From NCBI RefSeq assembly GCF_006088715.1, contig NZ_CP030771.1, positions 7,624,001-7,688,000 on the forward strand: a DNA stretch of 64,000 bases, given 5' to 3'. Origin of the DNA: Streptomyces sp. YIM 121038. Lineage in GTDB: Bacteria; Actinomycetota; Actinomycetes; Streptomycetales; Streptomycetaceae. The stretch's first letter is position 1. The number at the start of each line of letters is the position of its first letter. Of the stretch, positions 1 through 64,000 are shown piece after piece. A program made the translations under genes and the position numbers. Under the pieces are notes generated by a model. The model was not told the origin of the DNA and did no database searches. It saw only the letters and a list, made by a program, of their open reading frames with translations.

Positions 1-138
1 CGCCGCACGGTCCAGCGCTGCGCCCGCGCGGCCCGACGGGCCAACGCCGACCTCCTGGCGCCCCTGTCGGAGGAGGAGCGCACGCGCTTCGCGGAGATGC
101 TGACGCGGGTGGCGGCGGTGGACGCGCCGGACGCGTGA
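1..138 (+). CDS. C-terminal end of a MarR-type regulator (partial)
   Basis: The window opens inside a reading frame that stops with TGA at 136-138. Its 45 visible residues end in a helix reading LLAPLSEEERTRFAEMLTRV. In MarR-family repressors this segment is the C-terminal dimerisation helix, where the 'L..LS..ER..F..LL.R' pattern is common. The DNA-binding wing lies outside the window, so ligand and targets cannot be judged. The assignment rests on this short motif alone. Confidence 0.55.
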   Translation, partial: RRTVQRCARAARRANADLLAPLSEEERTRFAEMLTRVAAVDAPDA

Positions 139-149
139 CGCCGAGCCGC

Positions 150-285
150 GCAGCGGACGCACCGGCGCGTGAGGGCGAGCGCGAACCGGCAGATGTCAAG
201 CCCGTCCGGCGTTTGAGGACGAGCCGCGAAGCGGCAAGGGGTCAAGCCGGTCCGGCGTTTGAGGGCGAGCGCGCGGCGCGATGGC
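150..285. repeat. Tandem copies of the GTCCGGCGTTTGAGG intergenic repeat
   Basis: Two clear units (about 196-241 and 242-282) begin TCAAGCC(C/G)GTCCGGCGTTTGAGG and continue with a GCGAGC/GACGAG segment; a more degenerate one precedes them. The same sequence recurs at 5006-5121, 12974-13108 and, inverted, at 51601-51697. It fills most of the gap between the MarR-type gene and fdhD. It resembles the dispersed repeats common in Streptomyces intergenic DNA and may help end transcription. Confidence 0.7.
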
Positions 286-333
286 CCCGCCGCGAGCGGG
301 GCGAGGCCGGCCGGGGGGCGCCCCGGGCCCCGC

Positions 334-1185
334 CTAGCCCTGGTCGGCCATGGCCTGCAAGGCCACCCGGTGCTCGCCCGCGTACACGTTCATGGAGGCG
401 CCGCGCAGGAAGCCCACCAGCGTGAGCCCCGTCTCGGCCGCGAGGTCGACGGCGAGCGCCGAGGGCGCCGAGACGGCCGCGAGCACGGGGATGCCCGCCA
501 TCACGGCCTTCTGCGCCAGCTCGAAGGAGGCGCGGCCCGACACGAGCAGGACCGTGCGGGACAGCGGCAGGCGGCCGTTCTGCAGGGCCCGCCCCACCAG
601 CTTGTCGACGGCGTTGTGGCGCCCCACGTCCTCGCGTACGTCGAGCAGCTCGCCGTCCTCGGAGAACAGCGCGGCCGCGTGCAGGCCGCCGGTCCGGTCG
701 AAGACGCGCTGGGCCGCGCGCAGCCGTTCGGGCAGGCCCGCGAGCAGCGCGGGGGTGAGCCGCAGCGGGTCGGGGCCGTCGTCGACGGCCCAGCGGGCCG
801 TCGTGCGGACCGCGTCCAGGCTGGCCTTGCCGCACAGGCCGCACGACGAGGTGGTGTACACGTTCCGTTCGAGGGTGATGTCCGGGATGACGACGCCGGG
901 CGCGGTCGACACGTCCACCACGTTGTACGTGTTCGAGCCGTCCTGGGTGGCGCCCGCGCAGTACACGATGTTCCGCAGCTCGTCCGCCGCGCCGAGGACG
1001 CCCTCGCTGACGAGGAAGCCCGCGGCGAGCGCGAAGTCGTCGCCCGGCGTGCGCATGGTGATGGCGAGCGGCCTGCCGTTGAGGCGGATCTCCATCGGCT
1101 CCTCGGCGACGAGCGTGTCGGGCCGCTCGCTGACCGCGCCGTCGCGGATGCGGAGGACGCGGCGGCGCTCCGTGACTCGTCCCAT
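334..1185 (-). CDS. fdhD: FdhD, sulfurtransferase for formate dehydrogenase maturation
   Basis: FdhD passes sulfur from a cysteine desulfurase to the molybdenum cofactor of formate dehydrogenase, and acts in the cytoplasm. The 283-residue product has the usual family length. It carries the family's SSCGLCGKAS motif, whose two cysteines form the persulfide relay, and a C-terminal cofactor-binding part with VREDVGRHNAVDK and LVSGRASFE. Start: ATG at 1185. Immediately upstream on the same strand is only the last piece of a formate dehydrogenase-type [2Fe-2S]/molybdopterin protein, so the enzyme this copy once served locally is gone. It may still serve another formate dehydrogenase elsewhere, which would suit an oxalate-using strain because oxalate breakdown yields formate. 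Confidence 0.95.
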   Translation of the reverse strand: MGRVTERRRVLRIRDGAVSERPDTLVAEEPMEIRLNGRPLAITMRTPGDDFALAAGFLVSEGVLGAADELRNIVYCAGATQDGSNTYNVVDVSTAPGVVIPDITLERNVYTTSSCGLCGKASLDAVRTTARWAVDDGPDPLRLTPALLAGLPERLRAAQRVFDRTGGLHAAALFSEDGELLDVREDVGRHNAVDKLVGRALQNGRLPLSRTVLLVSGRASFELAQKAVMAGIPVLAAVSAPSALAVDLAAETGLTLVGFLRGASMNVYAGEHRVALQAMADQG

Positions 1186-1190
1186 GTCGA

Positions 1191-1402
1191 TCAGTCCCGG
1201 TTCTGTCCGTGCTGGTGGCCGGAGCGGCCCTTGACGCAGAGGCTGCCGTGGGGCACCGGGCCGCCGTGCGGCGAGGTGACCTTCACGATCTCATTGTCCT
1301 GCACGCGCGGCGTACGGCGGACCGCTCGACGGGGAGGTCCGGCTCGCGGCGGCGGCCGAGCGTCGCGCCGATCGCTCCGGCGCCCAGGACGGGGACTCTC
1401 AC
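1191..1402 (-). pseudogene. Remnant: 3' end of a formate dehydrogenase-type Fe-S protein behind a truncated Rossmann ORF
   Basis: Reading minus-strand in the frame ending at 1191, the last ~38 residues read VQDNEIVKVTSPHGGPVPHG then LCVKGRSGHQHGQNRD. This matches the end of the iron-sulfur region of formate dehydrogenase-like proteins (usual form: QDNEIVKVTSP...HG.LC.KGRFG.QH.QNR). Upstream homology stops abruptly near 1310. In the neighbouring frame a 39-codon ORF (GTG at 1402, stop at 1283, GGAG upstream) reads VPVLGAGAIGATLG, a Rossmann GxGxxG start as in ketopantoate reductase-like proteins, then collapses. Two gene fragments were probably joined by a deletion. fdhD follows 5 bp downstream. 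Confidence 0.6.
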
Positions 1403-1535
1403 GAGGGGCGCTCCGTTCGGTCGAATCGTTCCGAGGGCCTGTCGCGAAGGCCTCGGGGCCACGCGGCTTCGGACCCCGCGCTTCGGACCCCGCGCCTCGG
1501 GTCGCGCGGCCTCGGATCGCACGGCGGGGAGTGGA

Positions 1536-1551
1536 ATACTGTCTACAGTAT
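1536..1551. promoter_or_regulatory. Perfect palindrome ATACTGT-CT-ACAGTAT, probable GntR-family operator
   Basis: Seven-base arms ATACTGT and ACAGTAT flank a two-base centre. The core TGTCTACAGT (1540-1549) is the exact reverse complement of ACTGTAGACA at 4243-4252, just upstream of the GntR gene. It lies about 100 bp before the OFA transporter start. Size and symmetry suit a GntR/FadR-type dimer. Binding by the 4289 regulator is inferred. Confidence 0.6.
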
Positions 1552-1585
1552 GGAAGTTAGGGCGGCAAGGGGCGCGCGCGACATC

Positions 1586-1602
1586 GCATACCGTCGACGA
1601 AT
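1586..1602 (+). promoter_or_regulatory. GCATACCGTCGACGAAT element shared with the oxc/sucC promoter
   Basis: This 17-mer differs by one base from 34911-34927 (GCATACAGTCGACGAAT), the divergent promoter of the oxalate-type genes. It sits 52 bp before the OFA transporter start. Conservation 33 kb apart upstream of functionally related genes points to a common control site or promoter element. Confidence 0.5.
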
Positions 1603-1653
1603 CCCGGCCCGCCCCCTTCCCAACGGCCCGCCGGATTCCTACCGTTCGGGATC

Positions 1654-2988
1654 ATGAGGCCCCCCGTCGCACCTCCCGGCTGGAGCCGGTGGCTCGTGCC
1701 GCCCGCCGCCCTGTCGGTGCACCTCTCCATCGGCCAGGCCTACGCCTGGAGCGTCTTCAAGCCGCCCCTGGAGTCCGCGCTCGACCTCAGCGGCACCCAG
1801 AGCGCGCTGCCCTTCCAGCTCGGCATCGTCATGCTGGGCCTGTCCGCCGCGTTCGGCGGCACGCTCGTGGAGCGCAACGGCCCGCGCTGGGCGATGTCCG
1901 TCGCGCTCGTCTGCTTCTCCTCCGGCTTCCTGCTCGCCGCGCTCGGCGCCGCGAGCAGGCAGTACTGGCTCGTCGTCCTCGGCTACGGCTTCGTCGGCGG
2001 CATCGGGCTCGGCATCGGCTACATCTCCCCGGTGTCCACCCTGCTCAAGTGGTTCCCGGACCGGCCCGGCACGGCCACCGGCATCGCGATCATGGGTTTC
2101 GGCGGCGGCGCGCTCATCGCCTCGCCGTGGTCCGCGCGGATGCTGGAGTCGTTCGGCACGGACTCCTCCGGCATCGCGCTCGCCTTCCTGGTGCACGGCC
2201 TGACGTACGCGGTCTTCATGGCGCTCGGCGTGCTCCTGGTGCGGGTCCCGGCGCCGCGGGGCGCCCGCGGCCCGGCCGCGGCGGGCGCGTCCGACGGGCC
2301 CCAGGTGTCGGCCCGCGAGGCCGTGCGCACCCCGCAGTTCTGGTGCCTGTGGGTCGTCCTGTGCATGAACGTGACCGCCGGGATCGGCATCCTGGAGAAG
2401 GCCGCGCCGATGATCACGGACTTCTTCGCGGACTCCTCGACGCCGGTCTCCGCGTCGGCGGCCGCCGGGTTCGTCGCCCTGCTCTCGGCCGCGAACATGA
2501 CGGGCCGCATCGGCTGGTCGTCCGCGTCCGACCTGCTCGGACGCAAGAACGTGTACCGGGTCTACCTGGGCGCCGGCGCGCTGATGTACCTGCTGATCGC
2601 GCGCTTCGGCGACGACTCGAAGCCGCTGTTCGTCTGTTGCGCGCTGGTCATCCTCTCCTTCTACGGCGGCGGCTTCGCGACCGTCCCCGCGTATCTGAAG
2701 GACCTCTTCGGCACCTACCAGGTGGGCGCCATCCACGGCCGTCTCCTGACGGCCTGGTCGCTCGCCGGGGTCCTCGGCCCGCTGATCGTGAACTGGGTGG
2801 CCGACCGGCAGGAGGACGCGGGCAAGGAGGGCGCGGCCCTGTACGGGCTCTCCTTCTCGATCATGATCGGTCTGCTGGTCGTCGGCTTCGTCGCCAACGA
2901 ACTGGTCCGCCCCGTCCACCCGCGCCACCACCTCGCCGCGCCGAAGGAGGCCGCCGATGACGACACCGCCGAGCCCGCCGCCCGCTGA
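1654..2988 (+). CDS. OFA-type MFS transporter (oxalate/formate antiporter family)
   Basis: A 444-residue, 12-helix major facilitator protein. The opening (HLSIGQAYAWSVFKPPLESA), the loop KWFPDRPGTATGIAIMGFGG and the second-half ARNMTGR-like segment (SAANMTGRIGWSSASDLLGRKN) are typical of the oxalate:formate antiporter family, which exchanges small carboxylates. It is the only one of three OFA proteins here followed by a 'small subunit' gene, whose start overlaps this gene's end (2957 versus 2988). Two putative operators lie upstream (1536 and 1586). Specificity cannot be fixed from sequence; oxalate, formate or another monocarboxylate is possible. The regulon link to frc/oxc favours oxalate. 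Confidence 0.85.
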   Translation: MRPPVAPPGWSRWLVPPAALSVHLSIGQAYAWSVFKPPLESALDLSGTQSALPFQLGIVMLGLSAAFGGTLVERNGPRWAMSVALVCFSSGFLLAALGAASRQYWLVVLGYGFVGGIGLGIGYISPVSTLLKWFPDRPGTATGIAIMGFGGGALIASPWSARMLESFGTDSSGIALAFLVHGLTYAVFMALGVLLVRVPAPRGARGPAAAGASDGPQVSAREAVRTPQFWCLWVVLCMNVTAGIGILEKAAPMITDFFADSSTPVSASAAAGFVALLSAANMTGRIGWSSASDLLGRKNVYRVYLGAGALMYLLIARFGDDSKPLFVCCALVILSFYGGGFATVPAYLKDLFGTYQVGAIHGRLLTAWSLAGVLGPLIVNWVADRQEDAGKEGAALYGLSFSIMIGLLVVGFVANELVRPVHPRHHLAAPKEAADDDTAEPAAR

Positions 2989-3118
2989 CGGGGGCGCCCC
3001 CGGGCCGCCGCCGCGCCGCCGCGCGCTGATCCTGGGGTCCTGGCTCTGGGTGACCGTGCCACTGGCATACGGCCTCTACGAACTCGTACACAAGGCCAGA
3101 CAGCTCTTCACCGGGTGA
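2957..3118 (+). CDS. MFS transporter small subunit (53 aa)
   Basis: An ATG at 2957, inside the 3' end of the OFA transporter gene and in another frame, opens a 53-residue product. It has a Pro-rich N-terminus, a basic RRRA patch and one membrane helix (LILGSWLWVTVPLAYGLYEL), then a short VHKARQLFTG tail. Small single-helix proteins ending in this 'SWLWV..P.AYG.YEL..K..QLF' pattern are found next to OFA transporters in actinobacteria and are annotated as transporter small subunits. The 32-bp overlap implies translational coupling. Its exact role (assembly or gating) is not known to me. Confidence 0.8.
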   Translation: MTTPPSPPPADGGAPGPPPRRRALILGSWLWVTVPLAYGLYELVHKARQLFTG

Positions 3119-3241
3119 CGCGATGATGAGAAGCATCCAAACGAGCGGTCCCAATCCTGTCGCATTACGTCACCTGCTACCCGTGAGTCGCTCAGCAGAC
3201 TGGACGGTCCCGCACATCCGGCACCACGAGGGGACCCGCCC

Positions 3242-4189
3242 ATGCCCGGCTCACGCATCGCCGCCGTCGGCCACTACCAGCCTGCCAAGGTGCTGACCAA
3301 CGACGACCTGGCGGGCATGGTGGACACCAGCGACGCGTGGATCCGCTCCCGGGTCGGCATCCGCACCCGGCACATCGCGGGCCCCGAGGAGCCCGTCGAC
3401 GAGCTCGCCGCGCATGCCGCAGCCAAGGCCCTCGCGGCGGCGGGCCGGGCCCCGGCGTCCGTGGACCTGGTCGTCGTCGCCACCTCCACGGCGGTCGACC
3501 GCTCGCCGAACATGGCCGCCCGCGTCGCCGCCCGGCTCGGCCTGCCCTCGCCCGCCGCGCTGGACGTCAACGTGGTCTGCGCGGGCTTCACGCACGCGCT
3601 CGCCACCGCCGACCACGCCGTACGGGCCGGGGCCGCGAGCCGGGCCGTGGTCATCGGGGCCGACAAGATGTCCGAGATCACGGACTGGACGGACCGCACC
3701 ACGTGCGTCCTGGTCGGCGACGGCGCGGGCGCGGCCGTCGTCGAGGCCTGCGGCGAGGGCGAGGAGCCCGGCATCAGCCCCGTGCTGTGGGGCTCCGTGC
3801 CGGAGATGGGGCACGCGGTGCGGATCGAGGGCCAGCCCGCGCGGTTCGCCCAGGAGGGCCAGAGCGTGTACCGCTGGGCCACGACGCAGCTGCCGCCGCT
3901 GGCCCGCGCGACCTGCGAGCGGGCCGGGCTCACCCCGGCCGACCTCGCGGCGGTCGTCCTGCACCAGGCCAATCTGCGCATCGTCGAACCGCTCGCCACG
4001 CGCATCGGCGCCGTGAACGCGGTGGTCGCCCGCGACGTGGTCGACTCGGGCAACACCTCGGCCGCGTCCGTGCCGCTCGCGCTCTCCAAGCTGGTCGAGC
4101 GGGGCGAGATCGTCACCGGCGACCCGGTGCTGCTCTTCGGCTTCGGCGGGAACCTGTCGTACGCGGGGCAGGTCGTGCGCTGTCCGTGA
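3242..4189 (+). CDS. 3-oxoacyl-ACP synthase III family protein (FabH-like)
   Basis: A 315-residue ketosynthase III of normal length with all three catalytic residues visible: Cys in DVNVVCAGFTHAL, His in LHQANLRI, and Asn in VVDSGNTSAASVPLAL. The N-terminus carries the usual GHYQPAKVLTNDDLA and TSDAWIRSRVGIRTRHI motifs. Such enzymes condense an acyl-CoA with malonyl-ACP, or act as CoA-dependent acyl transferases in special metabolism. No ACP, acyltransferase or other fatty-acid gene is adjacent; its neighbours are a transporter and a GntR regulator. It is therefore probably a secondary copy rather than the housekeeping fabH. Start: ATG at 3242 after a GAGGGGA site. Confidence 0.88.
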   Translation: MPGSRIAAVGHYQPAKVLTNDDLAGMVDTSDAWIRSRVGIRTRHIAGPEEPVDELAAHAAAKALAAAGRAPASVDLVVVATSTAVDRSPNMAARVAARLGLPSPAALDVNVVCAGFTHALATADHAVRAGAASRAVVIGADKMSEITDWTDRTTCVLVGDGAGAAVVEACGEGEEPGISPVLWGSVPEMGHAVRIEGQPARFAQEGQSVYRWATTQLPPLARATCERAGLTPADLAAVVLHQANLRIVEPLATRIGAVNAVVARDVVDSGNTSAASVPLALSKLVERGEIVTGDPVLLFGFGGNLSYAGQVVRCP

Positions 4190-4240
4190 CGCGGGCCGCG
4201 GCGGGCCCAACTCCCTCTGGCCCCAGCCGCGGTGCTCGGT

Positions 4241-4256
4241 AAACTGTAGACAAAAG
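4241..4256. promoter_or_regulatory. AAACTGTAGACAAAAG, probable autoregulatory GntR site
   Basis: The core ACTGTAGACA (4243-4252) is identical to the complementary strand of the palindrome core at 1540-1549. It lies about 35 bp before the GntR gene start, where autoregulatory sites of this family usually sit. The outer arms are less symmetrical than at 1536, suggesting weaker binding. Confidence 0.55.
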
Positions 4257-4288
4257 CCCATGTCCAGGAGGCGCAGGAGGGGGACGGG

Positions 4289-4966
4289 ATGTTGTCCGCA
4301 GGACTGCCGCAGGGGACGGTGCCCAAGCTGGAACGGCCCGGCCCGCTGCGCGAGCGCGTCTACGAGGCGCTGCTCGAACTCATCACCACCCGCGCCCTGA
4401 GGCCCGGCCAGCACCTCGTCGAGAGCGAGCTGGCCGGGCACCTCGGCGTCTCCCGGCAGCCCGTGCGCGAGGCCCTCCAGCGCCTCAACACCGAGGGCTG
4501 GGTGGACCTCAGGCCCGCGCAGGGCGCGTTCGTCCACGAGCCGACCGAGGAGGAGGCGGACCAACTGCTCACGGTCCGTACGCTCCTTGAGGCGGAGGCG
4601 GCCCGCCTGGCCGCGGCCAACGCGGGCTCCGCGGGCATCGCCGCCCTGGAGGAGCTGTGCGCCCGGGGGGAGTCGGCCGTCGCCGCCGGGGACGTCGACC
4701 TCGTCGTCGCCACGAACGCGGCGTTCCACGCCAAGGTCATGGAGCTCGCGGGCAACGTGGTCCTCGCCGAGCTCGCGGGCCGGGTGGACGGCCGGGTCCG
4801 CTGGTACTACACGCCGGTGGCGCGGCAGCGGGGCATCCGCTCCTGGGTCGAGCACCGGGAGCTGATCGCGGCGATCGCCGCGCGGGACGAGGCGCGGGCC
4901 ACGGCCGTGATGCGGGCCCACACGGAACACACCCGCCGCACCTACCACGACCGCACCCCGGCCTGA
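4289..4966 (+). CDS. GntR family transcriptional regulator, FCD (FadR) subfamily
   Basis: A 225-residue repressor or activator. Residues ~18-85 form the winged helix (RERVYEALLELITTRALRPG, then SELAGHLGVSRQPVREALQR with the recognition helix). Residues ~95-215 form the all-helical FCD effector domain, with metal/ligand-type residues in TNAAFHAKVMELAGN and VEHRELIAAIAARD. Such regulators usually sense small carboxylates, which fits the OFA transporter. A candidate operator precedes the gene, its core repeats upstream of the transporter, and related half-sites lie at 34912. I infer control of a dispersed oxalate/carboxylate regulon. Confidence 0.9.
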   Translation: MLSAGLPQGTVPKLERPGPLRERVYEALLELITTRALRPGQHLVESELAGHLGVSRQPVREALQRLNTEGWVDLRPAQGAFVHEPTEEEADQLLTVRTLLEAEAARLAAANAGSAGIAALEELCARGESAVAAGDVDLVVATNAAFHAKVMELAGNVVLAELAGRVDGRVRWYYTPVARQRGIRSWVEHRELIAAIAARDEARATAVMRAHTEHTRRTYHDRTPA

Positions 4967-5005
4967 CTCTTCCCCATCCGCCCGCCCTCATCGCGCTGAC
5001 GCGCT

Positions 5006-5121
5006 CGTCCTCACACGCCGGACGGGCTGGATGGTTGCCGGTGCGGACCGGATCTCGCCCCCGGATCGCTCCTCGACCGCAACCGGCGACCATCTCAGCC
5101 CGTCCGGCGTGTGAGGACGAG
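5006..5121. repeat. Long inverted repeat with perfect 26-bp arms
   Basis: The arm at 5006-5031 (CTCGTCCTCACACGCCGGAC...) is perfectly complementary to 5096-5121. The 64-nt interior is itself partly palindromic (GGATGGTTGCCGGTGCGG against CCGCAACCGGCGACCATCT), so nearly the whole 116 bp can fold into one hairpin. The right arm begins a ~135-bp element that recurs at 12974. It lies after the GntR gene and may act as its terminator. The rest of the 4967-5324 gap holds this element's tail and the ROK promoter; no gene is seen. Confidence 0.75.
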
Positions 5122-5233
5122 GCGCGGAGCGCCGATCACGGGGGTCCAAGGGGGCGGAGCCCCCTTGTTCGGGAAGGGGTGGGGCAGGGGCGCATGCCGC
5201 GAGGCCCCGGCTTTGTCCTGTCGCAGGAGAAAG
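5096..5233 (+). repeat. Dispersed intergenic element, copy A
   Basis: The stretch from CAGCCCGTCCGGCG through GAGGACGAGGCGCGGAGCGC, a GGGGGCGGAGCCCCC hairpin, TTCGGGAAGGGG and CTTTGTCC matches 12974-13108 block by block. The GGGGGCGGAGCCCCC palindrome looks like a terminator-type hairpin. Both copies lie between a gene end and the next promoter, which argues for an inserted, possibly mobile, intergenic unit. Confidence 0.7.
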
Positions 5234-5324
5234 TAGAGGCCAATTCGCGCGCAAGTTCTTCCCAGCCCCGGCACCCACTGCTACGTTCCCCTCGAAAGCC
5301 CACCACGTAAGAGGGACAAGGCCG

Positions 5325-6533
5325 ATGAGGCGGGAGGGGCGCGTGAGACGCATGACGGCTCGACCCGCCAACGCCCACCAGGCGCGCCTGCTGCGCCTGC
5401 TGCGCGACGACGGCCCCAACTCCCGGGCCCAGCTGGGCGACCAGGTGGACCTGTCGAGGTCCAAGCTGGCCGTGGAGGTGGACCGCCTCCTGGAGACGGG
5501 ACTCGTGGTGGCCGACGGCCTCGCCGCCTCCCGCGGCGGCCGCCGCTCCCACAACATCCGCCTCGCCCCGAATCTCCGCTTCCTCGGCGTGGACATCGGC
5601 GCCACCTCGGTCGACGTCGCCGTCACCAACGCCGAGCTGGAGGTGCTCGGCCACCTCAACCAGCCCATGGACGTGCGCGAAGGCCCGGTCGCGGTCTTCG
5701 AGCAGGTCCTCGCCATGGCCGCGAAGCTCCGGGCGTCGGGCCTCGCGGAGGGCTTCGACGGCGCGGGCATCGGCGTGCCGGGCCCCGTCCGCTTCCCCGA
5801 GGGCGTGCCCGTGGCCCCGCCGATCATGCCCGGCTGGGACGGCTTCCCCGTGCGGGAGGCGCTCAGCCAGGAGCTCGGCTGCCCGGTCATGGTCGACAAC
5901 GACGTGAACCTGATGGCGATGGGGGAGCAGCACGCGGGCGTGGCCCGCTCCGTGGGCGACTTCCTCTGCGTCAAGATCGGCACCGGCATCGGCTGCGGCA
6001 TCGTCGTCGGCGGCCAGGTGTACCGGGGCACGACCGGCAGCGCGGGCGACATAGGCCACATCCAGGTGGAACCCGAGGGGCGCCCCTGCGCCTGCGGCAA
6101 CAAGGGCTGCCTGGAGGCCCACTTCAGCGGCGCCGCGCTCGCCCGTGACGCCCGGGAGGCCGCCCACCAGGGCCGTTCGCCGGAGCTCGCCGCCCGCCTG
6201 GAGGCGGCGGGCGCGCTCACGGCCGCCGACGTCGCCGCGGCGGCCGCCGCGGGCGACCCCACCGCGCTCGACCTGATCCGCGCCGGCGGCAACCGCACCG
6301 GCCAGGTCATCGCGGGCCTCGTCAGCTTCTTCAACCCGGGTCTCGTGGTGATCGGCGGCGGCGTCACGGGCCTCGGCCACACCCTGCTCGCCGCGATCCG
6401 CACCCAGGTCTACCGCCAGTCGCTGCCCCTCGCGACCGGCAACCTCCCCATCGTCCTCGGCGAGCTCGGCCCCGCCGCCGGAGTCACCGGCGGCGCCCGG
6501 CTCATCAGCGACCACCTGTTCTCACCGGCCTGA
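5325..6533 (+). CDS. ROK family transcriptional regulator
   Basis: A 402-residue protein with an N-terminal winged helix (residues ~12-75: NAHQARLLRLLRDDGPNSRA and SRSKLAVEVDRLLETGLV) fused to a sugar-kinase-like ROK domain (~90-400). The ROK domain shows LGVDIGATSVDVAV (phosphate loop), GIGVPGPV, a metal-site CACGNKGCLE and VVIGGGVTG. ROK regulators usually bind a sugar or sugar phosphate and repress nearby uptake genes. The RbsABC-like importer starts 117 bp downstream and is the likely target. A later ATG at 5352, after GGGAGGGG, is an alternative start. Confidence 0.92.
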   Translation: MRREGRVRRMTARPANAHQARLLRLLRDDGPNSRAQLGDQVDLSRSKLAVEVDRLLETGLVVADGLAASRGGRRSHNIRLAPNLRFLGVDIGATSVDVAVTNAELEVLGHLNQPMDVREGPVAVFEQVLAMAAKLRASGLAEGFDGAGIGVPGPVRFPEGVPVAPPIMPGWDGFPVREALSQELGCPVMVDNDVNLMAMGEQHAGVARSVGDFLCVKIGTGIGCGIVVGGQVYRGTTGSAGDIGHIQVEPEGRPCACGNKGCLEAHFSGAALARDAREAAHQGRSPELAARLEAAGALTAADVAAAAAAGDPTALDLIRAGGNRTGQVIAGLVSFFNPGLVVIGGGVTGLGHTLLAAIRTQVYRQSLPLATGNLPIVLGELGPAAGVTGGARLISDHLFSPA

Positions 6534-6650
6534 CCCGCCCCGCGGACACGGCGGCGGCCCGCCCCCGCGCGTACGCCACCTCGGCACACCCAGCACAGCG
6601 CTCACCCTGCTCTGCCCTGAAACCGGCCACACCCGTACGAGGGAACCGTC

Positions 6651-8336
6651 ATGGCACCAGAACCACCGCTGCTCCGCATGTCCGGCATCACCAAGTCGTT
6701 CCCCGGCGTCCGCGCGCTCGACGGCGTCGACCTGCACGTACAGGCCGGTGAGGTGCACTGCCTGCTCGGTCAGAACGGCGCGGGCAAGTCCACGCTCATC
6801 AAGGTCCTCGCGGGTGCCCACCAGCCCGACGGCGGCACCGTCGCCTGGCGCGGCGACCCGGTCACCCCGCGCTCGCCGATCGCCGCCATGCGGCTCGGCA
6901 TCGCCACCATCTACCAGGAACTCGACCTGGTGGAACACCTGTCCGTGGCCGAGAACGTCTTCCTCGGACACGAGCCGACGGCCGCCGGATTCGTCGTCCG
7001 CAGGGGCGCGGCACAGGCGTCGACCGCCGCCCTGCTCAAGCGACTCGGCCACGCCGAGATCAGCCCCGCCCGACTCGTGGGGGAGCTGTCCGCCGCCCAG
7101 CAGCAGATCGTGTCGATGGCCCGCGCGCTCTCGCACGACGTACGCCTCATCGTCATGGACGAGCCGTCCGCCGCGCTCGACCCCGGCGAGGTCGACAACC
7201 TCTTCCGCATCGTCGGCGACCTCACCGCCGACGGCGTCGCGGTCGTGTACATCTCGCACCGGCTCGAAGAGATCCGCCGCATCGGCGACCGCGTCACCGT
7301 CCTGAAGGACGGCCGGGCCGTCGCGGTCGGGCTGCCCGCGCGGCAGACGCCGACGCGCGAGATCGTCGCGCTGATGACGGGCCGCAGCGTCGAGTACGTC
7401 TTCCCGCCGCGGCCGGAGGGCGACCGGCGGCCCGCGCCCGAACCCCTCCTCTCCGTCCACGGTCTGGCCAGGGAGGGCGAGTTCGCGCCCCTGGACCTCG
7501 AACTGCGGCCCGGGGAGATCGTCGGGCTCGCCGGGCTCGTCGGCTCCGGCCGGTCCGAGATCCTGGAGACCATCTACGGCGCGCGCAGGCCGACCGCGGG
7601 CCACGTCCGCGTGCACGGCAGGGCCCTGCGCCCGGGCAGCGTCCGCGCGGCCGTGCGCGCCGGGCTCGGCCTCGCCCCCGAGGAGCGCAAGGCGCAGGCC
7701 CTGCTGATGCTGGAGTCCGTGACGCGCAACGTGTCGGTGTCGTCCATGTCCCGCTTCTCGCGCGGCGGCTGGCTGGACCGGGGCAAGGAGCGGGAGGCCG
7801 CCCGCGCCGCGACGCGGGAGCTGTCGCTCAGGCCCGACAACCCCTCGGCGCCCGTCCGCACGCTGTCCGGCGGCAACCAGCAGAAGGCCGTCCTCGCCCG
7901 GTGGCTGCTGCGCGGCTGCCGGGTCCTGCTGCTCGACGAGCCGACGCGCGGCGTCGACGTCGGCGCCCGCGCCGAGCTGTACGCCGTGGTGCGGCGGCTC
8001 GCCGACGAGGGCCTGGCCGTGCTGCTCGTCTCCAGCGAGGTGCCCGAGGTCCTGGGCCTCGCCGACCGCGTCCTGGTGCTCCGCGAGGGCCGGGTGGTGC
8101 ACACGGCGCCCGCGCGCGAGCTGGACGAACACCGCGTACTGGACCTGGTCCTGGCGTCCGGCGCGGCGGCGGGCCCACCCGGTGCACCCGGCCCGTCCGG
8201 CGCGTCCGGCTCCTCGGTGGGCCGGGCGAGCCCGGGAGGCCCCGAAGACCGGACACGCCCCGAAGACCGTCAAGGCCCCGAAGACCGTCAAGGCCCGGAA
8301 GACACCGTCACCACGGAAGGGAGCCCGGCGTCATGA
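6651..8336 (+). CDS. Sugar ABC transporter ATP-binding protein (RbsA-like)
   Basis: A two-domain ATPase powering a CUT2-type sugar importer. The first domain (~1-240) has Walker A GQNGAGKST, signature LSAAQQQ and Walker B LIVMDEPSAALD. The second (~260-500) has the usual degenerate P-loop GLVGSGRSE with signature LSGGNQQK and Walker B LLLDEPTRGVD. At 561 residues it exceeds the usual ~500 by a disordered Gly/Pro tail ending in repeated PEDRQG units (8240-8300). The stop overlaps the permease start (ATGA, 8333-8336), so the two are translationally coupled. It follows the ROK regulator. The sugar is unknown. Confidence 0.95.
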   Translation: MAPEPPLLRMSGITKSFPGVRALDGVDLHVQAGEVHCLLGQNGAGKSTLIKVLAGAHQPDGGTVAWRGDPVTPRSPIAAMRLGIATIYQELDLVEHLSVAENVFLGHEPTAAGFVVRRGAAQASTAALLKRLGHAEISPARLVGELSAAQQQIVSMARALSHDVRLIVMDEPSAALDPGEVDNLFRIVGDLTADGVAVVYISHRLEEIRRIGDRVTVLKDGRAVAVGLPARQTPTREIVALMTGRSVEYVFPPRPEGDRRPAPEPLLSVHGLAREGEFAPLDLELRPGEIVGLAGLVGSGRSEILETIYGARRPTAGHVRVHGRALRPGSVRAAVRAGLGLAPEERKAQALLMLESVTRNVSVSSMSRFSRGGWLDRGKEREAARAATRELSLRPDNPSAPVRTLSGGNQQKAVLARWLLRGCRVLLLDEPTRGVDVGARAELYAVVRRLADEGLAVLLVSSEVPEVLGLADRVLVLREGRVVHTAPARELDEHRVLDLVLASGAAAGPPGAPGPSGASGSSVGRASPGGPEDRTRPEDRQGPEDRQGPEDTVTTEGSPAS

Positions 8337-9352
8337 CGCAGCCCGCATCGCCCGCCCGGCCCGTCACCGAGAAGAGCCCCCCGGCGGACGGCGAACGCGG
8401 CCCCCTGTGGGCCCTCGCCGCCCGCGTCGACCTGCGGACCCTGTCGCTGCTCGGCGTCCTGGCCGTGCTGATCGTGATCGGCGGCGTCACCCAGCCCGAC
8501 GCGTTCCTCGACACCGACAACGTCCAGCTGATCCTCACCCAGGCGTCCGTCATCGGCGTCGTCACCGTCGGCATGACCTTCGTCATCATCTCCGGCGGCA
8601 TCGACCTGTCCGTCGGCGCGATCGTCGCGCTCGCCTCGGTGTGGGCGACGACCGTCGCCACCCAGGAGTACGGCTTCGCGGGGATCCTCTTCACGGCCGT
8701 CGTCGTCGGCCTCGGCTGCGGGCTCGTCAACGGGCTGCTCATCGCGTACGGCGGCCTGGTGCCGTTCATCGCCACGCTCGCCATGCTGGCCTCCGGGCGC
8801 GGCCTGGCCCTGGAGATCACCGACGGCAAGACCCAGATGGTCACCGTGGACGGCGTCCTGAAGCTGGGCGAGCGCGACGCGTACGTCCTCGGCATCCCGC
8901 CGCTCGTGCTCGTCTTCGCGGGGGTGACCCTCCTCGGCTGGCTGCTGCTCAACCGCACCACGTTCGGACGCCGCTCGGTCGCGGTGGGCGGCAACGCGGA
9001 GGCCGCGCGCCTGGCCGGCATCGACGTACGGCGGCAGCGGCTCTACCTCTACCTCCTCTCGGGCCTGTGCTGCGGCATCGCGGCCTTCCTCCTGATCGTC
9101 CTGTCCGGCTCGGGCCAGAACACCAACGGCAACCTGTACGAACTCGACGCCATCGCCGCCGCGATCATCGGCGGCACGCTGCTCAGCGGCGGGCGCGGCA
9201 CCATCACCGGCTCCGTGCTCGGCGTGCTGATCTTCACCACGATCACCAACATCTTCGCGCTCAACAACCTGGAGACCGCCGTCCAGCAGATCGCCAAGGG
9301 GGCGATCATCGTCGCCGCCGTCCTGGTGCAGCGCCGTACGGCCACCACCTGA
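8333..9352 (+). CDS. Sugar ABC transporter permease (RbsC-like)
   Basis: A 339-residue inner-membrane permease of the CUT2 family. After a ~35-residue cytoplasmic tail come about ten helices. The family motif GMTFVIISGGIDLSVG lies near residues 82-97, and GRRSVAVGGNAEAARLAGI in the cytoplasmic coupling loop contacts the ATPase. The segment AIAAAIIGGTLLSGGRGT is also characteristic. The ATG at 8333 overlaps the ATPase stop; open frame upstream of it is overlap, not coding. It works with the ATPase at 6651 and the binding protein at 9377. Confidence 0.95.
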   Translation: MTQPASPARPVTEKSPPADGERGPLWALAARVDLRTLSLLGVLAVLIVIGGVTQPDAFLDTDNVQLILTQASVIGVVTVGMTFVIISGGIDLSVGAIVALASVWATTVATQEYGFAGILFTAVVVGLGCGLVNGLLIAYGGLVPFIATLAMLASGRGLALEITDGKTQMVTVDGVLKLGERDAYVLGIPPLVLVFAGVTLLGWLLLNRTTFGRRSVAVGGNAEAARLAGIDVRRQRLYLYLLSGLCCGIAAFLLIVLSGSGQNTNGNLYELDAIAAAIIGGTLLSGGRGTITGSVLGVLIFTTITNIFALNNLETAVQQIAKGAIIVAAVLVQRRTATT

Positions 9353-9376
9353 CCACCATCCGAAGGGGTCACCGCC

Positions 9377-10426
9377 ATGCCACACAGCACGAGCCGCAGA
9401 GGGCTGCTCTTCGGGGCGGCCGCCGTGTCCGCGGGGGCCGTCCTGACGGGCTGCACCAGCAACGAGTCGAAGGACTCCGACGGCGACGCCGCGCCCGCGG
9501 GCGACAACCGGCCCGCCGACGACAAGCCCGGCAAGGAGGTCACCATCGGCTTCGCCGGACCGCAGGCCGACCACGGCTGGCTGAACGCCATCAACGACAA
9601 CGCCAAGGAGCGGGCGGAGAAGTACAAGGACGTCACCCTGGAGGCCACCGAGGGCTCCAACGACACCGCCGCCCAGATCGGCCAGGTCGAGACCCTCATC
9701 AACAAGAAGGTCGACGTCCTCGTCATCCTCCCCGCCGACGGCAAGGCCCTCACCCGGGTCGGCCTGAAGGCCATGAAGGCCGGGATCCCCGTGGTCAACC
9801 TCGACCGGATCTTCGCCTCCGCGCAGGCCTACCGCTGCTGGATCGGCGGCGACAACTACGGCATGGGCCTCAACGCCGGGCACTACATCGGCGAGAAGCT
9901 CAAGGGCACGAAGAACGCCCGTGTCGTGGAGCTCGCCGGGCTCGACAACCTGGAGCTGACCAAGCAGCGCACCAAGGGCTTCGACGACGCCCTGAAGAAC
10001 TACCCCAACATCGAGAAGGTCGCCCGGCAGGCCGCCGAGTTCACCGTGGAGTCCGGCCAGGCGAAGATGGCGCAGCTGCTCCAGGCGCAGAAGAACATCG
10101 ACGCCCTGTGGAACCACGACGACGACCAGGGAGTCGGCGCCCTGCGCGCCATCAAGCAGGCCGGGCGCGACGACTTCCTGATGGTCGGCGGCGCGGGCGC
10201 CCTCTCCGCCTTCCAGGAGATCAAGGCCGACCGGGGCGTGCTCAAGGCCACCGTCCTGTACCCGCCGACGATGGCGGCGTCCGCGATCGACCTCGCCCGC
10301 GCGCTCGGCCAGGGAAAGGGCATCGGCGGCATGGCCGAGTACGAGATCCCGGCCTCCATCACGCTCTACTCGGCCGTCGTCGACAAGGACAACGTCGACC
10401 AGTACATGTCCACCGGCTTCAAGTGA
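9377..10426 (+). CDS. Sugar ABC transporter substrate-binding lipoprotein (RbsB-like)
   Basis: A 349-residue extracellular binding protein. The N-terminus is a twin-arginine/lipoprotein signal: SRRGLL, a hydrophobic stretch, then the lipobox LTGC with Cys26 as the lipid anchor. An acidic linker precedes a type I periplasmic-binding fold of two lobes (~54-345), with IGFAGPQADHGWLNAINDNA, a VDVLVILPADGKAL turn and DALWNHDDDQGVGAL in the second lobe. The last pattern is usual for binding proteins that present pentoses, hexoses or inositol to CUT2 importers. It sits 24 bp after the permease in the same operon. Confidence 0.93.
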   Translation: MPHSTSRRGLLFGAAAVSAGAVLTGCTSNESKDSDGDAAPAGDNRPADDKPGKEVTIGFAGPQADHGWLNAINDNAKERAEKYKDVTLEATEGSNDTAAQIGQVETLINKKVDVLVILPADGKALTRVGLKAMKAGIPVVNLDRIFASAQAYRCWIGGDNYGMGLNAGHYIGEKLKGTKNARVVELAGLDNLELTKQRTKGFDDALKNYPNIEKVARQAAEFTVESGQAKMAQLLQAQKNIDALWNHDDDQGVGALRAIKQAGRDDFLMVGGAGALSAFQEIKADRGVLKATVLYPPTMAASAIDLARALGQGKGIGGMAEYEIPASITLYSAVVDKDNVDQYMSTGFK

Positions 10427-10492
10427 GGTGTCCCCAGCCCGCGCATGACCCGCGAACCAGGCGCCGACGCGCCGACCAGGAGGAGTTACCGC

Positions 10493-11842
10493 ATGAGTGA
10501 GACGGAGCACGAGGCCGCTTCCGGGGCCGCCGCTTCGGGGGCCGCCGCCTCCGGGGCCGTGCCGACGGGGGGCCCGGCGGCCGCGCGGCGCCGCCTCGGC
10601 GTCGGGATGGTCGGCTACGCCTTCATGGGCGCCGCCCACTCCCAGGGCTGGCGGACCGTGGGGCGCGTCTTCGACCTGCCGGTCGAGGCCCGGCTCGCGG
10701 CGGTCTGCGGCCGCCACGGCGCGGCCGTGCGCGCCGCCGCCGACCGGCTCGGCTGGGCGGCCGCCGAGACCGACTGGCGCGCGCTCATCGCCCGGGACGA
10801 CGTCGACCTCGTCGACGTCTGCACCCCCGGCGACAGCCATGCGGAGATCGCCATCGCCGCCCTGGAGGCGGGCAAGCACGTGCTGTGCGAGAAGCCGCTC
10901 GCCAACACCGTGGAGGAGGCGGAGGCCATGGCCGCCGCCGCCGAACGGGCCCGCGCCCGCGGTCAGATGGCGATGGTCGGCTTCAACTACCGGCGCGTGC
11001 CCGCCCTCGTGCTCGCCCGCGAGATGGTCGCCGCGGGCCGCCTCGGGACGCTGCGCCACGTACGCCTCACCTACCTCCAGGACTGGCTGGTCGACCCCGG
11101 CTTCCCGCTGACGTGGCGGCTGCGCAGGGACCGGGCGGGCTCGGGGGCCCTCGGCGACCTCGGCGCCCACATCGTGGACCTCGCGCAGTACCTGACGGGC
11201 GAGGCCGTCGCGGGGGTGTCGGCCCTGACGGAGACGTTCGTACGGGAACGGCCCCTCCTGGAGGGCACGTCGAGCGGGCTCGCGGCGGGTGGCGCGGGGA
11301 CGGGTGGTGGCGGGGCGGCCGGTGCCGAGGCGGGTGGCACCGGGGCAGATGGCGGCGGGGCGGGCCGGGCCGCGGTCGGGCAGGTCACGGTCGACGACGC
11401 CGCCGTCTTCACGGCCCGCTTCCCCTCCGGCGCCCTCGCCACCTTCGAGGCCACGCGGTTCGCGGCGGGCCGCAAGAACGCGCTGCGCCTCGAACTCAAC
11501 GGCTCCGACGGCTCGTTGGCCTTCGATCTGGAGCGTCTGAACGAGCTCTCCTTCCACGACCACACCGAACCCGCCGCGTCGGCGGGGTTCCGCCGCATCC
11601 TCGTCACCGAGTCCGCCCACCCGTATCTGGCGGCCTGGTGGCCGCCCGGCCACGGCCTCGGCTACGAGCACACCTTCGTGCACCAGGCCCGCGACCTGCT
11701 GCACGCCATCGCCACCGGCACCGCGCCCGAGCCGTCCTTCGCCGACGGGCTCGCCGTGCAGCGGGTGCTCGCCGCGGTGGAGGAGAGCGCGCAGAAGAAC
11801 TCCGTGTACACGCCGGTCGCGGCCGCACCGGCGGCGACCTGA
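10493..11842 (+). CDS. Gfo/Idh/MocA family NAD(P)-dependent oxidoreductase
   Basis: A 449-residue sugar or inositol dehydrogenase. The ATG at 10493 follows AGGAGGAG and is preferred to the in-frame ATG at 10445. An Ala/Ser/Gly leader with ASGAA repeats is followed by a Rossmann domain with GVGMVGYAFMGAAHSQGW (~38-55), then the family's EKPLANT motif (catalytic lysine) and the C-terminal sheet with GDLGAHIVDLAQYL (catalytic His). A ~35-residue Gly/Ala-rich insert (11280-11390) interrupts the sheet domain. It follows the sugar importer, so it probably oxidises the imported sugar or its glycoside, perhaps to a keto sugar. The exact substrate is open. Confidence 0.92.
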   Translation: MSETEHEAASGAAASGAAASGAVPTGGPAAARRRLGVGMVGYAFMGAAHSQGWRTVGRVFDLPVEARLAAVCGRHGAAVRAAADRLGWAAAETDWRALIARDDVDLVDVCTPGDSHAEIAIAALEAGKHVLCEKPLANTVEEAEAMAAAAERARARGQMAMVGFNYRRVPALVLAREMVAAGRLGTLRHVRLTYLQDWLVDPGFPLTWRLRRDRAGSGALGDLGAHIVDLAQYLTGEAVAGVSALTETFVRERPLLEGTSSGLAAGGAGTGGGGAAGAEAGGTGADGGGAGRAAVGQVTVDDAAVFTARFPSGALATFEATRFAAGRKNALRLELNGSDGSLAFDLERLNELSFHDHTEPAASAGFRRILVTESAHPYLAAWWPPGHGLGYEHTFVHQARDLLHAIATGTAPEPSFADGLAVQRVLAAVEESAQKNSVYTPVAAAPAAT

Positions 11843-11941
11843 GCACGACCTGAGCACGATCTGAGTGCGACCCGAGTGCGACCCGAGCCCCGCGACAGCC
11901 CGTGACAGCCGCGACGTCCGACGTCGGGAAAGGAACCGGTC

Positions 11942-12940
<999 letters not shown>

Positions 12941-12973
12941 CTCCTCGTCTGCGGTCCGCACCGGCGACAGATT

Positions 12974-13108
12974 CAGCCCGTCCGGCGTTCGAGGACGAGG
13001 CGCGGAGCGCCGTTTTCGGGGGGTACGGGGGGCGGAGCCCTCCGGTTCGGGAAGGGGCGGGTCTGGGGCGCACCCGCGAGGGCTCCCACTTTGTCCCGCC
13101 CCAGGAAG
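12974..13108 (+). repeat. Dispersed intergenic element, copy B
   Basis: This matches 5096-5233 in order: CAGCCCGTCCGGCG, GAGGACGAGGCGCGGAGCGCCG, a GGGGGGCGGAGCCCTCC hairpin, TTCGGGAAGGGGCGG and CTTTGTCCCG. It fills the first half of the 12941-13259 gap. The second half is the promoter region of the secreted dehydrogenase; no gene is seen there. Confidence 0.7.
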
Positions 13109-13259
13109 AAGCCCAACGCCCCCGCCGCACAAGGGCTATCCGCCACGGACAAACGCGGCTACCGTCGCTGAGGTGTACAGGACATAACTCCCGGGGTGAC
13201 GGCGCACCCCGGGCGCCAGGCACCAGCCAGCCCCACACGGCCCCCGACCGGAGGACCCC

Positions 13260-15707
13260 GTGCACAGACCGCGCCCCACCCCCCGCAAGGCCCTCGCCCT
13301 GCTCACCGGCACCCTCCTCACCGCCGCAACCCTCACCGTCGCCGCCCCCCACAGCACGGCCCAAGCGCCGTCGCAACCGCGCGCGGAGGACTTCCAGCAG
13401 GTCACCCTCGCCAAGGGCGAGCCGGAGATGGGCGAGCCCATGACCCTCGCCGTGCTCCCCGACCGCTCGGTCCTGCACACGTCCCGCGACGGCACGGTGC
13501 GCCTGACGGACGCCAAGGGAGAGACGAAGGTCGCCGGAAGGATCCCGGTGTACTCGCACGACGAGGAAGGCCTGCAAGGCGTCGGCGTCGACCCGAACTT
13601 CCGCAAGAACAGGGCGGTCTACCTCTACTACGCCCCGCCCCTGAGCACCCCCGCGGGCGACGCGCCCAACGACGGCACCGCGGCGGACTTCAAGAAGTTC
13701 GACGGCGTGAACCGGCTGTCCCGCTTCGTGCTCAAGCCCGACGGCACCCTGGACCTGGCCGGTGAGAAGAAGGTCATCGACGTCCCCGCGAGCCGCGGCA
13801 TCTGCTGCCACGTCGGCGGCGACATCGACTTCGACAAGCAGGGCAACCTCTATCTGTCGACCGGCGACGACTCCAACCCCTTCGCCTCCGACGGCTACAC
13901 CCCCATCGACGAGCGCGCCGGCCGCAACCCCGCGTACGACGCCCAGCGCACCGCCGCCAACACCAACGACCTGCGCGGCAAGATCCTCCGCATCAAGGTC
14001 AGGGACGACGGCTCGTACGCCGTCCCGCGCGGCAACCTCTTCGCCAAGGGCACCGCGAAGACCCGCCCCGAGATCTACGCGATGGGCTTCCGCAACCCCT
14101 TCCGGATGAGCGTCGACAAGCCCACCGGCATCGTGTACCTCGGCGACTACGGCCCCGACGCGGGCAAGGCCGACCCGAAGCGCGGCCCGGCCGGACAGGT
14201 CGAGTTCACCCGCGTGACGAAGCCCGGCAACTACGGCTGGCCGTACTGCACGGGCAAGAACGACGCCTACGTCGACTACGACTTCGCCACCGGCGCCTCC
14301 GGAGCGGCCTTCGACTGCGCCGCCCCGCGCAACACCTCGCCGCGCAACACCGGCCTGACCCGGCTGCCGCCCGCGCAGCCCGCGTGGATCCCGTACGACG
14401 GCGGCTCGGTTCCGGAGTTCGGCACCGGCTCGGAGTCGCCGATGGGCGGCCCGGTCTACCGCTACGACGCGAACCTCGCGTCGCCGGTGAAGTTCCCGCA
14501 GGCCTACGACGGGAACTACTTCGCGGGTGAGTTCGGACGGCGCTGGATCAAGCGCATCGACCAGGGCGCGGACGGCGCCGTGAAGTCCATCAACGCCTTC
14601 CCCTGGAAGGGCACCCAGGTGATGGACATGGAGTTCGGCCCGGACGGGGCGCTGTACGTCCTCGACTACGGCACCGGCTACTTCAACGGCGACCAGAACT
14701 CCGCCCTGTACCGCATCGAGAACGCCACCGGCGGCCACTCGCCGGTCGTCGAGGCCGCCGCCTCGGTCACCAGCGGCCAGATCCCCCTGAAGACCCAGTT
14801 CACGGCCAGGGCCACGGACGCCGACGGCGACGCCCTCACCTACGCGTGGGACTTCGGCGACGGCGGCACCTCCACCGAGCAGAACCCCTCGCACACGTAC
14901 GACAAGAACGGCGTCTACACCGCGACCGTCACCGCCAAGGACCCCGGCGGCCGCACCGGCACCGCGAGCGCGCACGTCACCGTCGGCAACACCGCGCCCA
15001 CCGTGAAGCTGGAACTCCCCGGCGACGGCCAGCTGTTCACCTTCGGCGACAAGGTGCCCTTCAAGGTGACCGTGACCGATCCGGAGGACGGGACCGTCGA
15101 CTGCTCCAAGGTCAAGGTCACCCACATCCTCGGCCACGACAGCCACGGCCACCCGGTCACCTCCGCGAACGGCTGCGAAGGCACCGTCCAGACGTCCGCG
15201 GACAGCGAGCACGACCCGAACGCGAACATCTTCGGCGTCTTCGACGCCGAATACACCGACAAGGGCGCGAACGGCCAGCCCCCGCTGACCACCCACGACC
15301 AGAGCGTCACCCAGACCCGGCACCGCCAGGCCGAGCACTACGGCGCCTCCCAGGGCGTCAGCGTCATCAGCCACACCCCCGCCCACGGCGGCAAGACGGT
15401 CGGCGACATCCACAACGGCGACTGGATCTCCTTCAAGCCCTACCAGCTGGGCAACGCCACGAAACTGACGGCACGCGTCGCCTCCGCGGGCTCCGGCGGC
15501 ACCCTCGAGATCCGCGCGGGCGCGGCCGACGGCACGCTGCTCGGCAGCGCCAAGGTCGACCCGACCGGGTCGTGGGAGACGTACACCGACGTCAGCACGG
15601 CCATCGCGGGCGCGCCCACGGGGACGACCACGCTCTATCTGGTCTTCAAGGGCGCGGGCACGGGCGCCCTGTACGACGTCGACGACTTCACCTTCACCAC
15701 GAGCTGA
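13260..15707 (+). CDS. Secreted PQQ-type sugar dehydrogenase with PKD and CBM6-like domains
   Basis: An 815-residue exported protein. The GTG at 13260 follows GGAGG. A signal peptide with an Ala/Leu-rich core (RPTPRKALALLTGTLLTAA) ends near residue 40. Residues ~45-490 form the glucose/sorbosone dehydrogenase beta-propeller, with SRGICCHVGGDIDFD, RNPFRMSVD and MEFGPDGALYVLDYG. Residues ~496-577 form a PKD domain (YAWDFGDGGTSTEQNPSHTY). Residues ~683-815 resemble a CBM6-type module ending in YLVFKGAGTGALYDVDDFTF. It probably oxidises a sugar or polysaccharide end outside the cell. PQQ use is by family, not seen. A ThuA/DUF1080 gene follows 15 bp on. Confidence 0.88.
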   Translation: MHRPRPTPRKALALLTGTLLTAATLTVAAPHSTAQAPSQPRAEDFQQVTLAKGEPEMGEPMTLAVLPDRSVLHTSRDGTVRLTDAKGETKVAGRIPVYSHDEEGLQGVGVDPNFRKNRAVYLYYAPPLSTPAGDAPNDGTAADFKKFDGVNRLSRFVLKPDGTLDLAGEKKVIDVPASRGICCHVGGDIDFDKQGNLYLSTGDDSNPFASDGYTPIDERAGRNPAYDAQRTAANTNDLRGKILRIKVRDDGSYAVPRGNLFAKGTAKTRPEIYAMGFRNPFRMSVDKPTGIVYLGDYGPDAGKADPKRGPAGQVEFTRVTKPGNYGWPYCTGKNDAYVDYDFATGASGAAFDCAAPRNTSPRNTGLTRLPPAQPAWIPYDGGSVPEFGTGSESPMGGPVYRYDANLASPVKFPQAYDGNYFAGEFGRRWIKRIDQGADGAVKSINAFPWKGTQVMDMEFGPDGALYVLDYGTGYFNGDQNSALYRIENATGGHSPVVEAAASVTSGQIPLKTQFTARATDADGDALTYAWDFGDGGTSTEQNPSHTYDKNGVYTATVTAKDPGGRTGTASAHVTVGNTAPTVKLELPGDGQLFTFGDKVPFKVTVTDPEDGTVDCSKVKVTHILGHDSHGHPVTSANGCEGTVQTSADSEHDPNANIFGVFDAEYTDKGANGQPPLTTHDQSVTQTRHRQAEHYGASQGVSVISHTPAHGGKTVGDIHNGDWISFKPYQLGNATKLTARVASAGSGGTLEIRAGAADGTLLGSAKVDPTGSWETYTDVSTAIAGAPTGTTTLYLVFKGAGTGALYDVDDFTFTTS

Positions 15708-15722
15708 GAGGGAGGCACCGCG

Positions 15723-17153
15723 ATGCGCGTACGCGCGCGGCTCGTCGTCGCCACGGCGGCCGCCACCCTGCTGATCGGGTGCGTCTCGGGTCCCGCACGG
15801 TCCAGGCCGGACCCCGACGACGGCGGGCGCACGGGCGGCAAGGACGGCGAACGGGTCCTGGTCTTCTCCAAGACCGCCGGTTTCCGCCACGACTCGATCC
15901 CGGACGGCATCGCCGCCGTCCGGGACCTGGGCGCCGCCCACGGCTTCTCCGTCGACGCGACGGACGACGCCCGCGCCTTCACCCCCAAGAACCTGTCCCG
16001 CTACGACGCCGTCGTCTGGCTCTCCACCACCGGCGACGTCCTCAACTCCGCCCAGCAGACCGCCTTCGAACGCTACGTCCGCGCGGGCGGCGGCTACGTC
16101 GGCGTCCACGCGGCCGCCGACACGGAGTACGACTGGCCCTTCTACGGCGCCCTCGTCGGCGCCCACTTCCAGTCGCACCCGGCCGTCCAGCCCGCGAAGA
16201 TCAAGGTCGAGGACCACGCCCACCCCGCCACGGCCCACCTCGGCGCGGGCTGGGACCGCACCGACGAGTGGTACAACTACCGTTCCAACCCCCGCACCCG
16301 GGCCCGCGTCCTGGCCTCCCTCGACGAGTCCTCCTACAGCGGCGGCTCGATGGGCGGCGACCACCCCATCGCCTGGTGCCAGAGCTCCGTCGACGGCGGC
16401 GCCGGGCGCTCCTTCTACACCGGCGGCGGCCACACCCGGCAGTCCTACGCCGCCCCCGCCTTCCGCCGCCACCTCCTCGGCGGCATCCAGTACGCCACGG
16501 GCGCCGCACGGGCCGACTGCCGCCCCGAACAGGGCTACACCTCCCTGTTCGACGGCACCGCCGCCTCCCTCACCCGGTGGAAACAGGCCGGGCCCGGCTC
16601 CTTCGCCCTGGCCGACGACGGCACCCTCACCTCCGTCGGCGGCATGGGCCTGTTCTGGTACGCCCACCGCTCCTTCGCCTCCTACTCCCTGAAGCTCGAC
16701 TGGAAGATGACCGGGGCCGACAAGGACGACAACTCCGGTGTCTTCGTGGGCTTCCCGCCCTCCGACGACCCGTGGTCGGCCGTCAACAACGGCTACGAGA
16801 TCCAGATCGACGCCACCGACGTGCCGGAGAAGACCACCGGCTCCGTGTACGGCTTCAAGTCCGCCGACCTGTCCGCCCGCGACCGCGCCCTGAACCCGCC
16901 GGGCCAGTGGAACACCTACGAACTCCGCGTCGAGGGCGAACGCCTGCGGATCTGGCTCAACGGCACCCTGATCAACGACTACACCAACACCGAACCCGCC
17001 CGCAGCCTGCTCGACGGCCACATCGGCATCCAGAACCACGGTGCCGACGACCAGGTCGCCTTCCGTGACATCCGCGTGAAGGACCTGGCCGCGGCCCGCT
17101 CCACCGACGCGTCCGCCACCGCCCCCGAGGCCAGGGGAGCGGGCGCCCGATAG
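15723..17153 (+). CDS. ThuA domain plus DUF1080 (3-keto-glycoside hydrolase-like) lipoprotein
   Basis: A 476-residue surface lipoprotein: the signal MRVRARLVVATAAATLLIGC places the lipobox Cys at residue 20. Residues ~45-260 are a ThuA domain (ERVLVFSKTAGFRHDSIPDG, GGGYVGVHAAADTEYDWPFY, DEWYNY). Residues ~265-460 are a DUF1080/3-keto-disaccharide hydrolase lectin-like fold (YTSLFDGTAASLTRWKQ, NNGYEIQID, GQWNTYELRVEGERLRIWLNG). Family members act on 3-keto sugars or glycosides, which fits the secreted dehydrogenase directly upstream. Together they suggest extracellular oxidation followed by cleavage of a glycoside. Confidence 0.88.
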   Translation: MRVRARLVVATAAATLLIGCVSGPARSRPDPDDGGRTGGKDGERVLVFSKTAGFRHDSIPDGIAAVRDLGAAHGFSVDATDDARAFTPKNLSRYDAVVWLSTTGDVLNSAQQTAFERYVRAGGGYVGVHAAADTEYDWPFYGALVGAHFQSHPAVQPAKIKVEDHAHPATAHLGAGWDRTDEWYNYRSNPRTRARVLASLDESSYSGGSMGGDHPIAWCQSSVDGGAGRSFYTGGGHTRQSYAAPAFRRHLLGGIQYATGAARADCRPEQGYTSLFDGTAASLTRWKQAGPGSFALADDGTLTSVGGMGLFWYAHRSFASYSLKLDWKMTGADKDDNSGVFVGFPPSDDPWSAVNNGYEIQIDATDVPEKTTGSVYGFKSADLSARDRALNPPGQWNTYELRVEGERLRIWLNGTLINDYTNTEPARSLLDGHIGIQNHGADDQVAFRDIRVKDLAAARSTDASATAPEARGAGAR

Positions 17154-17157
17154 ACGG

Positions 17158-17191
17158 CGGTGGGCGGAGGACGCCGGACCTCCGCCCACCG
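17158..17191 (+). terminator. Hairpin terminator after the ThuA/DUF1080 gene
   Basis: Perfect 13-bp arms CGGTGGGCGGAGG and CCTCCGCCCACCG with an 8-nt loop begin 5 bp after the stop codon. Its position at the end of the 13260-17153 operon and before the next operon supports termination. Confidence 0.7.
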
Positions 17192-17284
17192 TCCCAACGT
17201 CTTGTCGCCGTCTTGCCTCCTCGTGAGGCACGTGTGATGACTGAGCGCATGCGCACCGACCGCGTGCCGAGACAGGAGGCAGCC

Positions 17285-18721
17285 GTGTCCACTACCGCTA
17301 CCGAGGAACCCACGGGGGTGTGGCTGATCGGCGCCCGTGGGTCCGTCGCGACCACGGCCGTCGCGGGCTGCGCGGCGATGACGGCAGGACTGCACCCACC
17401 GACCGGCCTGGTCACGGAGACCCCGCCCTTCGCCCGCGCCGGGCTGCCCGCCCTGTCCACCCTCGTCTTCGGCGGCCACGACACGGTGGAGTGTCCCCTG
17501 CCCAAACGCGCCGAACAACTGGCCGCCCAGGGCGTCCTGCCGCACGGCCTGCCCACGGCGGTCCGCGCCGAACTCGTCGCCGCCGACGCCGAGATCCGCA
17601 CCGGCGGCCCCCTGCCCGGCGACACCCGCACCGACGAGGAACTCATCTCCGCCTTCACCTCCGAAATCTCCGACTTCCTGCACCGCCACGGCCTCGCCCG
17701 CGCGGTCGTCATCAACGTGGCCTCCACGGAACCGACCCGGCTCGCGGGGGCACCCGGGCCTGCCGCGGCGACCGGGGCGGTCGGTGGTGCCGGGGCTTCC
17801 AGGGCTGCCGTGAGGAGGGGGCCCCTCGGGGTGGCCGGGTCCACCGGGTCACTCGAGCCTGCCGAGGCCACGGGGCCCACCGAGTCTGCCGAGGCCACGG
17901 GGGCGACCGGGCCTGCCGAGGCCACGGGGCCGACCGGGCCTGCCGAGGCCATGGGGTGCGTTGGGCCTGCCGAGGCCATGGGACCTGCCGGGTCTGCCGA
18001 GGCCACCGGGCACGTCGGGTCCACCGAACTGCCGCCCGGCCCGGGGGCGCCCCCGGGCCGCCGCCTACCGGCCAGCTCCCTCTACGCGACAGCGGCCCTC
18101 CGCGCGGGCTGCCCCTATGTGAACTTCACCCCCTCCACCGGCCTGCACCACCCCGCCCTCGCAGCCCTCGCCGAGTCCAGCGGACTCCCGTACGCGGGCC
18201 GTGACGGCAAGACGGGCCAGACCCTGCTGCGCTCCGTGCTCGGCCCGATGTTCGCCCAGCGGGCCCTGGCCGTCCGTGCCTGGTCCGGCACGAACCTCCT
18301 CGGCGGCGGTGACGGCGCCGCCCTCGCCGACCCGGACGCGGCCGCCGCCAAGAACGCGGGCAAGGAGCGCGTCCTCGCCGACACCCTCGGCGCCGTCCCC
18401 CAGGGCGAGGTCCACATCGACGACGTCCCCGCCCTCGGCGACTGGAAGACCGCCTGGGACCACATCGCCTTCGACGGCTTCCTCGGCACCCGCATGGTCC
18501 TCCAGACCACCTGGCAGGGCTGCGACTCCGCCCTCGCCGCCCCCTTGATCCTCGACCTGGCCCGCCTCCTCTCCGCCGCCCACGCCCATGGCCTCACCGG
18601 CCCCCGCCCTGAACTCGCCTTCTACTTCAAGGACCCCGACCCCGGCGCGCCCGCGGCCCTCGGGGACCAGTACGCCGCGCTCACCGCCTTCGCCGCCCGC
18701 CTCCAGGGACGGGGTGAGTAA
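17285..18721 (+). CDS. Inositol-3-phosphate synthase homologue at the head of the Ebo-type operon
   Basis: Inositol-3-phosphate synthases cyclise glucose 6-phosphate by an NAD-dependent route. The GTG at 17285 follows AGGAGG and gives 478 residues. The NAD site reads VWLIGARGSVATT, and the catalytic part has VNFTPSTGLHHPALAAL, GRDGKTGQTLLRSVLGPMF, WSGTNLLGGGDG and IAFDGFLGTRM. An insert of about 105 residues (17740-18060) rich in PAEATG/PAEAMG repeats splits the two halves, so the protein is longer than bacterial relatives (~360-410 aa). Its stop lies 2 bp before the UbiA-type gene. In other Ebo clusters a dehydroquinate synthase-like cyclase (EboD) fills this role; I infer this enzyme substitutes for it. 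Confidence 0.85.
   Translation: MSTTATEEPTGVWLIGARGSVATTAVAGCAAMTAGLHPPTGLVTETPPFARAGLPALSTLVFGGHDTVECPLPKRAEQLAAQGVLPHGLPTAVRAELVAADAEIRTGGPLPGDTRTDEELISAFTSEISDFLHRHGLARAVVINVASTEPTRLAGAPGPAAATGAVGGAGASRAAVRRGPLGVAGSTGSLEPAEATGPTESAEATGATGPAEATGPTGPAEAMGCVGPAEAMGPAGSAEATGHVGSTELPPGPGAPPGRRLPASSLYATAALRAGCPYVNFTPSTGLHHPALAALAESSGLPYAGRDGKTGQTLLRSVLGPMFAQRALAVRAWSGTNLLGGGDGAALADPDAAAAKNAGKERVLADTLGAVPQGEVHIDDVPALGDWKTAWDHIAFDGFLGTRMVLQTTWQGCDSALAAPLILDLARLLSAAHAHGLTGPRPELAFYFKDPDPGAPAALGDQYAALTAFAARLQGRGE
17840..18020 (+). repeat. In-frame degenerate repeats coding for PAEATG/PAEAMG
   Basis: Units of about 27 bp built on (C/T)CTGCCGAGGCCA(C/T)GGG repeat six or seven times within the inositol-phosphate synthase gene. 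They keep the frame open and encode a flexible Ala/Gly/Pro/Glu linker. Their similarity suggests recent expansion by slippage. Confidence 0.8.
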
Positions 18722-18723
18722 CC

Positions 18724-19944
18724 GTGCCCTCCCTCCGTGCCCACGCCCGCGCCTGGGCCGAACTCCTGCGGCTCCCCGCCCTGTTCACCGTCCCCGGCGA
18801 CGCCCTCGCGGGCGCCGCCGCCACCGGCCTGCGCCCCGGCCGGGGCACCGCCCTCGCCCTCACCTCCTCCCTCTGCCTCTACGAGGCGGGCATGGCCCTC
18901 AACGACTGGGCCGACCGCGCCGAGGACGCCGTGGACCGCCCGCACCGCCCCATCCCCTCCGGCCGCGTCCACCCCGCCGCCGCCCTCACGGCCGCCGCCG
19001 CCCTCACCGCGGCGGGCCTGGCCCTGGCCGCCCGAGCGGGCCGCCCCGCCCTGACCGTGGCCACCGCCCTGGCCGGAACCGTCTGGGCCTACGACCTGAC
19101 CCTCAAGCACACCAAGGCGGGCCCCACCGCCATGGCCACGGCCCGCGCCTTGGACCTTCTCCTTGGCGCGACGGCCACGGCTACTGCTTCGGGGGTGGTC
19201 GCGGGGCGCGTGGGGGCGGGGCCGGGTGCCACCGGGGCAACCGCGGGCGGCAGTGCGGCTGGGGCTACCGGGACCCGGGAAGGCATGAGCCGGGTGAGCT
19301 CCGCGCTACCCGCCGCCCTGGCCCTCGGCGCGCACACCCTCGCGGTCACCTCCGTCTCCCGCCACGAGACCCAAGGCGGCTCCACCACGGCTCCGTTGGG
19401 CGCTCTCGCCACGACCCTCGCGCTGGCCCACGCGGTGGCCCGGCCCCGGCGGACGGCGGACGGTCCCCCTTCACACCGGCGGGCGGTACACGGCCCCCCT
19501 TCGCTTCCGCAGCCGACGGACGGTCCTCTTTCGCTCCCGCGGTCGGCGGACGGTCCTCCTGCGCTTCCGCAGTCGGCGGGCGGTCCCCCTTCGCTTCCGC
19601 AGTCAGCGGACGGTCCTCCTGCGCTCCCGGCTGACCGACGGCCAGCAGTCAGGCTCGGTCTGCCGGGCACCACTCGGCCGGCCCGCCCGGCCGAAGACAC
19701 CGGTGCCCTCACCCGGACCGCCCTCGCCCTGGCCTACACCGCGACCGCCGGTCGGCCCTTCCTCCACGCGGCCCTGAACCCCTCACCTCCCTTGACCCAG
19801 CGCGCCGTCGGCGGCGGCATCCGTGCCCTCATCCCACTGCAGGCCGCGCTCGCCGCGCGGTCCGGAGCTCTCGGCAGCGCCCTCGTCGCAGCGAGCCTGG
19901 CCCCCGCGGCCCGCCGCTTCGCCCGCAGGGTGAGCGTCACATGA
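18724..19944 (+). CDS. eboC: UbiA-like prenyltransferase EboC
   Basis: A 406-residue polytopic membrane protein of the UbiA superfamily, which transfers isoprenoid chains. The first Asp-rich motif reads NDWADRAEDAVDRPHRPIPSG (~residues 60-80), with a second polar motif near YDLTLKHTKAGPTAMATARALDLLLGA. A repetitive loop (19440-19640) encodes DGPP.LPQSA units and lengthens the protein beyond the ~300 residues usual in the family. GTG start at 18724, directly after the cyclase stop. Its place in an operon with EboA, TatD-like, EboE and phosphodiesterase-like genes supports the EboC assignment. Confidence 0.85.
   Translation: MPSLRAHARAWAELLRLPALFTVPGDALAGAAATGLRPGRGTALALTSSLCLYEAGMALNDWADRAEDAVDRPHRPIPSGRVHPAAALTAAAALTAAGLALAARAGRPALTVATALAGTVWAYDLTLKHTKAGPTAMATARALDLLLGATATATASGVVAGRVGAGPGATGATAGGSAAGATGTREGMSRVSSALPAALALGAHTLAVTSVSRHETQGGSTTAPLGALATTLALAHAVARPRRTADGPPSHRRAVHGPPSLPQPTDGPLSLPRSADGPPALPQSAGGPPSLPQSADGPPALPADRRPAVRLGLPGTTRPARPAEDTGALTRTALALAYTATAGRPFLHAALNPSPPLTQRAVGGGIRALIPLQAALAARSGALGSALVAASLAPAARRFARRVSVT
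19440..19640 (+). repeat. In-frame tandem repeats in eboC
   Basis: Units of about 45 bp built on GGCGGACGGTCCTCCTGCGC plus TTCCGCAGTC repeat four to five times. They encode an extracytoplasmic or cytoplasmic loop rich in Gly, Pro, Ser and Leu. The flanking membrane helices stay in frame. Confidence 0.8.
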
Positions 19945-21014
19945 CCGCCGCGAACGAGACCCCTCCCGCACGGGGAGCCTCCCGTCTCGACAGCCCCCGC
20001 GCCGGAGCCCCGGCTGCCCAGGAGGCCCCCGCCGCAGGCCTCCCCGCGGAAGGCGCCCCCGCGCCCCTCCGCTTCGGCTATGGCACCAACGGCCTCACCG
20101 ACCTCCGTCTCGACGACGCCCTCGGCCTCCTCGCCGACCTCGGCTACTCCGGTGTCGGCCTCACGCTCGACCACATGCACCTCGACCCCCTCGCCCCCGA
20201 CCTCGCCGCCCGCACCCGGAGGGTGGCCCGGCGCCTGGACCGGCTGGGGCTGACGGTCACGGTGGAGACGGGCGCCCGCTATGTGCTCGACCCACGCCGC
20301 AAGCACGGGCCCTCCCTGCTGGACCCCGATCCGCAGGGCCGTGCCGAACGGGCCCGCCTCCTCGTCCGCGCCGTGCAGGTCGCCACGGACCTCGGCGCTC
20401 ACGCCGTGCACTGCTTCAGCGGCATCACACCGGACGGCACCTCCGTGGACACCGCCTGGTCGCGGCTCACCGACGCGCTCGTGCCCGTCCTGGACGCCGC
20501 GTCCCAGGCCCGCCTCCCGCTGGCCGTCGAACCCGAGCCCGGCCATCTCCTCGCCACCCTCGCCGACTTCCACCACCTCCGTCATCTCCTCGGCGACCCC
20601 GAACCCCTGGGTCTGACCCTCGACATCGGCCACTGCCAGTGCCTCGAACCGCGGTCACCCGCCGACTGTGTCCGCGCCGCCGCCCCCTGGCTCCGGCACG
20701 TCCAGATCGAGGACATGCGCCGGGGCGTCCACGAACACCTCCCCTTCGGTGACGGCGAGATCGACTTCCCGCCCGTCCTACGCGCCCTCGCTGACACCGG
20801 CTACCAAGGCCTGACCGTCGTCGAGCTGCCCCGCCACTCCCACGCAGGCCCACAACTCGCCGCCCAGTCGCTGGACTTCCTCCGCCGGGCCGCCCCCGTC
20901 GCACGGCCACAGCCCGAGACCTGCGGTACCCACACCTCCCCTCGCGCTCCCTCCAGTCCCGTCACCGTCCCGCTGCCGCTCCGCGAGGCCTCTCCCCGAG
21001 GAGGAACCCCGTGA
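19941..21014 (+). CDS. Sugar phosphate isomerase/epimerase-like TIM barrel in the Ebo-type operon
   Basis: A 357-residue xylose isomerase-like barrel after a ~45-residue Ala/Pro leader. Candidate metal or substrate residues: TVETGARYVLDP, LAVEPEPGHLLAT, LGLTLDIGHCQCLEP, HVQIEDMRRGVHEHLPFGDGEIDF and TVVELPRHSH. The ATG overlaps the eboC stop (ATGA, 19941-19944) and the stop overlaps the eboA start (GTGA, 21011-21014), so it is translated as part of the operon. It presumably isomerises or epimerises the cyclitol or sugar intermediate. Confidence 0.87.
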   Translation: MTAANETPPARGASRLDSPRAGAPAAQEAPAAGLPAEGAPAPLRFGYGTNGLTDLRLDDALGLLADLGYSGVGLTLDHMHLDPLAPDLAARTRRVARRLDRLGLTVTVETGARYVLDPRRKHGPSLLDPDPQGRAERARLLVRAVQVATDLGAHAVHCFSGITPDGTSVDTAWSRLTDALVPVLDAASQARLPLAVEPEPGHLLATLADFHHLRHLLGDPEPLGLTLDIGHCQCLEPRSPADCVRAAAPWLRHVQIEDMRRGVHEHLPFGDGEIDFPPVLRALADTGYQGLTVVELPRHSHAGPQLAAQSLDFLRRAAPVARPQPETCGTHTSPRAPSSPVTVPLPLREASPRGGTP

Positions 21015-21709
21015 CCGACACGTCCGCCGTCGCCGACCTCCGATCACGTCTCGACGCCACCCTCGGTGGCGCCGCCCGCGCCTGGCTCGACCAGGCCGTC
21101 GCCGAAGCCACCGCGCACCCCACCGCCGACGACCGGGCCGCCCATTCCATGTGGGAGCTGCGGTTCGCCGAGGCCGGTCGACGCTGCGGGCCCGAGCACG
21201 CCGACGCCGCCCGCCTGCTGCTGCTCCATGCCGCCCGTGCCGACACCGCCACCCTCACCCGCCTCTACGACCAGGGCACCGCTGCCGAGCGCCGTGCCGT
21301 CCTGCGCTCCCTTCCGCTCCTGGTGTCGGGCCCCGACGCGCTGCCGTTGGTCGATGACGCCCTGCGCACCAATGACACCCGCCTCCTCGCCGCTGCCCTC
21401 GGCCCCTACGCCGCCGCTCACCTCCCCGCGCACACCTGGCGGCACGCCGTCCTCAAGTGCCTGTTCACCGGCGTGCCCGTGGACGCCGTCGCCGACCTGG
21501 AGCGCCGGGCCCACGCCGACGCCGAACTGGCCCGGATGCTCGCCGACTACGCGGACGAACGCACCGCCGCCGGCCGCCCCGTCCCCGGCGATCTGCGTCG
21601 CGTCCTGGCCCTGGCCGCCCCACCGGACCCTTCGGACCTCCCGGACCCGGTGGCTTCCGTCACCGTCACGGCCCCTTCGACCCCGATCGGCGAGGAGCAG
21701 GAGTCCTGA
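21011..21709 (+). CDS. eboA: EboA domain protein
   Basis: A 232-residue helical protein. The N-terminal WL..A.....P.........F....R and HA..L RLLLLHA patterns match the EboA family (here GAARAWLDQAVAEATAHPTA, ELRFAEAGRRCG, TRLYDQGTAAERRAVLRSLP, LFTGVPVDAVADLERRA). The family occurs in ebo operons of cyanobacteria, Bacteroidetes and eustigmatophyte plastids; its biochemistry is unknown, though the operon moves metabolites across the membrane in scytonemin producers. GTG start overlaps the upstream stop; its own stop overlaps the TatD-like ATG at 21709. Confidence 0.85.
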   Translation: MTDTSAVADLRSRLDATLGGAARAWLDQAVAEATAHPTADDRAAHSMWELRFAEAGRRCGPEHADAARLLLLHAARADTATLTRLYDQGTAAERRAVLRSLPLLVSGPDALPLVDDALRTNDTRLLAAALGPYAAAHLPAHTWRHAVLKCLFTGVPVDAVADLERRAHADAELARMLADYADERTAAGRPVPGDLRRVLALAAPPDPSDLPDPVASVTVTAPSTPIGEEQES

Positions 21710-22557
21710 TGCGCATCTTCGACCCCCACATCCACATGAGTTCCCGCACCACCGACGACTACCAGGCCATGCACGCCGCTGGGGTGCGCGCCGTCGTCGA
21801 ACCCGCCTTCTGGCTGGGGCAGCCCCGCACCTCGCCCGCCTCCTTCGTCGACTACTTCGACTCCCTCCTCGGCTGGGAGCCCTTCCGCGCCGCCCAATAC
21901 GGCATAGCCCACCACTGCACGATCGCCCTCAACCCCAAGGAGGCGAACGACGCGCGCTGCACACCCGTCCTCGACCTGCTGCCCCGATATCTGGTGAAGG
22001 ACAACGTCGTCGCCGTCGGCGAGATCGGCTACGACTCCATGACACCCGCCGAGGACACCGCCCTCGCGGCCCAATTGCAGCTCGCCGCCGACCACGAGCT
22101 GCCCGCGCTCGTGCACACCCCGCACCGCGACAAACTCGCCGGACTGCGCCGCACCCTGGACGTCGTCGCGGAGTCCGCGCTGCCCCTGGACCGGGTCCTG
22201 ATCGACCACCTCAACGAGACCACCGTCAAAGAGGCCAAGGACGCGGGCTGCTGGCTGGGCTTCTCCATCTATCCCGACACCAAGATGGACGAGGAGCGGA
22301 TGGTCGCGATCCTGCGCCAGTACGGCCCGGAGCACGTCCTCGTGAACTCGGCAGCCGACTGGGGCAGGAGCGATCCCCTCAAGACCCGCAAGGTCGGAGA
22401 CGCGATGCTCGACGCCGGATTCACCGAGGACGACGTCGACCGCGTGCTGTGGCGCAACCCGGTCGCCTTCTACGGGCTCAGCGGCCGCCTCTCCCTCGAC
22501 GTCACGGACACCGACGCCACCCACGAGGGCAACTCCATCCTCCGCGGCGGGGCGTGA
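21709..22557 (+). CDS. eboB: TatD-like metal-dependent hydrolase (EboB-type)
   Basis: A 282-residue amidohydrolase-fold protein. It opens with the HxH metal motif MRIFDPHIHMSSRTTDDY; further candidate ligands are the Glu of VVAVGEIGYDSMTPAEDTAL, the His of ALVHTPHRDK and DRVLIDHLNE, and a late Asp in LVNSAADWGRSDP. The ATG at 21709 overlaps the eboA stop (TGATG). TatD-like proteins are the second conserved member of Ebo operons. The substrate is unknown; in this setting a cyclitol or phosphodiester product is likelier than DNA. Confidence 0.85.
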   Translation: MRIFDPHIHMSSRTTDDYQAMHAAGVRAVVEPAFWLGQPRTSPASFVDYFDSLLGWEPFRAAQYGIAHHCTIALNPKEANDARCTPVLDLLPRYLVKDNVVAVGEIGYDSMTPAEDTALAAQLQLAADHELPALVHTPHRDKLAGLRRTLDVVAESALPLDRVLIDHLNETTVKEAKDAGCWLGFSIYPDTKMDEERMVAILRQYGPEHVLVNSAADWGRSDPLKTRKVGDAMLDAGFTEDDVDRVLWRNPVAFYGLSGRLSLDVTDTDATHEGNSILRGGA

Positions 22558-22560
22558 GCC

Positions 22561-23766
22561 ATGCGCTTCCGCCACCCCGACGGCTCCATCATCCACCTCG
22601 CCTATTGCACCAACGTCCACCCCGCCGAGACCCTCGACGGCGTCCTCGCCCAGCTCCGCGACCACTGCGAACCCGTCCGCAAGCGGCTCGGCCGGGATCG
22701 CATCGGCATTGGTCTGTGGCTCGCCAAGGACGCCGCCCACGCCCTCGTCACGGACCCGGCCGCGCTGCGCGGACTGCGCACCGAACTCGACCGGCGCGGC
22801 CTGGAAGTGGTCACCCTCAACGGATTCCCCTATGAGGGCTTCGGCTCCGCCGAGGTGAAGTACCGCGTCTACAAGCCGGACTGGGCCGACCCCGAGCGCC
22901 TGGAACACACCTCCTCCCTGGCCCGAATCCTCGCCCAACTGCTGCCCGACGACGTCACCGAAGGCACCATCTCCACCCTGCCGCTGGCCTGGCGCACCGC
23001 CTTCGGCCCGGCCCGCGCCCAAGCCGCCCACACCGCCCTCGGCTCGCTCGCCCAGCGCCTCGACGCCCTCGCCGAACTCACCGGCCGGTCCATCCGCATC
23101 GGCCTCGAACCCGAACCCGGCTGCATCGTGGAGACCACCGGCGACGCCATCGAGCCCCTCACCGAGGTCGGGCACAGCCGCATCGGCGTCTGCGTCGACA
23201 CCTGTCACCTCGCCACCTCCTTCGAAGACCCGCACACGGCCCTCGGCGCCCTCGCCGCCGCGGGCATCCCCGTCGTCAAAACCCAGCTCTCCGCCGCCCT
23301 GCACGCCGAACACCCCCACCTCCCCGAAGTACGCGCGGCTCTCGCCGCCTTCGACGAACCCCGCTTCCTGCACCAGACCCGCACCGTGCCGCGCGGCCCC
23401 GCCCGCCCGGCCACGGCGGGAGCACCGGACGCCGTCCTGCGCGGCACCGACGACCTCGGCGAGGCCCTCGCCCCCGGCGCCCTGCCCGACACCGCACCCT
23501 GGCGCTCCCACTTCCACGTCCCGCTGCACGCGGCTCCCGCGCCGCCGCTCACCTCCACGCTCTCCGTCCTCAAGGACACGCTCGCCCTCCTCGTCGGCGG
23601 ACCGCACCCGCGCACCCGCCACCTCGAGGTCGAGACCTACACCTGGCAGGCCCTCCCGCCCGAGCTGCGCCCGCGCGCCCGCCCCCAGCTGGTCGACGGC
23701 ATCGCCGCCGAACTCACCCTCGCCCGTGACCTCCTGACGGACCTCGGCCTGAAGGAACTGCCATGA
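22561..23766 (+). CDS. eboE: Metabolite traffic protein EboE (xylose isomerase-like barrel)
   Basis: A 401-residue EboE-family TIM barrel. The N-terminus reads IHLAYCTNVHPAETLDGVLAQL, close to the 'YCTNVHPGE.' opening typical of EboE. Metal-type residues occur in RIGLEPEPGCIVETTGDAI, GVCVDTCHLATSFEDP and VVKTQLSAALHAEHP, with HFHVPLHAAPAPPLTST and HLEVETYTWQALP later. It starts 3 bp after the TatD-like stop, and its own stop overlaps the next gene by 4 bp. In cyanobacteria EboE is needed to export the scytonemin monomer; whether it is an enzyme or carrier here is unknown. Confidence 0.88.
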   Translation: MRFRHPDGSIIHLAYCTNVHPAETLDGVLAQLRDHCEPVRKRLGRDRIGIGLWLAKDAAHALVTDPAALRGLRTELDRRGLEVVTLNGFPYEGFGSAEVKYRVYKPDWADPERLEHTSSLARILAQLLPDDVTEGTISTLPLAWRTAFGPARAQAAHTALGSLAQRLDALAELTGRSIRIGLEPEPGCIVETTGDAIEPLTEVGHSRIGVCVDTCHLATSFEDPHTALGALAAAGIPVVKTQLSAALHAEHPHLPEVRAALAAFDEPRFLHQTRTVPRGPARPATAGAPDAVLRGTDDLGEALAPGALPDTAPWRSHFHVPLHAAPAPPLTSTLSVLKDTLALLVGGPHPRTRHLEVETYTWQALPPELRPRARPQLVDGIAAELTLARDLLTDLGLKELP

Positions 23767-25163
23767 CACCTCCCGTTCCAGGACGGCCGAACCCGCTCCT
23801 CGTCCTCGACGTCGTCGGCCTCACCCCCCATCTGCTCGCCCATATGCCGCACCTGGCGGCCCTCGGCACATCCGGCTCCCGAGCGCCCCTCGGCACCGTC
23901 CTGCCCGCTGTCACCTGCGCCGCCCAGTCGACGTTCCTCACCGGCACCACCCCTGCCGAGCACGGCATCGTCGGCAACGGCTGGTACTTCCGCGAGCTCG
24001 GCGACGTCCTGCTGTGGCGCCAGCACAACGGCCTCGTCGCGGGTGACAAGCTGTGGGACGCCGCCCGCCGCGCCCACCCCGGCTACACCGTCGCCAACAT
24101 CTGCTGGTGGTACGCCATGGGCGCCGACACCGACATCACCGTCACCCCCCGCCCCGTCTACTACGCCGACGGCCGCAAGGAACCCGACTGCTACACCCGG
24201 CCCCCGGCCCTGCACGACGAGCTCACCGAGAAATTCGGCACGTTCCCCCTCTTCCACTTCTGGGGTCCCGGCGCGGACATCGTCTCCAGCCGGTGGATCG
24301 TGGACGCCACCCGCCACATCATCGACACCCGCCGACCCGACCTCGCCCTGTGCTACCTCCCTCACCTCGACTACGACCTGCAGCGGTACGGCCCCGACGA
24401 TCCACGTGCCCACCGGGCCGCCGCCGACCTGGACGCGGTGATCGCCCCGCTCCTCGCCGACGCGAAGGCCGAGGGCCGCACCGTCGTCGCCCTGTCCGAG
24501 TACGGCATCACACGGGTGAGCCGCCCCGTTGACATCAACCGCGCGCTGCGCCGCGCCGGACTCCTGGACGTGCACACCCAGGACGGCATGGAGTACCTCG
24601 ACCCGATGGCCTCCCGGGCCTTCGCCGTCGCGGACCACCAGATCGCCCACGTGTATGTGCGACGCCCGGAGGACCTGGAGGCCACCCGCGCGGCCCTCGA
24701 CGGTCTGGACGGCATCGACCAACTCCTCGACGACGAGGGCAAGAAGGCCCACCACCTGGACCATCCCCGCTCGGGAGAGCTGGTCGCCGTGGCTGAGGCC
24801 GACGCCTGGTTCACGTACTACTACTGGCTCGACGACGCCCGCGCGCCCGACTTCGCGCAGCTCGTCGAGATCCATCGCAAACCCGGCTACGACCCGGTCG
24901 AACTGTTCATGGACCCCGAAGACCCCTACGTCCGTCTGAAGGCCGCGGGTGCGCTCGCACGCAAGAAGCTCGGCATGCGCTACCGCATGGCGGTGGTGCC
25001 CCTGGACCCGTCACCTATTCGCGGCAGCCACGGCCGCCTCCCGACGAGCGAGGATCCCGATTCCGGACCGCTCATTCTGTGCTCCACCCCCCGCGCTGTC
25101 GCCGGCCGCGTCGCGGCCACCGATGTGAAGTCCCTGTTGCTCCAGCTCGCCGGCCTGGACTGA
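23763..25163 (+). CDS. eboF: Nucleotide pyrophosphatase/phosphodiesterase family protein (EboF-type)
   Basis: A 466-residue alkaline-phosphatase superfamily enzyme. The catalytic Thr is in LPAVTCAAQSTFLTGTTPAEHGI, with metal-binding Asp/His in LLVLDVVGLTPHLL, CYLPHLDYDLQRYG, VVALSEYGIT and KKAHHLDHPRSGELVAVA. Such enzymes hydrolyse phosphodiesters or phosphonates. No signal peptide is seen, so it is probably cytoplasmic. It overlaps eboE by 4 bp and ends the coupled operon; a hairpin follows at 25181. It may remove a phosphate or nucleotide group from the operon's product. Confidence 0.87.
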   Translation: MTPPVPGRPNPLLVLDVVGLTPHLLAHMPHLAALGTSGSRAPLGTVLPAVTCAAQSTFLTGTTPAEHGIVGNGWYFRELGDVLLWRQHNGLVAGDKLWDAARRAHPGYTVANICWWYAMGADTDITVTPRPVYYADGRKEPDCYTRPPALHDELTEKFGTFPLFHFWGPGADIVSSRWIVDATRHIIDTRRPDLALCYLPHLDYDLQRYGPDDPRAHRAAADLDAVIAPLLADAKAEGRTVVALSEYGITRVSRPVDINRALRRAGLLDVHTQDGMEYLDPMASRAFAVADHQIAHVYVRRPEDLEATRAALDGLDGIDQLLDDEGKKAHHLDHPRSGELVAVAEADAWFTYYYWLDDARAPDFAQLVEIHRKPGYDPVELFMDPEDPYVRLKAAGALARKKLGMRYRMAVVPLDPSPIRGSHGRLPTSEDPDSGPLILCSTPRAVAGRVAATDVKSLLLQLAGLD

Positions 25164-25180
25164 TAGGACCCGCGAGCGCT

Positions 25181-25247
25181 CACGCGGACGCGGCGCCGTC
25201 AGCGCCCCGCTCGGCGGTGGCGTCGTCCACGCCGCCCCGTCCGCGTG
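25181..25247 (+). terminator. Imperfect hairpin after the Ebo-type operon
   Basis: CACGCGGACG (25181-25190) pairs perfectly with CGTCCGCGTG (25238-25247), extended by GC-rich inner pairs. It lies 18 bp after the eboF stop and before the separate gene at 25365, consistent with termination. Confidence 0.5.
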
Positions 25248-25364
25248 ATTTCCACTGAACCAGAGAGCGCGGTCGCTGCCATCAGGGTTCGCCCCTGACC
25301 CGACCCCGAGGCGTTCTTCGAACCCATCCCTGACACCACCCTGACCCCGTCCTGGGAGGCCCGC

Positions 25365-26465
25365 ATGAGCCGCAAGCCGACGCCCGACGACCCCGAGCTC
25401 GCCCACCGACTGAGCAGGCGCGGCATGCTGGGCGTCGCCGCGGGCGCCACCGCGGCCGCGCTCGCCGGTACCGCGGCCGCCGCGGGCCCGGCCTCGGCCG
25501 CCACCGCAGGCCCTGCCTCGGCCGCCACCACCCCGACCACGGACGCCGCCCAGCCGTCCGGCAAGGGGCGCGGCCGCCCCGTCCTGCCGCCCGGCCGTCT
25601 CGGCGTCCAGCTCTACAGCCTCCGCGACAAGGTGTCGTCCCTCGGGTTCGCCGCCGTCTTCGCGGAACTGGAGAGGTACGGATACGACGAGGTCGAGTTC
25701 GCCGGGTACGCCCAGGGCTCCGCGGGCGCCATCACGCTCGCCCGGCTCAAGAGACTCGTCCGCGACCACGGGCTCACCGCCATCGGCAGCCACGTCGGCT
25801 ACTACTCCGACGGCGACCCGAACGCGTACACGTTCGCGCAGAACCTCACCAAGGTACTTGACGACGCGGAGGCTCTCGGCCTGAAGCACATCGGCACCGC
25901 GTCGGGCCCCTTCCGCTACGGCACGACCGTCGACGCCTGGAAGCGCGCAGCCGAGGACTTCAACACGTACGGCGAGGCCGCCCGGGCGCGGGGCATGAAG
26001 TTCTACCAGCACAACCACGCCGAGGAGTTCTCCTTCGCCACGAACAAGCCGAGCGTGCGCCTCTACGACGTGCTCCTTGCCGAGACCGACCCCGACCTGG
26101 TCTACCTGGAGATGGACATCTACTGGGCGCACAGCGCGCGGTTCCGCTTCGGCAAGCAGGTGGACGGTACCCCCAGGCCCTTCGACCCGATCGACTACGT
26201 CCTGCGGCGGCCGCACCGCTATCCGCTGTTCCACGTCAAGGACGGCATCCGTGACGACTCCACTCGCGACGGCTACCGCATGGTCGATGTCGGGGACGGC
26301 GACATCGACTACAAGAAGTTCCTGTCCAAGGTGACCGCCCGCACGCAGGGAGGGCGCCGTTACCACCACTGGCAGGTGGAGCACGACTCCCCGTCCGACT
26401 CCTTCGCCTTCGCGCGCAAGTCCAGCGCCCACCTGCACGCGCTGAGAGAGCGCTGCGGGGACTGA
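25365..26465 (+). CDS. Tat-exported sugar phosphate isomerase/epimerase-like protein
   Basis: A 366-residue xylose isomerase-like barrel behind an export signal: LSRRGMLGVAAG (twin arginine) then a long Ala-rich core (~residues 17-55). The barrel shows GVQLYSLRDKVSSLGFAAVF, FAGYAQGS, MKFYQHNHAEEFSF, DLVYLEMDIYWAHSARF and FHVKDGIRDD with candidate metal Glu, Asp and His. Export of this fold is common in actinobacterial clusters handling extracellular keto-glycosides or inositol derivatives. It lies 201 bp after the Ebo-type operon, read in the same direction, and has its own RBS (GGGAGG). It may process the operon's substrate outside the cell. Confidence 0.88.
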   Translation: MSRKPTPDDPELAHRLSRRGMLGVAAGATAAALAGTAAAAGPASAATAGPASAATTPTTDAAQPSGKGRGRPVLPPGRLGVQLYSLRDKVSSLGFAAVFAELERYGYDEVEFAGYAQGSAGAITLARLKRLVRDHGLTAIGSHVGYYSDGDPNAYTFAQNLTKVLDDAEALGLKHIGTASGPFRYGTTVDAWKRAAEDFNTYGEAARARGMKFYQHNHAEEFSFATNKPSVRLYDVLLAETDPDLVYLEMDIYWAHSARFRFGKQVDGTPRPFDPIDYVLRRPHRYPLFHVKDGIRDDSTRDGYRMVDVGDGDIDYKKFLSKVTARTQGGRRYHHWQVEHDSPSDSFAFARKSSAHLHALRERCGD

Positions 26466-26558
26466 CCGGGGCCGCAAGGACTGACGGGACCCGGAAGCAC
26501 GGACCAGCCACAGGGCCCGTACGAGTGGGGCCGATCGACGCCCTGGGCAAGGCGACCG

Positions 26559-26583
26559 CTGCCAGGGGCGCCGCCCCTGGCAG
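26559..26583. terminator. Bidirectional hairpin between convergent genes
   Basis: CTGCCAGGGGC and GCCCCTGGCAG form perfect 11-bp arms with a 3-nt loop between the 25365 gene (plus) and the 26649 gene (minus). This is the expected place for a shared terminator. Confidence 0.65.
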
Positions 26584-26648
26584 GGGCCCCGACCGTCGCG
26601 GAGGCGGCCGGGGCCCTCCCTCTGACCGAACGCCGGACGCCGAACGGC

Positions 26649-28181
26649 TCAGCCCGACCGCGCCAGCTCGCCGCGCGCGCGGGGCGAGCTCGGCTGACGC
26701 AGCAGCAAGGAGAGGCCCGCCGCGAGCAGCGACACCGCTCCTGCCGTCGTATAGGCGCCGATGTAGCCCCAGGAGTGCACGACCATCGCGCCGACGCCCC
26801 CGCCGAACAGGCCGCTGACCAGCTTCGCGCTGTAGACCATGCCGTAGTTGGAGGCGTTGTTGTTCTCCCCGAAGTAGTCCGGGACCAGGGCGGCGAACAG
26901 CGGGTAGAAAGCACCGCCCGCGAAGCCCGACAGGAAGGCGAAGACGAGGAACAGCGGCTCGTTGCGGATCGCGCCCGCCCACAGGACGCCGAACTGCGCC
27001 ACCGACAGGGCCAGGCACACGTACGTCAGCGTGGGACGCCGTCCCAGCAGGTCCGAGAGCCAGCCCACCACGCCGCGCCCCGTGCCGTTGATCACCGACA
27101 TGACGCCCATGGACGACGCGGCGATCATCGGCCCGAACCCCATCTCCTTGGCGAACGGCACCTGGAACGAGATCCCGAAGATGGACACTCCCGCACAGCA
27201 GAGCATGCACACCCACATCAGCGGCACGACGCCGGTGCGTAACGCCTCTCCTGGGGTGAACTGCGCGACGGCAGGGGGGTTCTTGGCGAGCGCGACGGCC
27301 GTGCGGGTGCCTGTCACGGACCGCAGGGGATCGACGCTCTCGGGCCACCAGTTCTTCGGCGGGTCCTTGAAGAACAGCCCTGCCACCAGGGTCACGGCGA
27401 GCACATAGAAGCCGACGAGGTCAAGGACGGTGCGGTAGTTGGAGGTGTCGAAGCCGTAGGAGAACAGGAAGATGAAAGGCACCGCCCCGTAGGCGAACCC
27501 TCCGTTGACGAAGCCCGTCTTGCCGCCGCGCCGTTCCGGATACCACTTGCCGACCATGTTGACGCTGGTCGAGTAGATGAGCCCGGAGCCGACGCCGCCG
27601 AGCAGTCCGAAGCCGACCATCGCGGCCACGACGTTGGGCGCGTGGCTGAGGCTGACGAAGCCGAGCATCGACAGGACGGAGCCCGTGAGCATCGCGGCCC
27701 GGCTGGTCAGGATGCCCTTCTCGCGCAGTTTCCCGGCCGGGAAGGAGACACCCGCCTGGAAGAAGATCCACACGCTCAGCACCCAGAAGGTGTTGGACGA
27801 CGTCCAGTGGTGCGCGTCCGACAGGGTGTCCTCGGCCGCTCCGTAGGCGTACTCGAAGACACTGATGGCGATCATGGCCACCCAGGGGAGGGCGACCATC
27901 GTCCAGCGGGGGCGGCCCAGGATCTGCCGGTCGCTCTCGCCGACCCGGTAGACGCGTCCTCGCGCGTCCGTGAGCTCTCGGTACGGCCGCTCCGGCGCGT
28001 CCCGGCCATGAGCGTCGGAACCGAGGGCCTCGGGGCCGTGGGCGTCCGGCCTGGGGGAGCCGGGCCCGTGCGTGCCGGGCCCGTGCGTGTCGGCCTCCGG
28101 GGCGTCCGGTCCCCGGGCGCCCGATCCGTGCGCGTCCGCACGGCCGGACGCGGGGTGTTCGGCGCAGGGCTCCGCCGTCAT
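26649..28181 (-). CDS. OFA-type MFS transporter, copy with extended N-terminus
   Basis: A 510-residue major facilitator protein if started at ATG 28181 (a GTG at 28199 would add six residues; GAGGAG serves either). Residues ~1-65 are a His/Gly/Pro/Asp-rich cytoplasmic leader with GPDAHGPEA-like repeats, absent from the upstream copy. The core has RPYRELTDARGRVYRVGE, VNMVGKWYPERRGGKTGFVN and GENNNASNYGMVYSAKL. It is clearly paralogous to the 28183 gene, whose stop lies next to its start, so the two are a tandem duplication in one operon. Oxalate, formate or a related acid is the probable substrate. Confidence 0.85.
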   Translation of the reverse strand: MTAEPCAEHPASGRADAHGSGARGPDAPEADTHGPGTHGPGSPRPDAHGPEALGSDAHGRDAPERPYRELTDARGRVYRVGESDRQILGRPRWTMVALPWVAMIAISVFEYAYGAAEDTLSDAHHWTSSNTFWVLSVWIFFQAGVSFPAGKLREKGILTSRAAMLTGSVLSMLGFVSLSHAPNVVAAMVGFGLLGGVGSGLIYSTSVNMVGKWYPERRGGKTGFVNGGFAYGAVPFIFLFSYGFDTSNYRTVLDLVGFYVLAVTLVAGLFFKDPPKNWWPESVDPLRSVTGTRTAVALAKNPPAVAQFTPGEALRTGVVPLMWVCMLCCAGVSIFGISFQVPFAKEMGFGPMIAASSMGVMSVINGTGRGVVGWLSDLLGRRPTLTYVCLALSVAQFGVLWAGAIRNEPLFLVFAFLSGFAGGAFYPLFAALVPDYFGENNNASNYGMVYSAKLVSGLFGGGVGAMVVHSWGYIGAYTTAGAVSLLAAGLSLLLRQPSSPRARGELARSG

Positions 28182-28182
28182 A

Positions 28183-29571
28183 TCAAGCCATCTCCTCACC
28201 TAAGGGGTGTGGGTTGGGTACGACGCGCCGGGCACATGGCCTGCCCGGTGCCTTCAGGAACAGTGCGAGCACGGCCGAGCAGATGCCGATGCAGCCGGCG
28301 ATGACGAACGCGCCTTCGTAGTCCCACGCGTCCACGACGACGGCCCCCAAGCCGGAGCCGACGAGTCCGGAGATCAGCTTCGAGCTGTAGACCACGCCGT
28401 AGTTGGTGGCGTTGTTGTTCTCGCCGAAGTGGTCGGCCGTCATCGCGGCGAACAGCGGGAAGATCGCGCCGCCGCCGAAACCGGAGACCATGGAGCAGAA
28501 CAGGAAGAAGGGCATGCTGCCCATGGAGCCCGACGCCAGGGCGCCGAACTGGGCGACGCCGAGGACGAGGCAGACGATGACGAGGGTGGAGCGCCGTCCA
28601 TAGCGGTCCGAGATCCAGCCGATCACACCCCGGCCCGTGCCGTTGACGATCGCCTTCAGGGACATCGCGGTGACGACGACACCACCCGCGAAGCCCATGT
28701 CCTTGCCGAACGGCACCTGGAAGGCGATCCCGAAGATATTGATCCCGGCCGTGCACAGCAGACAGAACCACATCAGCCACAGCACCGGGGTATGGGCGGC
28801 CTCCCTGGGGGTGTACTGCTTGACGGCCGGCGGATTCTTCTCCAGGGCCCGCCGGACGCGCGGGTCGGCCGACACTTTCAGGGGGTCGACGTGCGGCGGC
28901 CACCACCCCTTGGGAGGGTCCTTGAAGAACCATCCGGCGAACGCCACGACGGACGCGCAGACGGCGCCCACAAAGATCAGGACGCCGTGGTAGTTACTCA
29001 CGTCCATGTACGACGTGAAGAGGAAGACGAACGGCACGGAGCCGTAGGCGAAGCCGCCGTTCACCAGGCCGGTCTTGCCTCCCTTGCGCTCCGGATACCA
29101 CTTGCCGACCATGTTCACGCAGGTCGCGTAGACCAAGCCGGCGCCGATGCCGCTGAACATGCCGAAGCCGACGTACGCGACCGTCACGTGCGGCGCGTAC
29201 GCGAGCGAGAGATAGCCGCAGACCGTGCCGAAGGCGCCGAGGAGCATCGCGTAGCGGGCGGGAAGCCTGCCGCTCTCGCGCAGCTGACCGGCCGGGAAGG
29301 CGACGGCTGCCTGGAAGAACACCCAGACGCCCATCAGCCAGAAGATGTGCCCGCCGCTCCACAGGTGCGCGTCGTGCAGCGTGTCCTCGGCGGAGGTGAA
29401 CGCGTACTCCGAGGAGCTGATGCCCAGCATGCCCATCCAGGGGAAGAGCACCATGGTCCAGCGCGGTCGCCCCATGATGTCGACGTCTGTTTCGCCGATG
29501 CGGTACAGGCGGCCGTTGCGGTCCGTCACCTCCCTGAAGGGGACGGGAGCCGTGAGGTCGGTGGTGGTCAT
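28183..29571 (-). CDS. OFA-type MFS transporter, tandem copy
   Basis: A 462-residue, 12-helix transporter. It shares with its downstream neighbour the N-terminal REVTDRNGRLYRIGETDVDIMGRPRWTMV-type leader, VNMVGKWYPERKGGKTGLVN, KNPPAVKQYTPREA and HFGENNNATNYGVVYSSKL. The 1654 transporter lacks this leader, so the window holds two OFA subgroups. Upstream sit two 15-bp direct repeats containing AAGGGG ribosome sites. It lies 134 bp after the acyl-CoA ligase gene in the oxalate-type operon. Confidence 0.87.
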   Translation of the reverse strand: MTTTDLTAPVPFREVTDRNGRLYRIGETDVDIMGRPRWTMVLFPWMGMLGISSSEYAFTSAEDTLHDAHLWSGGHIFWLMGVWVFFQAAVAFPAGQLRESGRLPARYAMLLGAFGTVCGYLSLAYAPHVTVAYVGFGMFSGIGAGLVYATCVNMVGKWYPERKGGKTGLVNGGFAYGSVPFVFLFTSYMDVSNYHGVLIFVGAVCASVVAFAGWFFKDPPKGWWPPHVDPLKVSADPRVRRALEKNPPAVKQYTPREAAHTPVLWLMWFCLLCTAGINIFGIAFQVPFGKDMGFAGGVVVTAMSLKAIVNGTGRGVIGWISDRYGRRSTLVIVCLVLGVAQFGALASGSMGSMPFFLFCSMVSGFGGGAIFPLFAAMTADHFGENNNATNYGVVYSSKLISGLVGSGLGAVVVDAWDYEGAFVIAGCIGICSAVLALFLKAPGRPCARRVVPNPHPLGEEMA

Positions 29572-29583
29572 GGTCGAGTCGCA

Positions 29584-29613
29584 CCCCTTGCGTCGAAACC
29601 CCTTGCGTCGAAA
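29584..29613 (-). repeat. Two tandem 15-bp units carrying the ribosome site
   Basis: CCCCTTGCGTCGAAA occurs at 29584-29598 and again at 29599-29613. Read on the minus strand each unit ends in AAGGGG, and the nearer one is about 12 bp before the transporter ATG. A local duplication has thus doubled the ribosome-binding segment. Confidence 0.7.
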
Positions 29614-29705
29614 GAGCTGGCCAGCGCCCCCTGTCCGGTCCCTCGCGCGCGTACGGGTCCTGGGGCGGCCGACGCGCGCCGCCGTCCGCCCCGAGCGCGG
29701 TCACC

Positions 29706-31862
29706 TCACCGACCGCCTCCCAACAGCCCCGCCGCGCGGGCCCACCGGTACTTCGCCCCGAGGACCTCGACCGGCCTCTCCGTGGTGTACGGGTAGGCCA
29801 CGACCCCCCGCTCGAAGAGGTACTGGCTGGCCTCCTCCACCTCGACGTCGCCCGCCAGGGAGGCCACGACGGGCTTGTCGACGCCGCGCGCGCGGAACTC
29901 GGCGACCACGCGGGCCGTCAGCTCGGCGAACACCATGGGAGGGGTGACGATGGTGTGCCAGTAGCCGAGGACGAGCGCGTGGACGCGCGGATCCTCCAGA
30001 CCGAGCCGGATCGTCGCCTCGTACGTCGACGGGGGCTCGCCGCCGGTGATGTCCACCGGATTGCCCGCGGCGCCGAACGGCGGGATGAAGGCGCGGAACG
30101 CCGCGTCCAGGTCGGGCGGGATCTCCATGAGCCGCAGGCCGTTGTCCGTCACGGCGTCGGAGAGGAGCACCCCGGAGCCGCCCGCGCCCGTGATGATGAC
30201 GACGTTGTCACCCCGGGGCGTGGGGAGGACGGGCAGCGCCCGCGCGTACTCCAGCATCTCGTTGAGGCCCGGGGCGCGGATCACCCCCGCCTGCCGGAGA
30301 ACGTCGTCGTAGACGGCGTCGTCGCCCGCCAGCGCGCCCGTGTGGGACCCGGCGGCCCGGGCGCCCGCCGCGGTGCGGCCCGCCTTGAGGACCACGACGG
30401 GCTTCTTCGGCACGGTGGCGCGCGCGGCCTCCACGAACGCCCTGCCGTCCTTGAGGTCCTCCAGGTGCATGGCGATGCACTGGGTGCGGGGGTCCTCGCC
30501 GAACCAGGTGAGCAGGTCGTCCTCGTCGAGGTCCGACTTGTTGCCGAGCCCCACGATCGCCGAGACGCCGGTCTTCGTGGTGCGCGCGAAGCCGAGGATG
30601 GCCATCCCGATGCCGCCCGACTGCGAGGTGAGTGCCACCCCGCCCTTCACGTCGTACGGCGTGCAGAACGTCGCACACAGGTCCTGCCACGTCGAGTAGT
30701 AGCCGTAGATGTTCGGCCCGAGCAGCCGCACTCCGTGGCGTCGCCCGATGGCCACGATCTCGTCCTGGAGGGCCTGCTCGCCGGTCTCGGCGAACCCGGA
30801 GGGGATGAGGACGGCGTTCGGGATCCCCTTGCGCCCGACGTCCTCCAGGGCCTTCGCGACGAACGCGGCGGGGATCGCGAAGACCGCCACGTCCACCTCA
30901 CCGGGAACGTCCGTGACACTCTTGTACGCCTTGCGGCCCAAGATGTCGTCGGCCCTGGGGTTCACGGGGTGGATCTCGCCCGCGAAGCCGCCGTCGATGA
31001 GGTTGCGCATCACCGAATTGCCGATCTTCCCGGGCTCGTTGGAGGCGCCGATGACGGCGACGGAGCGGGGTTGCATCAGCCGTCGCATCGAGGCGAGCAT
31101 CTCCGCGCGCGTGTAGGTGTGCCGTTCCTCGGGGGCCCGGTCGCCGAGGATGACGCGGACGTCCGCGGCGAGCGCGCCCCGGGGAGTGGCGATCACGGGG
31201 TTGAGGTCGACCTCGGCGATCTCGGGGAAGTCCGTGACCAGCTGGGAGACGCGGCGGATCTGTTCCGCCAGCGCTCCGCGGTCCACGGGTTGCGCGCCGC
31301 GGACGCCGCGCAGGATCTCGGCCGCGGCGATCGAGTCGAGCATCGAGGCGGCCTCCTCGACGTCGACGGGCGCGAGGCGGAACGTGACGTCCTTGAGGAC
31401 CTCCACGAGCACACCACCGAGCCCGAAGGCGACGACCTTGCCGAACGTCGGGTCGGTGACCGCTCCGACGATCACCTCCCGCGCGTCCGCGCCGGACGGC
31501 AGCAACTCCTGGACCTGTACGCCGTCGAGCCGCGCGGTCGGCGCGTGCGCGCGTGCGTTGTCGACGATCCGGTGGAAGGCCGCGCGGACGTCCTCGGCAC
31601 CCTCCACGCCCACGACCACACCACCCGCCTCGGTCTTGTGGAGGATGTCCGGTGACACGATCTTCAGGACGACGGGCCCGTCGAAGCGCGCCGCGTGCGC
31701 CACCGCCTCGTCGACGTCCCGGGCCAGTTCCTCACCGGGGACGGCGATGCCGTAGGCGTCGGCGAGGATCTTGCCCTCCGGCGCCGTCAATGAGGTGCGC
31801 CCCTCGGCGCGTACGGAGTCCAGCAGTGCGCGCACGCGCTCCGAGCGGTCGTCGGCCGGCAA
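29706..31862 (-). CDS. Acetate--CoA ligase family protein (NDP-forming acyl-CoA synthetase)
   Basis: A 718-residue fused ADP-forming acyl-CoA synthetase. The ATP-grasp part comes first (~1-235: PVVLKIVSPDILHKTEAGGV, AFGLGGVLVEVLKDVTFRLAP, EVDLNPVIATP), then the CoA-binding domain (~250-380: SVAVIGASNEPGKIGNSVMRNL) and the ligase domain (~385-700: LLGPNIYGYYS, LTSQSGGIGMAI, and GSHTGALAGDDAVYDD with the family's phospho-histidine). It starts with TTG immediately after the frc stop, with GGAG inside frc, so it is coupled to frc. It may make or use formyl-CoA, oxalyl-CoA or another short acyl-CoA. Confidence 0.88.
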   Translation of the reverse strand: MPADDRSERVRALLDSVRAEGRTSLTAPEGKILADAYGIAVPGEELARDVDEAVAHAARFDGPVVLKIVSPDILHKTEAGGVVVGVEGAEDVRAAFHRIVDNARAHAPTARLDGVQVQELLPSGADAREVIVGAVTDPTFGKVVAFGLGGVLVEVLKDVTFRLAPVDVEEAASMLDSIAAAEILRGVRGAQPVDRGALAEQIRRVSQLVTDFPEIAEVDLNPVIATPRGALAADVRVILGDRAPEERHTYTRAEMLASMRRLMQPRSVAVIGASNEPGKIGNSVMRNLIDGGFAGEIHPVNPRADDILGRKAYKSVTDVPGEVDVAVFAIPAAFVAKALEDVGRKGIPNAVLIPSGFAETGEQALQDEIVAIGRRHGVRLLGPNIYGYYSTWQDLCATFCTPYDVKGGVALTSQSGGIGMAILGFARTTKTGVSAIVGLGNKSDLDEDDLLTWFGEDPRTQCIAMHLEDLKDGRAFVEAARATVPKKPVVVLKAGRTAAGARAAGSHTGALAGDDAVYDDVLRQAGVIRAPGLNEMLEYARALPVLPTPRGDNVVIITGAGGSGVLLSDAVTDNGLRLMEIPPDLDAAFRAFIPPFGAAGNPVDITGGEPPSTYEATIRLGLEDPRVHALVLGYWHTIVTPPMVFAELTARVVAEFRARGVDKPVVASLAGDVEVEEASQYLFERGVVAYPYTTERPVEVLGAKYRWARAAGLLGGGR

Positions 31863-33131
31863 TCAGATCACTCCGTTCGACTTGAGGAGGCGCAGTTCCG
31901 CGTCCTCCAGGCCGAGTTCGCCGACGAACACCTCTTCGTTGTGCTCTCCGAGCAGCGGTGAGCTGATGACGTCCACGGGGGAGTCGGAGAGCTTCAGCGG
32001 GGAGCCGACGGTGGTGAAGGTGCCGCGCTCGGGGTGGGTGACCTCGACGACCATCTCGTTGGCGACGAGCGAGGAGTCCTCGATGATCTCCTTGGTCGAC
32101 AGGATCGGTCCGCACGGGATGTTGTGGGCGTTCAGCCGCTCCAGGACCTCCCACTTGGGCAGGGTGGCGGACCACTCCTCGATCAGCTGGAACATCTTGG
32201 CCAGCTGCGGGAGACGGGCCTCCGGCGTGGCCCACTCGGGGTCGTCCGCGAGTTCGGGACGGCCGATCAGCTCGGTGATGGGTCGCCAGCCGACGGGCTG
32301 CACGATGACGTACACGTAGTCGTTGGGGCCGCCCGGCGCGCACCTGACCGCCCAGCCGGGCTGGCCGCCGCCGGAGGCGTTGCCGGACCGGGGAACTTCG
32401 TCGCCGAAGTCGTCGTTGGGATATTCAGCGAGCGGGCCATGGGCCAGGCGCTGCTGATCGCGCAGCTTCACCCGGCAGAGGTTGAGCACGGCATGCTGCA
32501 TGGCCACGTTGACCCGCTGTCCGCGCCCCGTGCTCTCGCGCTGGAACAGCGCCGCGAGGATCCCCGCCACCACGTGGATGCCCGTGCCCGAGTCCCCGAT
32601 CTGGGCTCCCGTCGCCAGCGGCGGCCCGTCCTCGAAGCCGGTGGTCGCCATCGACCCGCCCATGGCCTGCGCCACGACCTCGTACGCCTTGAAGTCGGTG
32701 TACGGACCGTCCCCGAAGCCCTTGATGGAGGCATAGACGATACGTGGATTGATCTCCTGGATGCGTTCCCAGGTGAAGCCCATGCGGTCGACCGCGCCCG
32801 GGCCGAAGTTCTCGACCAGGACGTCCGAGCGCCGGATCAGTTCGGTGAGGAGCTCCTTGCCGCGCTCGGTCTTGGTGTTGAGGGTGATGCTCCGCTTGTT
32901 GCAGTTGAGCATCGTGAAGTACAGCGAGTCCACGTCGGGGAGATCGCGCAGCTGCTTGCGCGTGATGTCACCGGTCGGTGCCTCCAGCTTCACCACGTCC
33001 GCGCCGAGCCAGGCGAGGAGCTGCGTGGCGGAGGGGCCGGACTGGACGTGCGTCATGTCCAGGACGCGGATTCCGTCGAGGGCCTTGGCCGCCGCCCGGG
33101 CGGCAGGGGCGGTGTGCGTCTCGTGAGCCAT
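31863..33131 (-). CDS. frc: Formyl-CoA:oxalate CoA-transferase
   Basis: A class III CoA-transferase of 422 residues that moves CoA from formyl-CoA to oxalate. It follows the Frc/YfdW pattern closely: [65 protein letters not shown] with the catalytic Asp near residue 180, [16 protein letters not shown] and the glycine loop ASGGGQPGW. The ATG at 33131 is just upstream of [10 protein letters not shown]; the open frame further upstream is read-through of the opposite phase and not coding. It follows the ThDP-enzyme gene by 11 bp. This is the firmest evidence for oxalate use. Confidence 0.93.
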
Positions 33132-33142
33132 GGCAGGACACC

Positions 33143-34837
33143 TCACTTGTACATGGTCTGGTTCATGGTTCCGGGGGCGTAGGCGTCCGGGTCGACCCAC
33201 ACGTTGATCAGCGAGGGCTTGCCGGACTCCCGGGCGCGGCGCAGCGCGGGGCCGATGTCGGCGGGGTCGCGGACCTCTTCGCCGTGGCCGCCGAGCATGC
33301 GCGCGAACTGGTCGTAGGGGACGTCGCCGAGGGTGTTGCCGACGCGCTCGCGCTCGGCGCCGTACTTGGCCCGCTGGCCGTAGCGGATCTGGTTCATGGA
33401 GGAGTTGTTGCCGACGATGCCGACGAAGGGGAGGTTGTAGCGCACGAGGGTCTCGAAGTCCCAGCCGGTGAGGCTGAAGGCGCCGTCCCCGAAGAGGGCC
33501 ACGACCTCCTTGTCGGGCCGGGCCTGCTTGGCGGCGAGCACGAAGGGGATGCCTACGCCGAGCGTGCCGAGCGGCCCCGGGTCCATCCAGTGCCCGGGGG
33601 CCTTGGGCTGGACCACCTGGCCGGAGAAGGTGACGATGTCGCCGCCGTCGCCGATGTACAGGGAGTCCTCGGTGAGGAAGTCGTTGATCTCGCTGACCAG
33701 CCGGTAGGGATGGATGGGCGAGGCGTCGGAGCGCAGCTGCGGCAGCCGCTTCTCGACGGCGATCTGTTCGGCCGTGCGCAGTTCGTCCAGCCACTCCTTG
33801 CGCCGGGACGCCCCGCCGTTGAGGCGCCCGGAGGCCGCTTCGGTGACGGACTTCAGGACGAGTCCCGCGTCGCCCACGATGCCCAGGTCGATGTCGCGGT
33901 TCTTGCCGACGGTGCGGTAGTCGAGGTCGATCTGGACGACCGTGGCGTCCGGAGAGAGACGTTTGCCGTAGCCCATGCGGAAGTCGAAGGGGGTGCCGAC
34001 GATCACGATGAGGTCGGCGTTGGCGAAGGCGTAGCGCCGTGAGAGCTGGAAGTGGTGGGGGTCGCCCGGCGGCAGGGTGCCTCGGCCGGCGCCGTTCATA
34101 TAGGCGGGGACGTTGAGTGTCCGGACCAGTTCGACGGCCGCCTGGGTGCCGCGGGTGGTCCACACCTGGCTGCCCAGGAGGATCGCGGGCTTCTCGGCGT
34201 GCACCAGGAGGTCGGCGAGCTTCTCGACCGCCTCGGGGTCCCCGGTCGACCGGGTGGAGGCGCGATAGTGCCCCGCGCGCGGGACGCGCGCCTTCTCCAC
34301 GGGCACCTTGGCGTCGAGCACGTCGCGGGGGATCTCCAGGAAGGACGGGCCGGGGGCACCGTGGAAGCACTCGCGGAAGGCCATGGACACCATGTCGGCC
34401 GCGCGCGCCGTGTCCGGCACGGTCGCGGCGAACTTGGTGATGGGCGTCATCATGTCGACGTGCGGCAGGTCCTGGAGCGAGCCCATCTTGTGCTGGGTGT
34501 GGGCCCCTTGGCCGCCGATGAGCAGCATCGGGGACTCGGCGCGGAAGGCGTTCGCGACGCCGGTGACGGCGTCGGTCGTGCCGGGCCCGGCCGTCACCAC
34601 GGCACAGCCCGGTTTGCCGGTCACACGCGCGTAGCCGTCGGCGGCGTGGGCGGCGACCTGTTCATGGCGTACGTCGACGACGTCGATGCCTTCGTCGACG
34701 CACCCGTCGTAGATGTCGATGATGTGGCCGCCGCACAGGGTGTAGATGACGTCGACACCCTCCGCCTTGAGTGCTTTGGCGACCAGATGCCCTCCGGAGA
34801 TGAGGGTGCTGCTCGTGTCGCTGCTGTCGTCCGGCAT
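33143..34837 (-). CDS. Thiamine diphosphate enzyme, oxalyl-CoA decarboxylase-like
   Basis: A 564-residue ThDP enzyme, close in length to Oxalobacter Oxc (568). The activating Glu is in [19 protein letters not shown] (Glu59), and the ThDP/Mg motif reads [20 protein letters not shown] then GNN. Adjacent frc makes oxalyl-CoA decarboxylase the natural role. However, the Tyr-Glu pair that Oxc uses near residue 120 is not visible: this region reads [19 protein letters not shown], closer to 2-hydroxyacyl-CoA lyases and acetolactate synthases, and the C-terminus (NQTMYK) lacks the usual CoA-binding tail. Substrate is therefore uncertain. The ATG at 34837 is chosen at the start of the conserved region. 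Confidence 0.7.
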
Positions 34838-34910
34838 GACGAAGTCATGTCCCTTCGTAGGGGAGTTGGAGCGCGTTCGCACGGGGCGTGGGACGCCCTC
34901 GCAGTACATT

Positions 34911-34935
34911 GCATACAGTCGACGAATACTGTATG
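34911..34935. promoter_or_regulatory. Inverted repeat CATACAG-N10-CTGTATG in the divergent oxc-like/sucC-like promoter
   Basis: CATACAG (34912-34918) and CTGTATG (34929-34935) are exact reverse complements. The left 17 bases, GCATACAGTCGACGAAT, match 1586-1602 upstream of the OFA transporter at 16 of 17 positions. The half-sites resemble those of the 1536 palindrome (ATACTGT/ACAGTAT). It lies between the divergent starts at 34837 and 35005 and could serve both. Confidence 0.6.
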
Positions 34936-35004
34936 AAGCTCGTTATCCCGTATCCAGCGCAGGCTGTCCAGGGGGCATGCGGCACTTTCAGACAGGGGCC
35001 GGAC

Positions 35005-36144
35005 ATGGACCTGTACGAGCACCAGGCAAGGGAACTCCTCGCGGAACACGGCATCTTGGTGCCCCGCGCCGAGGTCGCCGCTTCGGCCGCGGAGGCCCGC
35101 GCGTGCGCGGAGCGCCTCGGCGGCCGCGCCATCGTGAAAGCGCAGGTGAAGAGCGGCGGCCGGGGCAAGGCGGGCGGCGTGAAGCGGGCCGCGGACCCGG
35201 CCGCCGCAGAGCTGATGGCACGCCGGATGCTCGGCACGGACATCAAGGGCCACACCGTGCGCGCGGTCATGCTGGCCGAACCGGTCGTGAGCGAGAGCGA
35301 GTTCTACGTCGCGTACGTGCTGGACCGAGCCGCAGGGAGGTTCCTCGCGATCGCCTCCGCCCACGGCGGCATGGACATCGAGGACGTCGCCGCGACCTGC
35401 CCCGAGGCGGTGGCGCGCGTGCCCGTCGACCCCGCCGAGGGCGTGACCCGGAGCAGGGCCGACGAGATGGCCGCCTCGGCGGGCCTTCCCGTCGAGGCGG
35501 CTGACGTCCTGATCGCGCTATGGAACGTTCTGACCTGCGAGGACGCGCTGCTCGTCGAGGTCAATCCCCTCGTTCGCACACCTCAGGGGCAGTTGATCGC
35601 ACTTGACGCGAAAGTGACCCTCGATGACAACGCGCGCTTCCGGCAGGCCCGCTGGGGCGCACGGGACGCGACGTACGACGACGAGCGCGAGGCGGCCGCG
35701 GCGGCCAAAGGGCTCACCTATGTGAAGCTCGACGGCGAGGTCGGGGTCATCGGCAACGGCGCGGGCCTCGTCATGGCGACGCTCGACGCCGTCGCGGGGC
35801 GCGGCGCCCGGCCGGCGAACTTCCTCGACATCGGCGGCGGCGCCTCCGCGCAGGTCATGGCGGACGGCCTGGCCGTCGTCCTCGGCGACCCGTCCGTCAC
35901 CTGCGTCCTGGTGAACGTCTTCGGCGGCATCACCGCGTGCGACGCCGTGGCCGACGGCATCGTGCGGGCGCTGGAGAGCGTGCGACTGACCAAGCCGCTC
36001 GTCGTCCGGCTCGACGGCACCAACACGGTGCGCGGTCGGGCCGTCCTCGACGCACGCGCCCATCCGCTCGTCGAGCAGGCCGCGACCATGGACGGCGCCG
36101 CCCACCGGGCCGCCGAACTCGCCCACACAGCCCCCGTCGTCTGA
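35005..36144 (+). CDS. Succinyl-CoA ligase beta-subunit-like protein (SucC/MtkA-type)
   Basis: A 379-residue ATP-grasp acyl-CoA ligase subunit. [34 protein letters not shown] (nucleotide loop), [12 protein letters not shown] and [16 protein letters not shown] plus [16 protein letters not shown] are all typical. The ATG at 35005 starts the conserved region. The SucD-like partner begins 10 bp after the stop. Position opposite frc/oxc-like genes, with a shared promoter, suggests an accessory ligase rather than the citric-acid-cycle enzyme. Malate, glyoxylate-derived or oxalate-derived acyl-CoA formation is possible, and malate-CoA ligase is a real alternative. Confidence 0.88.
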
Positions 36145-36154
36145 GGAGCCGGAC

Positions 36155-37339
36155 ATGGCGATCTATCTGACCGAGGAGAGCAAGGTCCTCGTCCAGGGCA
36201 TGACGGGCACCGAGGGCATGAAGCACACCCTCCGCATGCTCGCCGCCGGTACGGACGTCGTCGGCGGCGTCAACCCGCGCAAGGCGGGCCGCACCGTCGA
36301 CTTCGGCGATCGCGCCGTGCCCGTCTTCGGCTCGGTCCGCGACGCGCGCGAGGCGACAGGGGCGGACGTCAGCGTCCTCTTCGTGCCGCCCGCCGCCGGC
36401 AAGGCCGCCGTCATGGAGGCGGCCGACGCCGGAATCCCGCTCGCGGTCGTCATCACCGAAGGCATCCCCGTGCACGACGCCGTCGCCTTCCACGCGCACG
36501 CACGGCGCCGCGGCACCCGGATCATCGGACCCAACTGCCCCGGCCTCATCACCCCCGGGCGGTCCAACGCGGGCATCATCCCCGCCGACATCACCGAACC
36601 CGGACGCGTCGGCCTGGTCTCCAAGTCCGGCACCCTCACGTACCAACTCATGTACGAGCTGCGCGACATCGGCTTCTCCACCTGCGTCGGCATCGGCGGC
36701 GACCCCGTCGTCGGCACCACCCACATCGACTGCCTGGCCGCCTTCGAAGCCGACCCGGAGACCGAGCTGATCGTCCTCGTCGGCGAGATCGGCGGCGACG
36801 CGGAGGAGCGGGCGGCGGCCTCCATCGCCGAGCGCGTGACCAAACCCGTCGTCGCCTACATCGCCGGATTCACCGCCCCAGAGGGCAGGACCATGGGCCA
36901 CGCCGGAGCCATCGTCTCCGGTCCGTCCGGTACGGCGCGGGCCAAGAAGGCGGCCCTGGAGGCGGTCGGCGTACGCGTGGGGGAGACGCCGAGCGCGACC
37001 GCGCGCCTGGTGCGGGACTGCCAGGCGCCGACGGGCGGGGGCTCGCGCCGAAGGGCAGGCGGCTCGCATCGACGGATGGGTGGCTCGCGCCGAAGGATGG
37101 GTGGCCCGCGCCGGCGCGTGGCCCGCTCGGCCCCGAAGGCGGTCGTCCCGCACCAGAGGGCTCGGATCGGAAGCGGGGCAGGTGAGCACAGGACCTCCAC
37201 CCCGCCGACCCTCATACGCAAAGCCGGTACGTCCCCCTCCGCTCAGCCGATCCCCTGGCGGTCCGGCAGCAAGGCGAACTCGCGGTCCGCGGTCTCGGGC
37301 ACCACCCGCTCCACCGCCTGCTCCAGGAGGGCCCGGTGA
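36155..37339 (+). CDS. Succinyl-CoA ligase alpha-subunit-like protein with aberrant C-terminus
   Basis: The first ~290 residues are a normal CoA-binding/ligase subunit: [55 protein letters not shown] and the phospho-histidine motif [10 protein letters not shown]. Family members end soon after the equivalent of [15 protein letters not shown] (near 37020). Here the frame runs on for ~105 residues rich in Arg, Gly and Ser with three [12 protein letters not shown]-like repeats, and its last ~97 bp overlap the convergent DUF2254 gene. A lost stop codon or frameshift is likely. The enzyme core looks intact. Confidence 0.82.
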
Positions 37340-38577
37340 CGCAGGAGCGGTGTTCTGCGTTCCTCGGGGGCGAGGAGCAGCAGGTCGTCGATGCCGGCCA
37401 GCATGCGCCGGGTGACCTGAGGGTTGCCGGGAGCGCAGCCGCGGATCTCGGTCAGACCGAGGTCCACCAGGTCCGTCCAGTCGGGTACGGGCTGGATGAG
37501 CCGTACCGTGCCGCGCCGGTCGCGGTGGCGCAGCGCACCCAGCGGGTAGGGGGCCAGGACCGCGAGGAACTGCACGATGCGGTCCAGGGCCTGCACGGCG
37601 GTCGTCGGGTCGTTCACGGCCGGGGACAGGGCTCGCAGCGCGATGTCGGACAGCTGCCGCAGACCGAAGCCCAGGTCCTGGTGGAAGGTGCGCTCCACCC
37701 CGACGTACACGGTGTACCGCAGGGCGCGGCGCCCCGGCGGCGGGCCGCCGTGCACCGCGAACACGGGGGTGCCCGGCACCACGAAGTCCCCCGTGCGCGG
37801 CAGCAGCCGCAGGACGACGCCCTGACGGCGCGCGGCCCGCACCGCCCGGGCGATGTGCACGTCCCGCAAGACCCCGGCCTGACCCTCGTGGGTGATCCGC
37901 GCGGTCTCCGGGCCGAGGCCCTCGTCGTCGACCTGCCCCTCGGCCGGGTGCTTCGCGGCCACGCGGAACGCCTCCCGGGCGATCCGGTCGATCACGAAGC
38001 CGATCCGCATCATTCGCAGGGTGCCGTTCACATAGGCCACGAAGAGCAGCAGGCTCAGGAGGACCATGGCGAGGGCGAGCAGCCCCTCGACGAGCGGCAC
38101 GTTCGTCACGAGCCGCGGGTCCTTCTCGCTGTCGAACGACGTCAGCGTCATCAGGGAGAACAGGAACGTCGCGAGGAACACCGTCAGCGTGGCCTTGGTG
38201 ATCCGCGAGCGGACGTACAGCCGCACCACGCGCGGGCTGAACTGGCCGCTCGCCATCTGCACGGCGACCAGCGAGATGCTGAAGACCACACCGATGAAGG
38301 TCATCATCGCCGAGCCGATGGTGCTGATCACCACCTTCGTGTCCTCGGCGAGCTGGTTCATGTCCTTGATCGCGTCGTACTCCCCGTGGTCCTGAAGGAA
38401 CCGCACCCACTGCGCGTCCACCTCGGAGGTGACCCACCACAGCAGCAGGGAGCCCACGAGGCCCGCCGTCGGCGCGAACCACATCGTGTCCCGCAGGTGC
38501 TCGCGCAGGGGAGACAGCACCCGCGGCCGCCGGACCCGTACGTCACCCAGCGCACCCGTAAGCAAACCGTCACTCAT
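37243..38577 (-). CDS. DUF2254 domain-containing membrane protein
   Basis: A 444-residue membrane protein with four predicted helices in its first ~200 residues ([70 protein letters not shown]). A long soluble part contains [31 protein letters not shown] and [27 protein letters not shown], the family hallmark. Function is unknown; a channel or sensor role has been guessed for relatives. It converges on the SucD-like gene and shares about 97 bp with its extended tail. Confidence 0.85.
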
Positions 38578-38726
38578 GGTGAAACTCTAGGTGCGCGGGC
38601 GCGTACCGGAGCGGGGCGCGCGGGGGTGCGGCGTACCCGGCGGATACGCAGGTGAAAGGCACTCCGAAACCTTGGTATTGTTGTCCTCGTCGCCGCGGGA
38701 AACACCGCAAAGGCGGCAGACACCTA

Positions 38727-38814
38727 GTCCGGGTGGCGGAATGGCAGACGCGCTAGCTTGAGGTGCTAGTGCCCTTTATCGGGCGTGGGGGTTCAAGTCC
38801 CCCCTCGGACACCA
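38727..38814 (+). tRNA. tRNA-Leu, anticodon GAG
   Basis: A full cloverleaf with a long variable arm (class II). The acceptor stem GTCCGGG (38727-38733) pairs with CTCGGAC (38804-38810), followed by A and an encoded CCA. The anticodon stem CTAGC/GCTAG encloses TTGAGGT, giving GAG (reads CUC). The T arm is GGGGG-TTCAAGT-CCCCC. Its 3' end is a common phage and plasmid integration site, and a truncated integrase lies 87 bp downstream. Confidence 0.96.
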
Positions 38815-38816
38815 GC

Positions 38817-38844
38817 AAGAAGGCCCCTCTCGAGGGGCCTTCTT
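38817..38844 (+). terminator. Terminator after tRNA-Leu
   Basis: AAGAAGGCCCCTC and GAGGGGCCTTCTT form perfect 13-bp arms immediately after the tRNA CCA, followed by CATAT. This is the natural end of the tRNA transcript. Confidence 0.8.
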
Positions 38845-38901
38845 CATATGTGGACAGTGGCGTGACCGACCGCGTGGCCGGTGGACCGGAGATTTTCCCG
38901 G

Positions 38902-39285
38902 TCAGACCAGGGATGCGAGGCCGATGCGGGACGCGCTGGACGCGGCCAGCTTCTTGGCCCCCTCGGCGCGACGCCTGCCGTAGCGCGTCATGGTGTAGCC
39001 CGGTGAGTGGTGCCGGGCGTTGGCGGGGACCTCCACCGGGTTCTCGTGGCTGTCGAGATCGTTTGTGATCTTCGATGCCCGCCAGTCGTGCAGCCGGAAG
39101 CCGTCCGGCAGCTTCATCCGCGCACGGGCCGTGCGCCAGCGGGCCGAGACCTTCTCCGGATCCTGCGGACCGCCCGCCGTGCGCCCCTTCTGGAGCCTGA
39201 AGCCGTCACGGGCGAACACCAGGCCGTGATCCACCCACAGCGGCCCCAGCGCTCCTTCTCTGCCTGCTGGCGCTCCCGCTGCCAT
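38902..39285 (-). pseudogene. Truncated tyrosine recombinase (integrase), C-terminal part only
   Basis: The 127-codon frame keeps only the catalytic C-terminus of an integrase. FRLHDWRASKI holds the HxxR pair, RHHSPGYTMTRYGRRRAEGAKK holds the second His and the nucleophile Tyr, and the tail ends ASRIG. The N-terminal arm-binding and core-binding domains, and the first catalytic Arg, are missing; homology begins near WVDHGLVF. Its location beside tRNA-Leu fits a decayed integrative element that once used the tRNA as attachment site. The Glu and Asn in DSHENPVEVPANARHH depart from the usual AGVP.EVQ.RLGHH pattern, suggesting drift. Confidence 0.8.
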
Positions 39286-39838
39286 TGAGGACGTTCATCA
39301 GGGCTTGATCGCCGATACCGAGTACGCCCGCGTCCTGCGAGCCGGACGGCGACAGGCCAACCTCTCTCAGGTGCTCCGGGATCTCTGGGACGGCGCCCCC
39401 GTCGCCACGTCCAGGGCCAAGGATCCCGTCCAGGTGGATCGTCCGCGCGTGGCGATCATGGGGCGCATCACGCCCGAGGAGTTCCGGGCAAACCTCACCG
39501 GCACCGACCGGGACGGCGGCTCGTACGACCGGCTGCTGGCTCTGCCCGTCTCGCAGGTCCGCCGGCTCAGCGAAGCGAGTGGGAGGCCTGCTCGTCCAGA
39601 GGCCGCACCCGTTCTTTCGTCTGCGGCTGCGAGGCTGAACCATTCGGAGACGACCCCGTTCGGGCACTTCTCTCAGCAGTCAGTGCCCACGGTGCAAGGC
39701 CCCCACTCGCTCAGCCGTGGGGGCCTTGTAGTTGCTGGGGATCGGCCAGCTACGCGTGACGGTGACGGCGGTCCGGGCGGACTCCAGCGGTGCCGCACCA
39801 GGCGCAGGGGACCGCGTACAGGGTTCCGTCCTCGCTGA
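39281..39838 (+). pseudogene. Fragment of a primase/DUF3987-type replication protein
   Basis: The frame through 39305 reads EYARVLRAGRRQANLSQVLR then DLWDGAPVATS, VAIMGRITPEEFRANLTGTD and YDRLLALPVS. This matches the 'FARVL..A.R.GNTLS..LR.AWDG' and 'ISV.GHIT..EL...L' parts of actinobacterial mobile-element primase/DUF3987 proteins. No start, ATPase motif or C-terminus is present, and after ~39570 the frame becomes unlike any family I recognise. It overlaps the 5' edge of the integrase remnant on the other strand, so both were broken by the same decay. Confidence 0.55.
39695..39728 (-). terminator. Hairpin terminator of the small minus-strand operon
   Basis: CAAGGCCCCCAC and GTGGGGGCCTTG make perfect 12-bp arms around a 10-nt loop, 22 bp beyond the stop of the 39750 gene. 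It is the likely end of the 40714-39750 transcript. Confidence 0.7.
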
Positions 39839-39962
39839 CGAGAGCCTGCGCGCGATAGCCCGAGCACATCCCGCAGCGTCGCAGTCCTCGGCCGGGGGCG
39901 TCCGCTCGTATCGTCGCCAGGAATTCAGTCGCTGCCGCGTACCTGGGGTTGATCCAGTCCAT
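39750..39962 (-). CDS. Small zinc-ribbon-like protein (70 aa)
   Basis: An ATG at 39962 preceded by AGGAGGAG gives 70 residues starting MDWINPRYAAATEFLATIRA. Two CxxC pairs, RCGMCSG and PCAWCGTAG, are separated by about 18 residues, the layout of a zinc ribbon. The tail is basic (RPDRRHRHA). No family is recognised. It is the last gene of a short minus-strand operon within the tRNA-Leu element and lies 18 bp after its neighbour's stop. Confidence 0.6.
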   Translation of the reverse strand: MDWINPRYAAATEFLATIRADAPGRGLRRCGMCSGYRAQALVSEDGTLYAVPCAWCGTAGVRPDRRHRHA

Positions 39963-39979
39963 GCTGCTCCTCCTGGCTC

Positions 39980-40327
39980 TCATGTGGAGAGTAGGGGGCC
40001 ACCGGGGTCCGGGGTGGCTAGTTGTGCTTTCCGTGCGTGGTGTACAAACCGCCCGAGGCTCCGGCACAGCTCCGCGTACGTGGCTGTGTGCAGGATGAGG
40101 GCGTGCCAACCCTCGTCCACGACGCGAGATGGCCTGAGCCGTTCCTCAGGGCGCGTGGCGCACGTAGCCACGAATTTGAGGGCCTCTTCGACGATCTGCT
40201 CGGCAGTGGCCTGGTCCAGGTTCTGGTTGTTGTCGATCACGGTTGCGCTGATGGCGGCGAAGCGCTCTGCGCTGATCAGTTCCCTGACAGGTGTTGCCCA
40301 TCGCTTCAAGGGCGTGCTTGCCTGCAT
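39980..40327 (-). CDS. Glycine-rich-domain (GRDP)-like small protein (115 aa)
   Basis: Started at ATG 40327 (GGAGG upstream), the product has 115 residues. The conserved core reads RPSRVVDEGWHALILHTATY then AELCRSLGRFVHHARK. The 'VDE.WHA.ILHT..Y..FC...G.F.HH' pattern marks the GRDP-like family found in small actinobacterial proteins, often on mobile elements. Its three His residues could bind metal. Molecular function is unknown. Confidence 0.7.
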   Translation of the reverse strand: MQASTPLKRWATPVRELISAERFAAISATVIDNNQNLDQATAEQIVEEALKFVATCATRPEERLRPSRVVDEGWHALILHTATYAELCRSLGRFVHHARKAQLATPDPGGPLLST

Positions 40328-40409
40328 GTGTCCTCCAACCCGATTGGATGAGGCACCCCAGCGGGCTGTACTTGGCGGTGCGCCCGCCGGGGCCTCGGCC
40401 GTCCTCTTT

Positions 40410-40511
40410 CTAGCGGCGACCGCCGCCCTTTCTGCTCTGGTCGTTGGCCTTCTTGACCTTCTCCGACAGATCGCTCGGATCGCCCTTCGGCTTCTCGCTG
40501 TCGTCACTCAT
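40410..40511 (-). CDS. Very small hydrophilic protein (33 aa)
   Basis: The frame from ATG 40511 to TAG 40410 encodes a Lys/Asp/Ser-rich peptide beginning MSDDSEKPKGDPSDLSEKVK and ending GGGRR. Its start overlaps the previous gene's stop by four bases (ATGA), a sign of coupled translation. It looks disordered. No homologue is recognised; the overlap and good codon bias are the only support. Confidence 0.45.
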   Translation of the reverse strand: MSDDSEKPKGDPSDLSEKVKKANDQSRKGGGRR

Positions 40512-40714
40512 GCGGGAACGCTCCGGCCTTCGAGCGCCTTGGCGAGTCGCTCGGCGGTGGCGATGTTGACCATGCCGAGATCGATCAGCGGAACCACTCC
40601 GGCTGTGTCGACTCGCAGTGAGCGAAGCTCGATTCCTTCCGCCTCCAGAGCGGCGGACAGCCTGATCTGCGCGCGCGATGCCAGCTCGTACGTCGTGTCG
40701 TCTCTGCTGTTCAT
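40508..40714 (-). CDS. Unknown small protein (68 aa), first gene of the element's minus operon
   Basis: Starting at ATG 40714, the 68-residue product reads MNSRDDTTYELASRAQIRLS and ends VNIATAERLAKALEGRSVPA. Helical throughout, with no recognised family. It is divergent from the XRE regulator, with 113 bp between the two starts, so the regulator may control it. The longer upstream frame (to 40876) overlaps the regulator's 5' end and is not preferred. Confidence 0.5.
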   Translation of the reverse strand: MNSRDDTTYELASRAQIRLSAALEAEGIELRSLRVDTAGVVPLIDLGMVNIATAERLAKALEGRSVPA

Positions 40715-40827
40715 GGGGCGATGTTGGGTGCCACGGACGGACGTATCTCCCCCTGCGTCAGAGACAGTTGAGACGTTCGCCGCTACGGTGCGAGAAGGCC
40801 CAAACGTCCACACCGAGGGGGTTGACA

Positions 40828-41583
40828 GTGAATGTCGCGCTTCGATCGGCTCTGGACGACGCGGGCATGTCCCCACGCAAACTCGCGTATCGGGTCGGGG
40901 TATCGATCAAGCAAGTGGAACGATGGCTCGCAGACGCAGAACTGACCCCGCACGCACGCAACCGTGAGGACGCCGCACAGGCGCTTGGAGTGGACGAAGA
41001 GATGCTGTGGCCGCAAGTGGTGAAGGACCGGATCAAGACCGGCAACGATCGAGAGATCATCAACAGCTACCCCTACCGATCCGCGTGCCCGTCGAACGTC
41101 TGGACTGAGCTGATCAACTCAGCGGTGACTGACATCTTCCTCGCGGGCTACACGAACTATTTTTTCTTCACACAGGTCCCCGCGTTCGCTGACACGCTGC
41201 GCCGAAAGACAGGCAGCGGCTGCCGTGTGCGCTTCCTGCTCGGTGACCCCGAGGGGGAGGTCACGCGTCAGCGTGAGGTCATCGAGGACGTGACGCTGAG
41301 CGTGTCGACACGTATCAAGATCACGCTTGGGGAGCTGGAGAAAGTGGGGTCACTGGACGGTCTGGAGACGCGGTTCAGTGCTGCCGAGGACGCCGTGAAT
41401 CACGTGTCGCTGTCCGTGTTCCGCTTCGATCGCGAGGCACTTGTGACCCCTCATCTCGCTCGTCTCGTAGGCCACGACTCGCCCTTGTTGCATCTCCGTC
41501 GCCAGGGCGATGGAGGGATGTACGACCGGTTCGCCGAGCATGCCGAGGAACTGTGGTCGCGGGCCGCACCCGTGGCGCGGTAA
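40828..41583 (+). CDS. XRE-type regulator with C-terminal PLD-like domain
   Basis: A 251-residue protein. The GTG at 40828 begins NVALRSALDDAGMSPRKLAY then RVGVSIKQVERWLAD, a helix-turn-helix of the XRE type (~1-65). Residues ~85-240 carry DIFLAGYTNYFFFTQVPAFADTLRRKTGSGCRVRFLLGDPEGE, the degenerate phospholipase D-like fold often joined to this regulator in Streptomyces; the catalytic HKD motif is absent. It is divergent from the small-gene operon. Codon use is visibly less GC-rich than the surrounding chromosome (for example TATTTTTTCTTC near 41160), fitting a mobile-element origin. Confidence 0.75.
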   Translation: MNVALRSALDDAGMSPRKLAYRVGVSIKQVERWLADAELTPHARNREDAAQALGVDEEMLWPQVVKDRIKTGNDREIINSYPYRSACPSNVWTELINSAVTDIFLAGYTNYFFFTQVPAFADTLRRKTGSGCRVRFLLGDPEGEVTRQREVIEDVTLSVSTRIKITLGELEKVGSLDGLETRFSAAEDAVNHVSLSVFRFDREALVTPHLARLVGHDSPLLHLRRQGDGGMYDRFAEHAEELWSRAAPVAR

Positions 41584-41725
41584 GTGCTGCCTGGGGCGCA
41601 CAGCGACACGTGACAACGCATGACCAACAGCGGCCGGGAACGGGCAGAAACAGCAGGTGAAGGTGACCAACCTCCGCAGGTCCGGAGGGTTTCGTGAGTC
41701 GGGCCAGGCCCGGGGGGTGTGCCGG

Positions 41726-43567
41726 TCAGGCCAGGGGGGACAGGTCGGCCCGGGGGGTGGGGGCGTAGGAACGGCCCGTGAGCAGTTCCGCCACCGCTAT
41801 GCCCGAGACGCGGGTCGCGCCGTGGGTGATCAGGTGGACGGCGCCGAGGGGGACGCCCGTCGGTACGCCCATCTCCACGACGAGGGCGTCGGGGCGGGTG
41901 CGCAGGAGGCGGGCGAGGGCCTCGGTCATCCAGCGGTGGCGGGCCGCGTCGCGGACGACCACCACCAGGGCGCGGCCGTCCGCCGGGGTGAGCGCGGCCC
42001 GGTCCAGGACGTCGTCGAAACCGTCGAGCTCCAGTTCCGTCAGGCGCACGGACGTCGTGTCGGGCCGCAGTGCGCGCAGCGGGTCGGCCACGCCCCAGGG
42101 GGTGCCGCCGTCGACAGCCGGGTTCATCACGGGGGACAGCTCCACGACGTGCGGCGCGACGGTGAGGGGGAGGAGGGGCTCCGCCGGGGTCCCGGGGACG
42201 CCGCCCGCCGTACCTGCGTTTGCCGCCGCGCCCGCCCAGTCCGTGCTGCCCGTGCCTCCCGCGGCGTCCCCCGTGCTCGCCGTACTCGCCGTACTCGCCG
42301 TGACCAGGCCTCCCGGAGCGCTCGCCGTGTTCCCGGTCCCGGAAGGTCCCGCCGTGCCCGCCGTGCCCGCCGTGCCCGCCGTGCCCGCCGTGTCCGTGGC
42401 GCCCGTGGTCCGTGGGAAGCCGATCGTGGGCAGGGCCCCGGCGGAGTCCGCGCGGGCCGTGGCCTCTTCCTCCCTCCGCGGCCGCACCCGTACCGCGCGC
42501 CTCGCCGCGATCAGGCCGATGTCGGAGCGGAGGCCGGTGGCCGTGGCGGCCCGGGAGCGGGCTCCTGACCAGGTGGCGAAGGACCGGACGCGGGTGCTGG
42601 CCTCGGTGAGGCGGTCCTCGGGGAGGGTGCCGTCGCGCACCGCCCGTACCAGCGCGCCCGTGAGGAGGTCGACCGTCGACTCCTCGGCGCGCTCGCCGCC
42701 GACGCACACCGCGTCGACGCCGCCGGCGACGGCGCGGACCGTGGCGCCGTCGATGCCGTAGCGGTCGGTGACCGCGCCCATCTCGATGCCGTCGGTGACG
42801 ACCATGCCGTCGAAGCCGAGCTCGCCGCGGAGCAGGTCGTTCAGGATGCGCGGGCTGAGCGTCGCGGGCAGCGCGGGGTCGTACGCGGGCACGAGCAGGT
42901 GCGCCGTCATGACGGCCCGTACGCCCGACTCCATCGCGGCGATGAACGGCGGCAGCGCCGTGCGGGCGATCTCCTCGGCGCCGCCGGTGACGCGCGGCAG
43001 GCCGAAGTGCGGGTCCACGGACGTGTCGCCGTGGCCGGGGAAGTGCTTGGCGCAGGCGGCGACCCCGGCGGACTGGAGCCCCCGGATCCAGGCGGCGGTG
43101 TGCCGGGAAACGATGTCAGTGCGGGCGCCGAAGGAGCGCACGCCGATGACCGGGTTCAGCGGGTTGGAGTTCACGTCGGCACTCGGCGCGTAGTTGAGGG
43201 AGACGCCCGCCGCGTGCAGTTCGCGCCCGATGTCGCGGGCGACGCGCTCGGTGAGGTCGATGTCGTCCACGGCGCCGAGCGCGAGGTTGCCGGGCCGGGA
43301 CGCGCCCGTCCAGGCCTCCATGCGCGTCACGTCGCCCGCTTCCTCGTCGATGGCGACGATCAGGTCGGGGTTCTCGGCGCGCAGGGCGGCGGTGAGGCCC
43401 GCGACCTGCTCCGGGTCGACGATGTTCCGGCCGAAGAGGACCACGCCCCCGAGCCCGGCGGCGATCCTGCGGCGCAGCCAGTCGGGGACCTCGGTGGTGC
43501 CGACGAAGCCCGGCTGCAGCACGGAGTTGGCCAGCCGCGCCAGCCTCGGGGGACTGCTCGAAACCAT
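41726..43567 (-). CDS. Glycoside hydrolase family 3 beta-N-acetylhexosaminidase
   Basis: A 613-residue GH3 enzyme that releases N-acetylglucosamine from chitin or murein fragments. ATG 43567 follows GGAGG. The barrel holds GGVVLFGRNI, IAIDEEAGDVTRMEAW-type substrate loop, CAKHFPGHGDTSVDPHFGLP (NagZ-type His-Asp pair) and VVTDGIEMGAVTDRYG with the nucleophile Asp. Residues ~395-475 are a Thr/Ala/Gly repeat (TAGTAGTAGTAG, TASTASTAS), then a second C-terminal domain ending AELLTGRSYAPTPRADL. No signal peptide is apparent. DasR-like sites lie upstream. Confidence 0.9.
   Translation of the reverse strand: MVSSSPPRLARLANSVLQPGFVGTTEVPDWLRRRIAAGLGGVVLFGRNIVDPEQVAGLTAALRAENPDLIVAIDEEAGDVTRMEAWTGASRPGNLALGAVDDIDLTERVARDIGRELHAAGVSLNYAPSADVNSNPLNPVIGVRSFGARTDIVSRHTAAWIRGLQSAGVAACAKHFPGHGDTSVDPHFGLPRVTGGAEEIARTALPPFIAAMESGVRAVMTAHLLVPAYDPALPATLSPRILNDLLRGELGFDGMVVTDGIEMGAVTDRYGIDGATVRAVAGGVDAVCVGGERAEESTVDLLTGALVRAVRDGTLPEDRLTEASTRVRSFATWSGARSRAATATGLRSDIGLIAARRAVRVRPRREEEATARADSAGALPTIGFPRTTGATDTAGTAGTAGTAGTAGPSGTGNTASAPGGLVTASTASTASTGDAAGGTGSTDWAGAAANAGTAGGVPGTPAEPLLPLTVAPHVVELSPVMNPAVDGGTPWGVADPLRALRPDTTSVRLTELELDGFDDVLDRAALTPADGRALVVVVRDAARHRWMTEALARLLRTRPDALVVEMGVPTGVPLGAVHLITHGATRVSGIAVAELLTGRSYAPTPRADLSPLA
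42240..42420 (-). repeat. In-frame triplet-type repeats in the GH3 gene
   Basis: Nine-base units (GCCGTGCCC and GCCGTACTC types on the plus strand) repeat several times each, coding TAG and TAS runs in the linker between the catalytic and C-terminal domains. The reading frame is kept. Linker expansion by slippage is likely. Confidence 0.75.
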
Positions 43568-43633
43568 GCCGGGACCTCCGATGGGACAGGGGAGCGGGGG
43601 GTGGGAGAGCGGGCCGACACCGTGCTGCGCGAC

Positions 43634-43668
43634 TTGGTACAGGCCAATCGGATGTTGGCTCAGGCCAT
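43634..43668 (-). promoter_or_regulatory. Two DasR-like sites upstream of the GH3 gene
   Basis: TTGGTACAGGCCAAT (from 43634) and TTGGCTCAGGCCATT (from 43655) are near-identical and start 21 bp apart, two helical turns. Read on the gene's strand they are TGGCCTGTACCA and TGGCCTGAGCCA, matching the DasR core TGGTCTAGACCA at 9 and 8 of 12 positions. They sit 67-101 bp before the start. DasR controls chitin and N-acetylglucosamine genes in Streptomyces, which suits this enzyme. Confidence 0.5.
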
Positions 43669-44008
43669 TTGGGACTGTCAAGGCATACGAACCGCCAGGA
43701 AACGGAAGGTGAACCAGCACATGGCGCAGCGGCCTGACCTCGGCCGAAGCGCACCCCGGCGGCCCGGCCGGGCCTCACCCCGACATCTGGCCCAACCCCG
43801 CCCCGGCCCCCACGCCGAAGCCCACCCCACCCCCTCCCGCGCCCCAGCGGCCCTCGCCCCTCCCGCAGTCGCCTCCCCACCCCCAGAGGCCACCTTGTAG
43901 GACTCGCGTTCCCGCGATGGAATTCGTGTACGAGCCAGGGGCCGGGCTCCCGCCACAGCGCGGCGTCCCGCCCCGGGCCCGAACGCGGCCGAGCTGAGGA
44001 GGAACCCC
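43669..44008. other. Intergenic stretch between divergent genes
   Basis: This GC- and C-rich region carries runs of CCCACCCC/GCCCC triplets (43780-43900), then the leader of the 44009 gene with GAGGAGGA. No gene, RNA or convincing hairpin is seen; open frames on both strands look like composition artefacts. Confidence 0.5.
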
Positions 44009-45031
44009 TTGCGGCGGTACGAACTTGTCGGACGGCGTGACATCAGGCTGGTCACCGACGCGCCGGTGCCGGAGCCAGGACCGGGCCAGGTGCTCGTCCG
44101 CGTCCGCGCGTGCAGCGTCTGCAACCGCAGCGACCTCGCGTACTACCACTACTACGGTCTCAGGGAGCACTGCGCGACGGGCTGTTACGGCCATGAGATC
44201 GCCGGGGTCGTCGAGGCCGTCGGGCCCGGTGTCTCCCGCGTCGCGCCGGGGCAGCGCGTGTTCGTGCGCACCCCGCTGACGTCGGGCTACGCCGAGTTCG
44301 CCCTCGCGCGGGAGATAGCCGTCGGCGCGCTGCCCGACTCCGTGCCCTTCGAGCAGGGCTCGATGCTCCAGCTGCTGCCGCTCGCCGTGCACGCCACGCG
44401 CGGGGTGGAGTTGGGCGACCGGGTCGTCATCATCGGGCAGGGTCCGGTCGGCCAGATGGCGCTGCGGATGGCGGCGCGGCGCGGCGCCGCGCACCTCACC
44501 GCCGTCGACCTCGACGCATGGCGCCTGGAGCGTTCGAGCCGGGCGGGCGCCGACGAGGTGCGCCACGTGGACGGCAGCGCGTCCCGACTGGCGGCCCTCA
44601 AGGAGGAGTTCGCCGCGCAAGGGGAGGAGTACGACGTCGCGATCGACGCCGTCGGCACCCCCACCACCCTCAACGCCTGCGTGGGCCTGGTCAGGCAGAA
44701 CGGCCTCGTCGTGATGCTCGGCACCCACCACGTCGACACGCACGTCACCGTCGACCTCGTGACGTGGGAGCGCAAGGGCCTGCGCGTGCACAGCTCCGCC
44801 GAGCCCGTGGACACCGCGCGCGCCGAGGCGCTGGCCGTCGCCGAGCGCCTCGTCCACCGCGACGCCGGGCGGCTGCGCCTGCCCGACCTGCACACCCACA
44901 CGTACGCCCTCGACGAACTCCCCAAGGCCATGGAGCAGTTGTCCGCCAGCAGGTCGCTGCACCCCGACGCCGAGCGCGCCCCGTACGACGGGCCGCCGCC
45001 CGAGACCCTGAAGGTCGTCATCGTCCCGTGA
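44009..45031 (+). CDS. Zinc-type medium-chain dehydrogenase/reductase
   Basis: A 340-residue MDR dehydrogenase. The TTG at 44009 follows GAGGAGGA. Catalytic zinc ligands appear in CSVCNRSD and CYGHEIAG; the four-cysteine structural zinc loop is missing, which is common in sugar and cyclitol dehydrogenases. The coenzyme fold reads RVVIIGQGPVGQMALRMAARRG, and YDVAIDAVGTPTTLNACVGL follows. It probably oxidises a polyol or amino sugar hydroxyl, resembling enzymes of aminocyclitol pathways in shape. It is first of a two-gene unit with the 45045 gene, 13 bp downstream. Confidence 0.88.
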   Translation: MRRYELVGRRDIRLVTDAPVPEPGPGQVLVRVRACSVCNRSDLAYYHYYGLREHCATGCYGHEIAGVVEAVGPGVSRVAPGQRVFVRTPLTSGYAEFALAREIAVGALPDSVPFEQGSMLQLLPLAVHATRGVELGDRVVIIGQGPVGQMALRMAARRGAAHLTAVDLDAWRLERSSRAGADEVRHVDGSASRLAALKEEFAAQGEEYDVAIDAVGTPTTLNACVGLVRQNGLVVMLGTHHVDTHVTVDLVTWERKGLRVHSSAEPVDTARAEALAVAERLVHRDAGRLRLPDLHTHTYALDELPKAMEQLSASRSLHPDAERAPYDGPPPETLKVVIVP

Positions 45032-45044
45032 CGGCGGCCGGACA

Positions 45045-45998
45045 GTGAGGTGGGCGGTCGCCGGATACGGCGACGTCGTGGAGCGCCGGGTGCTGCCCGC
45101 CCTGCGGGCGCTCGGCGAGGAACCGGTGTACCTGTGGGGACGCGACCCGGACCGGGCGGCGCGCGTCGCCGCCCGGCACGGCGTGCGGGACTCCGGCAGC
45201 GACGAGCGGGGGCTGCTCCGCGACGAGGTGGGGGCGGTGTACGTCGCCACGCCCGTGGCGCTCCACGTCCCGCTGGCGCGCGCGGCGCTGGCGGCCGGGC
45301 GCCCGGTGCTCGTGGAGAAACCGCTGGCCGGAGGCCTGGACCAGGACGTGGGCACGGCCGCGGACCTGGAGGGCGGGCCGACCGCCGCCGTCGCCTACTA
45401 CCGCAGGCTCGCCCCGGCCGTGCGTCGCCTGCGCGCGGAGCTGGCGGGCTGGACGCCCGCGCGCGTGGACGTGCGGTTCCGCTGCGCCTTCGCCCCCGGC
45501 CCGGGCCATCCGATGCGCTGGCGCACCGACCCGGCCGTCGCGGGCGGCGGGGTGCTCGCGGACGCGGGCAGCCACCGGCTCGACCTGCTCGTCATGCTGT
45601 TCGGCCGCCCGGACGACGTACGCGGCCGGCTCACGGACCGCTTCCCCGCGGGCGCGGAGCGGCGGGCCGAGGTGGAGCTTGCCTGGGCATCCGGCGTACG
45701 GGCGCACGTCGTCGCGGAGTGGGGCGACGCGCCGCCCGTGGACCGGTTCGAGGTCGTGGGCGACGGCCGCACCCTGACGCTCGACCCGCTCGACTCGGGC
45801 CGCCTGTGCCTGCGCACGGCCCGCGGATCACGGGAGGTGACGCTGCCGCCCGCGCCCAATCCCCACCAGCCGCTGATCGCCGACTTCGTCGCGGCGGTCG
45901 CGGCCGGACGGCCGCCGGCGTGCCCGGTGCCGGACGCCCGGATCGTCGACGAGATCATCGCCGCGGCGGGGCGCCCGTGTCCCACCGGGTCCAGCTGA
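45045..45998 (+). CDS. Gfo/Idh/MocA family oxidoreductase
   Basis: A 317-residue Rossmann oxidoreductase. GTG at 45045 begins RWAVAGYGDVVERRVLPAL (a GxGxxV variant), then YVATPVALHVPLARAAL and the lysine motif LVEKPLAGG. The C-terminal sheet has VLADAGSHRLDLLVMLFG with the expected His. No signal peptide. It is coupled with the MDR gene; two dehydrogenases in tandem suggest sequential oxidation and reduction at different carbons of one sugar-like intermediate. The PhyH gene converges on it 28 bp downstream. Confidence 0.9.
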   Translation: MRWAVAGYGDVVERRVLPALRALGEEPVYLWGRDPDRAARVAARHGVRDSGSDERGLLRDEVGAVYVATPVALHVPLARAALAAGRPVLVEKPLAGGLDQDVGTAADLEGGPTAAVAYYRRLAPAVRRLRAELAGWTPARVDVRFRCAFAPGPGHPMRWRTDPAVAGGGVLADAGSHRLDLLVMLFGRPDDVRGRLTDRFPAGAERRAEVELAWASGVRAHVVAEWGDAPPVDRFEVVGDGRTLTLDPLDSGRLCLRTARGSREVTLPPAPNPHQPLIADFVAAVAAGRPPACPVPDARIVDEIIAAAGRPCPTGSS

Positions 45999-46026
45999 AC
46001 GTTCCTGCAGGGTCCGGCCGGGCGCC

Positions 46027-46884
46027 TCAGGCCCCGTCGTCCGCCGACCAGGGCCGCAGCCAGCGCGGGTCGGGCGTGTCGCCCGCGCGGATGAACCGCG
46101 TGTCGATGGAGAGCCGCATCGCGTCCGTCGTCGTGTCCAGGGACGCGTGGATGACGCTCGGCACGTGCACCATCAGGTCCCCGGCGGCGAAGTCCGCGTG
46201 CAGCCAGCGGCGGTCCAGGGCGCGCGCGGTGAACTCCAGGTCGTGGCAGATCTGCCGCCGGTCGTCCGGCCGGTCCGTGGTGTCGCGCAGCGGCTCGTAC
46301 TCCTCGGGGGACAGCGTGTGCGAGCCCTCCAGGTACACCAGCGCGCCCGAGCGCGGCGGGCAGTCGCCGACCGGGATCCACATCGTGACGACCCGGGGCG
46401 AGCCCTCGTCCATGTAGTCCAGGTCGACGTGGGCGCGCGAGGCGCGGGCGGTGCCCCGGTGGAAGTGGCGCAGGATGCGGCGCGGCAGCATCCGGGCGTC
46501 GCCCTCCAGCAGATCGGCGGCCAGCTTGGCGAGCTGGGGGTTGTCGAGGAAGCGGTCGAAGGTCTCGGAGCGCACGAAGGCGTGCGCCGGATGCCCGGCC
46601 ACGCCGTGCTCGGGCAGCTCCTTCGGCACCCGGCCGGAGAACACGCCCTCGCGCCGGGTGGTGCCCGGCGCGAAGTAGCCGCGCGGAAGCAGCGAGAAGT
46701 ACGCGGAGCGCAGCCGGAGCACCTCCTCCGGGTCGAGGAACCCCGGCAGATACAGATAGCCGTCGGCGCGCAGCCGCTCCCGCAGCACGGCGGGGTCCGG
46801 CAGGGGCTCCGTGCCGGTGGGGCGCAGCGGGCCGAAGAGCTCGGGCGAAAAGGGTATGGGTACGCCGTTCGACGAGAGGTTCAC
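46027..46884 (-). CDS. Phytanoyl-CoA dioxygenase (PhyH) family oxygenase
   Basis: A 285-residue Fe(II)/2-oxoglutarate oxygenase. Iron ligands are His and Asp in SRAHVDLDYMDEG and the distal His in DLMVHVPSVIHASLD; the 2-oxoglutarate Arg is in MRLSIDTRFI. The start of the domain reads LRADGYLYLPGFLDPEEVLRL. Members hydroxylate small natural products or acyl chains. Set between the dehydrogenase pair and the ligase/reductase operon, it most likely tailors the same product. ATG at 46884. Confidence 0.88.
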   Translation of the reverse strand: MNLSSNGVPIPFSPELFGPLRPTGTEPLPDPAVLRERLRADGYLYLPGFLDPEEVLRLRSAYFSLLPRGYFAPGTTRREGVFSGRVPKELPEHGVAGHPAHAFVRSETFDRFLDNPQLAKLAADLLEGDARMLPRRILRHFHRGTARASRAHVDLDYMDEGSPRVVTMWIPVGDCPPRSGALVYLEGSHTLSPEEYEPLRDTTDRPDDRRQICHDLEFTARALDRRWLHADFAAGDLMVHVPSVIHASLDTTTDAMRLSIDTRFIRAGDTPDPRWLRPWSADDGA

Positions 46885-47057
46885 GACGGAGTCCTTACGT
46901 CAGGGTCGACAGAGCAGTCCTTACGGGCAGGGGCCGAAGAGAGCGGCAGGGAGGGGCGGCGGCGCCGGGCCGAAGAGCCGCGGAGGGCTGCCGGAGGGCT
47001 CAAAGCGCCACCGGAGAGGCAGAGCTGATGACTAGTCAGAAGTGGACGCGGGCCGCG

Positions 47058-48206
47058 TCAGTAGACGCCCTCGACCGCCTCCTCGGTGCCCGTGAGGCCG
47101 TCGCGGTGGGGCCGGACCGCGGCCACGCCGTCCCAGGGGAACCACGGATGCGGCCCGGTCCTGATCGCGCTGTCCCGTTCGAGGAGGTGGGGCAGGAAGA
47201 GGTCTTCCAGGAGGGTGGTGACGCGCACCCGGCCGCGCTCGCCCTCGGCGACCTCGCGCCAGGGATCCTCCGGATCGACGACCTGGAGCACCGCGAAGGG
47301 CGGTGGCAGGTGGTAGGAGTGGCCGGTGCCCTCGGGCAGCCGGGGCGAGCCCGGCACCGCGTCGGCCTGGAGCGCGTGGCCCGCCAGCGTGTTGCCGTAC
47401 GTGTCGATCCACTGCACGCCGTCCAGGTGCTCCTGGCGCAGGAACGCGGCCTCGGCGGCGCTGCACGTGGTGCCGCCGGTGCACACCGCCCGGATGCCGT
47501 ACGTGTGCAGGGGACGCGGCAGGCGCATCGCGAGTTCGAGCAGCAGCCGCGAGGTGGTGAACAGCAGCGCCGGGCGCTCGGCGGTCAGCAGGGTGAGGGT
47601 CTGCTCCACCAGGTGGGAGGTGTACGCGTCGGCCTCGCCGCCCGCGCGCAGCGACGCCTTCACCCAGCGCGGGTCGAAGTCGATGGCGAACACCGCGCCG
47701 TGCCAGCTGTCCGCGAGCCCCTCCACGAAGTGCCCGTACGCGTGCGGGCCGCTCGGCGTCATCGCGAGCACGTCACCGCCCGCGACGCCGCGCGCCTCGA
47801 GGACCGTGCGGTAGACCTCGACGTCGTACGCGAGGCGCGTGACGTTGACGATCCGGCAGGGCGCACCGGTGGTGCCGCCCGTCTCGAACACCCGGAACGG
47901 GCGGTCGTGGTAGCCGCGCGGGCGCAGATCCAGGGCGCTCGCGGCCCGCAGCTCGCCCTTGTCGAACAGGCCGAACAGTTCGAGGGCGGCGAAGGAGTCG
48001 ACGTCCTTGAGCGGGTCGAAGCCCAGCCGGGGCAGCCGGGCCACCCAGAAGGGGGAGCCCGTCTCGGGCGAGAAGTGCCAGCGCATCATGCGCCGCGTCC
48101 ACGCGTCGAGATCCACGGCGAGCTCGGGCACGCGCCCACGCAGCGTGTCGTACAGGGTGGCGAAGGTGACCTGCGGGGTGTGCCCGTCGCGGGCCGTGGT
48201 CCTCAT
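47058..48206 (-). CDS. PaaK/LuxE-like adenylate-forming ligase
   Basis: A 382-residue acyl-activating enzyme. The ATG at 48206 follows AGGAGGAGG. The phosphate loop is FRVFETGGTTGAPCRIVNV, followed by AMTPSGPHAYGHFVEGLAD, a TSHLVEQTLTLLTAERP stretch, and TYGNTLAGHA at the place of the usual YG.TE motif. It is shorter than PaaK (~430) and like LuxE, which activates a carboxylate and hands it to a reductase. The next gene downstream, 48217 upstream in transcription order, is a LuxC-like reductase, so an acid-to-aldehyde pair is inferred. The acid is unknown. Confidence 0.78.
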   Translation of the reverse strand: MRTTARDGHTPQVTFATLYDTLRGRVPELAVDLDAWTRRMMRWHFSPETGSPFWVARLPRLGFDPLKDVDSFAALELFGLFDKGELRAASALDLRPRGYHDRPFRVFETGGTTGAPCRIVNVTRLAYDVEVYRTVLEARGVAGGDVLAMTPSGPHAYGHFVEGLADSWHGAVFAIDFDPRWVKASLRAGGEADAYTSHLVEQTLTLLTAERPALLFTTSRLLLELAMRLPRPLHTYGIRAVCTGGTTCSAAEAAFLRQEHLDGVQWIDTYGNTLAGHALQADAVPGSPRLPEGTGHSYHLPPPFAVLQVVDPEDPWREVAEGERGRVRVTTLLEDLFLPHLLERDSAIRTGPHPWFPWDGVAAVRPHRDGLTGTEEAVEGVY

Positions 48207-48216
48207 GGGCCTCCTC

Positions 48217-49431
48217 CTAGGAGTGCGGGGTCGGTGGCCGGTGGACGAAGAGGGAGCCGTCGGCGATCGCGCGGCCGGCCTCGGCGGTAGCGCCGAGCAC
48301 GACGGCGAACGGGAAGGGCACCTCGTGCCCGACGAGCGGATGCGCGACGTCGGACGCGGTGCAGTGGCCGTCGAGCAGGACGAGATGAGGGCGGACGAAG
48401 ACGTCGCCGCTCGCGCTCTCGACGACCGGCGGCTCGCGGGTGAGCAGCCGGTCACCGGCGCGCAGGAGGGCGCGGACGCGGGCGGTGGCGCGCTCGGCCT
48501 CGCCGGGGTCGCGGAAGGCGGTCAGCGGCCAGTCGGGGGCGGCCGGGTCGGGGGCGGCCCCCGGGTGCAGCCCGTCGAGGGCGGCGGCCAGGGCCTTCGC
48601 CACCGGCTCGGGCTCGGCGTCGAGACAGACCACCGTGCGGACGTTGCGGCAGAACCGGCCGGAGTCGGCGGCGACCAGCGGCAGCAGCCAGGCCACCGCG
48701 TCGTCCACCGGCAGGCCGGGCGGCACCAGGGCGCAGCCGCGCCCCGGCCCGTGCAGGGTGAGGGTGGGCGCGTCCCGCATCGAGGCGGCGAGCCCGGCGC
48801 CGCCGTACACGACGTGCCGGTCGGTGAGCTTCACCAGGCCGTGCAGATCGCGCTGGACGGTCGGATACAGGCCGATGCGTTCCGCCGGCCAGTCCGCCGC
48901 GAGCAGCGCCGCGACCAGGCGGGCCGCCGACAGCGGTTCGCGGCGGCTCGGCCGCACCCACACCGCAGCCGAGCGCTCGGCCTGGTCGAGCACGGAGTCC
49001 AGACAGGTGAAGGTGTTGCCGGGCAGCGCGACCAGGGCGAGCGCGTCGTCGCTGTCCGGGACCTCGCGGTGGGCCACGCCGTCGGCCAGCATCGCGCACC
49101 AGCGCCCGACCAGCGGGCCGGGCAGGCCCGCGCTCTCCCACAGCGCGCCGCGGAAGGCCGCCGCGCTCTGCGGGCCGAGGCCGCCCACGGTCACCGTGCC
49201 GTGCGCGAACAGGTCGAGGGCGGCGCGGATCCGGGCGCGGCGGTCGGTCAGCGGCGGCAGCGCCGTCCGGGCCGACCGCCACCAGCGGCGGTCGGCGTGC
49301 GCCACGATCTCCGGCACGAGCGCGAGGCGCCGCGCGGGGGAGCCCGGCAGGGCCGCGGTGTCCAGGGACTCCTGCCACGCGCCCCGGCGGAAGGCGGAGA
49401 CGACGGGCGGGCGCTGTGGCGCGGCGGTCAT
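48217..49431 (-). CDS. LuxC-like acyl-CoA/acyl-adenylate reductase
   Basis: A 404-residue protein of the aldehyde dehydrogenase superfamily resembling LuxC. It has an N-terminal ALVALPGNTFTCLDSVLDQ cofactor segment, VWVRPSRREPLSAARLVAAL, HVVYGGAGLAASM and the active-site-type Cys in SGRFCRNVRTVV. The C-terminus AHPLVGHEVPFPFAVVLGATAEAGRAI is ALDH-like. ATG 49431 overlaps the stop of the fusion gene (ATGA), so the fusion, reductase and ligase genes are coupled. It should reduce the activated acid to an aldehyde. Confidence 0.75.
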   Translation of the reverse strand: MTAAPQRPPVVSAFRRGAWQESLDTAALPGSPARRLALVPEIVAHADRRWWRSARTALPPLTDRRARIRAALDLFAHGTVTVGGLGPQSAAAFRGALWESAGLPGPLVGRWCAMLADGVAHREVPDSDDALALVALPGNTFTCLDSVLDQAERSAAVWVRPSRREPLSAARLVAALLAADWPAERIGLYPTVQRDLHGLVKLTDRHVVYGGAGLAASMRDAPTLTLHGPGRGCALVPPGLPVDDAVAWLLPLVAADSGRFCRNVRTVVCLDAEPEPVAKALAAALDGLHPGAAPDPAAPDWPLTAFRDPGEAERATARVRALLRAGDRLLTREPPVVESASGDVFVRPHLVLLDGHCTASDVAHPLVGHEVPFPFAVVLGATAEAGRAIADGSLFVHRPPTPHS

Positions 49432-51554
49432 GACAGCTCCTCCCGCAGGGCGGCGACCACCCGCGTCTGCTCGGCCCGGGTGAGCGTCGGATACAGCGGC
49501 AGGGCGATGTGGTGGCGCGCGAACCAGCGCGCCTGCTCGTACGGGCCCTCGGCGTCCGCGGGCGGTGCCGTGTCCGCGAAGTAAGGCTGGTCGCAGAGCA
49601 GATGGTCGTAGACCTCGCCCGCCAGGGCCACGCCGTGCCGCTCGCGCAGCCGCTTCTTCAGGAGCGGCCGGTCGACGGGCCCCTCCGGGTAGGCGAGGTA
49701 CTTGTAGTAGTTGCTGCGCGCCCCGGACGGCACCGCGTGGGCCCGCAGGCCCGGGACGTCGGCGAGCAGTTCGTCGTACGCGAGGGCGAGGTCGCGGCGG
49801 GCCGCCAGGGTCCTCTCGAAGCGCTCCAGGTCGACCGTGCCGACGGCGGCGTGCAACTCGCTCATGCGCCAGTTGCCGCCGGGCCGGTCGTGCAGCGTGG
49901 AGCCCTGTGCGCTCTTGCCGTGGTCGCGCCAGCGCCGCACCTGCTCGGCGTCGGCGGCGGCCGCGCCGCTGTCGGCGTCGGGCCGCGCGCAGGTGACCAG
50001 GCCGCCCTCGCCGCTGACCGCGACCTTCGTGGGGAAGAAGGAGAACGCCCCGAACCGGCCGAAGGAGCCCGCGAACCGGCCGTCCAGGGTGGACCCGAGC
50101 GCGTGCGCGGCGTCCTCCACGACCGGTACGCCCCGCTCCGCGCAGAGCGCGAGCACCTCGGTCAGGGACGGGGGCACGATGCCGCCGATGTGGACGGGCA
50201 GGACCGCCGCCGTGTCCGGGTGGCGGTCGAGCGCGGCCCGCAGCGCGTCCGGGTCCAGGCCGAGCCCGTCCAGCTCGATGTCCACGAACCGCACGGCCGC
50301 GCCCGCCCGCACGGCGGCCGCCGCCGTCGCGAAGAACGTGTTCACCGGCACGAGCACGGTGCGGTTCGTCACGCCGATGACCCGCAGGGCGATCTCCAGG
50401 GCCGCGGCGCCGGACGCCACGGCCACGCCCTCCACGCCCGTCCAGGTCCGCGAGAGCTCCTCGAAGCGGGCCAGCTCGGGGCCCTGGGTGAGGTGGCCGG
50501 TGGCGAGCGCCGCGTCCACCCGGTCGAGGACCGCGCGCCGGTCCGCGACGTCGAAGTGGATGCGCTGCGCGGGGACGTCGGCGGGCGCGGCGGCGGGCCC
50601 CGACAGGGTCCGCGTGAAGAAGGCGGCGGCGTGGCCCACGTGGGTGCCGTGGCCCATCGCCAGCTCGTGGACCTCCAGATCGCCCCCGGCCGACGCGTAG
50701 GCGCGGCGGACGGCGTCGGCCGCGGCGCGCGCGTCGGCCGGTTCCAGGAAGGAGTCGGCGGTGCCGTACTGGAGCTGGAGCGGGGCCGGGGCGAGCGCGC
50801 CGTACAGGTCGGCCAGGTCCGCGTACTCCAGGACGCCCGGCAGGACGGCACCTTCGTAGCCGGTGAGCAGCCGGGCGAACAGGGCCGGGTAGCTGCCCAG
50901 ATGGCTGGCCGCGCACACCGGCAGCGGCCGCGGCGCGAGCAGCGCGGAGTGCAGGGCGACCGCCGCGCCCAGGCTGTGCCCGAACACGCCGACGCGGCCG
51001 GGGTCGGCCCACGGATGCGCGGCGAGGACGTCCAGGGCGCCGAGCGCGTCGCCGACGAGGGCGCCGAGCAGCGAGCGGCCCGTCAGGGCGAAGGCGTGCG
51101 CGAGGAGGGCGCCCTCGTCCCGCCCCGCGCGGCGCTCCTCGTCGAGGCCGCCGCCGATGCCGTGCTCGAAGGACAGCGTGACGAACCCGGCGCGGGCGAG
51201 GTGCTCGGCGACGTTCCGGTCGGGAAAGTCCGGAGGCGTCTCGCCGGTGAGCTGTTCCAGCCGAGCGTTCTTTCCGCCGAGGACGAGGACCGCGGGGAGG
51301 GGCGGGCCCGCGTCCGCGGGGGCGGTGACGGTGCCGTGGAAGGTGCCGCGCAGGGGGGAGGCGAAGGCCAGCCGCTCGCGGCGCAGGCCGTCCGCGGTGG
51401 TCGTGGCGGTGCTGGTCGTGGTCAGGGGGGTGCGCTCCACGCGGGCCAGGCGCTGCACGACGGCGCGGAGTTCGCGGGACCAGGGGGTGTGGGGCGGGGC
51501 GAAGCGCAGGGCCGGCCCGGCGGTGAGCAGGTGGTGCAGGTGGGTGGTCTGCAT
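49428..51554 (-). CDS. Alpha/beta hydrolase fused to DegT/DnrJ/EryC1-type aminotransferase
   Basis: One continuous 708-residue frame (ATG 51554). Residues ~1-335 are an alpha/beta hydrolase (LPAVLVLGGKNARLEQLTGE, nucleophile elbow GVFGHSLGAAVALH, catalytic-type Asp in YGTADSFLEPADA and His in LAMGHGTHVGHA). Residues ~345-708 are a PLP sugar-type aminotransferase (VASGAAALEIALRVIGV, PVVEDAAHALGSTLDG, and the lysine in FSFFPTKVAVSGEGGLV). Each half is near full length for its family. The joined activities suggest ester or amide processing linked to amination. The operon continues with reductase and ligase, so aldehyde-to-amine conversion is plausible. Confidence 0.85.
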   Translation of the reverse strand: MQTTHLHHLLTAGPALRFAPPHTPWSRELRAVVQRLARVERTPLTTTSTATTTADGLRRERLAFASPLRGTFHGTVTAPADAGPPLPAVLVLGGKNARLEQLTGETPPDFPDRNVAEHLARAGFVTLSFEHGIGGGLDEERRAGRDEGALLAHAFALTGRSLLGALVGDALGALDVLAAHPWADPGRVGVFGHSLGAAVALHSALLAPRPLPVCAASHLGSYPALFARLLTGYEGAVLPGVLEYADLADLYGALAPAPLQLQYGTADSFLEPADARAAADAVRRAYASAGGDLEVHELAMGHGTHVGHAAAFFTRTLSGPAAAPADVPAQRIHFDVADRRAVLDRVDAALATGHLTQGPELARFEELSRTWTGVEGVAVASGAAALEIALRVIGVTNRTVLVPVNTFFATAAAAVRAGAAVRFVDIELDGLGLDPDALRAALDRHPDTAAVLPVHIGGIVPPSLTEVLALCAERGVPVVEDAAHALGSTLDGRFAGSFGRFGAFSFFPTKVAVSGEGGLVTCARPDADSGAAAADAEQVRRWRDHGKSAQGSTLHDRPGGNWRMSELHAAVGTVDLERFERTLAARRDLALAYDELLADVPGLRAHAVPSGARSNYYKYLAYPEGPVDRPLLKKRLRERHGVALAGEVYDHLLCDQPYFADTAPPADAEGPYEQARWFARHHIALPLYPTLTRAEQTRVVAALREELS

Positions 51555-51600
51555 GCGGGTTTCGTTCGCTCCTGTGGGTGCGGGTGGTGGGCCTTCGCGG

Positions 51601-51697
51601 GGCGCCCCGGGCCCGCCCCCTCTCCGAAACCAGGGGCTCCGCCCCCGGACCCCCGTCGATCGGCCTTCGGCCTCGTCCGCACGCCGGACGGGCTGGG
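51601..51697 (-). repeat. Dispersed intergenic element, inverted partial copy
   Basis: Read on the minus strand this gives CAGCCCGTCCGGCGTGCGGACGAGGCC, then GGGGGCGGAGCCCCTGGTTTCGGAGAGGGG, the same order of blocks as at 5096 and 12974. It lies between the radical SAM gene's stop and the fusion gene's start, so the two may be separately transcribed. Confidence 0.65.
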
Positions 51698-51751
51698 GCC
51701 TCGGGCGAGGCCGAAGGGTGCGAAGGGGCGGGCGGGTGGGAGGAGGACGGC

Positions 51752-52957
51752 TCAGACGAAGTCGGCGTGCAGGGTCTCGGGGACCTCGATCGCGTACGCG
51801 TCCAGCGCCTCGTCCAGCTTGATCTGCCCCCGCTTGAGCAGTTCGAGCAGCTCGTTCTGCGGCCGGTAGAAGCAGGACTTGCAGAGGTCCGTGCGGCGGG
51901 GGTTGGAGGCCTCCCACTCGGCGCGCGGGCCGCCCTCGAGGACCTGGGGGTACCCGAGGTCGACGACGTCGCCGATGCGGTAGCGGCTGTTGAGGTGCAC
52001 CTGCGGGCACGGGTACAGATGGCCGTCGGCCCCGACGGCGGTCACGAAGCGGCTGTAGTGGCAGCGCTCGAAGTCGCCCTCGACGTCGTCGACCTGGTCC
52101 ATCGGGCCGCGGTCGAGCTTGGGCACCGACACCTCGAAGGCGTCCGTGGACAGCGCGGCGGCCGCGACGAGGGAGTCGGAGATCTCCGCCATGACGGTCT
52201 CGATGGTCTCGTGCCCCATCGCGCTGTAGAACTCGGGCTCGAAGCGGACGTAGTGCGCCCCGGACTCGTGGGCTATGCGGGCCGCCGACAGGATCTCGCG
52301 GTAGTTCTGCATCGTGATCACGTAGTTGAACCCGATGCGGAAGTCCGGTGCGACGGCGTTCTGGCGCAGGTGGCCGATGTTGTCGATGAACTTCGAGAAC
52401 GTCTGCTCACGGTCGCGCGTGATGTCGTTGAACGTGGCTTCCGTGCCCGCGTTCATGCCGACCCGCACCCAGGTGTGGGTGTTGATGACGGTGTCGGCGA
52501 CCTTCGGGCGGCCGAGCCGGGAGCCGTTGGTGATCAGGCCGATGTGCAGGCCCACGTCGTGCCCGGCGTTGCAGATGTCCGCGTAGCCCGGGTGGATGGT
52601 GCACTCGCCGCTGCCGCAGAAGGTCACCGCGCGGCCGTCGTTCTCGGCGAACTCCTTGAGGAGGTTGATCGCCTTGTCGGTGGTGATGGAGTCCTTGAAC
52701 GAGAACAGGTCGTAGAACTGCTCCTCGTTCGGTGAATGGAAGTTGCAGAAATTGCAACGCATATTGCAGGCGCCCATGATGCCGATCCGCATGTGGACCG
52801 GTTTGATCTCCTCGTCCGCGACGAATCGGCGGAGCAGATCGCCGTGGGCCAGGACTTTCTGCGGGGAGTGTGCTTGATCGAGACTGACGTCGGGGAGGCC
52901 CTCGCCGTTCCGGGGCGCGGCCATTGCGATATCGCGGGCACCTTCAGTGCTGTTCAC
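51752..52957 (-). CDS. Radical SAM protein with C-terminal SPASM-like cysteines
   Basis: A 401-residue radical SAM enzyme. The GTG at 52957 has GGAGG five bases upstream. The cluster motif is CNMRCNFCNFHSP (CxxxCxxC, ~residues 63-70). FCGSGECTIHPGYADICN follows, matching the GGE-type SAM contact, and the C-terminus has LYPCPQVHL and DLCKSCFYRPQNE, an auxiliary-cluster pattern. It precedes the fusion/reductase/ligase operon. Substrate unknown; the small-molecule gene neighbourhood argues against a peptide-modifying role, as no precursor peptide gene is visible nearby. Confidence 0.88.
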   Translation of the reverse strand: MNSTEGARDIAMAAPRNGEGLPDVSLDQAHSPQKVLAHGDLLRRFVADEEIKPVHMRIGIMGACNMRCNFCNFHSPNEEQFYDLFSFKDSITTDKAINLLKEFAENDGRAVTFCGSGECTIHPGYADICNAGHDVGLHIGLITNGSRLGRPKVADTVINTHTWVRVGMNAGTEATFNDITRDREQTFSKFIDNIGHLRQNAVAPDFRIGFNYVITMQNYREILSAARIAHESGAHYVRFEPEFYSAMGHETIETVMAEISDSLVAAAALSTDAFEVSVPKLDRGPMDQVDDVEGDFERCHYSRFVTAVGADGHLYPCPQVHLNSRYRIGDVVDLGYPQVLEGGPRAEWEASNPRRTDLCKSCFYRPQNELLELLKRGQIKLDEALDAYAIEVPETLHADFV

Positions 52958-53011
52958 GAACTCCTCCACACGCTTTTGGCGGTGTTTAGCGTTGTCCGAG
53001 CGACCTTGGTG

Positions 53012-53041
53012 ACGGTAGGAGAGCGCTTCCAGAAGTGTCAA
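53012..53041 (-). promoter_or_regulatory. Promoter of the radical SAM gene with LacI/CebR-like operator in the spacer
   Basis: On the minus strand, TTGACA (53041-53036) and TACCGT (53017-53012) are 18 bp apart, a good vegetative-type promoter. The 14-bp TGGAAGCGCTCTCC (53031-53018) fills most of the spacer and matches the CebR-type box TGGGAGCGCTCCCA at 11 of 14 positions with its central GAGCGCTC-like symmetry. A LacI-family repressor bound there would block polymerase. Confidence 0.55.
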
Positions 53042-53198
53042 TGGGTCTAGACAACCAGGAAGTTGAGTAAACATCTACTGCGCCGCCGGTTCCGGCCAAA
53101 TGTGCTGAGCACTTGTTCGTGTCATGTGCCAATGGAAGAAGGGCTGGTGGGACGAGGTCACTTAGGCGGGCCTCAGTGCGATGGATGAGCCGTGAACT

Positions 53199-54800
53199 TC
53201 ACGGGCAGGGGTACGCGAACGTGTCCTCGAAAGTCCGGTACGTCTTCCCTGGCCCGCCGCGCCCTTGCGCCGGGTACTCGATCACCGGTATGGGCTTGCA
53301 GATCGGCCACTGATGCGTCTCGGGCGACTGCTCGAAGGCGTACGTACCCGCCGCGCCCTGAAGGCAGTTGGTGCACAGCAGGCGCCCGTCCCGCTCGACG
53401 ATGCCCGCGTTGATGAGGGTGTTGTACACGTCGTCCTTCGTGGGCGTGCGCGCCGGAGCCGGCGTCCTGTCGTCGCTCCCGGGCTTCTCGTTTGCTTCGG
53501 AGTACGACCTGTCGTACGCGTTGGACAGCAGCGTGAACGCGTCGTGGTACATGATCGCGTAGCCGTCGTCGAGGGGCTTCTCGCCGATGCCGTACCGCTC
53601 GTCGAGGTCGTGGAAGACCCGCAGGAAGCCGCCGAGGCCCGCCGGGGCGCCCTTGGCGGGCAGTCCGCGCGGGGTCCACCAGGCAGGTGTGACCGAGGCC
53701 GCCGCGACGATCCTCGTCCTCGTTTCCCGCAGCATCCCGGTGAGTTCGTCCGTGGTCAGCGTCGGCTCGAGGCCGATGCCGACTTTCAGGATGCGCACGG
53801 GGCTGCGGCGGTCGCAGGACGACTCCTGGGACAGGCGTTTCACGAGGGCGGGCAGGTCCTGGTCGCGGCCCGCGAAGAACACCGTGTCGGATTCGGTGAG
53901 GCAGATCTTCTGGGCGGCGGACTGGAATCGCTGCGGGATGCCGGCGGCGGGCCCGGTCGAGCCGAGGTAGGAGGCCGAGCGCTGGCGCAGCCCGTAGGCC
54001 TTGCCGAATTTCTTCTGGAGCAGCCGGTGGAGATTGCGCGAGTACACGTCGTCCGGGCGGCTGTCGTATACAAGGAACCCTTTCCTGTCGCCCGGGTTCC
54101 GCTTCAGATAGTGACCGAGCGCGTCCACGAACATGCTGTTGTTCGGTGAGGTCTTGAAGAAGTACGCGGCGTTCATGTCGGCGGAGGTGATGACCGGGCC
54201 CACGGTCGCGATGCGCCGCGCGCTCAGCTCCTTCATCGCGTCCCGGGTCTCGGGCGTGCTGCTCGGCAGGCCCATCACCCCGACGAGCGGCGAGCGCCGG
54301 TCGTCCACCAGAGCGGTCAGGTCGTCGACGACGGGCCGCCACTGGTCCAGGTCCTTGCCGTCGGGGGCCAGCAGGAGCTGGTAGTGCGGCCCGCCGCTGC
54401 TGTTGGCCTTGAGCTGGGCGGCGTGCGCGCCCGCCAGGGCACGGCGGATCATCGCCGCCGTCATGGCGCTCGCCTCGTCCGACGTGAACGGCATCATCAG
54501 CGCGATCCGCCCGTACGGCATGGGGGCCTGCCCCTGCTCGGGGTCCTCCCAGGCGCGCTCGACCCGGGCGTTCTCGTCGGCGACGGCCCGGATCAGCCCG
54601 TCGAGGTCCTCGTCCCCGTCGAAGGCGCTCTCCGTGACGCCCACGCACTCCCCGCCGTGCTTGCCCAGTCCGCCCGGGCAGTCCTCGGGGCGCAGCAGCA
54701 GATAGACGACCACGCCGACGGCGATCAGGACCAGCGGCACCACGATCGCGACGGCCTTGTCGAGGGGGCCGAACCCGTTGCGGCGGCGGCTCAGACGCAT
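53199..54800 (-). CDS. Membrane-anchored type I periplasmic-binding-like protein
   Basis: A 533-residue protein with one N-terminal helix (LDKAVAIVVPLVLIAVGVVVYLLL, residues ~13-36) and a large outside part. The fold resembles branched-chain amino acid binding proteins: RIALMMPFTSDEASAMTAAM, PLVGVMGLPSSTPETRDAMK, ARRIATVGPVITSADM, YFFKTSPNNSMFVDALGHYL and DGYAIMYHDAFTLLSNAYD. Several Cys could form disulfides. No permease or ABC ATPase is nearby; it follows the P-loop protein gene by only 6 bp. It may sense a ligand outside the cell for that partner. Confidence 0.75.
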   Translation of the reverse strand: MRLSRRRNGFGPLDKAVAIVVPLVLIAVGVVVYLLLRPEDCPGGLGKHGGECVGVTESAFDGDEDLDGLIRAVADENARVERAWEDPEQGQAPMPYGRIALMMPFTSDEASAMTAAMIRRALAGAHAAQLKANSSGGPHYQLLLAPDGKDLDQWRPVVDDLTALVDDRRSPLVGVMGLPSSTPETRDAMKELSARRIATVGPVITSADMNAAYFFKTSPNNSMFVDALGHYLKRNPGDRKGFLVYDSRPDDVYSRNLHRLLQKKFGKAYGLRQRSASYLGSTGPAAGIPQRFQSAAQKICLTESDTVFFAGRDQDLPALVKRLSQESSCDRRSPVRILKVGIGLEPTLTTDELTGMLRETRTRIVAAASVTPAWWTPRGLPAKGAPAGLGGFLRVFHDLDERYGIGEKPLDDGYAIMYHDAFTLLSNAYDRSYSEANEKPGSDDRTPAPARTPTKDDVYNTLINAGIVERDGRLLCTNCLQGAAGTYAFEQSPETHQWPICKPIPVIEYPAQGRGGPGKTYRTFEDTFAYPCP

Positions 54801-54806
54801 GCTTCC

Positions 54807-57008
54807 TCACAGTTCGGGCAGCGGCAGGGGGCGCTTGTCGCGGGCGGCGGCGGGCCAGGTCCTGGCGGCCTGGCCGAGCACGGCGCGCCACGTGCGGTGG
54901 CGCAGCGAGAGGAACGCGAGCTCGGCGCCGATGTCCTCGCACAGGTCGGCTTCCGGCTCCGCCGTGGCGTCGGACAGGTACCACAGGCCGTGCAGCAGCC
55001 TGTTGATGCAGCGGTCGATCTCGTCTATGTCGCGGTAGCGGTCGTCGTGCGCGCCCGCCGCCATCGCGGCCCGCTCGTCGTCCCAGTCGGCCGCGGGCGG
55101 TGCCGGGGCCGTCGCCGCGTACCGCAGACAGGACAGCCAGCGCAGCGCGCTGAGCCGGTCCTGCTCGGCCTGGAACTCCTCGGAGAGCGCGGCCACCACG
55201 GTCTTCGCGTCCCCGGCGGCGAGCGTGTGCCGCAGCGCGTCGGCCTCGCTGTCCTCGCCGCGCGTGGTGTGGTGGCGGCGCAGGAAGCCGTGCATCTCCT
55301 GCCAGCCGCGGCGCGACTCGGTGCCCCGCGAGGTGCGCCGGGCCTCGTGCACGAGCAGCGTGTGCAGCAGCGGATCGGCGGCGAGCGGCCGGTCCTGCGG
55401 GGTGTCCCGCTGCCAGTGCTCGGCCTCCAGATAGTCGGCGGCGGCGTTCGCGGGCAGCTGCTCGGGGCCCTCCAGGCGCAGATGCGCGGCGAGGGCCTGC
55501 GCGGCCGTGCTGTCGCGGGCCAGCGAGAGCGGGACGAGCCTGGCGCGCTGGTGCGGCGACGGAAGCAGCCGCTCCAGGATCGCCGCGGACACCGGGCGGC
55601 CGTCCCTGGTGGTGAGGTCGAGCAGATCGCGCGGGGCGAGCGGGGCCGCGGCGGGCCCGGCCCGGGACGCGTGCTCCAGGACGGCGTCGCACAGCACCCG
55701 GCAGGCCAGCGGGTGCCCGCCGGTCAGGGTGTGCAGGGCGGACGCCAGATACGGGTGCAGCGGGGCGGACGCGGCGTCCAGCATCAGCAGGACGTCGTCG
55801 CGGCTGAGCGGGGTGAGCTCCACCACGACCAGGCCCGCGGACGGCGCGTGCCCGGTGCGCCGCCAGCCCGTGGTCGTCACCAGGTCGGGCAGGTCGCGGT
55901 GGCGGGCCTCGGCGGCGTCCGGGGGCGCGTCGCCGAGGCGGGTGGCGACGACCACCAGCGGGTCGTGGTGGGCGGCGCCGGGCCGGGCCCGGTACTCCAG
56001 GACGAGGTCGAGCAGGCGCGCCCCGGCCGGGGAGTGCGTGTTGTCGAGCAGGGCGAGCGGACGCGGGTCGCGGTTCAGGCGCTGCCACCGGGTGCGGGCG
56101 GCGGCGACGTCCTCCAGGAAGGCGTGTACGAGGGTCTGCTCGGCGGCGTGCCGGTAGTCGCCGCCCCGGTGGAACCAGTCGGCGAGGCGGACGAGCCCTT
56201 CGAGCCCGCCGGGGCCGCCCCGGCCGTCGGGGGCGGCGCCGGCGGCTTCGGGCGTCTCGGCGTACCGGTCCTGGTACCACTGGCGCAGCGGGGCGCTGCC
56301 GCGGGCGCGGGCGTACCGCTCGAAGTACTCGGCGAGTGCGGCGTGCACGACGGCGTGGGCAGCACCTCCGGCCCTGGCTGAGCCCCCGGCCTTGGCTGAG
56401 CTCCCGGCCCTGGCTGAGCCCCCGGCCCCGTCCGCGCCCTCCACTCCGGCTGTGGGCCCCGCTCCAGCCGCGGGCCCCGCCCCGGCTTCTGGCCCCGCCC
56501 CGGCCGAGGTCCCGGCCCCGGACTCCGCCCCCGCGAGCCGCGCCCGCACCCGCGTCTCCCACGTCTGCGCGACCCCCGGCTCCGGCCCCGACTCCAGGCG
56601 GCAGGCGAGCAGCAGCCGGGCGATGCGCGCGGTGGCGCGGGCCCGCTCCGCGCCGTCGGCGTACCCGCCGTACGCGGCGATCAGGCCCGGCAGGAGCAGC
56701 GGGAAGCGCCGGCTCAGGCCGGGGGCCAGGGAGCACGCCAGCTCCTCCAGGAGCTCGACGACGAGGCCCTGCGCCGCGGTGTCGACGCGGGCGAGCGGAA
56801 GGCGCCCCGCGTAGTGCCGCTCCAGGGCCGCGAGGACGGCGGTGCGCCCCATGCCGTGCCGCCCGGTCAGCAGCACCAGCGGCAGGTCCTTGTCGTGCTC
56901 CCAGGGAACGCGGGCGCGTTCGGCGTAGGCGAGGCCGGTGAGCCGGGGGACGAGGTGGTGCAGAAGCGGGTCGCGTGCGTACAGCCGAGGCGTTTCGGAT
57001 GTGTGCAT
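54807..57008 (-). CDS. STAND/AAA-like P-loop protein with Arg in place of the Walker Lys
   Basis: A 733-residue protein (ATG 57008). Its P-loop reads LLTGRHGMGRTAVL: the lysine of GxxxxGK(S/T) is Arg55. Later motifs include LALLDNTHSP (Walker B-like, ~320), LVVVATRLGD, VVELTPLSRDDVLLML and TGGHPLACRVLCDAVLE, the usual order of STAND-type NTPases. Residues ~190-240 are an Ala/Gly/Ser repeat encoded at 56340-56530. A long helical C-terminus follows. It pairs with the membrane protein downstream. Reduced nucleotide hydrolysis is possible. Function unknown. Confidence 0.7.
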   Translation of the reverse strand: MHTSETPRLYARDPLLHHLVPRLTGLAYAERARVPWEHDKDLPLVLLTGRHGMGRTAVLAALERHYAGRLPLARVDTAAQGLVVELLEELACSLAPGLSRRFPLLLPGLIAAYGGYADGAERARATARIARLLLACRLESGPEPGVAQTWETRVRARLAGAESGAGTSAGAGPEAGAGPAAGAGPTAGVEGADGAGGSARAGSSAKAGGSARAGGAAHAVVHAALAEYFERYARARGSAPLRQWYQDRYAETPEAAGAAPDGRGGPGGLEGLVRLADWFHRGGDYRHAAEQTLVHAFLEDVAAARTRWQRLNRDPRPLALLDNTHSPAGARLLDLVLEYRARPGAAHHDPLVVVATRLGDAPPDAAEARHRDLPDLVTTTGWRRTGHAPSAGLVVVELTPLSRDDVLLMLDAASAPLHPYLASALHTLTGGHPLACRVLCDAVLEHASRAGPAAAPLAPRDLLDLTTRDGRPVSAAILERLLPSPHQRARLVPLSLARDSTAAQALAAHLRLEGPEQLPANAAADYLEAEHWQRDTPQDRPLAADPLLHTLLVHEARRTSRGTESRRGWQEMHGFLRRHHTTRGEDSEADALRHTLAAGDAKTVVAALSEEFQAEQDRLSALRWLSCLRYAATAPAPPAADWDDERAAMAAGAHDDRYRDIDEIDRCINRLLHGLWYLSDATAEPEADLCEDIGAELAFLSLRHRTWRAVLGQAARTWPAAARDKRPLPLPEL
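56340..56530 (-). repeat. In-frame GC-rich repeats in the P-loop protein gene
   Basis: Units such as CCCCGGCC(T/C)TGGCTGAGC and GGCCCCGCCCCGG repeat here, coding GPAAGAGP and AGGSARAGSS-type stretches. The frame stays open; the segment is an Ala/Gly-rich linker inside the NTPase region. Confidence 0.7.
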
Positions 57009-57187
57009 CTCGCCGGAAACCGCTCCTGTCCGTCGCTGTCTGCCGCGGGTGTCCGGCTGCTCGCGCCGGGGCCGAGGGCGTCCTGCCTGCCGGTGTCCAC
57101 CACCTCGTGTCAACTGCCGTGAAGGTCAAAGAAGTTACACCCCTCGCACGCCCCTGGCCAGGACATTGCGGGCAGCGGGTCGGGCCC

Positions 57188-60100
57188 TCAGGACCGCGGC
57201 CGGACCGTGAGTTCCACCCCCGCGGGCACCTCCCCGGTCACCTCGCCCGGGTAGTCCAGACGCACCCGGCGCAGGGCGCGCAGGCCCGCGAGGTGCACCA
57301 GGTCCACGGTGTCGAAGAGCGTCAGCTGGAGCTCCTCCAGGCCCGGCAGACGGCGGGCGATCCGCCGCAGGGACACCGAAGCGCCGGGGCGCGCCCGCAC
57401 CTCCAGGCGCGTCAGCTGCGGGATGCGCGCGCCGGGCGGGAACAGCATGATGCTCAGCTGCTCGTGGGACAGGCGCAGCGAGCGCAGGGCGGGCAGCCGG
57501 GCGAGCAGCGCGTCCCAGTCGTCGGGCCGGAGCCGGTCGCTCGCGTTGTGCAGACGCAGCTCGCGCAGTTCGGTGAGGTCGGTGACGGCGGCCAGCTCCA
57601 CGGCGTCCGGGGGCAGCGAGAGGAGCCGCAGCGCGCCGGGCCGCGGCAGGTCGCGCAGGCCCCGCCACGGCACGGCCGCGCCGAGCAGCAGCTCCTCCAG
57701 GCGCGGGCAGGCCGAGAGCCGGGCGAGCGGCTCCAGTTGGGGCAGGTCGGCGAGGGTGAGCCGGCGCAGGCACGGAAGGCGGGTCAGCGGCGCGGTGTCG
57801 CTGACGGCGCGGCAGCCGTGCAGGGCGAGCGTCTCCAGGGCGGGGAACGCGGCGAGGAAGCCGAGACCGGTGAGGCGCAGATTGCCGCGCAGGCGCAGCT
57901 CGCGCAGGGCGGCGGGGGCGAGCGCGCCCAGGATGTCCTGCTCGCTGAAGTCGCCTTGCAGGGCTACGCGTGCGTAGCCGGACAGGGCGCTCAGCGCCTT
58001 CAGTTCGGCGGGCGAGCGGACCGTGACGGGCTCGCCCGCCCCGGCGGCGAGCAGGGGCCGCACGATCTCCTCGGCGTAGGCGTCGGTGTCGAAGCGGTCC
58101 CAGTGGGCGAGGAGCTGGGCGCGCACCGCGGGCTGCGGCGAGGCCAGGAACTCGCGGAGCCGGGCGAGCGCCGCGTCGCCGCCGATGCGGCAGATGGCGT
58201 GCACGGTCGTCACCTCGGCGTCGCCGGTCAGGGTGTCGGCGGCGGGCAGCAGGCCGAGCAGCAGCGTGCCGGTCTCGGCGAGGGCCCGCGCCTCGCGCAT
58301 GCCGCGCGGCGGCAGGAGCTGCGCGGCCCGCTCCTCGACGGTGGCGCGGACGGCGGGGTCGAGCCGGGTGGCCTGGTCGAGCGAGGCGAGGGCGAGCAGG
58401 CGCAGGCGGGTGCGCACCCCGTCGTCCTCCTCGCGGTCGGCCCGGCCGGTCAGCCGCGTCAGGAGCTCGGCGCGCTCGTCGGGCCGGGCCTGCGCGACGG
58501 CCATCTGCAGGACGTCCTCCCAGGGGTCCAGGTGCGCGTGCGCGACGAGCGCCCCGATGTCGTGCTCCTCCAGGGCGGCCTTGGCGCCGAGGAAGTCCTG
58601 GAAGGTGCGGTGGATGAAGTCCACGGCGTCCGCGGCCGGTTCGCGCAGCAGGCCGGAGCGGTCCAGGAGCAGCCGCAGCACGTCCTCGGCGCTCCCGGCC
58701 CGGGCCAGCTGCGGCACCGAGGGGCGCAGTTTGTCCAGGAGGTCGACGGCGGTCTGCCGCTTCAGCCGGGTCCGCTCGTTGCGGATCAGCCAGTACGCGA
58801 ACCTCTTCAGCGGCTCCGTCGCGGACTTCTCGTCCAGCTTCGGCGGGAGCCTGCCGTACAGGTCGCGTTCGCGGTCACGGCGCTCCAGGAGCATCGAGAG
58901 CGCCGCCTCGTACAGCGCCACCCGACCCTGCGGCAGAAAGCCCCTGCGTTCGCGGTGCAGGGCGCAGATCAGCGCGCACAGCAGCGGGTTGGTGGCGAGG
59001 TGGCTCAGCTCCGGGCTGGCGCGCACCGACCGCAGCAGGGTCGTGGCGAGCTCCTCGTCCGCGCCCGCCGCCTCGTGCCAGCGCCGCACGAACCGCCGGA
59101 CGTCCCCGGGTCGCATCGGCGTGAGCGTGAACTCGCGGAACCCCTCGCGGCCCAGCCAGTCCCGGGGCAGCGCCGACGGCCGGGTGGTGACGAGCCACAG
59201 GTTGCCGGGGAAGGCGGCGTGCAGCGTGGCGAGCCAGGCCCGCGCGCGGGGGCGCTCCGCCTCCGGGATCTCGTCCACGCCGTCGATCAGGAGCACGCCA
59301 CGCCCGGCCTGGAGGACCCGCACCGCCCACCCCGCGGGCTCGGTGCCCGTCAGGGGGCAGCCGATCCAGCGCAGGAAGCCGTCGGGCACGGGCAGTTCGG
59401 CGTCCTCGCGGGCGAGGGTGCGCAGCGGCAGCACGAACGGCACCCGGCCCAGGAGCTGCGGCAGATGTCCGGGCACCTCCTCCTGCCGGGCGGTGGTGAG
59501 GGCCAGCCACTGCACCAGGGTCGTCTTGCCGGTGCCCGCGACGCCGCGCAGCAGGACCCGGTCGTGCCCGGCGAGCGCGGCCTCGACCGGGCCGGCGGCG
59601 CGCTCGGAGTCGGGGTCGGCGCCGCCGGGGTCCCCGTCGGCGTAGCCGTTGCCGGACCCGGGCACCGGCTCGCCCGGCTCGCGCGCGGGCACCGCCTCCA
59701 GGCTCAGATAGGCGGTCTCCAGGGGCCAGGCCTGGCTCTGCGCGTCGTGCAGGTCCACGCCGTGGAGGGTCAGGGTGCGGTGCTGGGCGGCGACGTAGCG
59801 GGCGTAGCGCGCCTCGAAGGCGGTGTCCTCGACGGCGGTGGCGGGCAGCCGCTCCAGGAGCAGCCGCAGCTGCTCCTTCTGCTCGCTCACGGAGCGGCGC
59901 AGCTCGACCTGGGTGCGGGCCTCGAAGCCGGGGCGCTTGCTGAACTGGTGGACCAGGTGCAGACAGGCGGTGACGAGCAGCCGGTCGTGCAGGTGCGCGG
60001 CGTCGGCGCTCAGCAGCGCCCGGGTCTCCGGGGCGCTGGCCCGCACCAGGGCCTCGGCGAGCCGCTGCGGGCCGAGGTCGAAGGCCTGCACGTCGTCCAT

Positions 60101-60415
60101 GTCGAGGTCGCCGAGGGCGCGCAGGGTGTGGCCGAGGGCGTAGCCCACGGCGTTCTGCTCGTCGGGGGCGATGGGCGGGTCGTGCGGGCCCGCCGCGCGG
60201 ACCGCGCGGCGCACCAGCTCCCGCGCGAGCTGGTAGAGGTCGGCCTCGCTGAGGGTGCGGCGGTCGCCGGTGAAGGACAGGAGCCGGCCGAGCCGCACCG
60301 GCCGTTCGCCGAACTCCGCGCCGGGGCCGCCCTTCGGCGCCAGCAGGAGGCGCTTCACGAGCGGCACCACGACCGATGCCGCGATCCGTAGGCCCGCTGT
60401 CGTGCCCGCGTCCAC
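57188..60415 (-). CDS. NACHT-domain protein with C-terminal leucine-rich repeats
   Basis: A 1075-residue bacterial NLR-like protein. Residues ~1-240 are a helical N-terminal domain. The NACHT NTPase (~275-560) has Walker A GVAGTGKTT (291-299), Walker B LLIDGVDEIPEAERPRARAW and sensor LVTTRPSAL. A helical relay follows (FIHRTFQDFLGAKAALEEHDI). Residues ~800-1060 carry leucine-rich repeats (LRELRLRGNLRLTGLGFLAA, LETLALHGC, LEELLLGA, LRELRLHNAS, LRSLRLSHEQL). Bacterial NACHT proteins often defend against phage. GTG at 60415 after GAGGGGG. No effector domain such as a nuclease is recognised at the N-terminus. Confidence 0.87.
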   Translation of the reverse strand: MDAGTTAGLRIAASVVVPLVKRLLLAPKGGPGAEFGERPVRLGRLLSFTGDRRTLSEADLYQLARELVRRAVRAAGPHDPPIAPDEQNAVGYALGHTLRALGDLDMDDVQAFDLGPQRLAEALVRASAPETRALLSADAAHLHDRLLVTACLHLVHQFSKRPGFEARTQVELRRSVSEQKEQLRLLLERLPATAVEDTAFEARYARYVAAQHRTLTLHGVDLHDAQSQAWPLETAYLSLEAVPAREPGEPVPGSGNGYADGDPGGADPDSERAAGPVEAALAGHDRVLLRGVAGTGKTTLVQWLALTTARQEEVPGHLPQLLGRVPFVLPLRTLAREDAELPVPDGFLRWIGCPLTGTEPAGWAVRVLQAGRGVLLIDGVDEIPEAERPRARAWLATLHAAFPGNLWLVTTRPSALPRDWLGREGFREFTLTPMRPGDVRRFVRRWHEAAGADEELATTLLRSVRASPELSHLATNPLLCALICALHRERRGFLPQGRVALYEAALSMLLERRDRERDLYGRLPPKLDEKSATEPLKRFAYWLIRNERTRLKRQTAVDLLDKLRPSVPQLARAGSAEDVLRLLLDRSGLLREPAADAVDFIHRTFQDFLGAKAALEEHDIGALVAHAHLDPWEDVLQMAVAQARPDERAELLTRLTGRADREEDDGVRTRLRLLALASLDQATRLDPAVRATVEERAAQLLPPRGMREARALAETGTLLLGLLPAADTLTGDAEVTTVHAICRIGGDAALARLREFLASPQPAVRAQLLAHWDRFDTDAYAEEIVRPLLAAGAGEPVTVRSPAELKALSALSGYARVALQGDFSEQDILGALAPAALRELRLRGNLRLTGLGFLAAFPALETLALHGCRAVSDTAPLTRLPCLRRLTLADLPQLEPLARLSACPRLEELLLGAAVPWRGLRDLPRPGALRLLSLPPDAVELAAVTDLTELRELRLHNASDRLRPDDWDALLARLPALRSLRLSHEQLSIMLFPPGARIPQLTRLEVRARPGASVSLRRIARRLPGLEELQLTLFDTVDLVHLAGLRALRRVRLDYPGEVTGEVPAGVELTVRPRS

Positions 60416-60506
60416 CCCGGCCCCCTCTGCGGTCGCGCTTCCGGGTCCCGGCCCACTATCCCGGCCGGGCTAGGGGAGATCCAGCCCCTTCGGTTAGCCT
60501 CACTTG

Positions 60507-61376
60507 GTGACGACATCTGCAGCACCACGGAGGGCACCGAGGCTGTTCGCCATCAGTGACCTGCACGTGGCGTATCCCGAGAACAGGAAGTTCGTCGACG
60601 AGCTCTGGCCGGAACACGAGGGCGACTGGCTGATAGTCGCCGGTGATGTCGCGGAGATGGCGGCCGACATCGAGTGGTCGCTGCGCACCCTCGCCGAGCG
60701 CTTCGACACCGTGATCTGGTCGCCGGGCAACCACGAGCTGTGGACGCCCCGGGACGACCCCAACCAGCTGCGCGGCGAGCCCCGCTACCGCCACCTGGTC
60801 GAGCTCTGCCGCGAGTTGGGCGTGCTGACCCCGGAGGACCCCTTCCCGGTCTGGCGCGGCGAGGGCGGCCCGGTGACCATCGCACCGCTCTTCCTCCTCT
60901 ACGACTACACGTTCCGGCCCGAGGGGACGTACGCGAAGCGCGACGCGCTGGAGTACGCGTACGAGACCGGGGTCGTCTGCACGGACGAGGTGCTGCTGCA
61001 CCCGGACCCCTACCCCAGCCGCGAGGACTGGTGCCGGGCCCGGGTCGCGATCACCAAGGAGCGGCTCGACGCGGTCGACCCCGCCCTGCCGACGGTCCTG
61101 ATCAACCACTGGCCGGTCGTGCGCGAGCCCACCCGGATCCTGCGCTACCCCGAGTTCGCCCTGTGGTGCGGCACGGAGGCCACCGCCGACTGGCCGGTGC
61201 GCTACCGCGCCGCGGCGGTGGTCTACGGACATCTGCACGTGCCCCGCACCACCTGGCACGACGGGATCCGGCACGAGGAGGTGTCGGTGGGCTACCCGCG
61301 CGAGTGGAAGCGCGACTGGCACCCGTCGCCGAAGCTGCGGCAGATCCTGCCGGCGCCCGCCCGCTCCGCGCGGTGA
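60507..61376 (+). CDS. Metallophosphoesterase
   Basis: A 289-residue calcineurin-like phosphoesterase. Metal ligands: FAISDLHVAYPEN (Asp, His), LIVAGDVAEM (Asp), WSPGNHELWT (Asn, His), VLINHWPV (His) and VVYGHLHVPR (His, His). GTG at 60507 is chosen; a TTG one codon earlier is possible. The start is 91 bp from the divergent NACHT gene. Relatives in Streptomyces often sit beside a phosphopantetheinyl transferase, which is not present here. Confidence 0.9.
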   Translation: MTTSAAPRRAPRLFAISDLHVAYPENRKFVDELWPEHEGDWLIVAGDVAEMAADIEWSLRTLAERFDTVIWSPGNHELWTPRDDPNQLRGEPRYRHLVELCRELGVLTPEDPFPVWRGEGGPVTIAPLFLLYDYTFRPEGTYAKRDALEYAYETGVVCTDEVLLHPDPYPSREDWCRARVAITKERLDAVDPALPTVLINHWPVVREPTRILRYPEFALWCGTEATADWPVRYRAAAVVYGHLHVPRTTWHDGIRHEEVSVGYPREWKRDWHPSPKLRQILPAPARSAR

Positions 61377-61401
61377 CGGGCCGGCCGGGGACGGGGGCGG
61401 C

Positions 61402-62037
61402 TCAGGAGCCGACGCGGATCAGCTCCTTCTCATAGGCGAAGATCACCGCGTGCACCCGGTTGCGGAGCCCCAGCTTCTCCATGATCCGCTGGATGTGGAA
61501 CTTCACGGTGCTCTCGCTGAGCGTCAGCTCCCGGGAGATCTCCGCGTTGCTGAAGCCGCGCGCGACCAGCTTGAAGACCTCCGTCTCCCGGTCGGTGAGG
61601 CGGCGCAGCGGCGCCGCGCCGACGCCGGGCGCCCGCGCGGGCCCGCCCGCGGGGCGCCCCGCCGCCGTCGCGCGCACGGCGGCGGCCAGCTCGCCCGAGC
61701 CGCTCGCGCTGGACAGCAGGCCGCGCACGCCGACCCGGAGGACCTGTCCGGCCGCCGCGTCCACGTTGTCGAGCAGCACCAGGACGTTCGCGGGCCGCGG
61801 CGGGGCCGGGCGGGACAGGGCGCACACGCAGGAGAGCGCCTCCGCCGCGCCGGTGTGCGAGTTGACCACGACGACGTCGGGGCGCAGCTCGCGGAAGCGG
61901 ACCGCGGCGCCCGGGCCGTCCTCGGCGACGGCGACCACGTCGAGATCGGGACAGGCGTCGAGGATGGTGCGGAGCCCCGTCAGTGAGATGGGATGCGAAT
62001 CGACCAGGAGGATCCTGGTACACGCCAAGCCTGACAT
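61402..62037 (-). CDS. NarL/LuxR-type regulator with degenerate receiver domain
   Basis: A 211-residue response regulator-like protein. The C-terminal helix-turn-helix (~145-205) is complete: LTDRETEVFKLVARGFSNAE, ISRELTLSESTVKFHIQRIM. The receiver domain (~8-125) lacks the phosphorylation set: the acidic pair is only Asp13 (LLVDSHP), the phosphate-accepting Asp is Asn59 (VVVVNSH), and neither the Thr nor the Lys of the active site is in place. No sensor kinase is adjacent. It probably acts independently of phosphorylation. It is divergent from the SDR/dehydratase genes, which could be targets. Confidence 0.88.
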   Translation of the reverse strand: MSGLACTRILLVDSHPISLTGLRTILDACPDLDVVAVAEDGPGAAVRFRELRPDVVVVNSHTGAAEALSCVCALSRPAPPRPANVLVLLDNVDAAAGQVLRVGVRGLLSSASGSGELAAAVRATAAGRPAGGPARAPGVGAAPLRRLTDRETEVFKLVARGFSNAEISRELTLSESTVKFHIQRIMEKLGLRNRVHAVIFAYEKELIRVGS

Positions 62038-62275
62038 CAATTCCCCCGGTTGCTTGGAGCGTTCGGCCCGTCCCGCCCCCCCGGCGACTGTTCCCCGGCG
62101 GCGCGGAACAGTACTCCAGGATAGGACGGGCCGCGCCCTTCACACCGTCGCCCCACACCCGTGCGCGGCGCCGCACGGCCGTTCGCGCGCCCGCGCGGGG
62201 TACCGTGCCTGCGAACGACGTGGCCCGCTGCCGCCGGAGGGGAGACAGCCCTCCGCAGAAGGGGACGACCTCGCC

Positions 62276-63034
62276 ATGCACGCAAGCGCTCGCTTCACCG
62301 GCCGGGTGGCCGTCGTCACCGGCGCCGCCTCCGGCATCGGCGCCGCCACCGCCGTGCGCCTCGCCGCGGAGGGCGCCGCCGTGGTCGTCGCCGACGTGGC
62401 CGCCGAGCGCGGCACGGCCGTCGCCGAGGGCATCCGGACCGAGGGCGGACGGGCGGCCTTCGTCCGCGCCGACGTCGCCGACGCCGCCGACTGGGAGCGC
62501 GTCCTCGCCGCCGCCCACGGCTTCGGCCCGGTCGGCGTCCTCGTCAGCAACGCCTACGCCTCCGAGATCGCCCCCGCGCACGCGATGACCCGGGCGTCCT
62601 TCGAGCACCAGCTCGCCGTGAACGTGACCGGCGCCTTCCTCGGCGTCAAGGCGGCCCTGGCCGATCTGCGCGCGCACCGCGGCGCGGTCGTCGTCACCTC
62701 CTCCGTGCACGCCACCCACGGCATCCCCGGCCACCCCGGGTACGCGGCCAGCAAGGGCGCCCTGGTGTCCCTGTGCGGGCAGCTCGCCGTCGAGTACGGG
62801 CCCGAGGTGCGGGTCAACGCGGTGCTGCCGGGGCCGATCCTGACGCCCGCCTGGGACCGGATGACCGAGGCGGACCGGGAGCGGAGCGTCGTGGGCACCG
62901 CCGCGCGCCGGTTCGGCTCGCCCGCGGAGGTGGCGGCGGCCATCGCGTTCCTCGCCGCGGACGAGGCCTCGTACGTCACCGGCACGAGCCTGGTCGTGGA
63001 CGGCGGCTGGAGCGTGGTCAAGGACTCGGCCTGA
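62276..63034 (+). CDS. Short-chain dehydrogenase/reductase
   Basis: A 252-residue classical SDR. The cofactor loop is VVTGAASGIGAATA with Asp in VVVADVAAE favouring NAD. VSNAYASE stands in the NNAG position, Ser is in VVTSSVHATHG, and the catalytic YxxxK is YAASKGA. The end reads YVTGTSLVVDGGWS. ATG at 62276. It lies 70 bp before a sugar-acid dehydratase, so oxidation of a sugar to an acid, or reduction of a keto-deoxy acid, is likely. Confidence 0.9.
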   Translation: MHASARFTGRVAVVTGAASGIGAATAVRLAAEGAAVVVADVAAERGTAVAEGIRTEGGRAAFVRADVADAADWERVLAAAHGFGPVGVLVSNAYASEIAPAHAMTRASFEHQLAVNVTGAFLGVKAALADLRAHRGAVVVTSSVHATHGIPGHPGYAASKGALVSLCGQLAVEYGPEVRVNAVLPGPILTPAWDRMTEADRERSVVGTAARRFGSPAEVAAAIAFLAADEASYVTGTSLVVDGGWSVVKDSA

Positions 63035-63104
63035 CCCCGCGAGGGCGGCCCGCCCGAGAACCCGCCCGAGAACCCGCCAGGAAGAGGCGTCGAAGGAGCG
63101 GCAG

Positions 63105-64000
63105 TTGAAGATCACCCGGGTGGAAACCTTCCTCGTCCCGCCGCGCTGGCTGTTCTGCCGCGTGGAGACCGACGACGGCGTCGTCGGCTGGGGCGAACCC
63201 GTCGTCGAGGGCCGCGCCGAGGTCGTGCGCGCCGCCGTCGACGTCCTCGCCGAGTATCTGCTCGGCAAGGACCCCGCCCGCATCCAGGACCACTGGCAGG
63301 TGCTCAGCAAGGGCGGCTTCTACCGCGGCGGCCCGGTGCTCTCCAGCGCCGTCGCGGGCCTGGACCAGGCGCTGTGGGACATCGCGGGCAAGGCCTACGG
63401 GGCGCCCGTGCACGCGCTGCTCGGCGGGCCCGTGCGGGAGCGGGCGCGCGTGTACGCCTGGGTGGGCGGCGACGAGCCGAGCGCGCTCGCCGACCAGGTC
63501 GCCGCGCAGGTCGACGCGGGCTTCACGGCGGTCAAGATGAACGCGGCGGGGGTGACGTCGCCCCTCACCACCCCCGCTGAGACGGCGGCCGTCGTCGAGA
63601 GGGTCGCCGTCGCCCGCGAGGTGCTCGGCGCGCACCGCGACGTCGCCGTCGACTTCCACGGCCGCCTCACCCCCGCGAGCGCCCGCCGCGTCCTGCCCGC
63701 ACTCGCCCCGCTGCACCCGCTGTTCGCCGAGGAGCCGCTCCTTCCCGACCAGGCGCACCTCCTTCCGGGCCTGGTCGCCGCCAGCCCCGTGCCCCTCGCC
63801 ACCGGCGAACGGCTCTACTCCCGCGCCGACTTCCTGCCCGCGCTCACCGCGGGCATCGCCGTCGCCCAGCCCGACCTCAGCCACGCGGGCGGCATCACGG
63901 AGGTGCTGCGCATCGCCGCGCTCGCCGAGACCTACGGCGCGCTGCTCGCCCCACACTGCCCGCTCGGCCCGATCGCCCTGGCCGCGAGCCTCCAGGTCGC
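63105..64000 (+). CDS. Mandelate racemase/enolase-superfamily dehydratase, galactonate dehydratase-like (partial)
   Basis: The first 298 residues of an enolase-superfamily enzyme; the gene runs off the window. TTG at 63105 after GGAGCG. The capping domain shows ITRVETFLVPPRWLFCRVET, GWGEPVVEGRAEVV and FYRGGPVLSSAVAGLDQALW. The barrel has AVKMNAAG, VAVDFHGRLTPASARRVL (Asp, His), LFAEEPLLPDQ (Glu), LATGERLYSRADF and AQPDLSHAGGITE, then LAPHCPLGPIALAAS. This set of metal and general-base residues matches galactonate dehydratase (DgoD)-like enzymes. The SDR before it probably feeds or uses its product. Confidence 0.87.
   Translation, partial: MKITRVETFLVPPRWLFCRVETDDGVVGWGEPVVEGRAEVVRAAVDVLAEYLLGKDPARIQDHWQVLSKGGFYRGGPVLSSAVAGLDQALWDIAGKAYGAPVHALLGGPVRERARVYAWVGGDEPSALADQVAAQVDAGFTAVKMNAAGVTSPLTTPAETAAVVERVAVAREVLGAHRDVAVDFHGRLTPASARRVLPALAPLHPLFAEEPLLPDQAHLLPGLVAASPVPLATGERLYSRADFLPALTAGIAVAQPDLSHAGGITEVLRIAALAETYGALLAPHCPLGPIALAASLQV

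Follow-up and report, generated by a model that had tools for sequence, protein, structure and literature searches.

A co-inherited set of seven genes in Streptomyces and other bacteria with a predicted acid-reductase pair and a possible role in making an aminated, sugar-like metabolite

Seven genes of Streptomyces sp. YIM 121038 form a real, co-inherited set whose characteristic motifs are kept and whose reductase, when modelled, has an aldehyde-dehydrogenase (ALDH) fold. We favour, with somewhat better than even confidence, the reading that the set encodes a specialised pathway to a small metabolite that is sugar-like and aminated. On this reading an acid would be reduced to an aldehyde, and a DegT-type aminotransferase would aminate a ketone made by a dehydrogenase.

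The window (the whole stretch of DNA analysed, 64,000 nucleotides) was originally predicted to hold these seven genes at 44009-52957, and all were present at those limits, as open reading frames with profile, structure or homology evidence. They are listed here with a neighbouring gene and a repeat.

41726-43720, minus strand: GH3 beta-N-acetylhexosaminidase-like gene (Glyco_hydro_3 9e-69)
44009-45031, plus strand: adh, zinc-type alcohol dehydrogenase, sorbitol/threonine-dehydrogenase-like (Pfam ADH_zinc_N 4e-16, ADH_N 1e-13)
45045-45998, plus strand: gfo, Gfo/Idh/MocA sugar-type dehydrogenase (Pfam GFO_IDH_MocA_C3 1.6e-17, GFO_IDH_MocA 1.4e-12)
46027-46884, minus strand: phyH, PhyH-type Fe(II)/2-oxoglutarate oxygenase (Pfam PhyH 5e-18)
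47058-48206, minus strand: EhpF-type adenylating enzyme (ligase), predicted to activate a carboxylate (PDB 3l2k/3hgu EhpF, E 5e-43)
48217-49431, minus strand: ALDH-fold reductase, predicted to convert an acyl-adenylate to an aldehyde (model fold, invariant Cys261)
49428-51554, minus strand: fusion of an N-terminal alpha/beta hydrolase and a C-terminal DegT/DnrJ/EryC1 aminotransferase (DegT 7e-78)
51664-51717: inverted repeat (16-nt arms, 22-nt spacer) in the gap that separates the radical SAM gene from the fusion gene
51752-52957, minus strand: radical SAM/SPASM protein (Radical_SAM 6e-17, SPASM 7e-5)

The adh and gfo genes are separated by 13 bases. The minus-strand set opens with the radical SAM gene, for which a longer start is possible at 53074, and the fusion, reductase and ligase genes are closely spaced as had been predicted, with a 4-base overlap between the reductase and fusion genes and 10 bases between those of the ligase and reductase. 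In the ORFs of adh, gfo, phyH and the ligase the third-position GC was 0.94-0.97, against 0.90 in those of the fusion and the radical SAM protein; the scan did not single out the reductase frame, which was accepted on homology, conservation and the fold model. The true reductase frame ends at 48217, and an overlapping ORF of 308 amino acids (48452-49378) is the other frame. No sigma-70-type promoters were found by a scan that is ill-suited to high-GC actinobacteria. The GH3 gene, which the original prediction left out, is divergent from adh and its functional start probably lies inside the ORF.

Loci were scanned for with exact peptide patterns using the radical SAM protein as probe, an approach that finds close relatives only and favours conserved neighbourhoods. 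In 21 of the 35 loci obtained all seven genes lay within one stretch of at most 21.2 kb, and three further genomes carried all seven in separate places. The adh-gfo pair of Streptomyces sp. WAC 01529 is more than 6 Mb (by record coordinates) from the other members, gfo-adh of S. netropsis lie some 14 kb past phyH, and the seven genes of a Nostocales MAG are on two contigs with the break inside the fusion gene. The set recurs in Streptomyces, Nonomuraea, Nocardiopsis, Dactylosporangium, the Nostocales MAG and Bradyrhizobium, which span three phyla, and so it is more than a chance grouping. Among 295 genomes of the same genus the radical SAM gene was found in 9 and the reductase gene in 7, all of them among those 9; in six of the 7 the two genes shared a contig and lay within about 4 kb of each other, and in one they were on separate contigs. 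Pairwise protein distances correlated in 21 of 21 family comparisons (r 0.909-0.975, from 15-18 chosen sequences per family, with common descent within Streptomyces raising r). Thus the genes stay together, where separation in other genomes had been named as the outcome that would tell against the original prediction. That they are unrelated neighbours merely sharing a locus in one Streptomyces clade is very improbable: that clade does conserve the flanks (NACHT, an AAA-position protein and others) as well, but the same seven genes are found reordered and without those flanks in Dactylosporangium, Nonomuraea, Nocardiopsis, Bradyrhizobium and the Nostocales MAG, and one genome has kept the displaced adh-gfo pair.

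Actinospica (L028) and Protofrankia (L039) retain five of the genes, with no adh relative in the whole genome at E ≤ 1e-40 and no gfo match within the locus stretches, suggesting that the dehydrogenases are replaceable or not strictly required. In Limnofasciculus the set is mostly decayed, although the radical SAM gene appears intact. Three Firmicutes loci (L036, L037 and L040) have a radical SAM relative (46-53%) accompanied by another radical SAM protein and by a DegT enzyme, with carrier-protein and acyltransferase matches in L040, an acyltransferase match in L036 and BtrH-like matches under cut-off in both; no reductase pair was seen at these three loci and they were not counted as set members. 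Spread by plasmids was considered and rejected (only 6 plasmid records, with 24-27% identity). No description of the seven-gene set or its product was found among the open-licence PMC papers listed by the searches.

The ligase matches EhpF over residues 32-382 of 382, which is nearly its full length, and its loop ETGG[ST][ST]GxP is kept in 18 of 18 sequences; its match to the AMP-binding profile was below threshold. The AlphaFold2 model of the reductase (mean pLDDT 87.8) has the ALDH fold with 1uxv as the top Foldseek match (E 1.1e-17), and the GRFC motif is present in 17 of 17 sequences with Cys261 invariant, while Pfam Aldedh (0.01, in the correct frame) was under cut-off. The labels LuxC-like and LuxE, given to the reductase and ligase originally, had to be abandoned: profile searches at E ≤ 0.1 gave no LuxE match for the ligase and no LuxC match for the reductase in its correct frame, and a search of the whole genome with PF05893 (LuxC) gave five places, none inside the window. 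The operon of the LuxCDE fatty-acid reductase combines a ligase and a reductase with an alpha/beta hydrolase, an outline similar to that seen here, but neither Lux profile matches the window set and its hydrolase is fused to an aminotransferase. Activation of an acid followed by reduction to an aldehyde, as first proposed, is still the best reading of the two genes, given the EhpF match, the predicted ALDH fold and the invariant cysteine. Two marks of the EhpF/GriC type, near full-length EhpF homology and an adjoining ALDH-fold partner with a conserved cysteine, are present, and the genes are better described as an EhpF-type acid-reductase pair, similar to GriC/GriD and predicted to convert an acid to an aldehyde. 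Passages of PMC10179220 report such a conversion by GriC/GriD with an aromatic acid as substrate, and EhpF is described as belonging to a phenazine pathway. These systems (grixazone, D-alanylgriseoluteic acid) share with the window an EhpF-type adenylating gene adjoining an ALDH-fold partner, but the window pair is surrounded by radical SAM, DegT fusion, PhyH and sugar-type dehydrogenase genes.

The predicted hydrolase-aminotransferase fusion was borne out. Its two-part layout was supported by alignment and by a structure model, the hydrolase GHSxG motif and the PLP-lysine (TK) motif were each kept in 17 of 17 sequences, and 181 homologues were found at E ≤ 1e-30. The DegT profile and PLP lysine place it in the DegT/DnrJ/EryC1/StrS family, while Pfam hydrolase families matched only under cut-off. 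The nearest structures to the aminotransferase are ArnB, WbpE and perosamine synthase, mostly sugar-nucleotide ketone aminotransferases, and the closest NCBIfam family, under cut-off, is PseC.

The radical SAM protein has the CxxxCxxC motif in 33 of the 35 loci (it is missing in L031 and L038, and also in L058), which together with the SPASM domain makes it a member of the radical SAM/SPASM group. Among PDB sequences only BlsE matched at E ≤ 0.001 (E 2e-5). BlsE, which belongs to the blasticidin S pathway, is a sugar-acting radical SAM decarboxylase, but the match is weak, far under the equivalog cut-off (TIGR04466, 37.4 versus 400 bits), and there are no nucleoside genes among the seven. The protein was far under cut-off for all 25 listed of 30 matching NCBIfam models, and a RiPP maturase was rejected on the same 25, as was a viperin-type antiviral protein (55.6 versus 180 bits, in biosynthetic surroundings; PADLOC pVip E 3.9e-19). 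The radical rearrangement proposed originally is only one option for this protein. Pfam agreed with the original view that a PhyH oxygenase and two sugar-type dehydrogenases lie alongside: the nearest solved relative of the oxygenase is SnoN (2.8e-6) and its HxD motif is kept in 18 of 18 sequences, and the adh GHE and gfo EKP motifs were each kept in 15 of 15 sequences examined.

In the pathway that we favour, Gfo and/or the zinc-type dehydrogenase would oxidise a sugar or cyclitol hydroxyl to a ketone, and the DegT domain would place an amino group onto that ketone; two dehydrogenases that could supply a ketone lie next to the aminotransferase. The fused hydrolase could act on the same intermediate by removing an ester or a related group, the radical SAM protein might abstract hydrogen at a sugar-like carbon, perhaps in a BlsE-like decarboxylation or a dehydrogenation, and the PhyH oxygenase may carry out a hydroxylation or epimerisation. 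The ligase would form an acyl-adenylate and its ALDH-fold partner would use NAD(P)H to reduce this, as the passages cited report for GriC/GriD. Ring closure between the aldehyde and the amine could follow and give a cyclic imine or hemiaminal. According to parts of PMC8382821, a three-gene azasugar cluster of aminotransferase, phosphatase and dehydrogenase leads to an amino sugar mimic; as far as those parts describe it, its aminotransferase and dehydrogenase are common to the window set, which differs in having no phosphatase family among its seven products and in its additional radical SAM protein, reductase pair and PhyH oxygenase.

What the acid and the sugar might be can be read in several ways. 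The original proposal, that an amino-acid-type or aromatic acid is adenylated and reduced and that DegT aminates the resulting aldehyde, as for a Fic25-type enzyme, seems to us doubtful. The DegT domain does have Fic25 as one of its structural neighbours, and the aromatic substrate and phenazine pathway described for GriC/GriD and EhpF would fit, but sugar-nucleotide enzymes make up most of the nearest DegT structures, the set comes with two sugar-type dehydrogenases and with sugar helper genes, and no carrier-protein or aromatic-acid family was found among the products scanned (part of the window ORFs). Those helper genes, which also speak for the sugar-like reading that we favour, raise the possibility, a minority one though slightly the strongest of these alternatives, that N-acetylglucosamine serves as a building block or as a removable cap, added by a glycosyltransferase and removed by a glucosaminidase, with the released sugar re-phosphorylated by a ROK kinase. 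Genes for all of these recur near the set: GT2-like genes in L018, L020, L022, L024, L028, L029 and L030 and beside the displaced adh-gfo pair, ROK kinases in the Nostocales MAG, Bradyrhizobium and Protofrankia (38-42% alike, with a partial one in Limnofasciculus) and, adjoining phyH in Dactylosporangium, Bradyrhizobium and the Nostocales MAG, an NDP-sugar epimerase-like gene. The 3-amination of UDP-GlcNAcA also uses a pair of Gfo-type dehydrogenase and WbpE-type DegT enzyme, which the gfo product and WbpE-like DegT domain resemble. Against such a cap, a glycosidase is linked in only 3 of the 8 genomes with a GT2-like gene near the set (L018, WAC 01529 and S. netropsis), no relative of these ROK kinases was matched in the Streptomyces loci, and one GT2 probe, run without a positive control, gave no match in the whole genome of G000.

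In three lineages the set is found together with a beta-N-acetylglucosaminidase gene, which hints at a link to N-acetylglucosamine, and it is conceivable, if unlikely, that the product mimics this sugar and inhibits beta-N-acetylglucosaminidases, with the linked enzyme as a protected copy of the target. Two unrelated glycosidase families of the same named activity are involved: GH3 adjoins adh or phyH in the Streptomyces relatives, Bradyrhizobium has two GH3 genes with one inside the cluster, and GH84 was found once each in 2 of 9 genomes searched, both cyanobacterial and both near the cluster. Two more close paralogues of GH3 (78% and 61%) are present in genome G000. The window GH3 itself, over the Glyco_hydro_3 cut-off, was under that of the PRK05337 beta-N-acetylhexosaminidase model (3.5e-51, 174.3 versus 207 bits). 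However, no GH3 or GH84 was found in the locus stretches of Dactylosporangium, Nonomuraea, Nocardiopsis, Actinospica, the DX1 MAG and Protofrankia (those of Nocardiopsis and Protofrankia stop at contig ends) or in that of Streptomyces L030. Actinobacteria commonly carry GH3 genes, a single inherited event could account for the linkage in Streptomyces, and in Limnofasciculus the GH84 gene persists beside the decayed set. Bacteria can usually do without NagZ-type enzymes, and so self-protection may be unneeded. The broader idea of a mobile class without core enzymes, shared by actinobacteria, cyanobacteria and rhizobia, which makes N-acetylglucosamine-mimicking amino-aldehyde or cyclic-imine sugars that block beta-N-acetylglucosaminidases while hosts are shielded by their own unrelated GH3 or GH84 enzymes, is speculative.

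As a specialised-metabolite pathway to an aminated, sugar-like product, the set would have no PKS, NRPS, terpene or RiPP core, would cross phyla as a set and would combine the reduction of an acid to an aldehyde with radical chemistry and the amination of a sugar. In a set of 5.8 billion sequences the protein matches listed (120 of 202 and 120 of 181) bore only generic names where they bore any, and software seeking the usual core enzymes would likely overlook a cluster of this kind. If the glucosaminidase link is functional, such clusters may be a source of natural compounds that inhibit NagZ or O-GlcNAcase-type enzymes, and a glycosidase together with an EhpF-type reductase would offer a hook in the search for clusters that tools based on core enzymes probably miss.

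All seven genes were located in the window where the original prediction had placed them (44009-52957, the window itself being contig C1 positions 7624001-7688000 of an 11.1 Mb genome), arranged as follows.

Plus strand: adh and gfo, with 13 bases between them
Minus strand: five genes, encoding the radical SAM protein, the hydrolase-DegT fusion, the ALDH-like reductase, the EhpF-like ligase and PhyH
48217-49431, minus strand: true frame of the reductase (an overlapping 308-amino-acid ORF was rejected as the reductase gene)

The fusion and reductase genes overlap by 4 bases in the window and in 10 of 14 loci compared, with phyH or adh between the two genes, or the reductase elsewhere, in the remaining four, and the gap between the radical SAM and fusion genes is 6-15 bases in 9 of 14 loci compared to 197 in the window. 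A scan of 84,980 species genomes with exact peptide patterns of the radical SAM protein yielded 35 loci, the nearest relatives of the window's genome being Streptomyces, and all seven genes lay in one fetched stretch in 21 of these (L006-L014, L017-L019, L021, L022, L024, L025, L027, L029, L030, L034 and L035, with signs of frame breaks in L017, L018 and L021). Three further loci (L016, L020 and L032) have all seven genes in separate places.

Arrangement at the other loci of the scan
L016 (Streptomyces sp. WAC 01529): adh-gfo with a GT2 gene at record position 1.01 Mb, other set genes at 7.36 Mb
L020 (S. netropsis): gfo-adh ~14 kb beyond phyH
L032 (Nostocales MAG): seven genes split over two contigs
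L015: short contig, with fusion, reductase, ligase and phyH pieces found on a different one
L023: contig end after phyH
L026: fusion absent; contig end
L028 (Actinospica) and L039 (Protofrankia): five genes present, adh relatives lacking genome-wide at 1e-40; reductase of L039 divided between contigs
L031, L038: set remnants
L033: set decayed
L036, L037, L040: distant Firmicutes

In an even sample of 295 genomes of the same genus, 9 carry the radical SAM gene; 7 of these 9, and no other genome, carry the reductase gene, with the two genes on the same contig within ~4 kb in six of the seven and on separate contigs in the other. Occurrence elsewhere was low (3 of 345 genomes of the class to which G000, the genome of the window, belongs), and the single positives among 244 cyanobacterial genomes and 297 genomes of the Bradyrhizobium order were the centre genomes of those samples. 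With 15-18 sequences chosen for each family, pairwise distances of the seven proteins gave r values of 0.909-0.975 over 21 comparisons, which is compatible with co-inheritance, though common descent inflates the values.

In 15 Streptomyces loci (L006-L014, L016-L019, L021 and L035) a GH3 gene is the neighbour of adh or phyH; one also adjoins gfo/adh remnants in L031 and, on extended stretches, adh in S. klenkii, and in S. netropsis one lies 1.7 kb from adh; none was found within the fetched stretch of L030. G000 has two further close GH3 paralogues (78% and 61%), and Bradyrhizobium has two GH3 genes, one within its cluster. Of 9 genomes searched for GH84, the only two to have it were the two cyanobacteria, with a single copy each: one copy directly adjoins the radical SAM gene and the other follows phyH at a distance of ~3.5 kb. 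The Nostocales MAG, Bradyrhizobium and Protofrankia carry a ROK kinase with the set, and Limnofasciculus has a partial one; phyH is adjoined by an NDP-sugar epimerase-like gene in three lineages, and several actinobacteria have GT2-like, DMFA2_C-type and MFS genes nearby. GH3 and GH84 are absent from the fetched stretches of L022, L024, L025, L028, L029 and L039 (those of L025 and L039 stop at contig ends), and one probe, run without a positive control, found no GT2 relative in G000; these absences count against a strict link. In Actinospica an LD-carboxypeptidase (Peptidase_S66) gene (L028 16609-17616, plus strand) lies directly 3' of the ligase, either for peptidoglycan recycling or as an immunity peptidase of the MccF type.

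Upstream of the set (53199-60415, minus strand) are genes for a periplasmic-binding-like protein (under cut-off), a large protein that matches nothing in Pfam and an NNH1-NACHT protein bearing LRR-like repeats. Nine Streptomyces loci keep these genes together with the cluster, and PADLOC gave no match to them. At 38727-41600 a tRNA-Leu(GAG) is followed by ~3 kb of lower GC, possibly the remnant of an integrated element, where two ORFs tested had no Pfam match. What looks like a small-acid metabolic set lies at 26649-34909 (minus strand): two MFS genes of oxalate/formate type, the gene of an NDP-forming acyl-CoA ligase and that of a TPP enzyme whose nearest models are acetolactate synthase and oxalyl-CoA decarboxylase, with every match under cut-off. 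In the Firmicutes loci L036, L037 and L040 a member of the same radical SAM family as in the set (46-53%) is grouped with another radical SAM protein, a DegT enzyme and BtrH-like (under cut-off), carrier-protein or acyltransferase genes, apparently as a separate, butirosin-like cluster type.

The N-terminal hydrolase of the fusion has invariant GHSxG, aspartate and histidine positions in the alignment, and matched hydrolase families only under cut-off in the window protein; Abhydrolase_7, Abhydrolase_3 or DLH annotations occur on several homologues among the matches listed. The DegT domain retains its lysine and its nearest structures are ArnB, WbpE and perosamine-synthase, with Fic25 also near. 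Judged by length and coverage, both domains are present in most of 120 homologues listed, shorter ones being P0165 (630 aa), P0216 (556 aa) and P0229 (391 aa), and as the search admits only proteins 0.55-1.75 times the query length, unfused relatives are mostly missed.

The reductase had been called LuxC-like, a label that falls as the LuxC profile fails to detect it. It had no convincing match to PDB sequences and only a sub-threshold match to Pfam Aldedh; in a structure search its AlphaFold2 model (mean pLDDT 87.8) showed the fold of aldehyde dehydrogenases, matching 689 chains at E<=0.001 with a best E of 1.1e-17, and Cys261 is invariant across 16 aligned sequences. EhpF matches the ligase over residues 32-382 (E 5e-43), with Pfam AMP-binding matching only under cut-off. 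The nearest match of PhyH is SnoN. The radical SAM/SPASM protein weakly resembles BlsE, described in PMC3715490 as a decarboxylase acting on cytosylglucuronic acid. Its CxxxCxxC motif is kept in 33 of the 35 loci, including L026 and L033 though these are partial or decayed too, and is absent in L031, L038 and L058, loci without most of the set. The homologues there have open frames, and those of L038 and L058 retain much of the rest, so that the loss in these two may reflect a new non-radical role and not decay.

The LuxCDE system, the BlsE-family pathway and the azasugar three-gene cluster were each ruled out by the features tested. Gene content, co-inheritance, motifs and the reductase model fold are directly observed, and a chemistry may be proposed in which ligase and reductase would convert an acid via an acyl-adenylate to an aldehyde, by analogy with EhpF and with GriC/GriD (PMC10179220), the dehydrogenases would form a ketone that the DegT domain would aminate, the radical SAM protein would abstract hydrogen, PhyH would oxygenate and the fused hydrolase domain would hydrolyse. 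The neighbours of the DegT domain and the presence of two dehydrogenases led us to place the amine on the ketone and not on the aldehyde; the order in the original prediction, with amination of the aldehyde, is possible. Homologue names are generic or absent among the matches listed, and no description of the seven genes came up among the open-licence PMC papers listed (searches on inhibitors and iminosugars included). The set is classed as a specialised-metabolite gene cluster, assembled from known enzyme families in a combination for which no description was found there.
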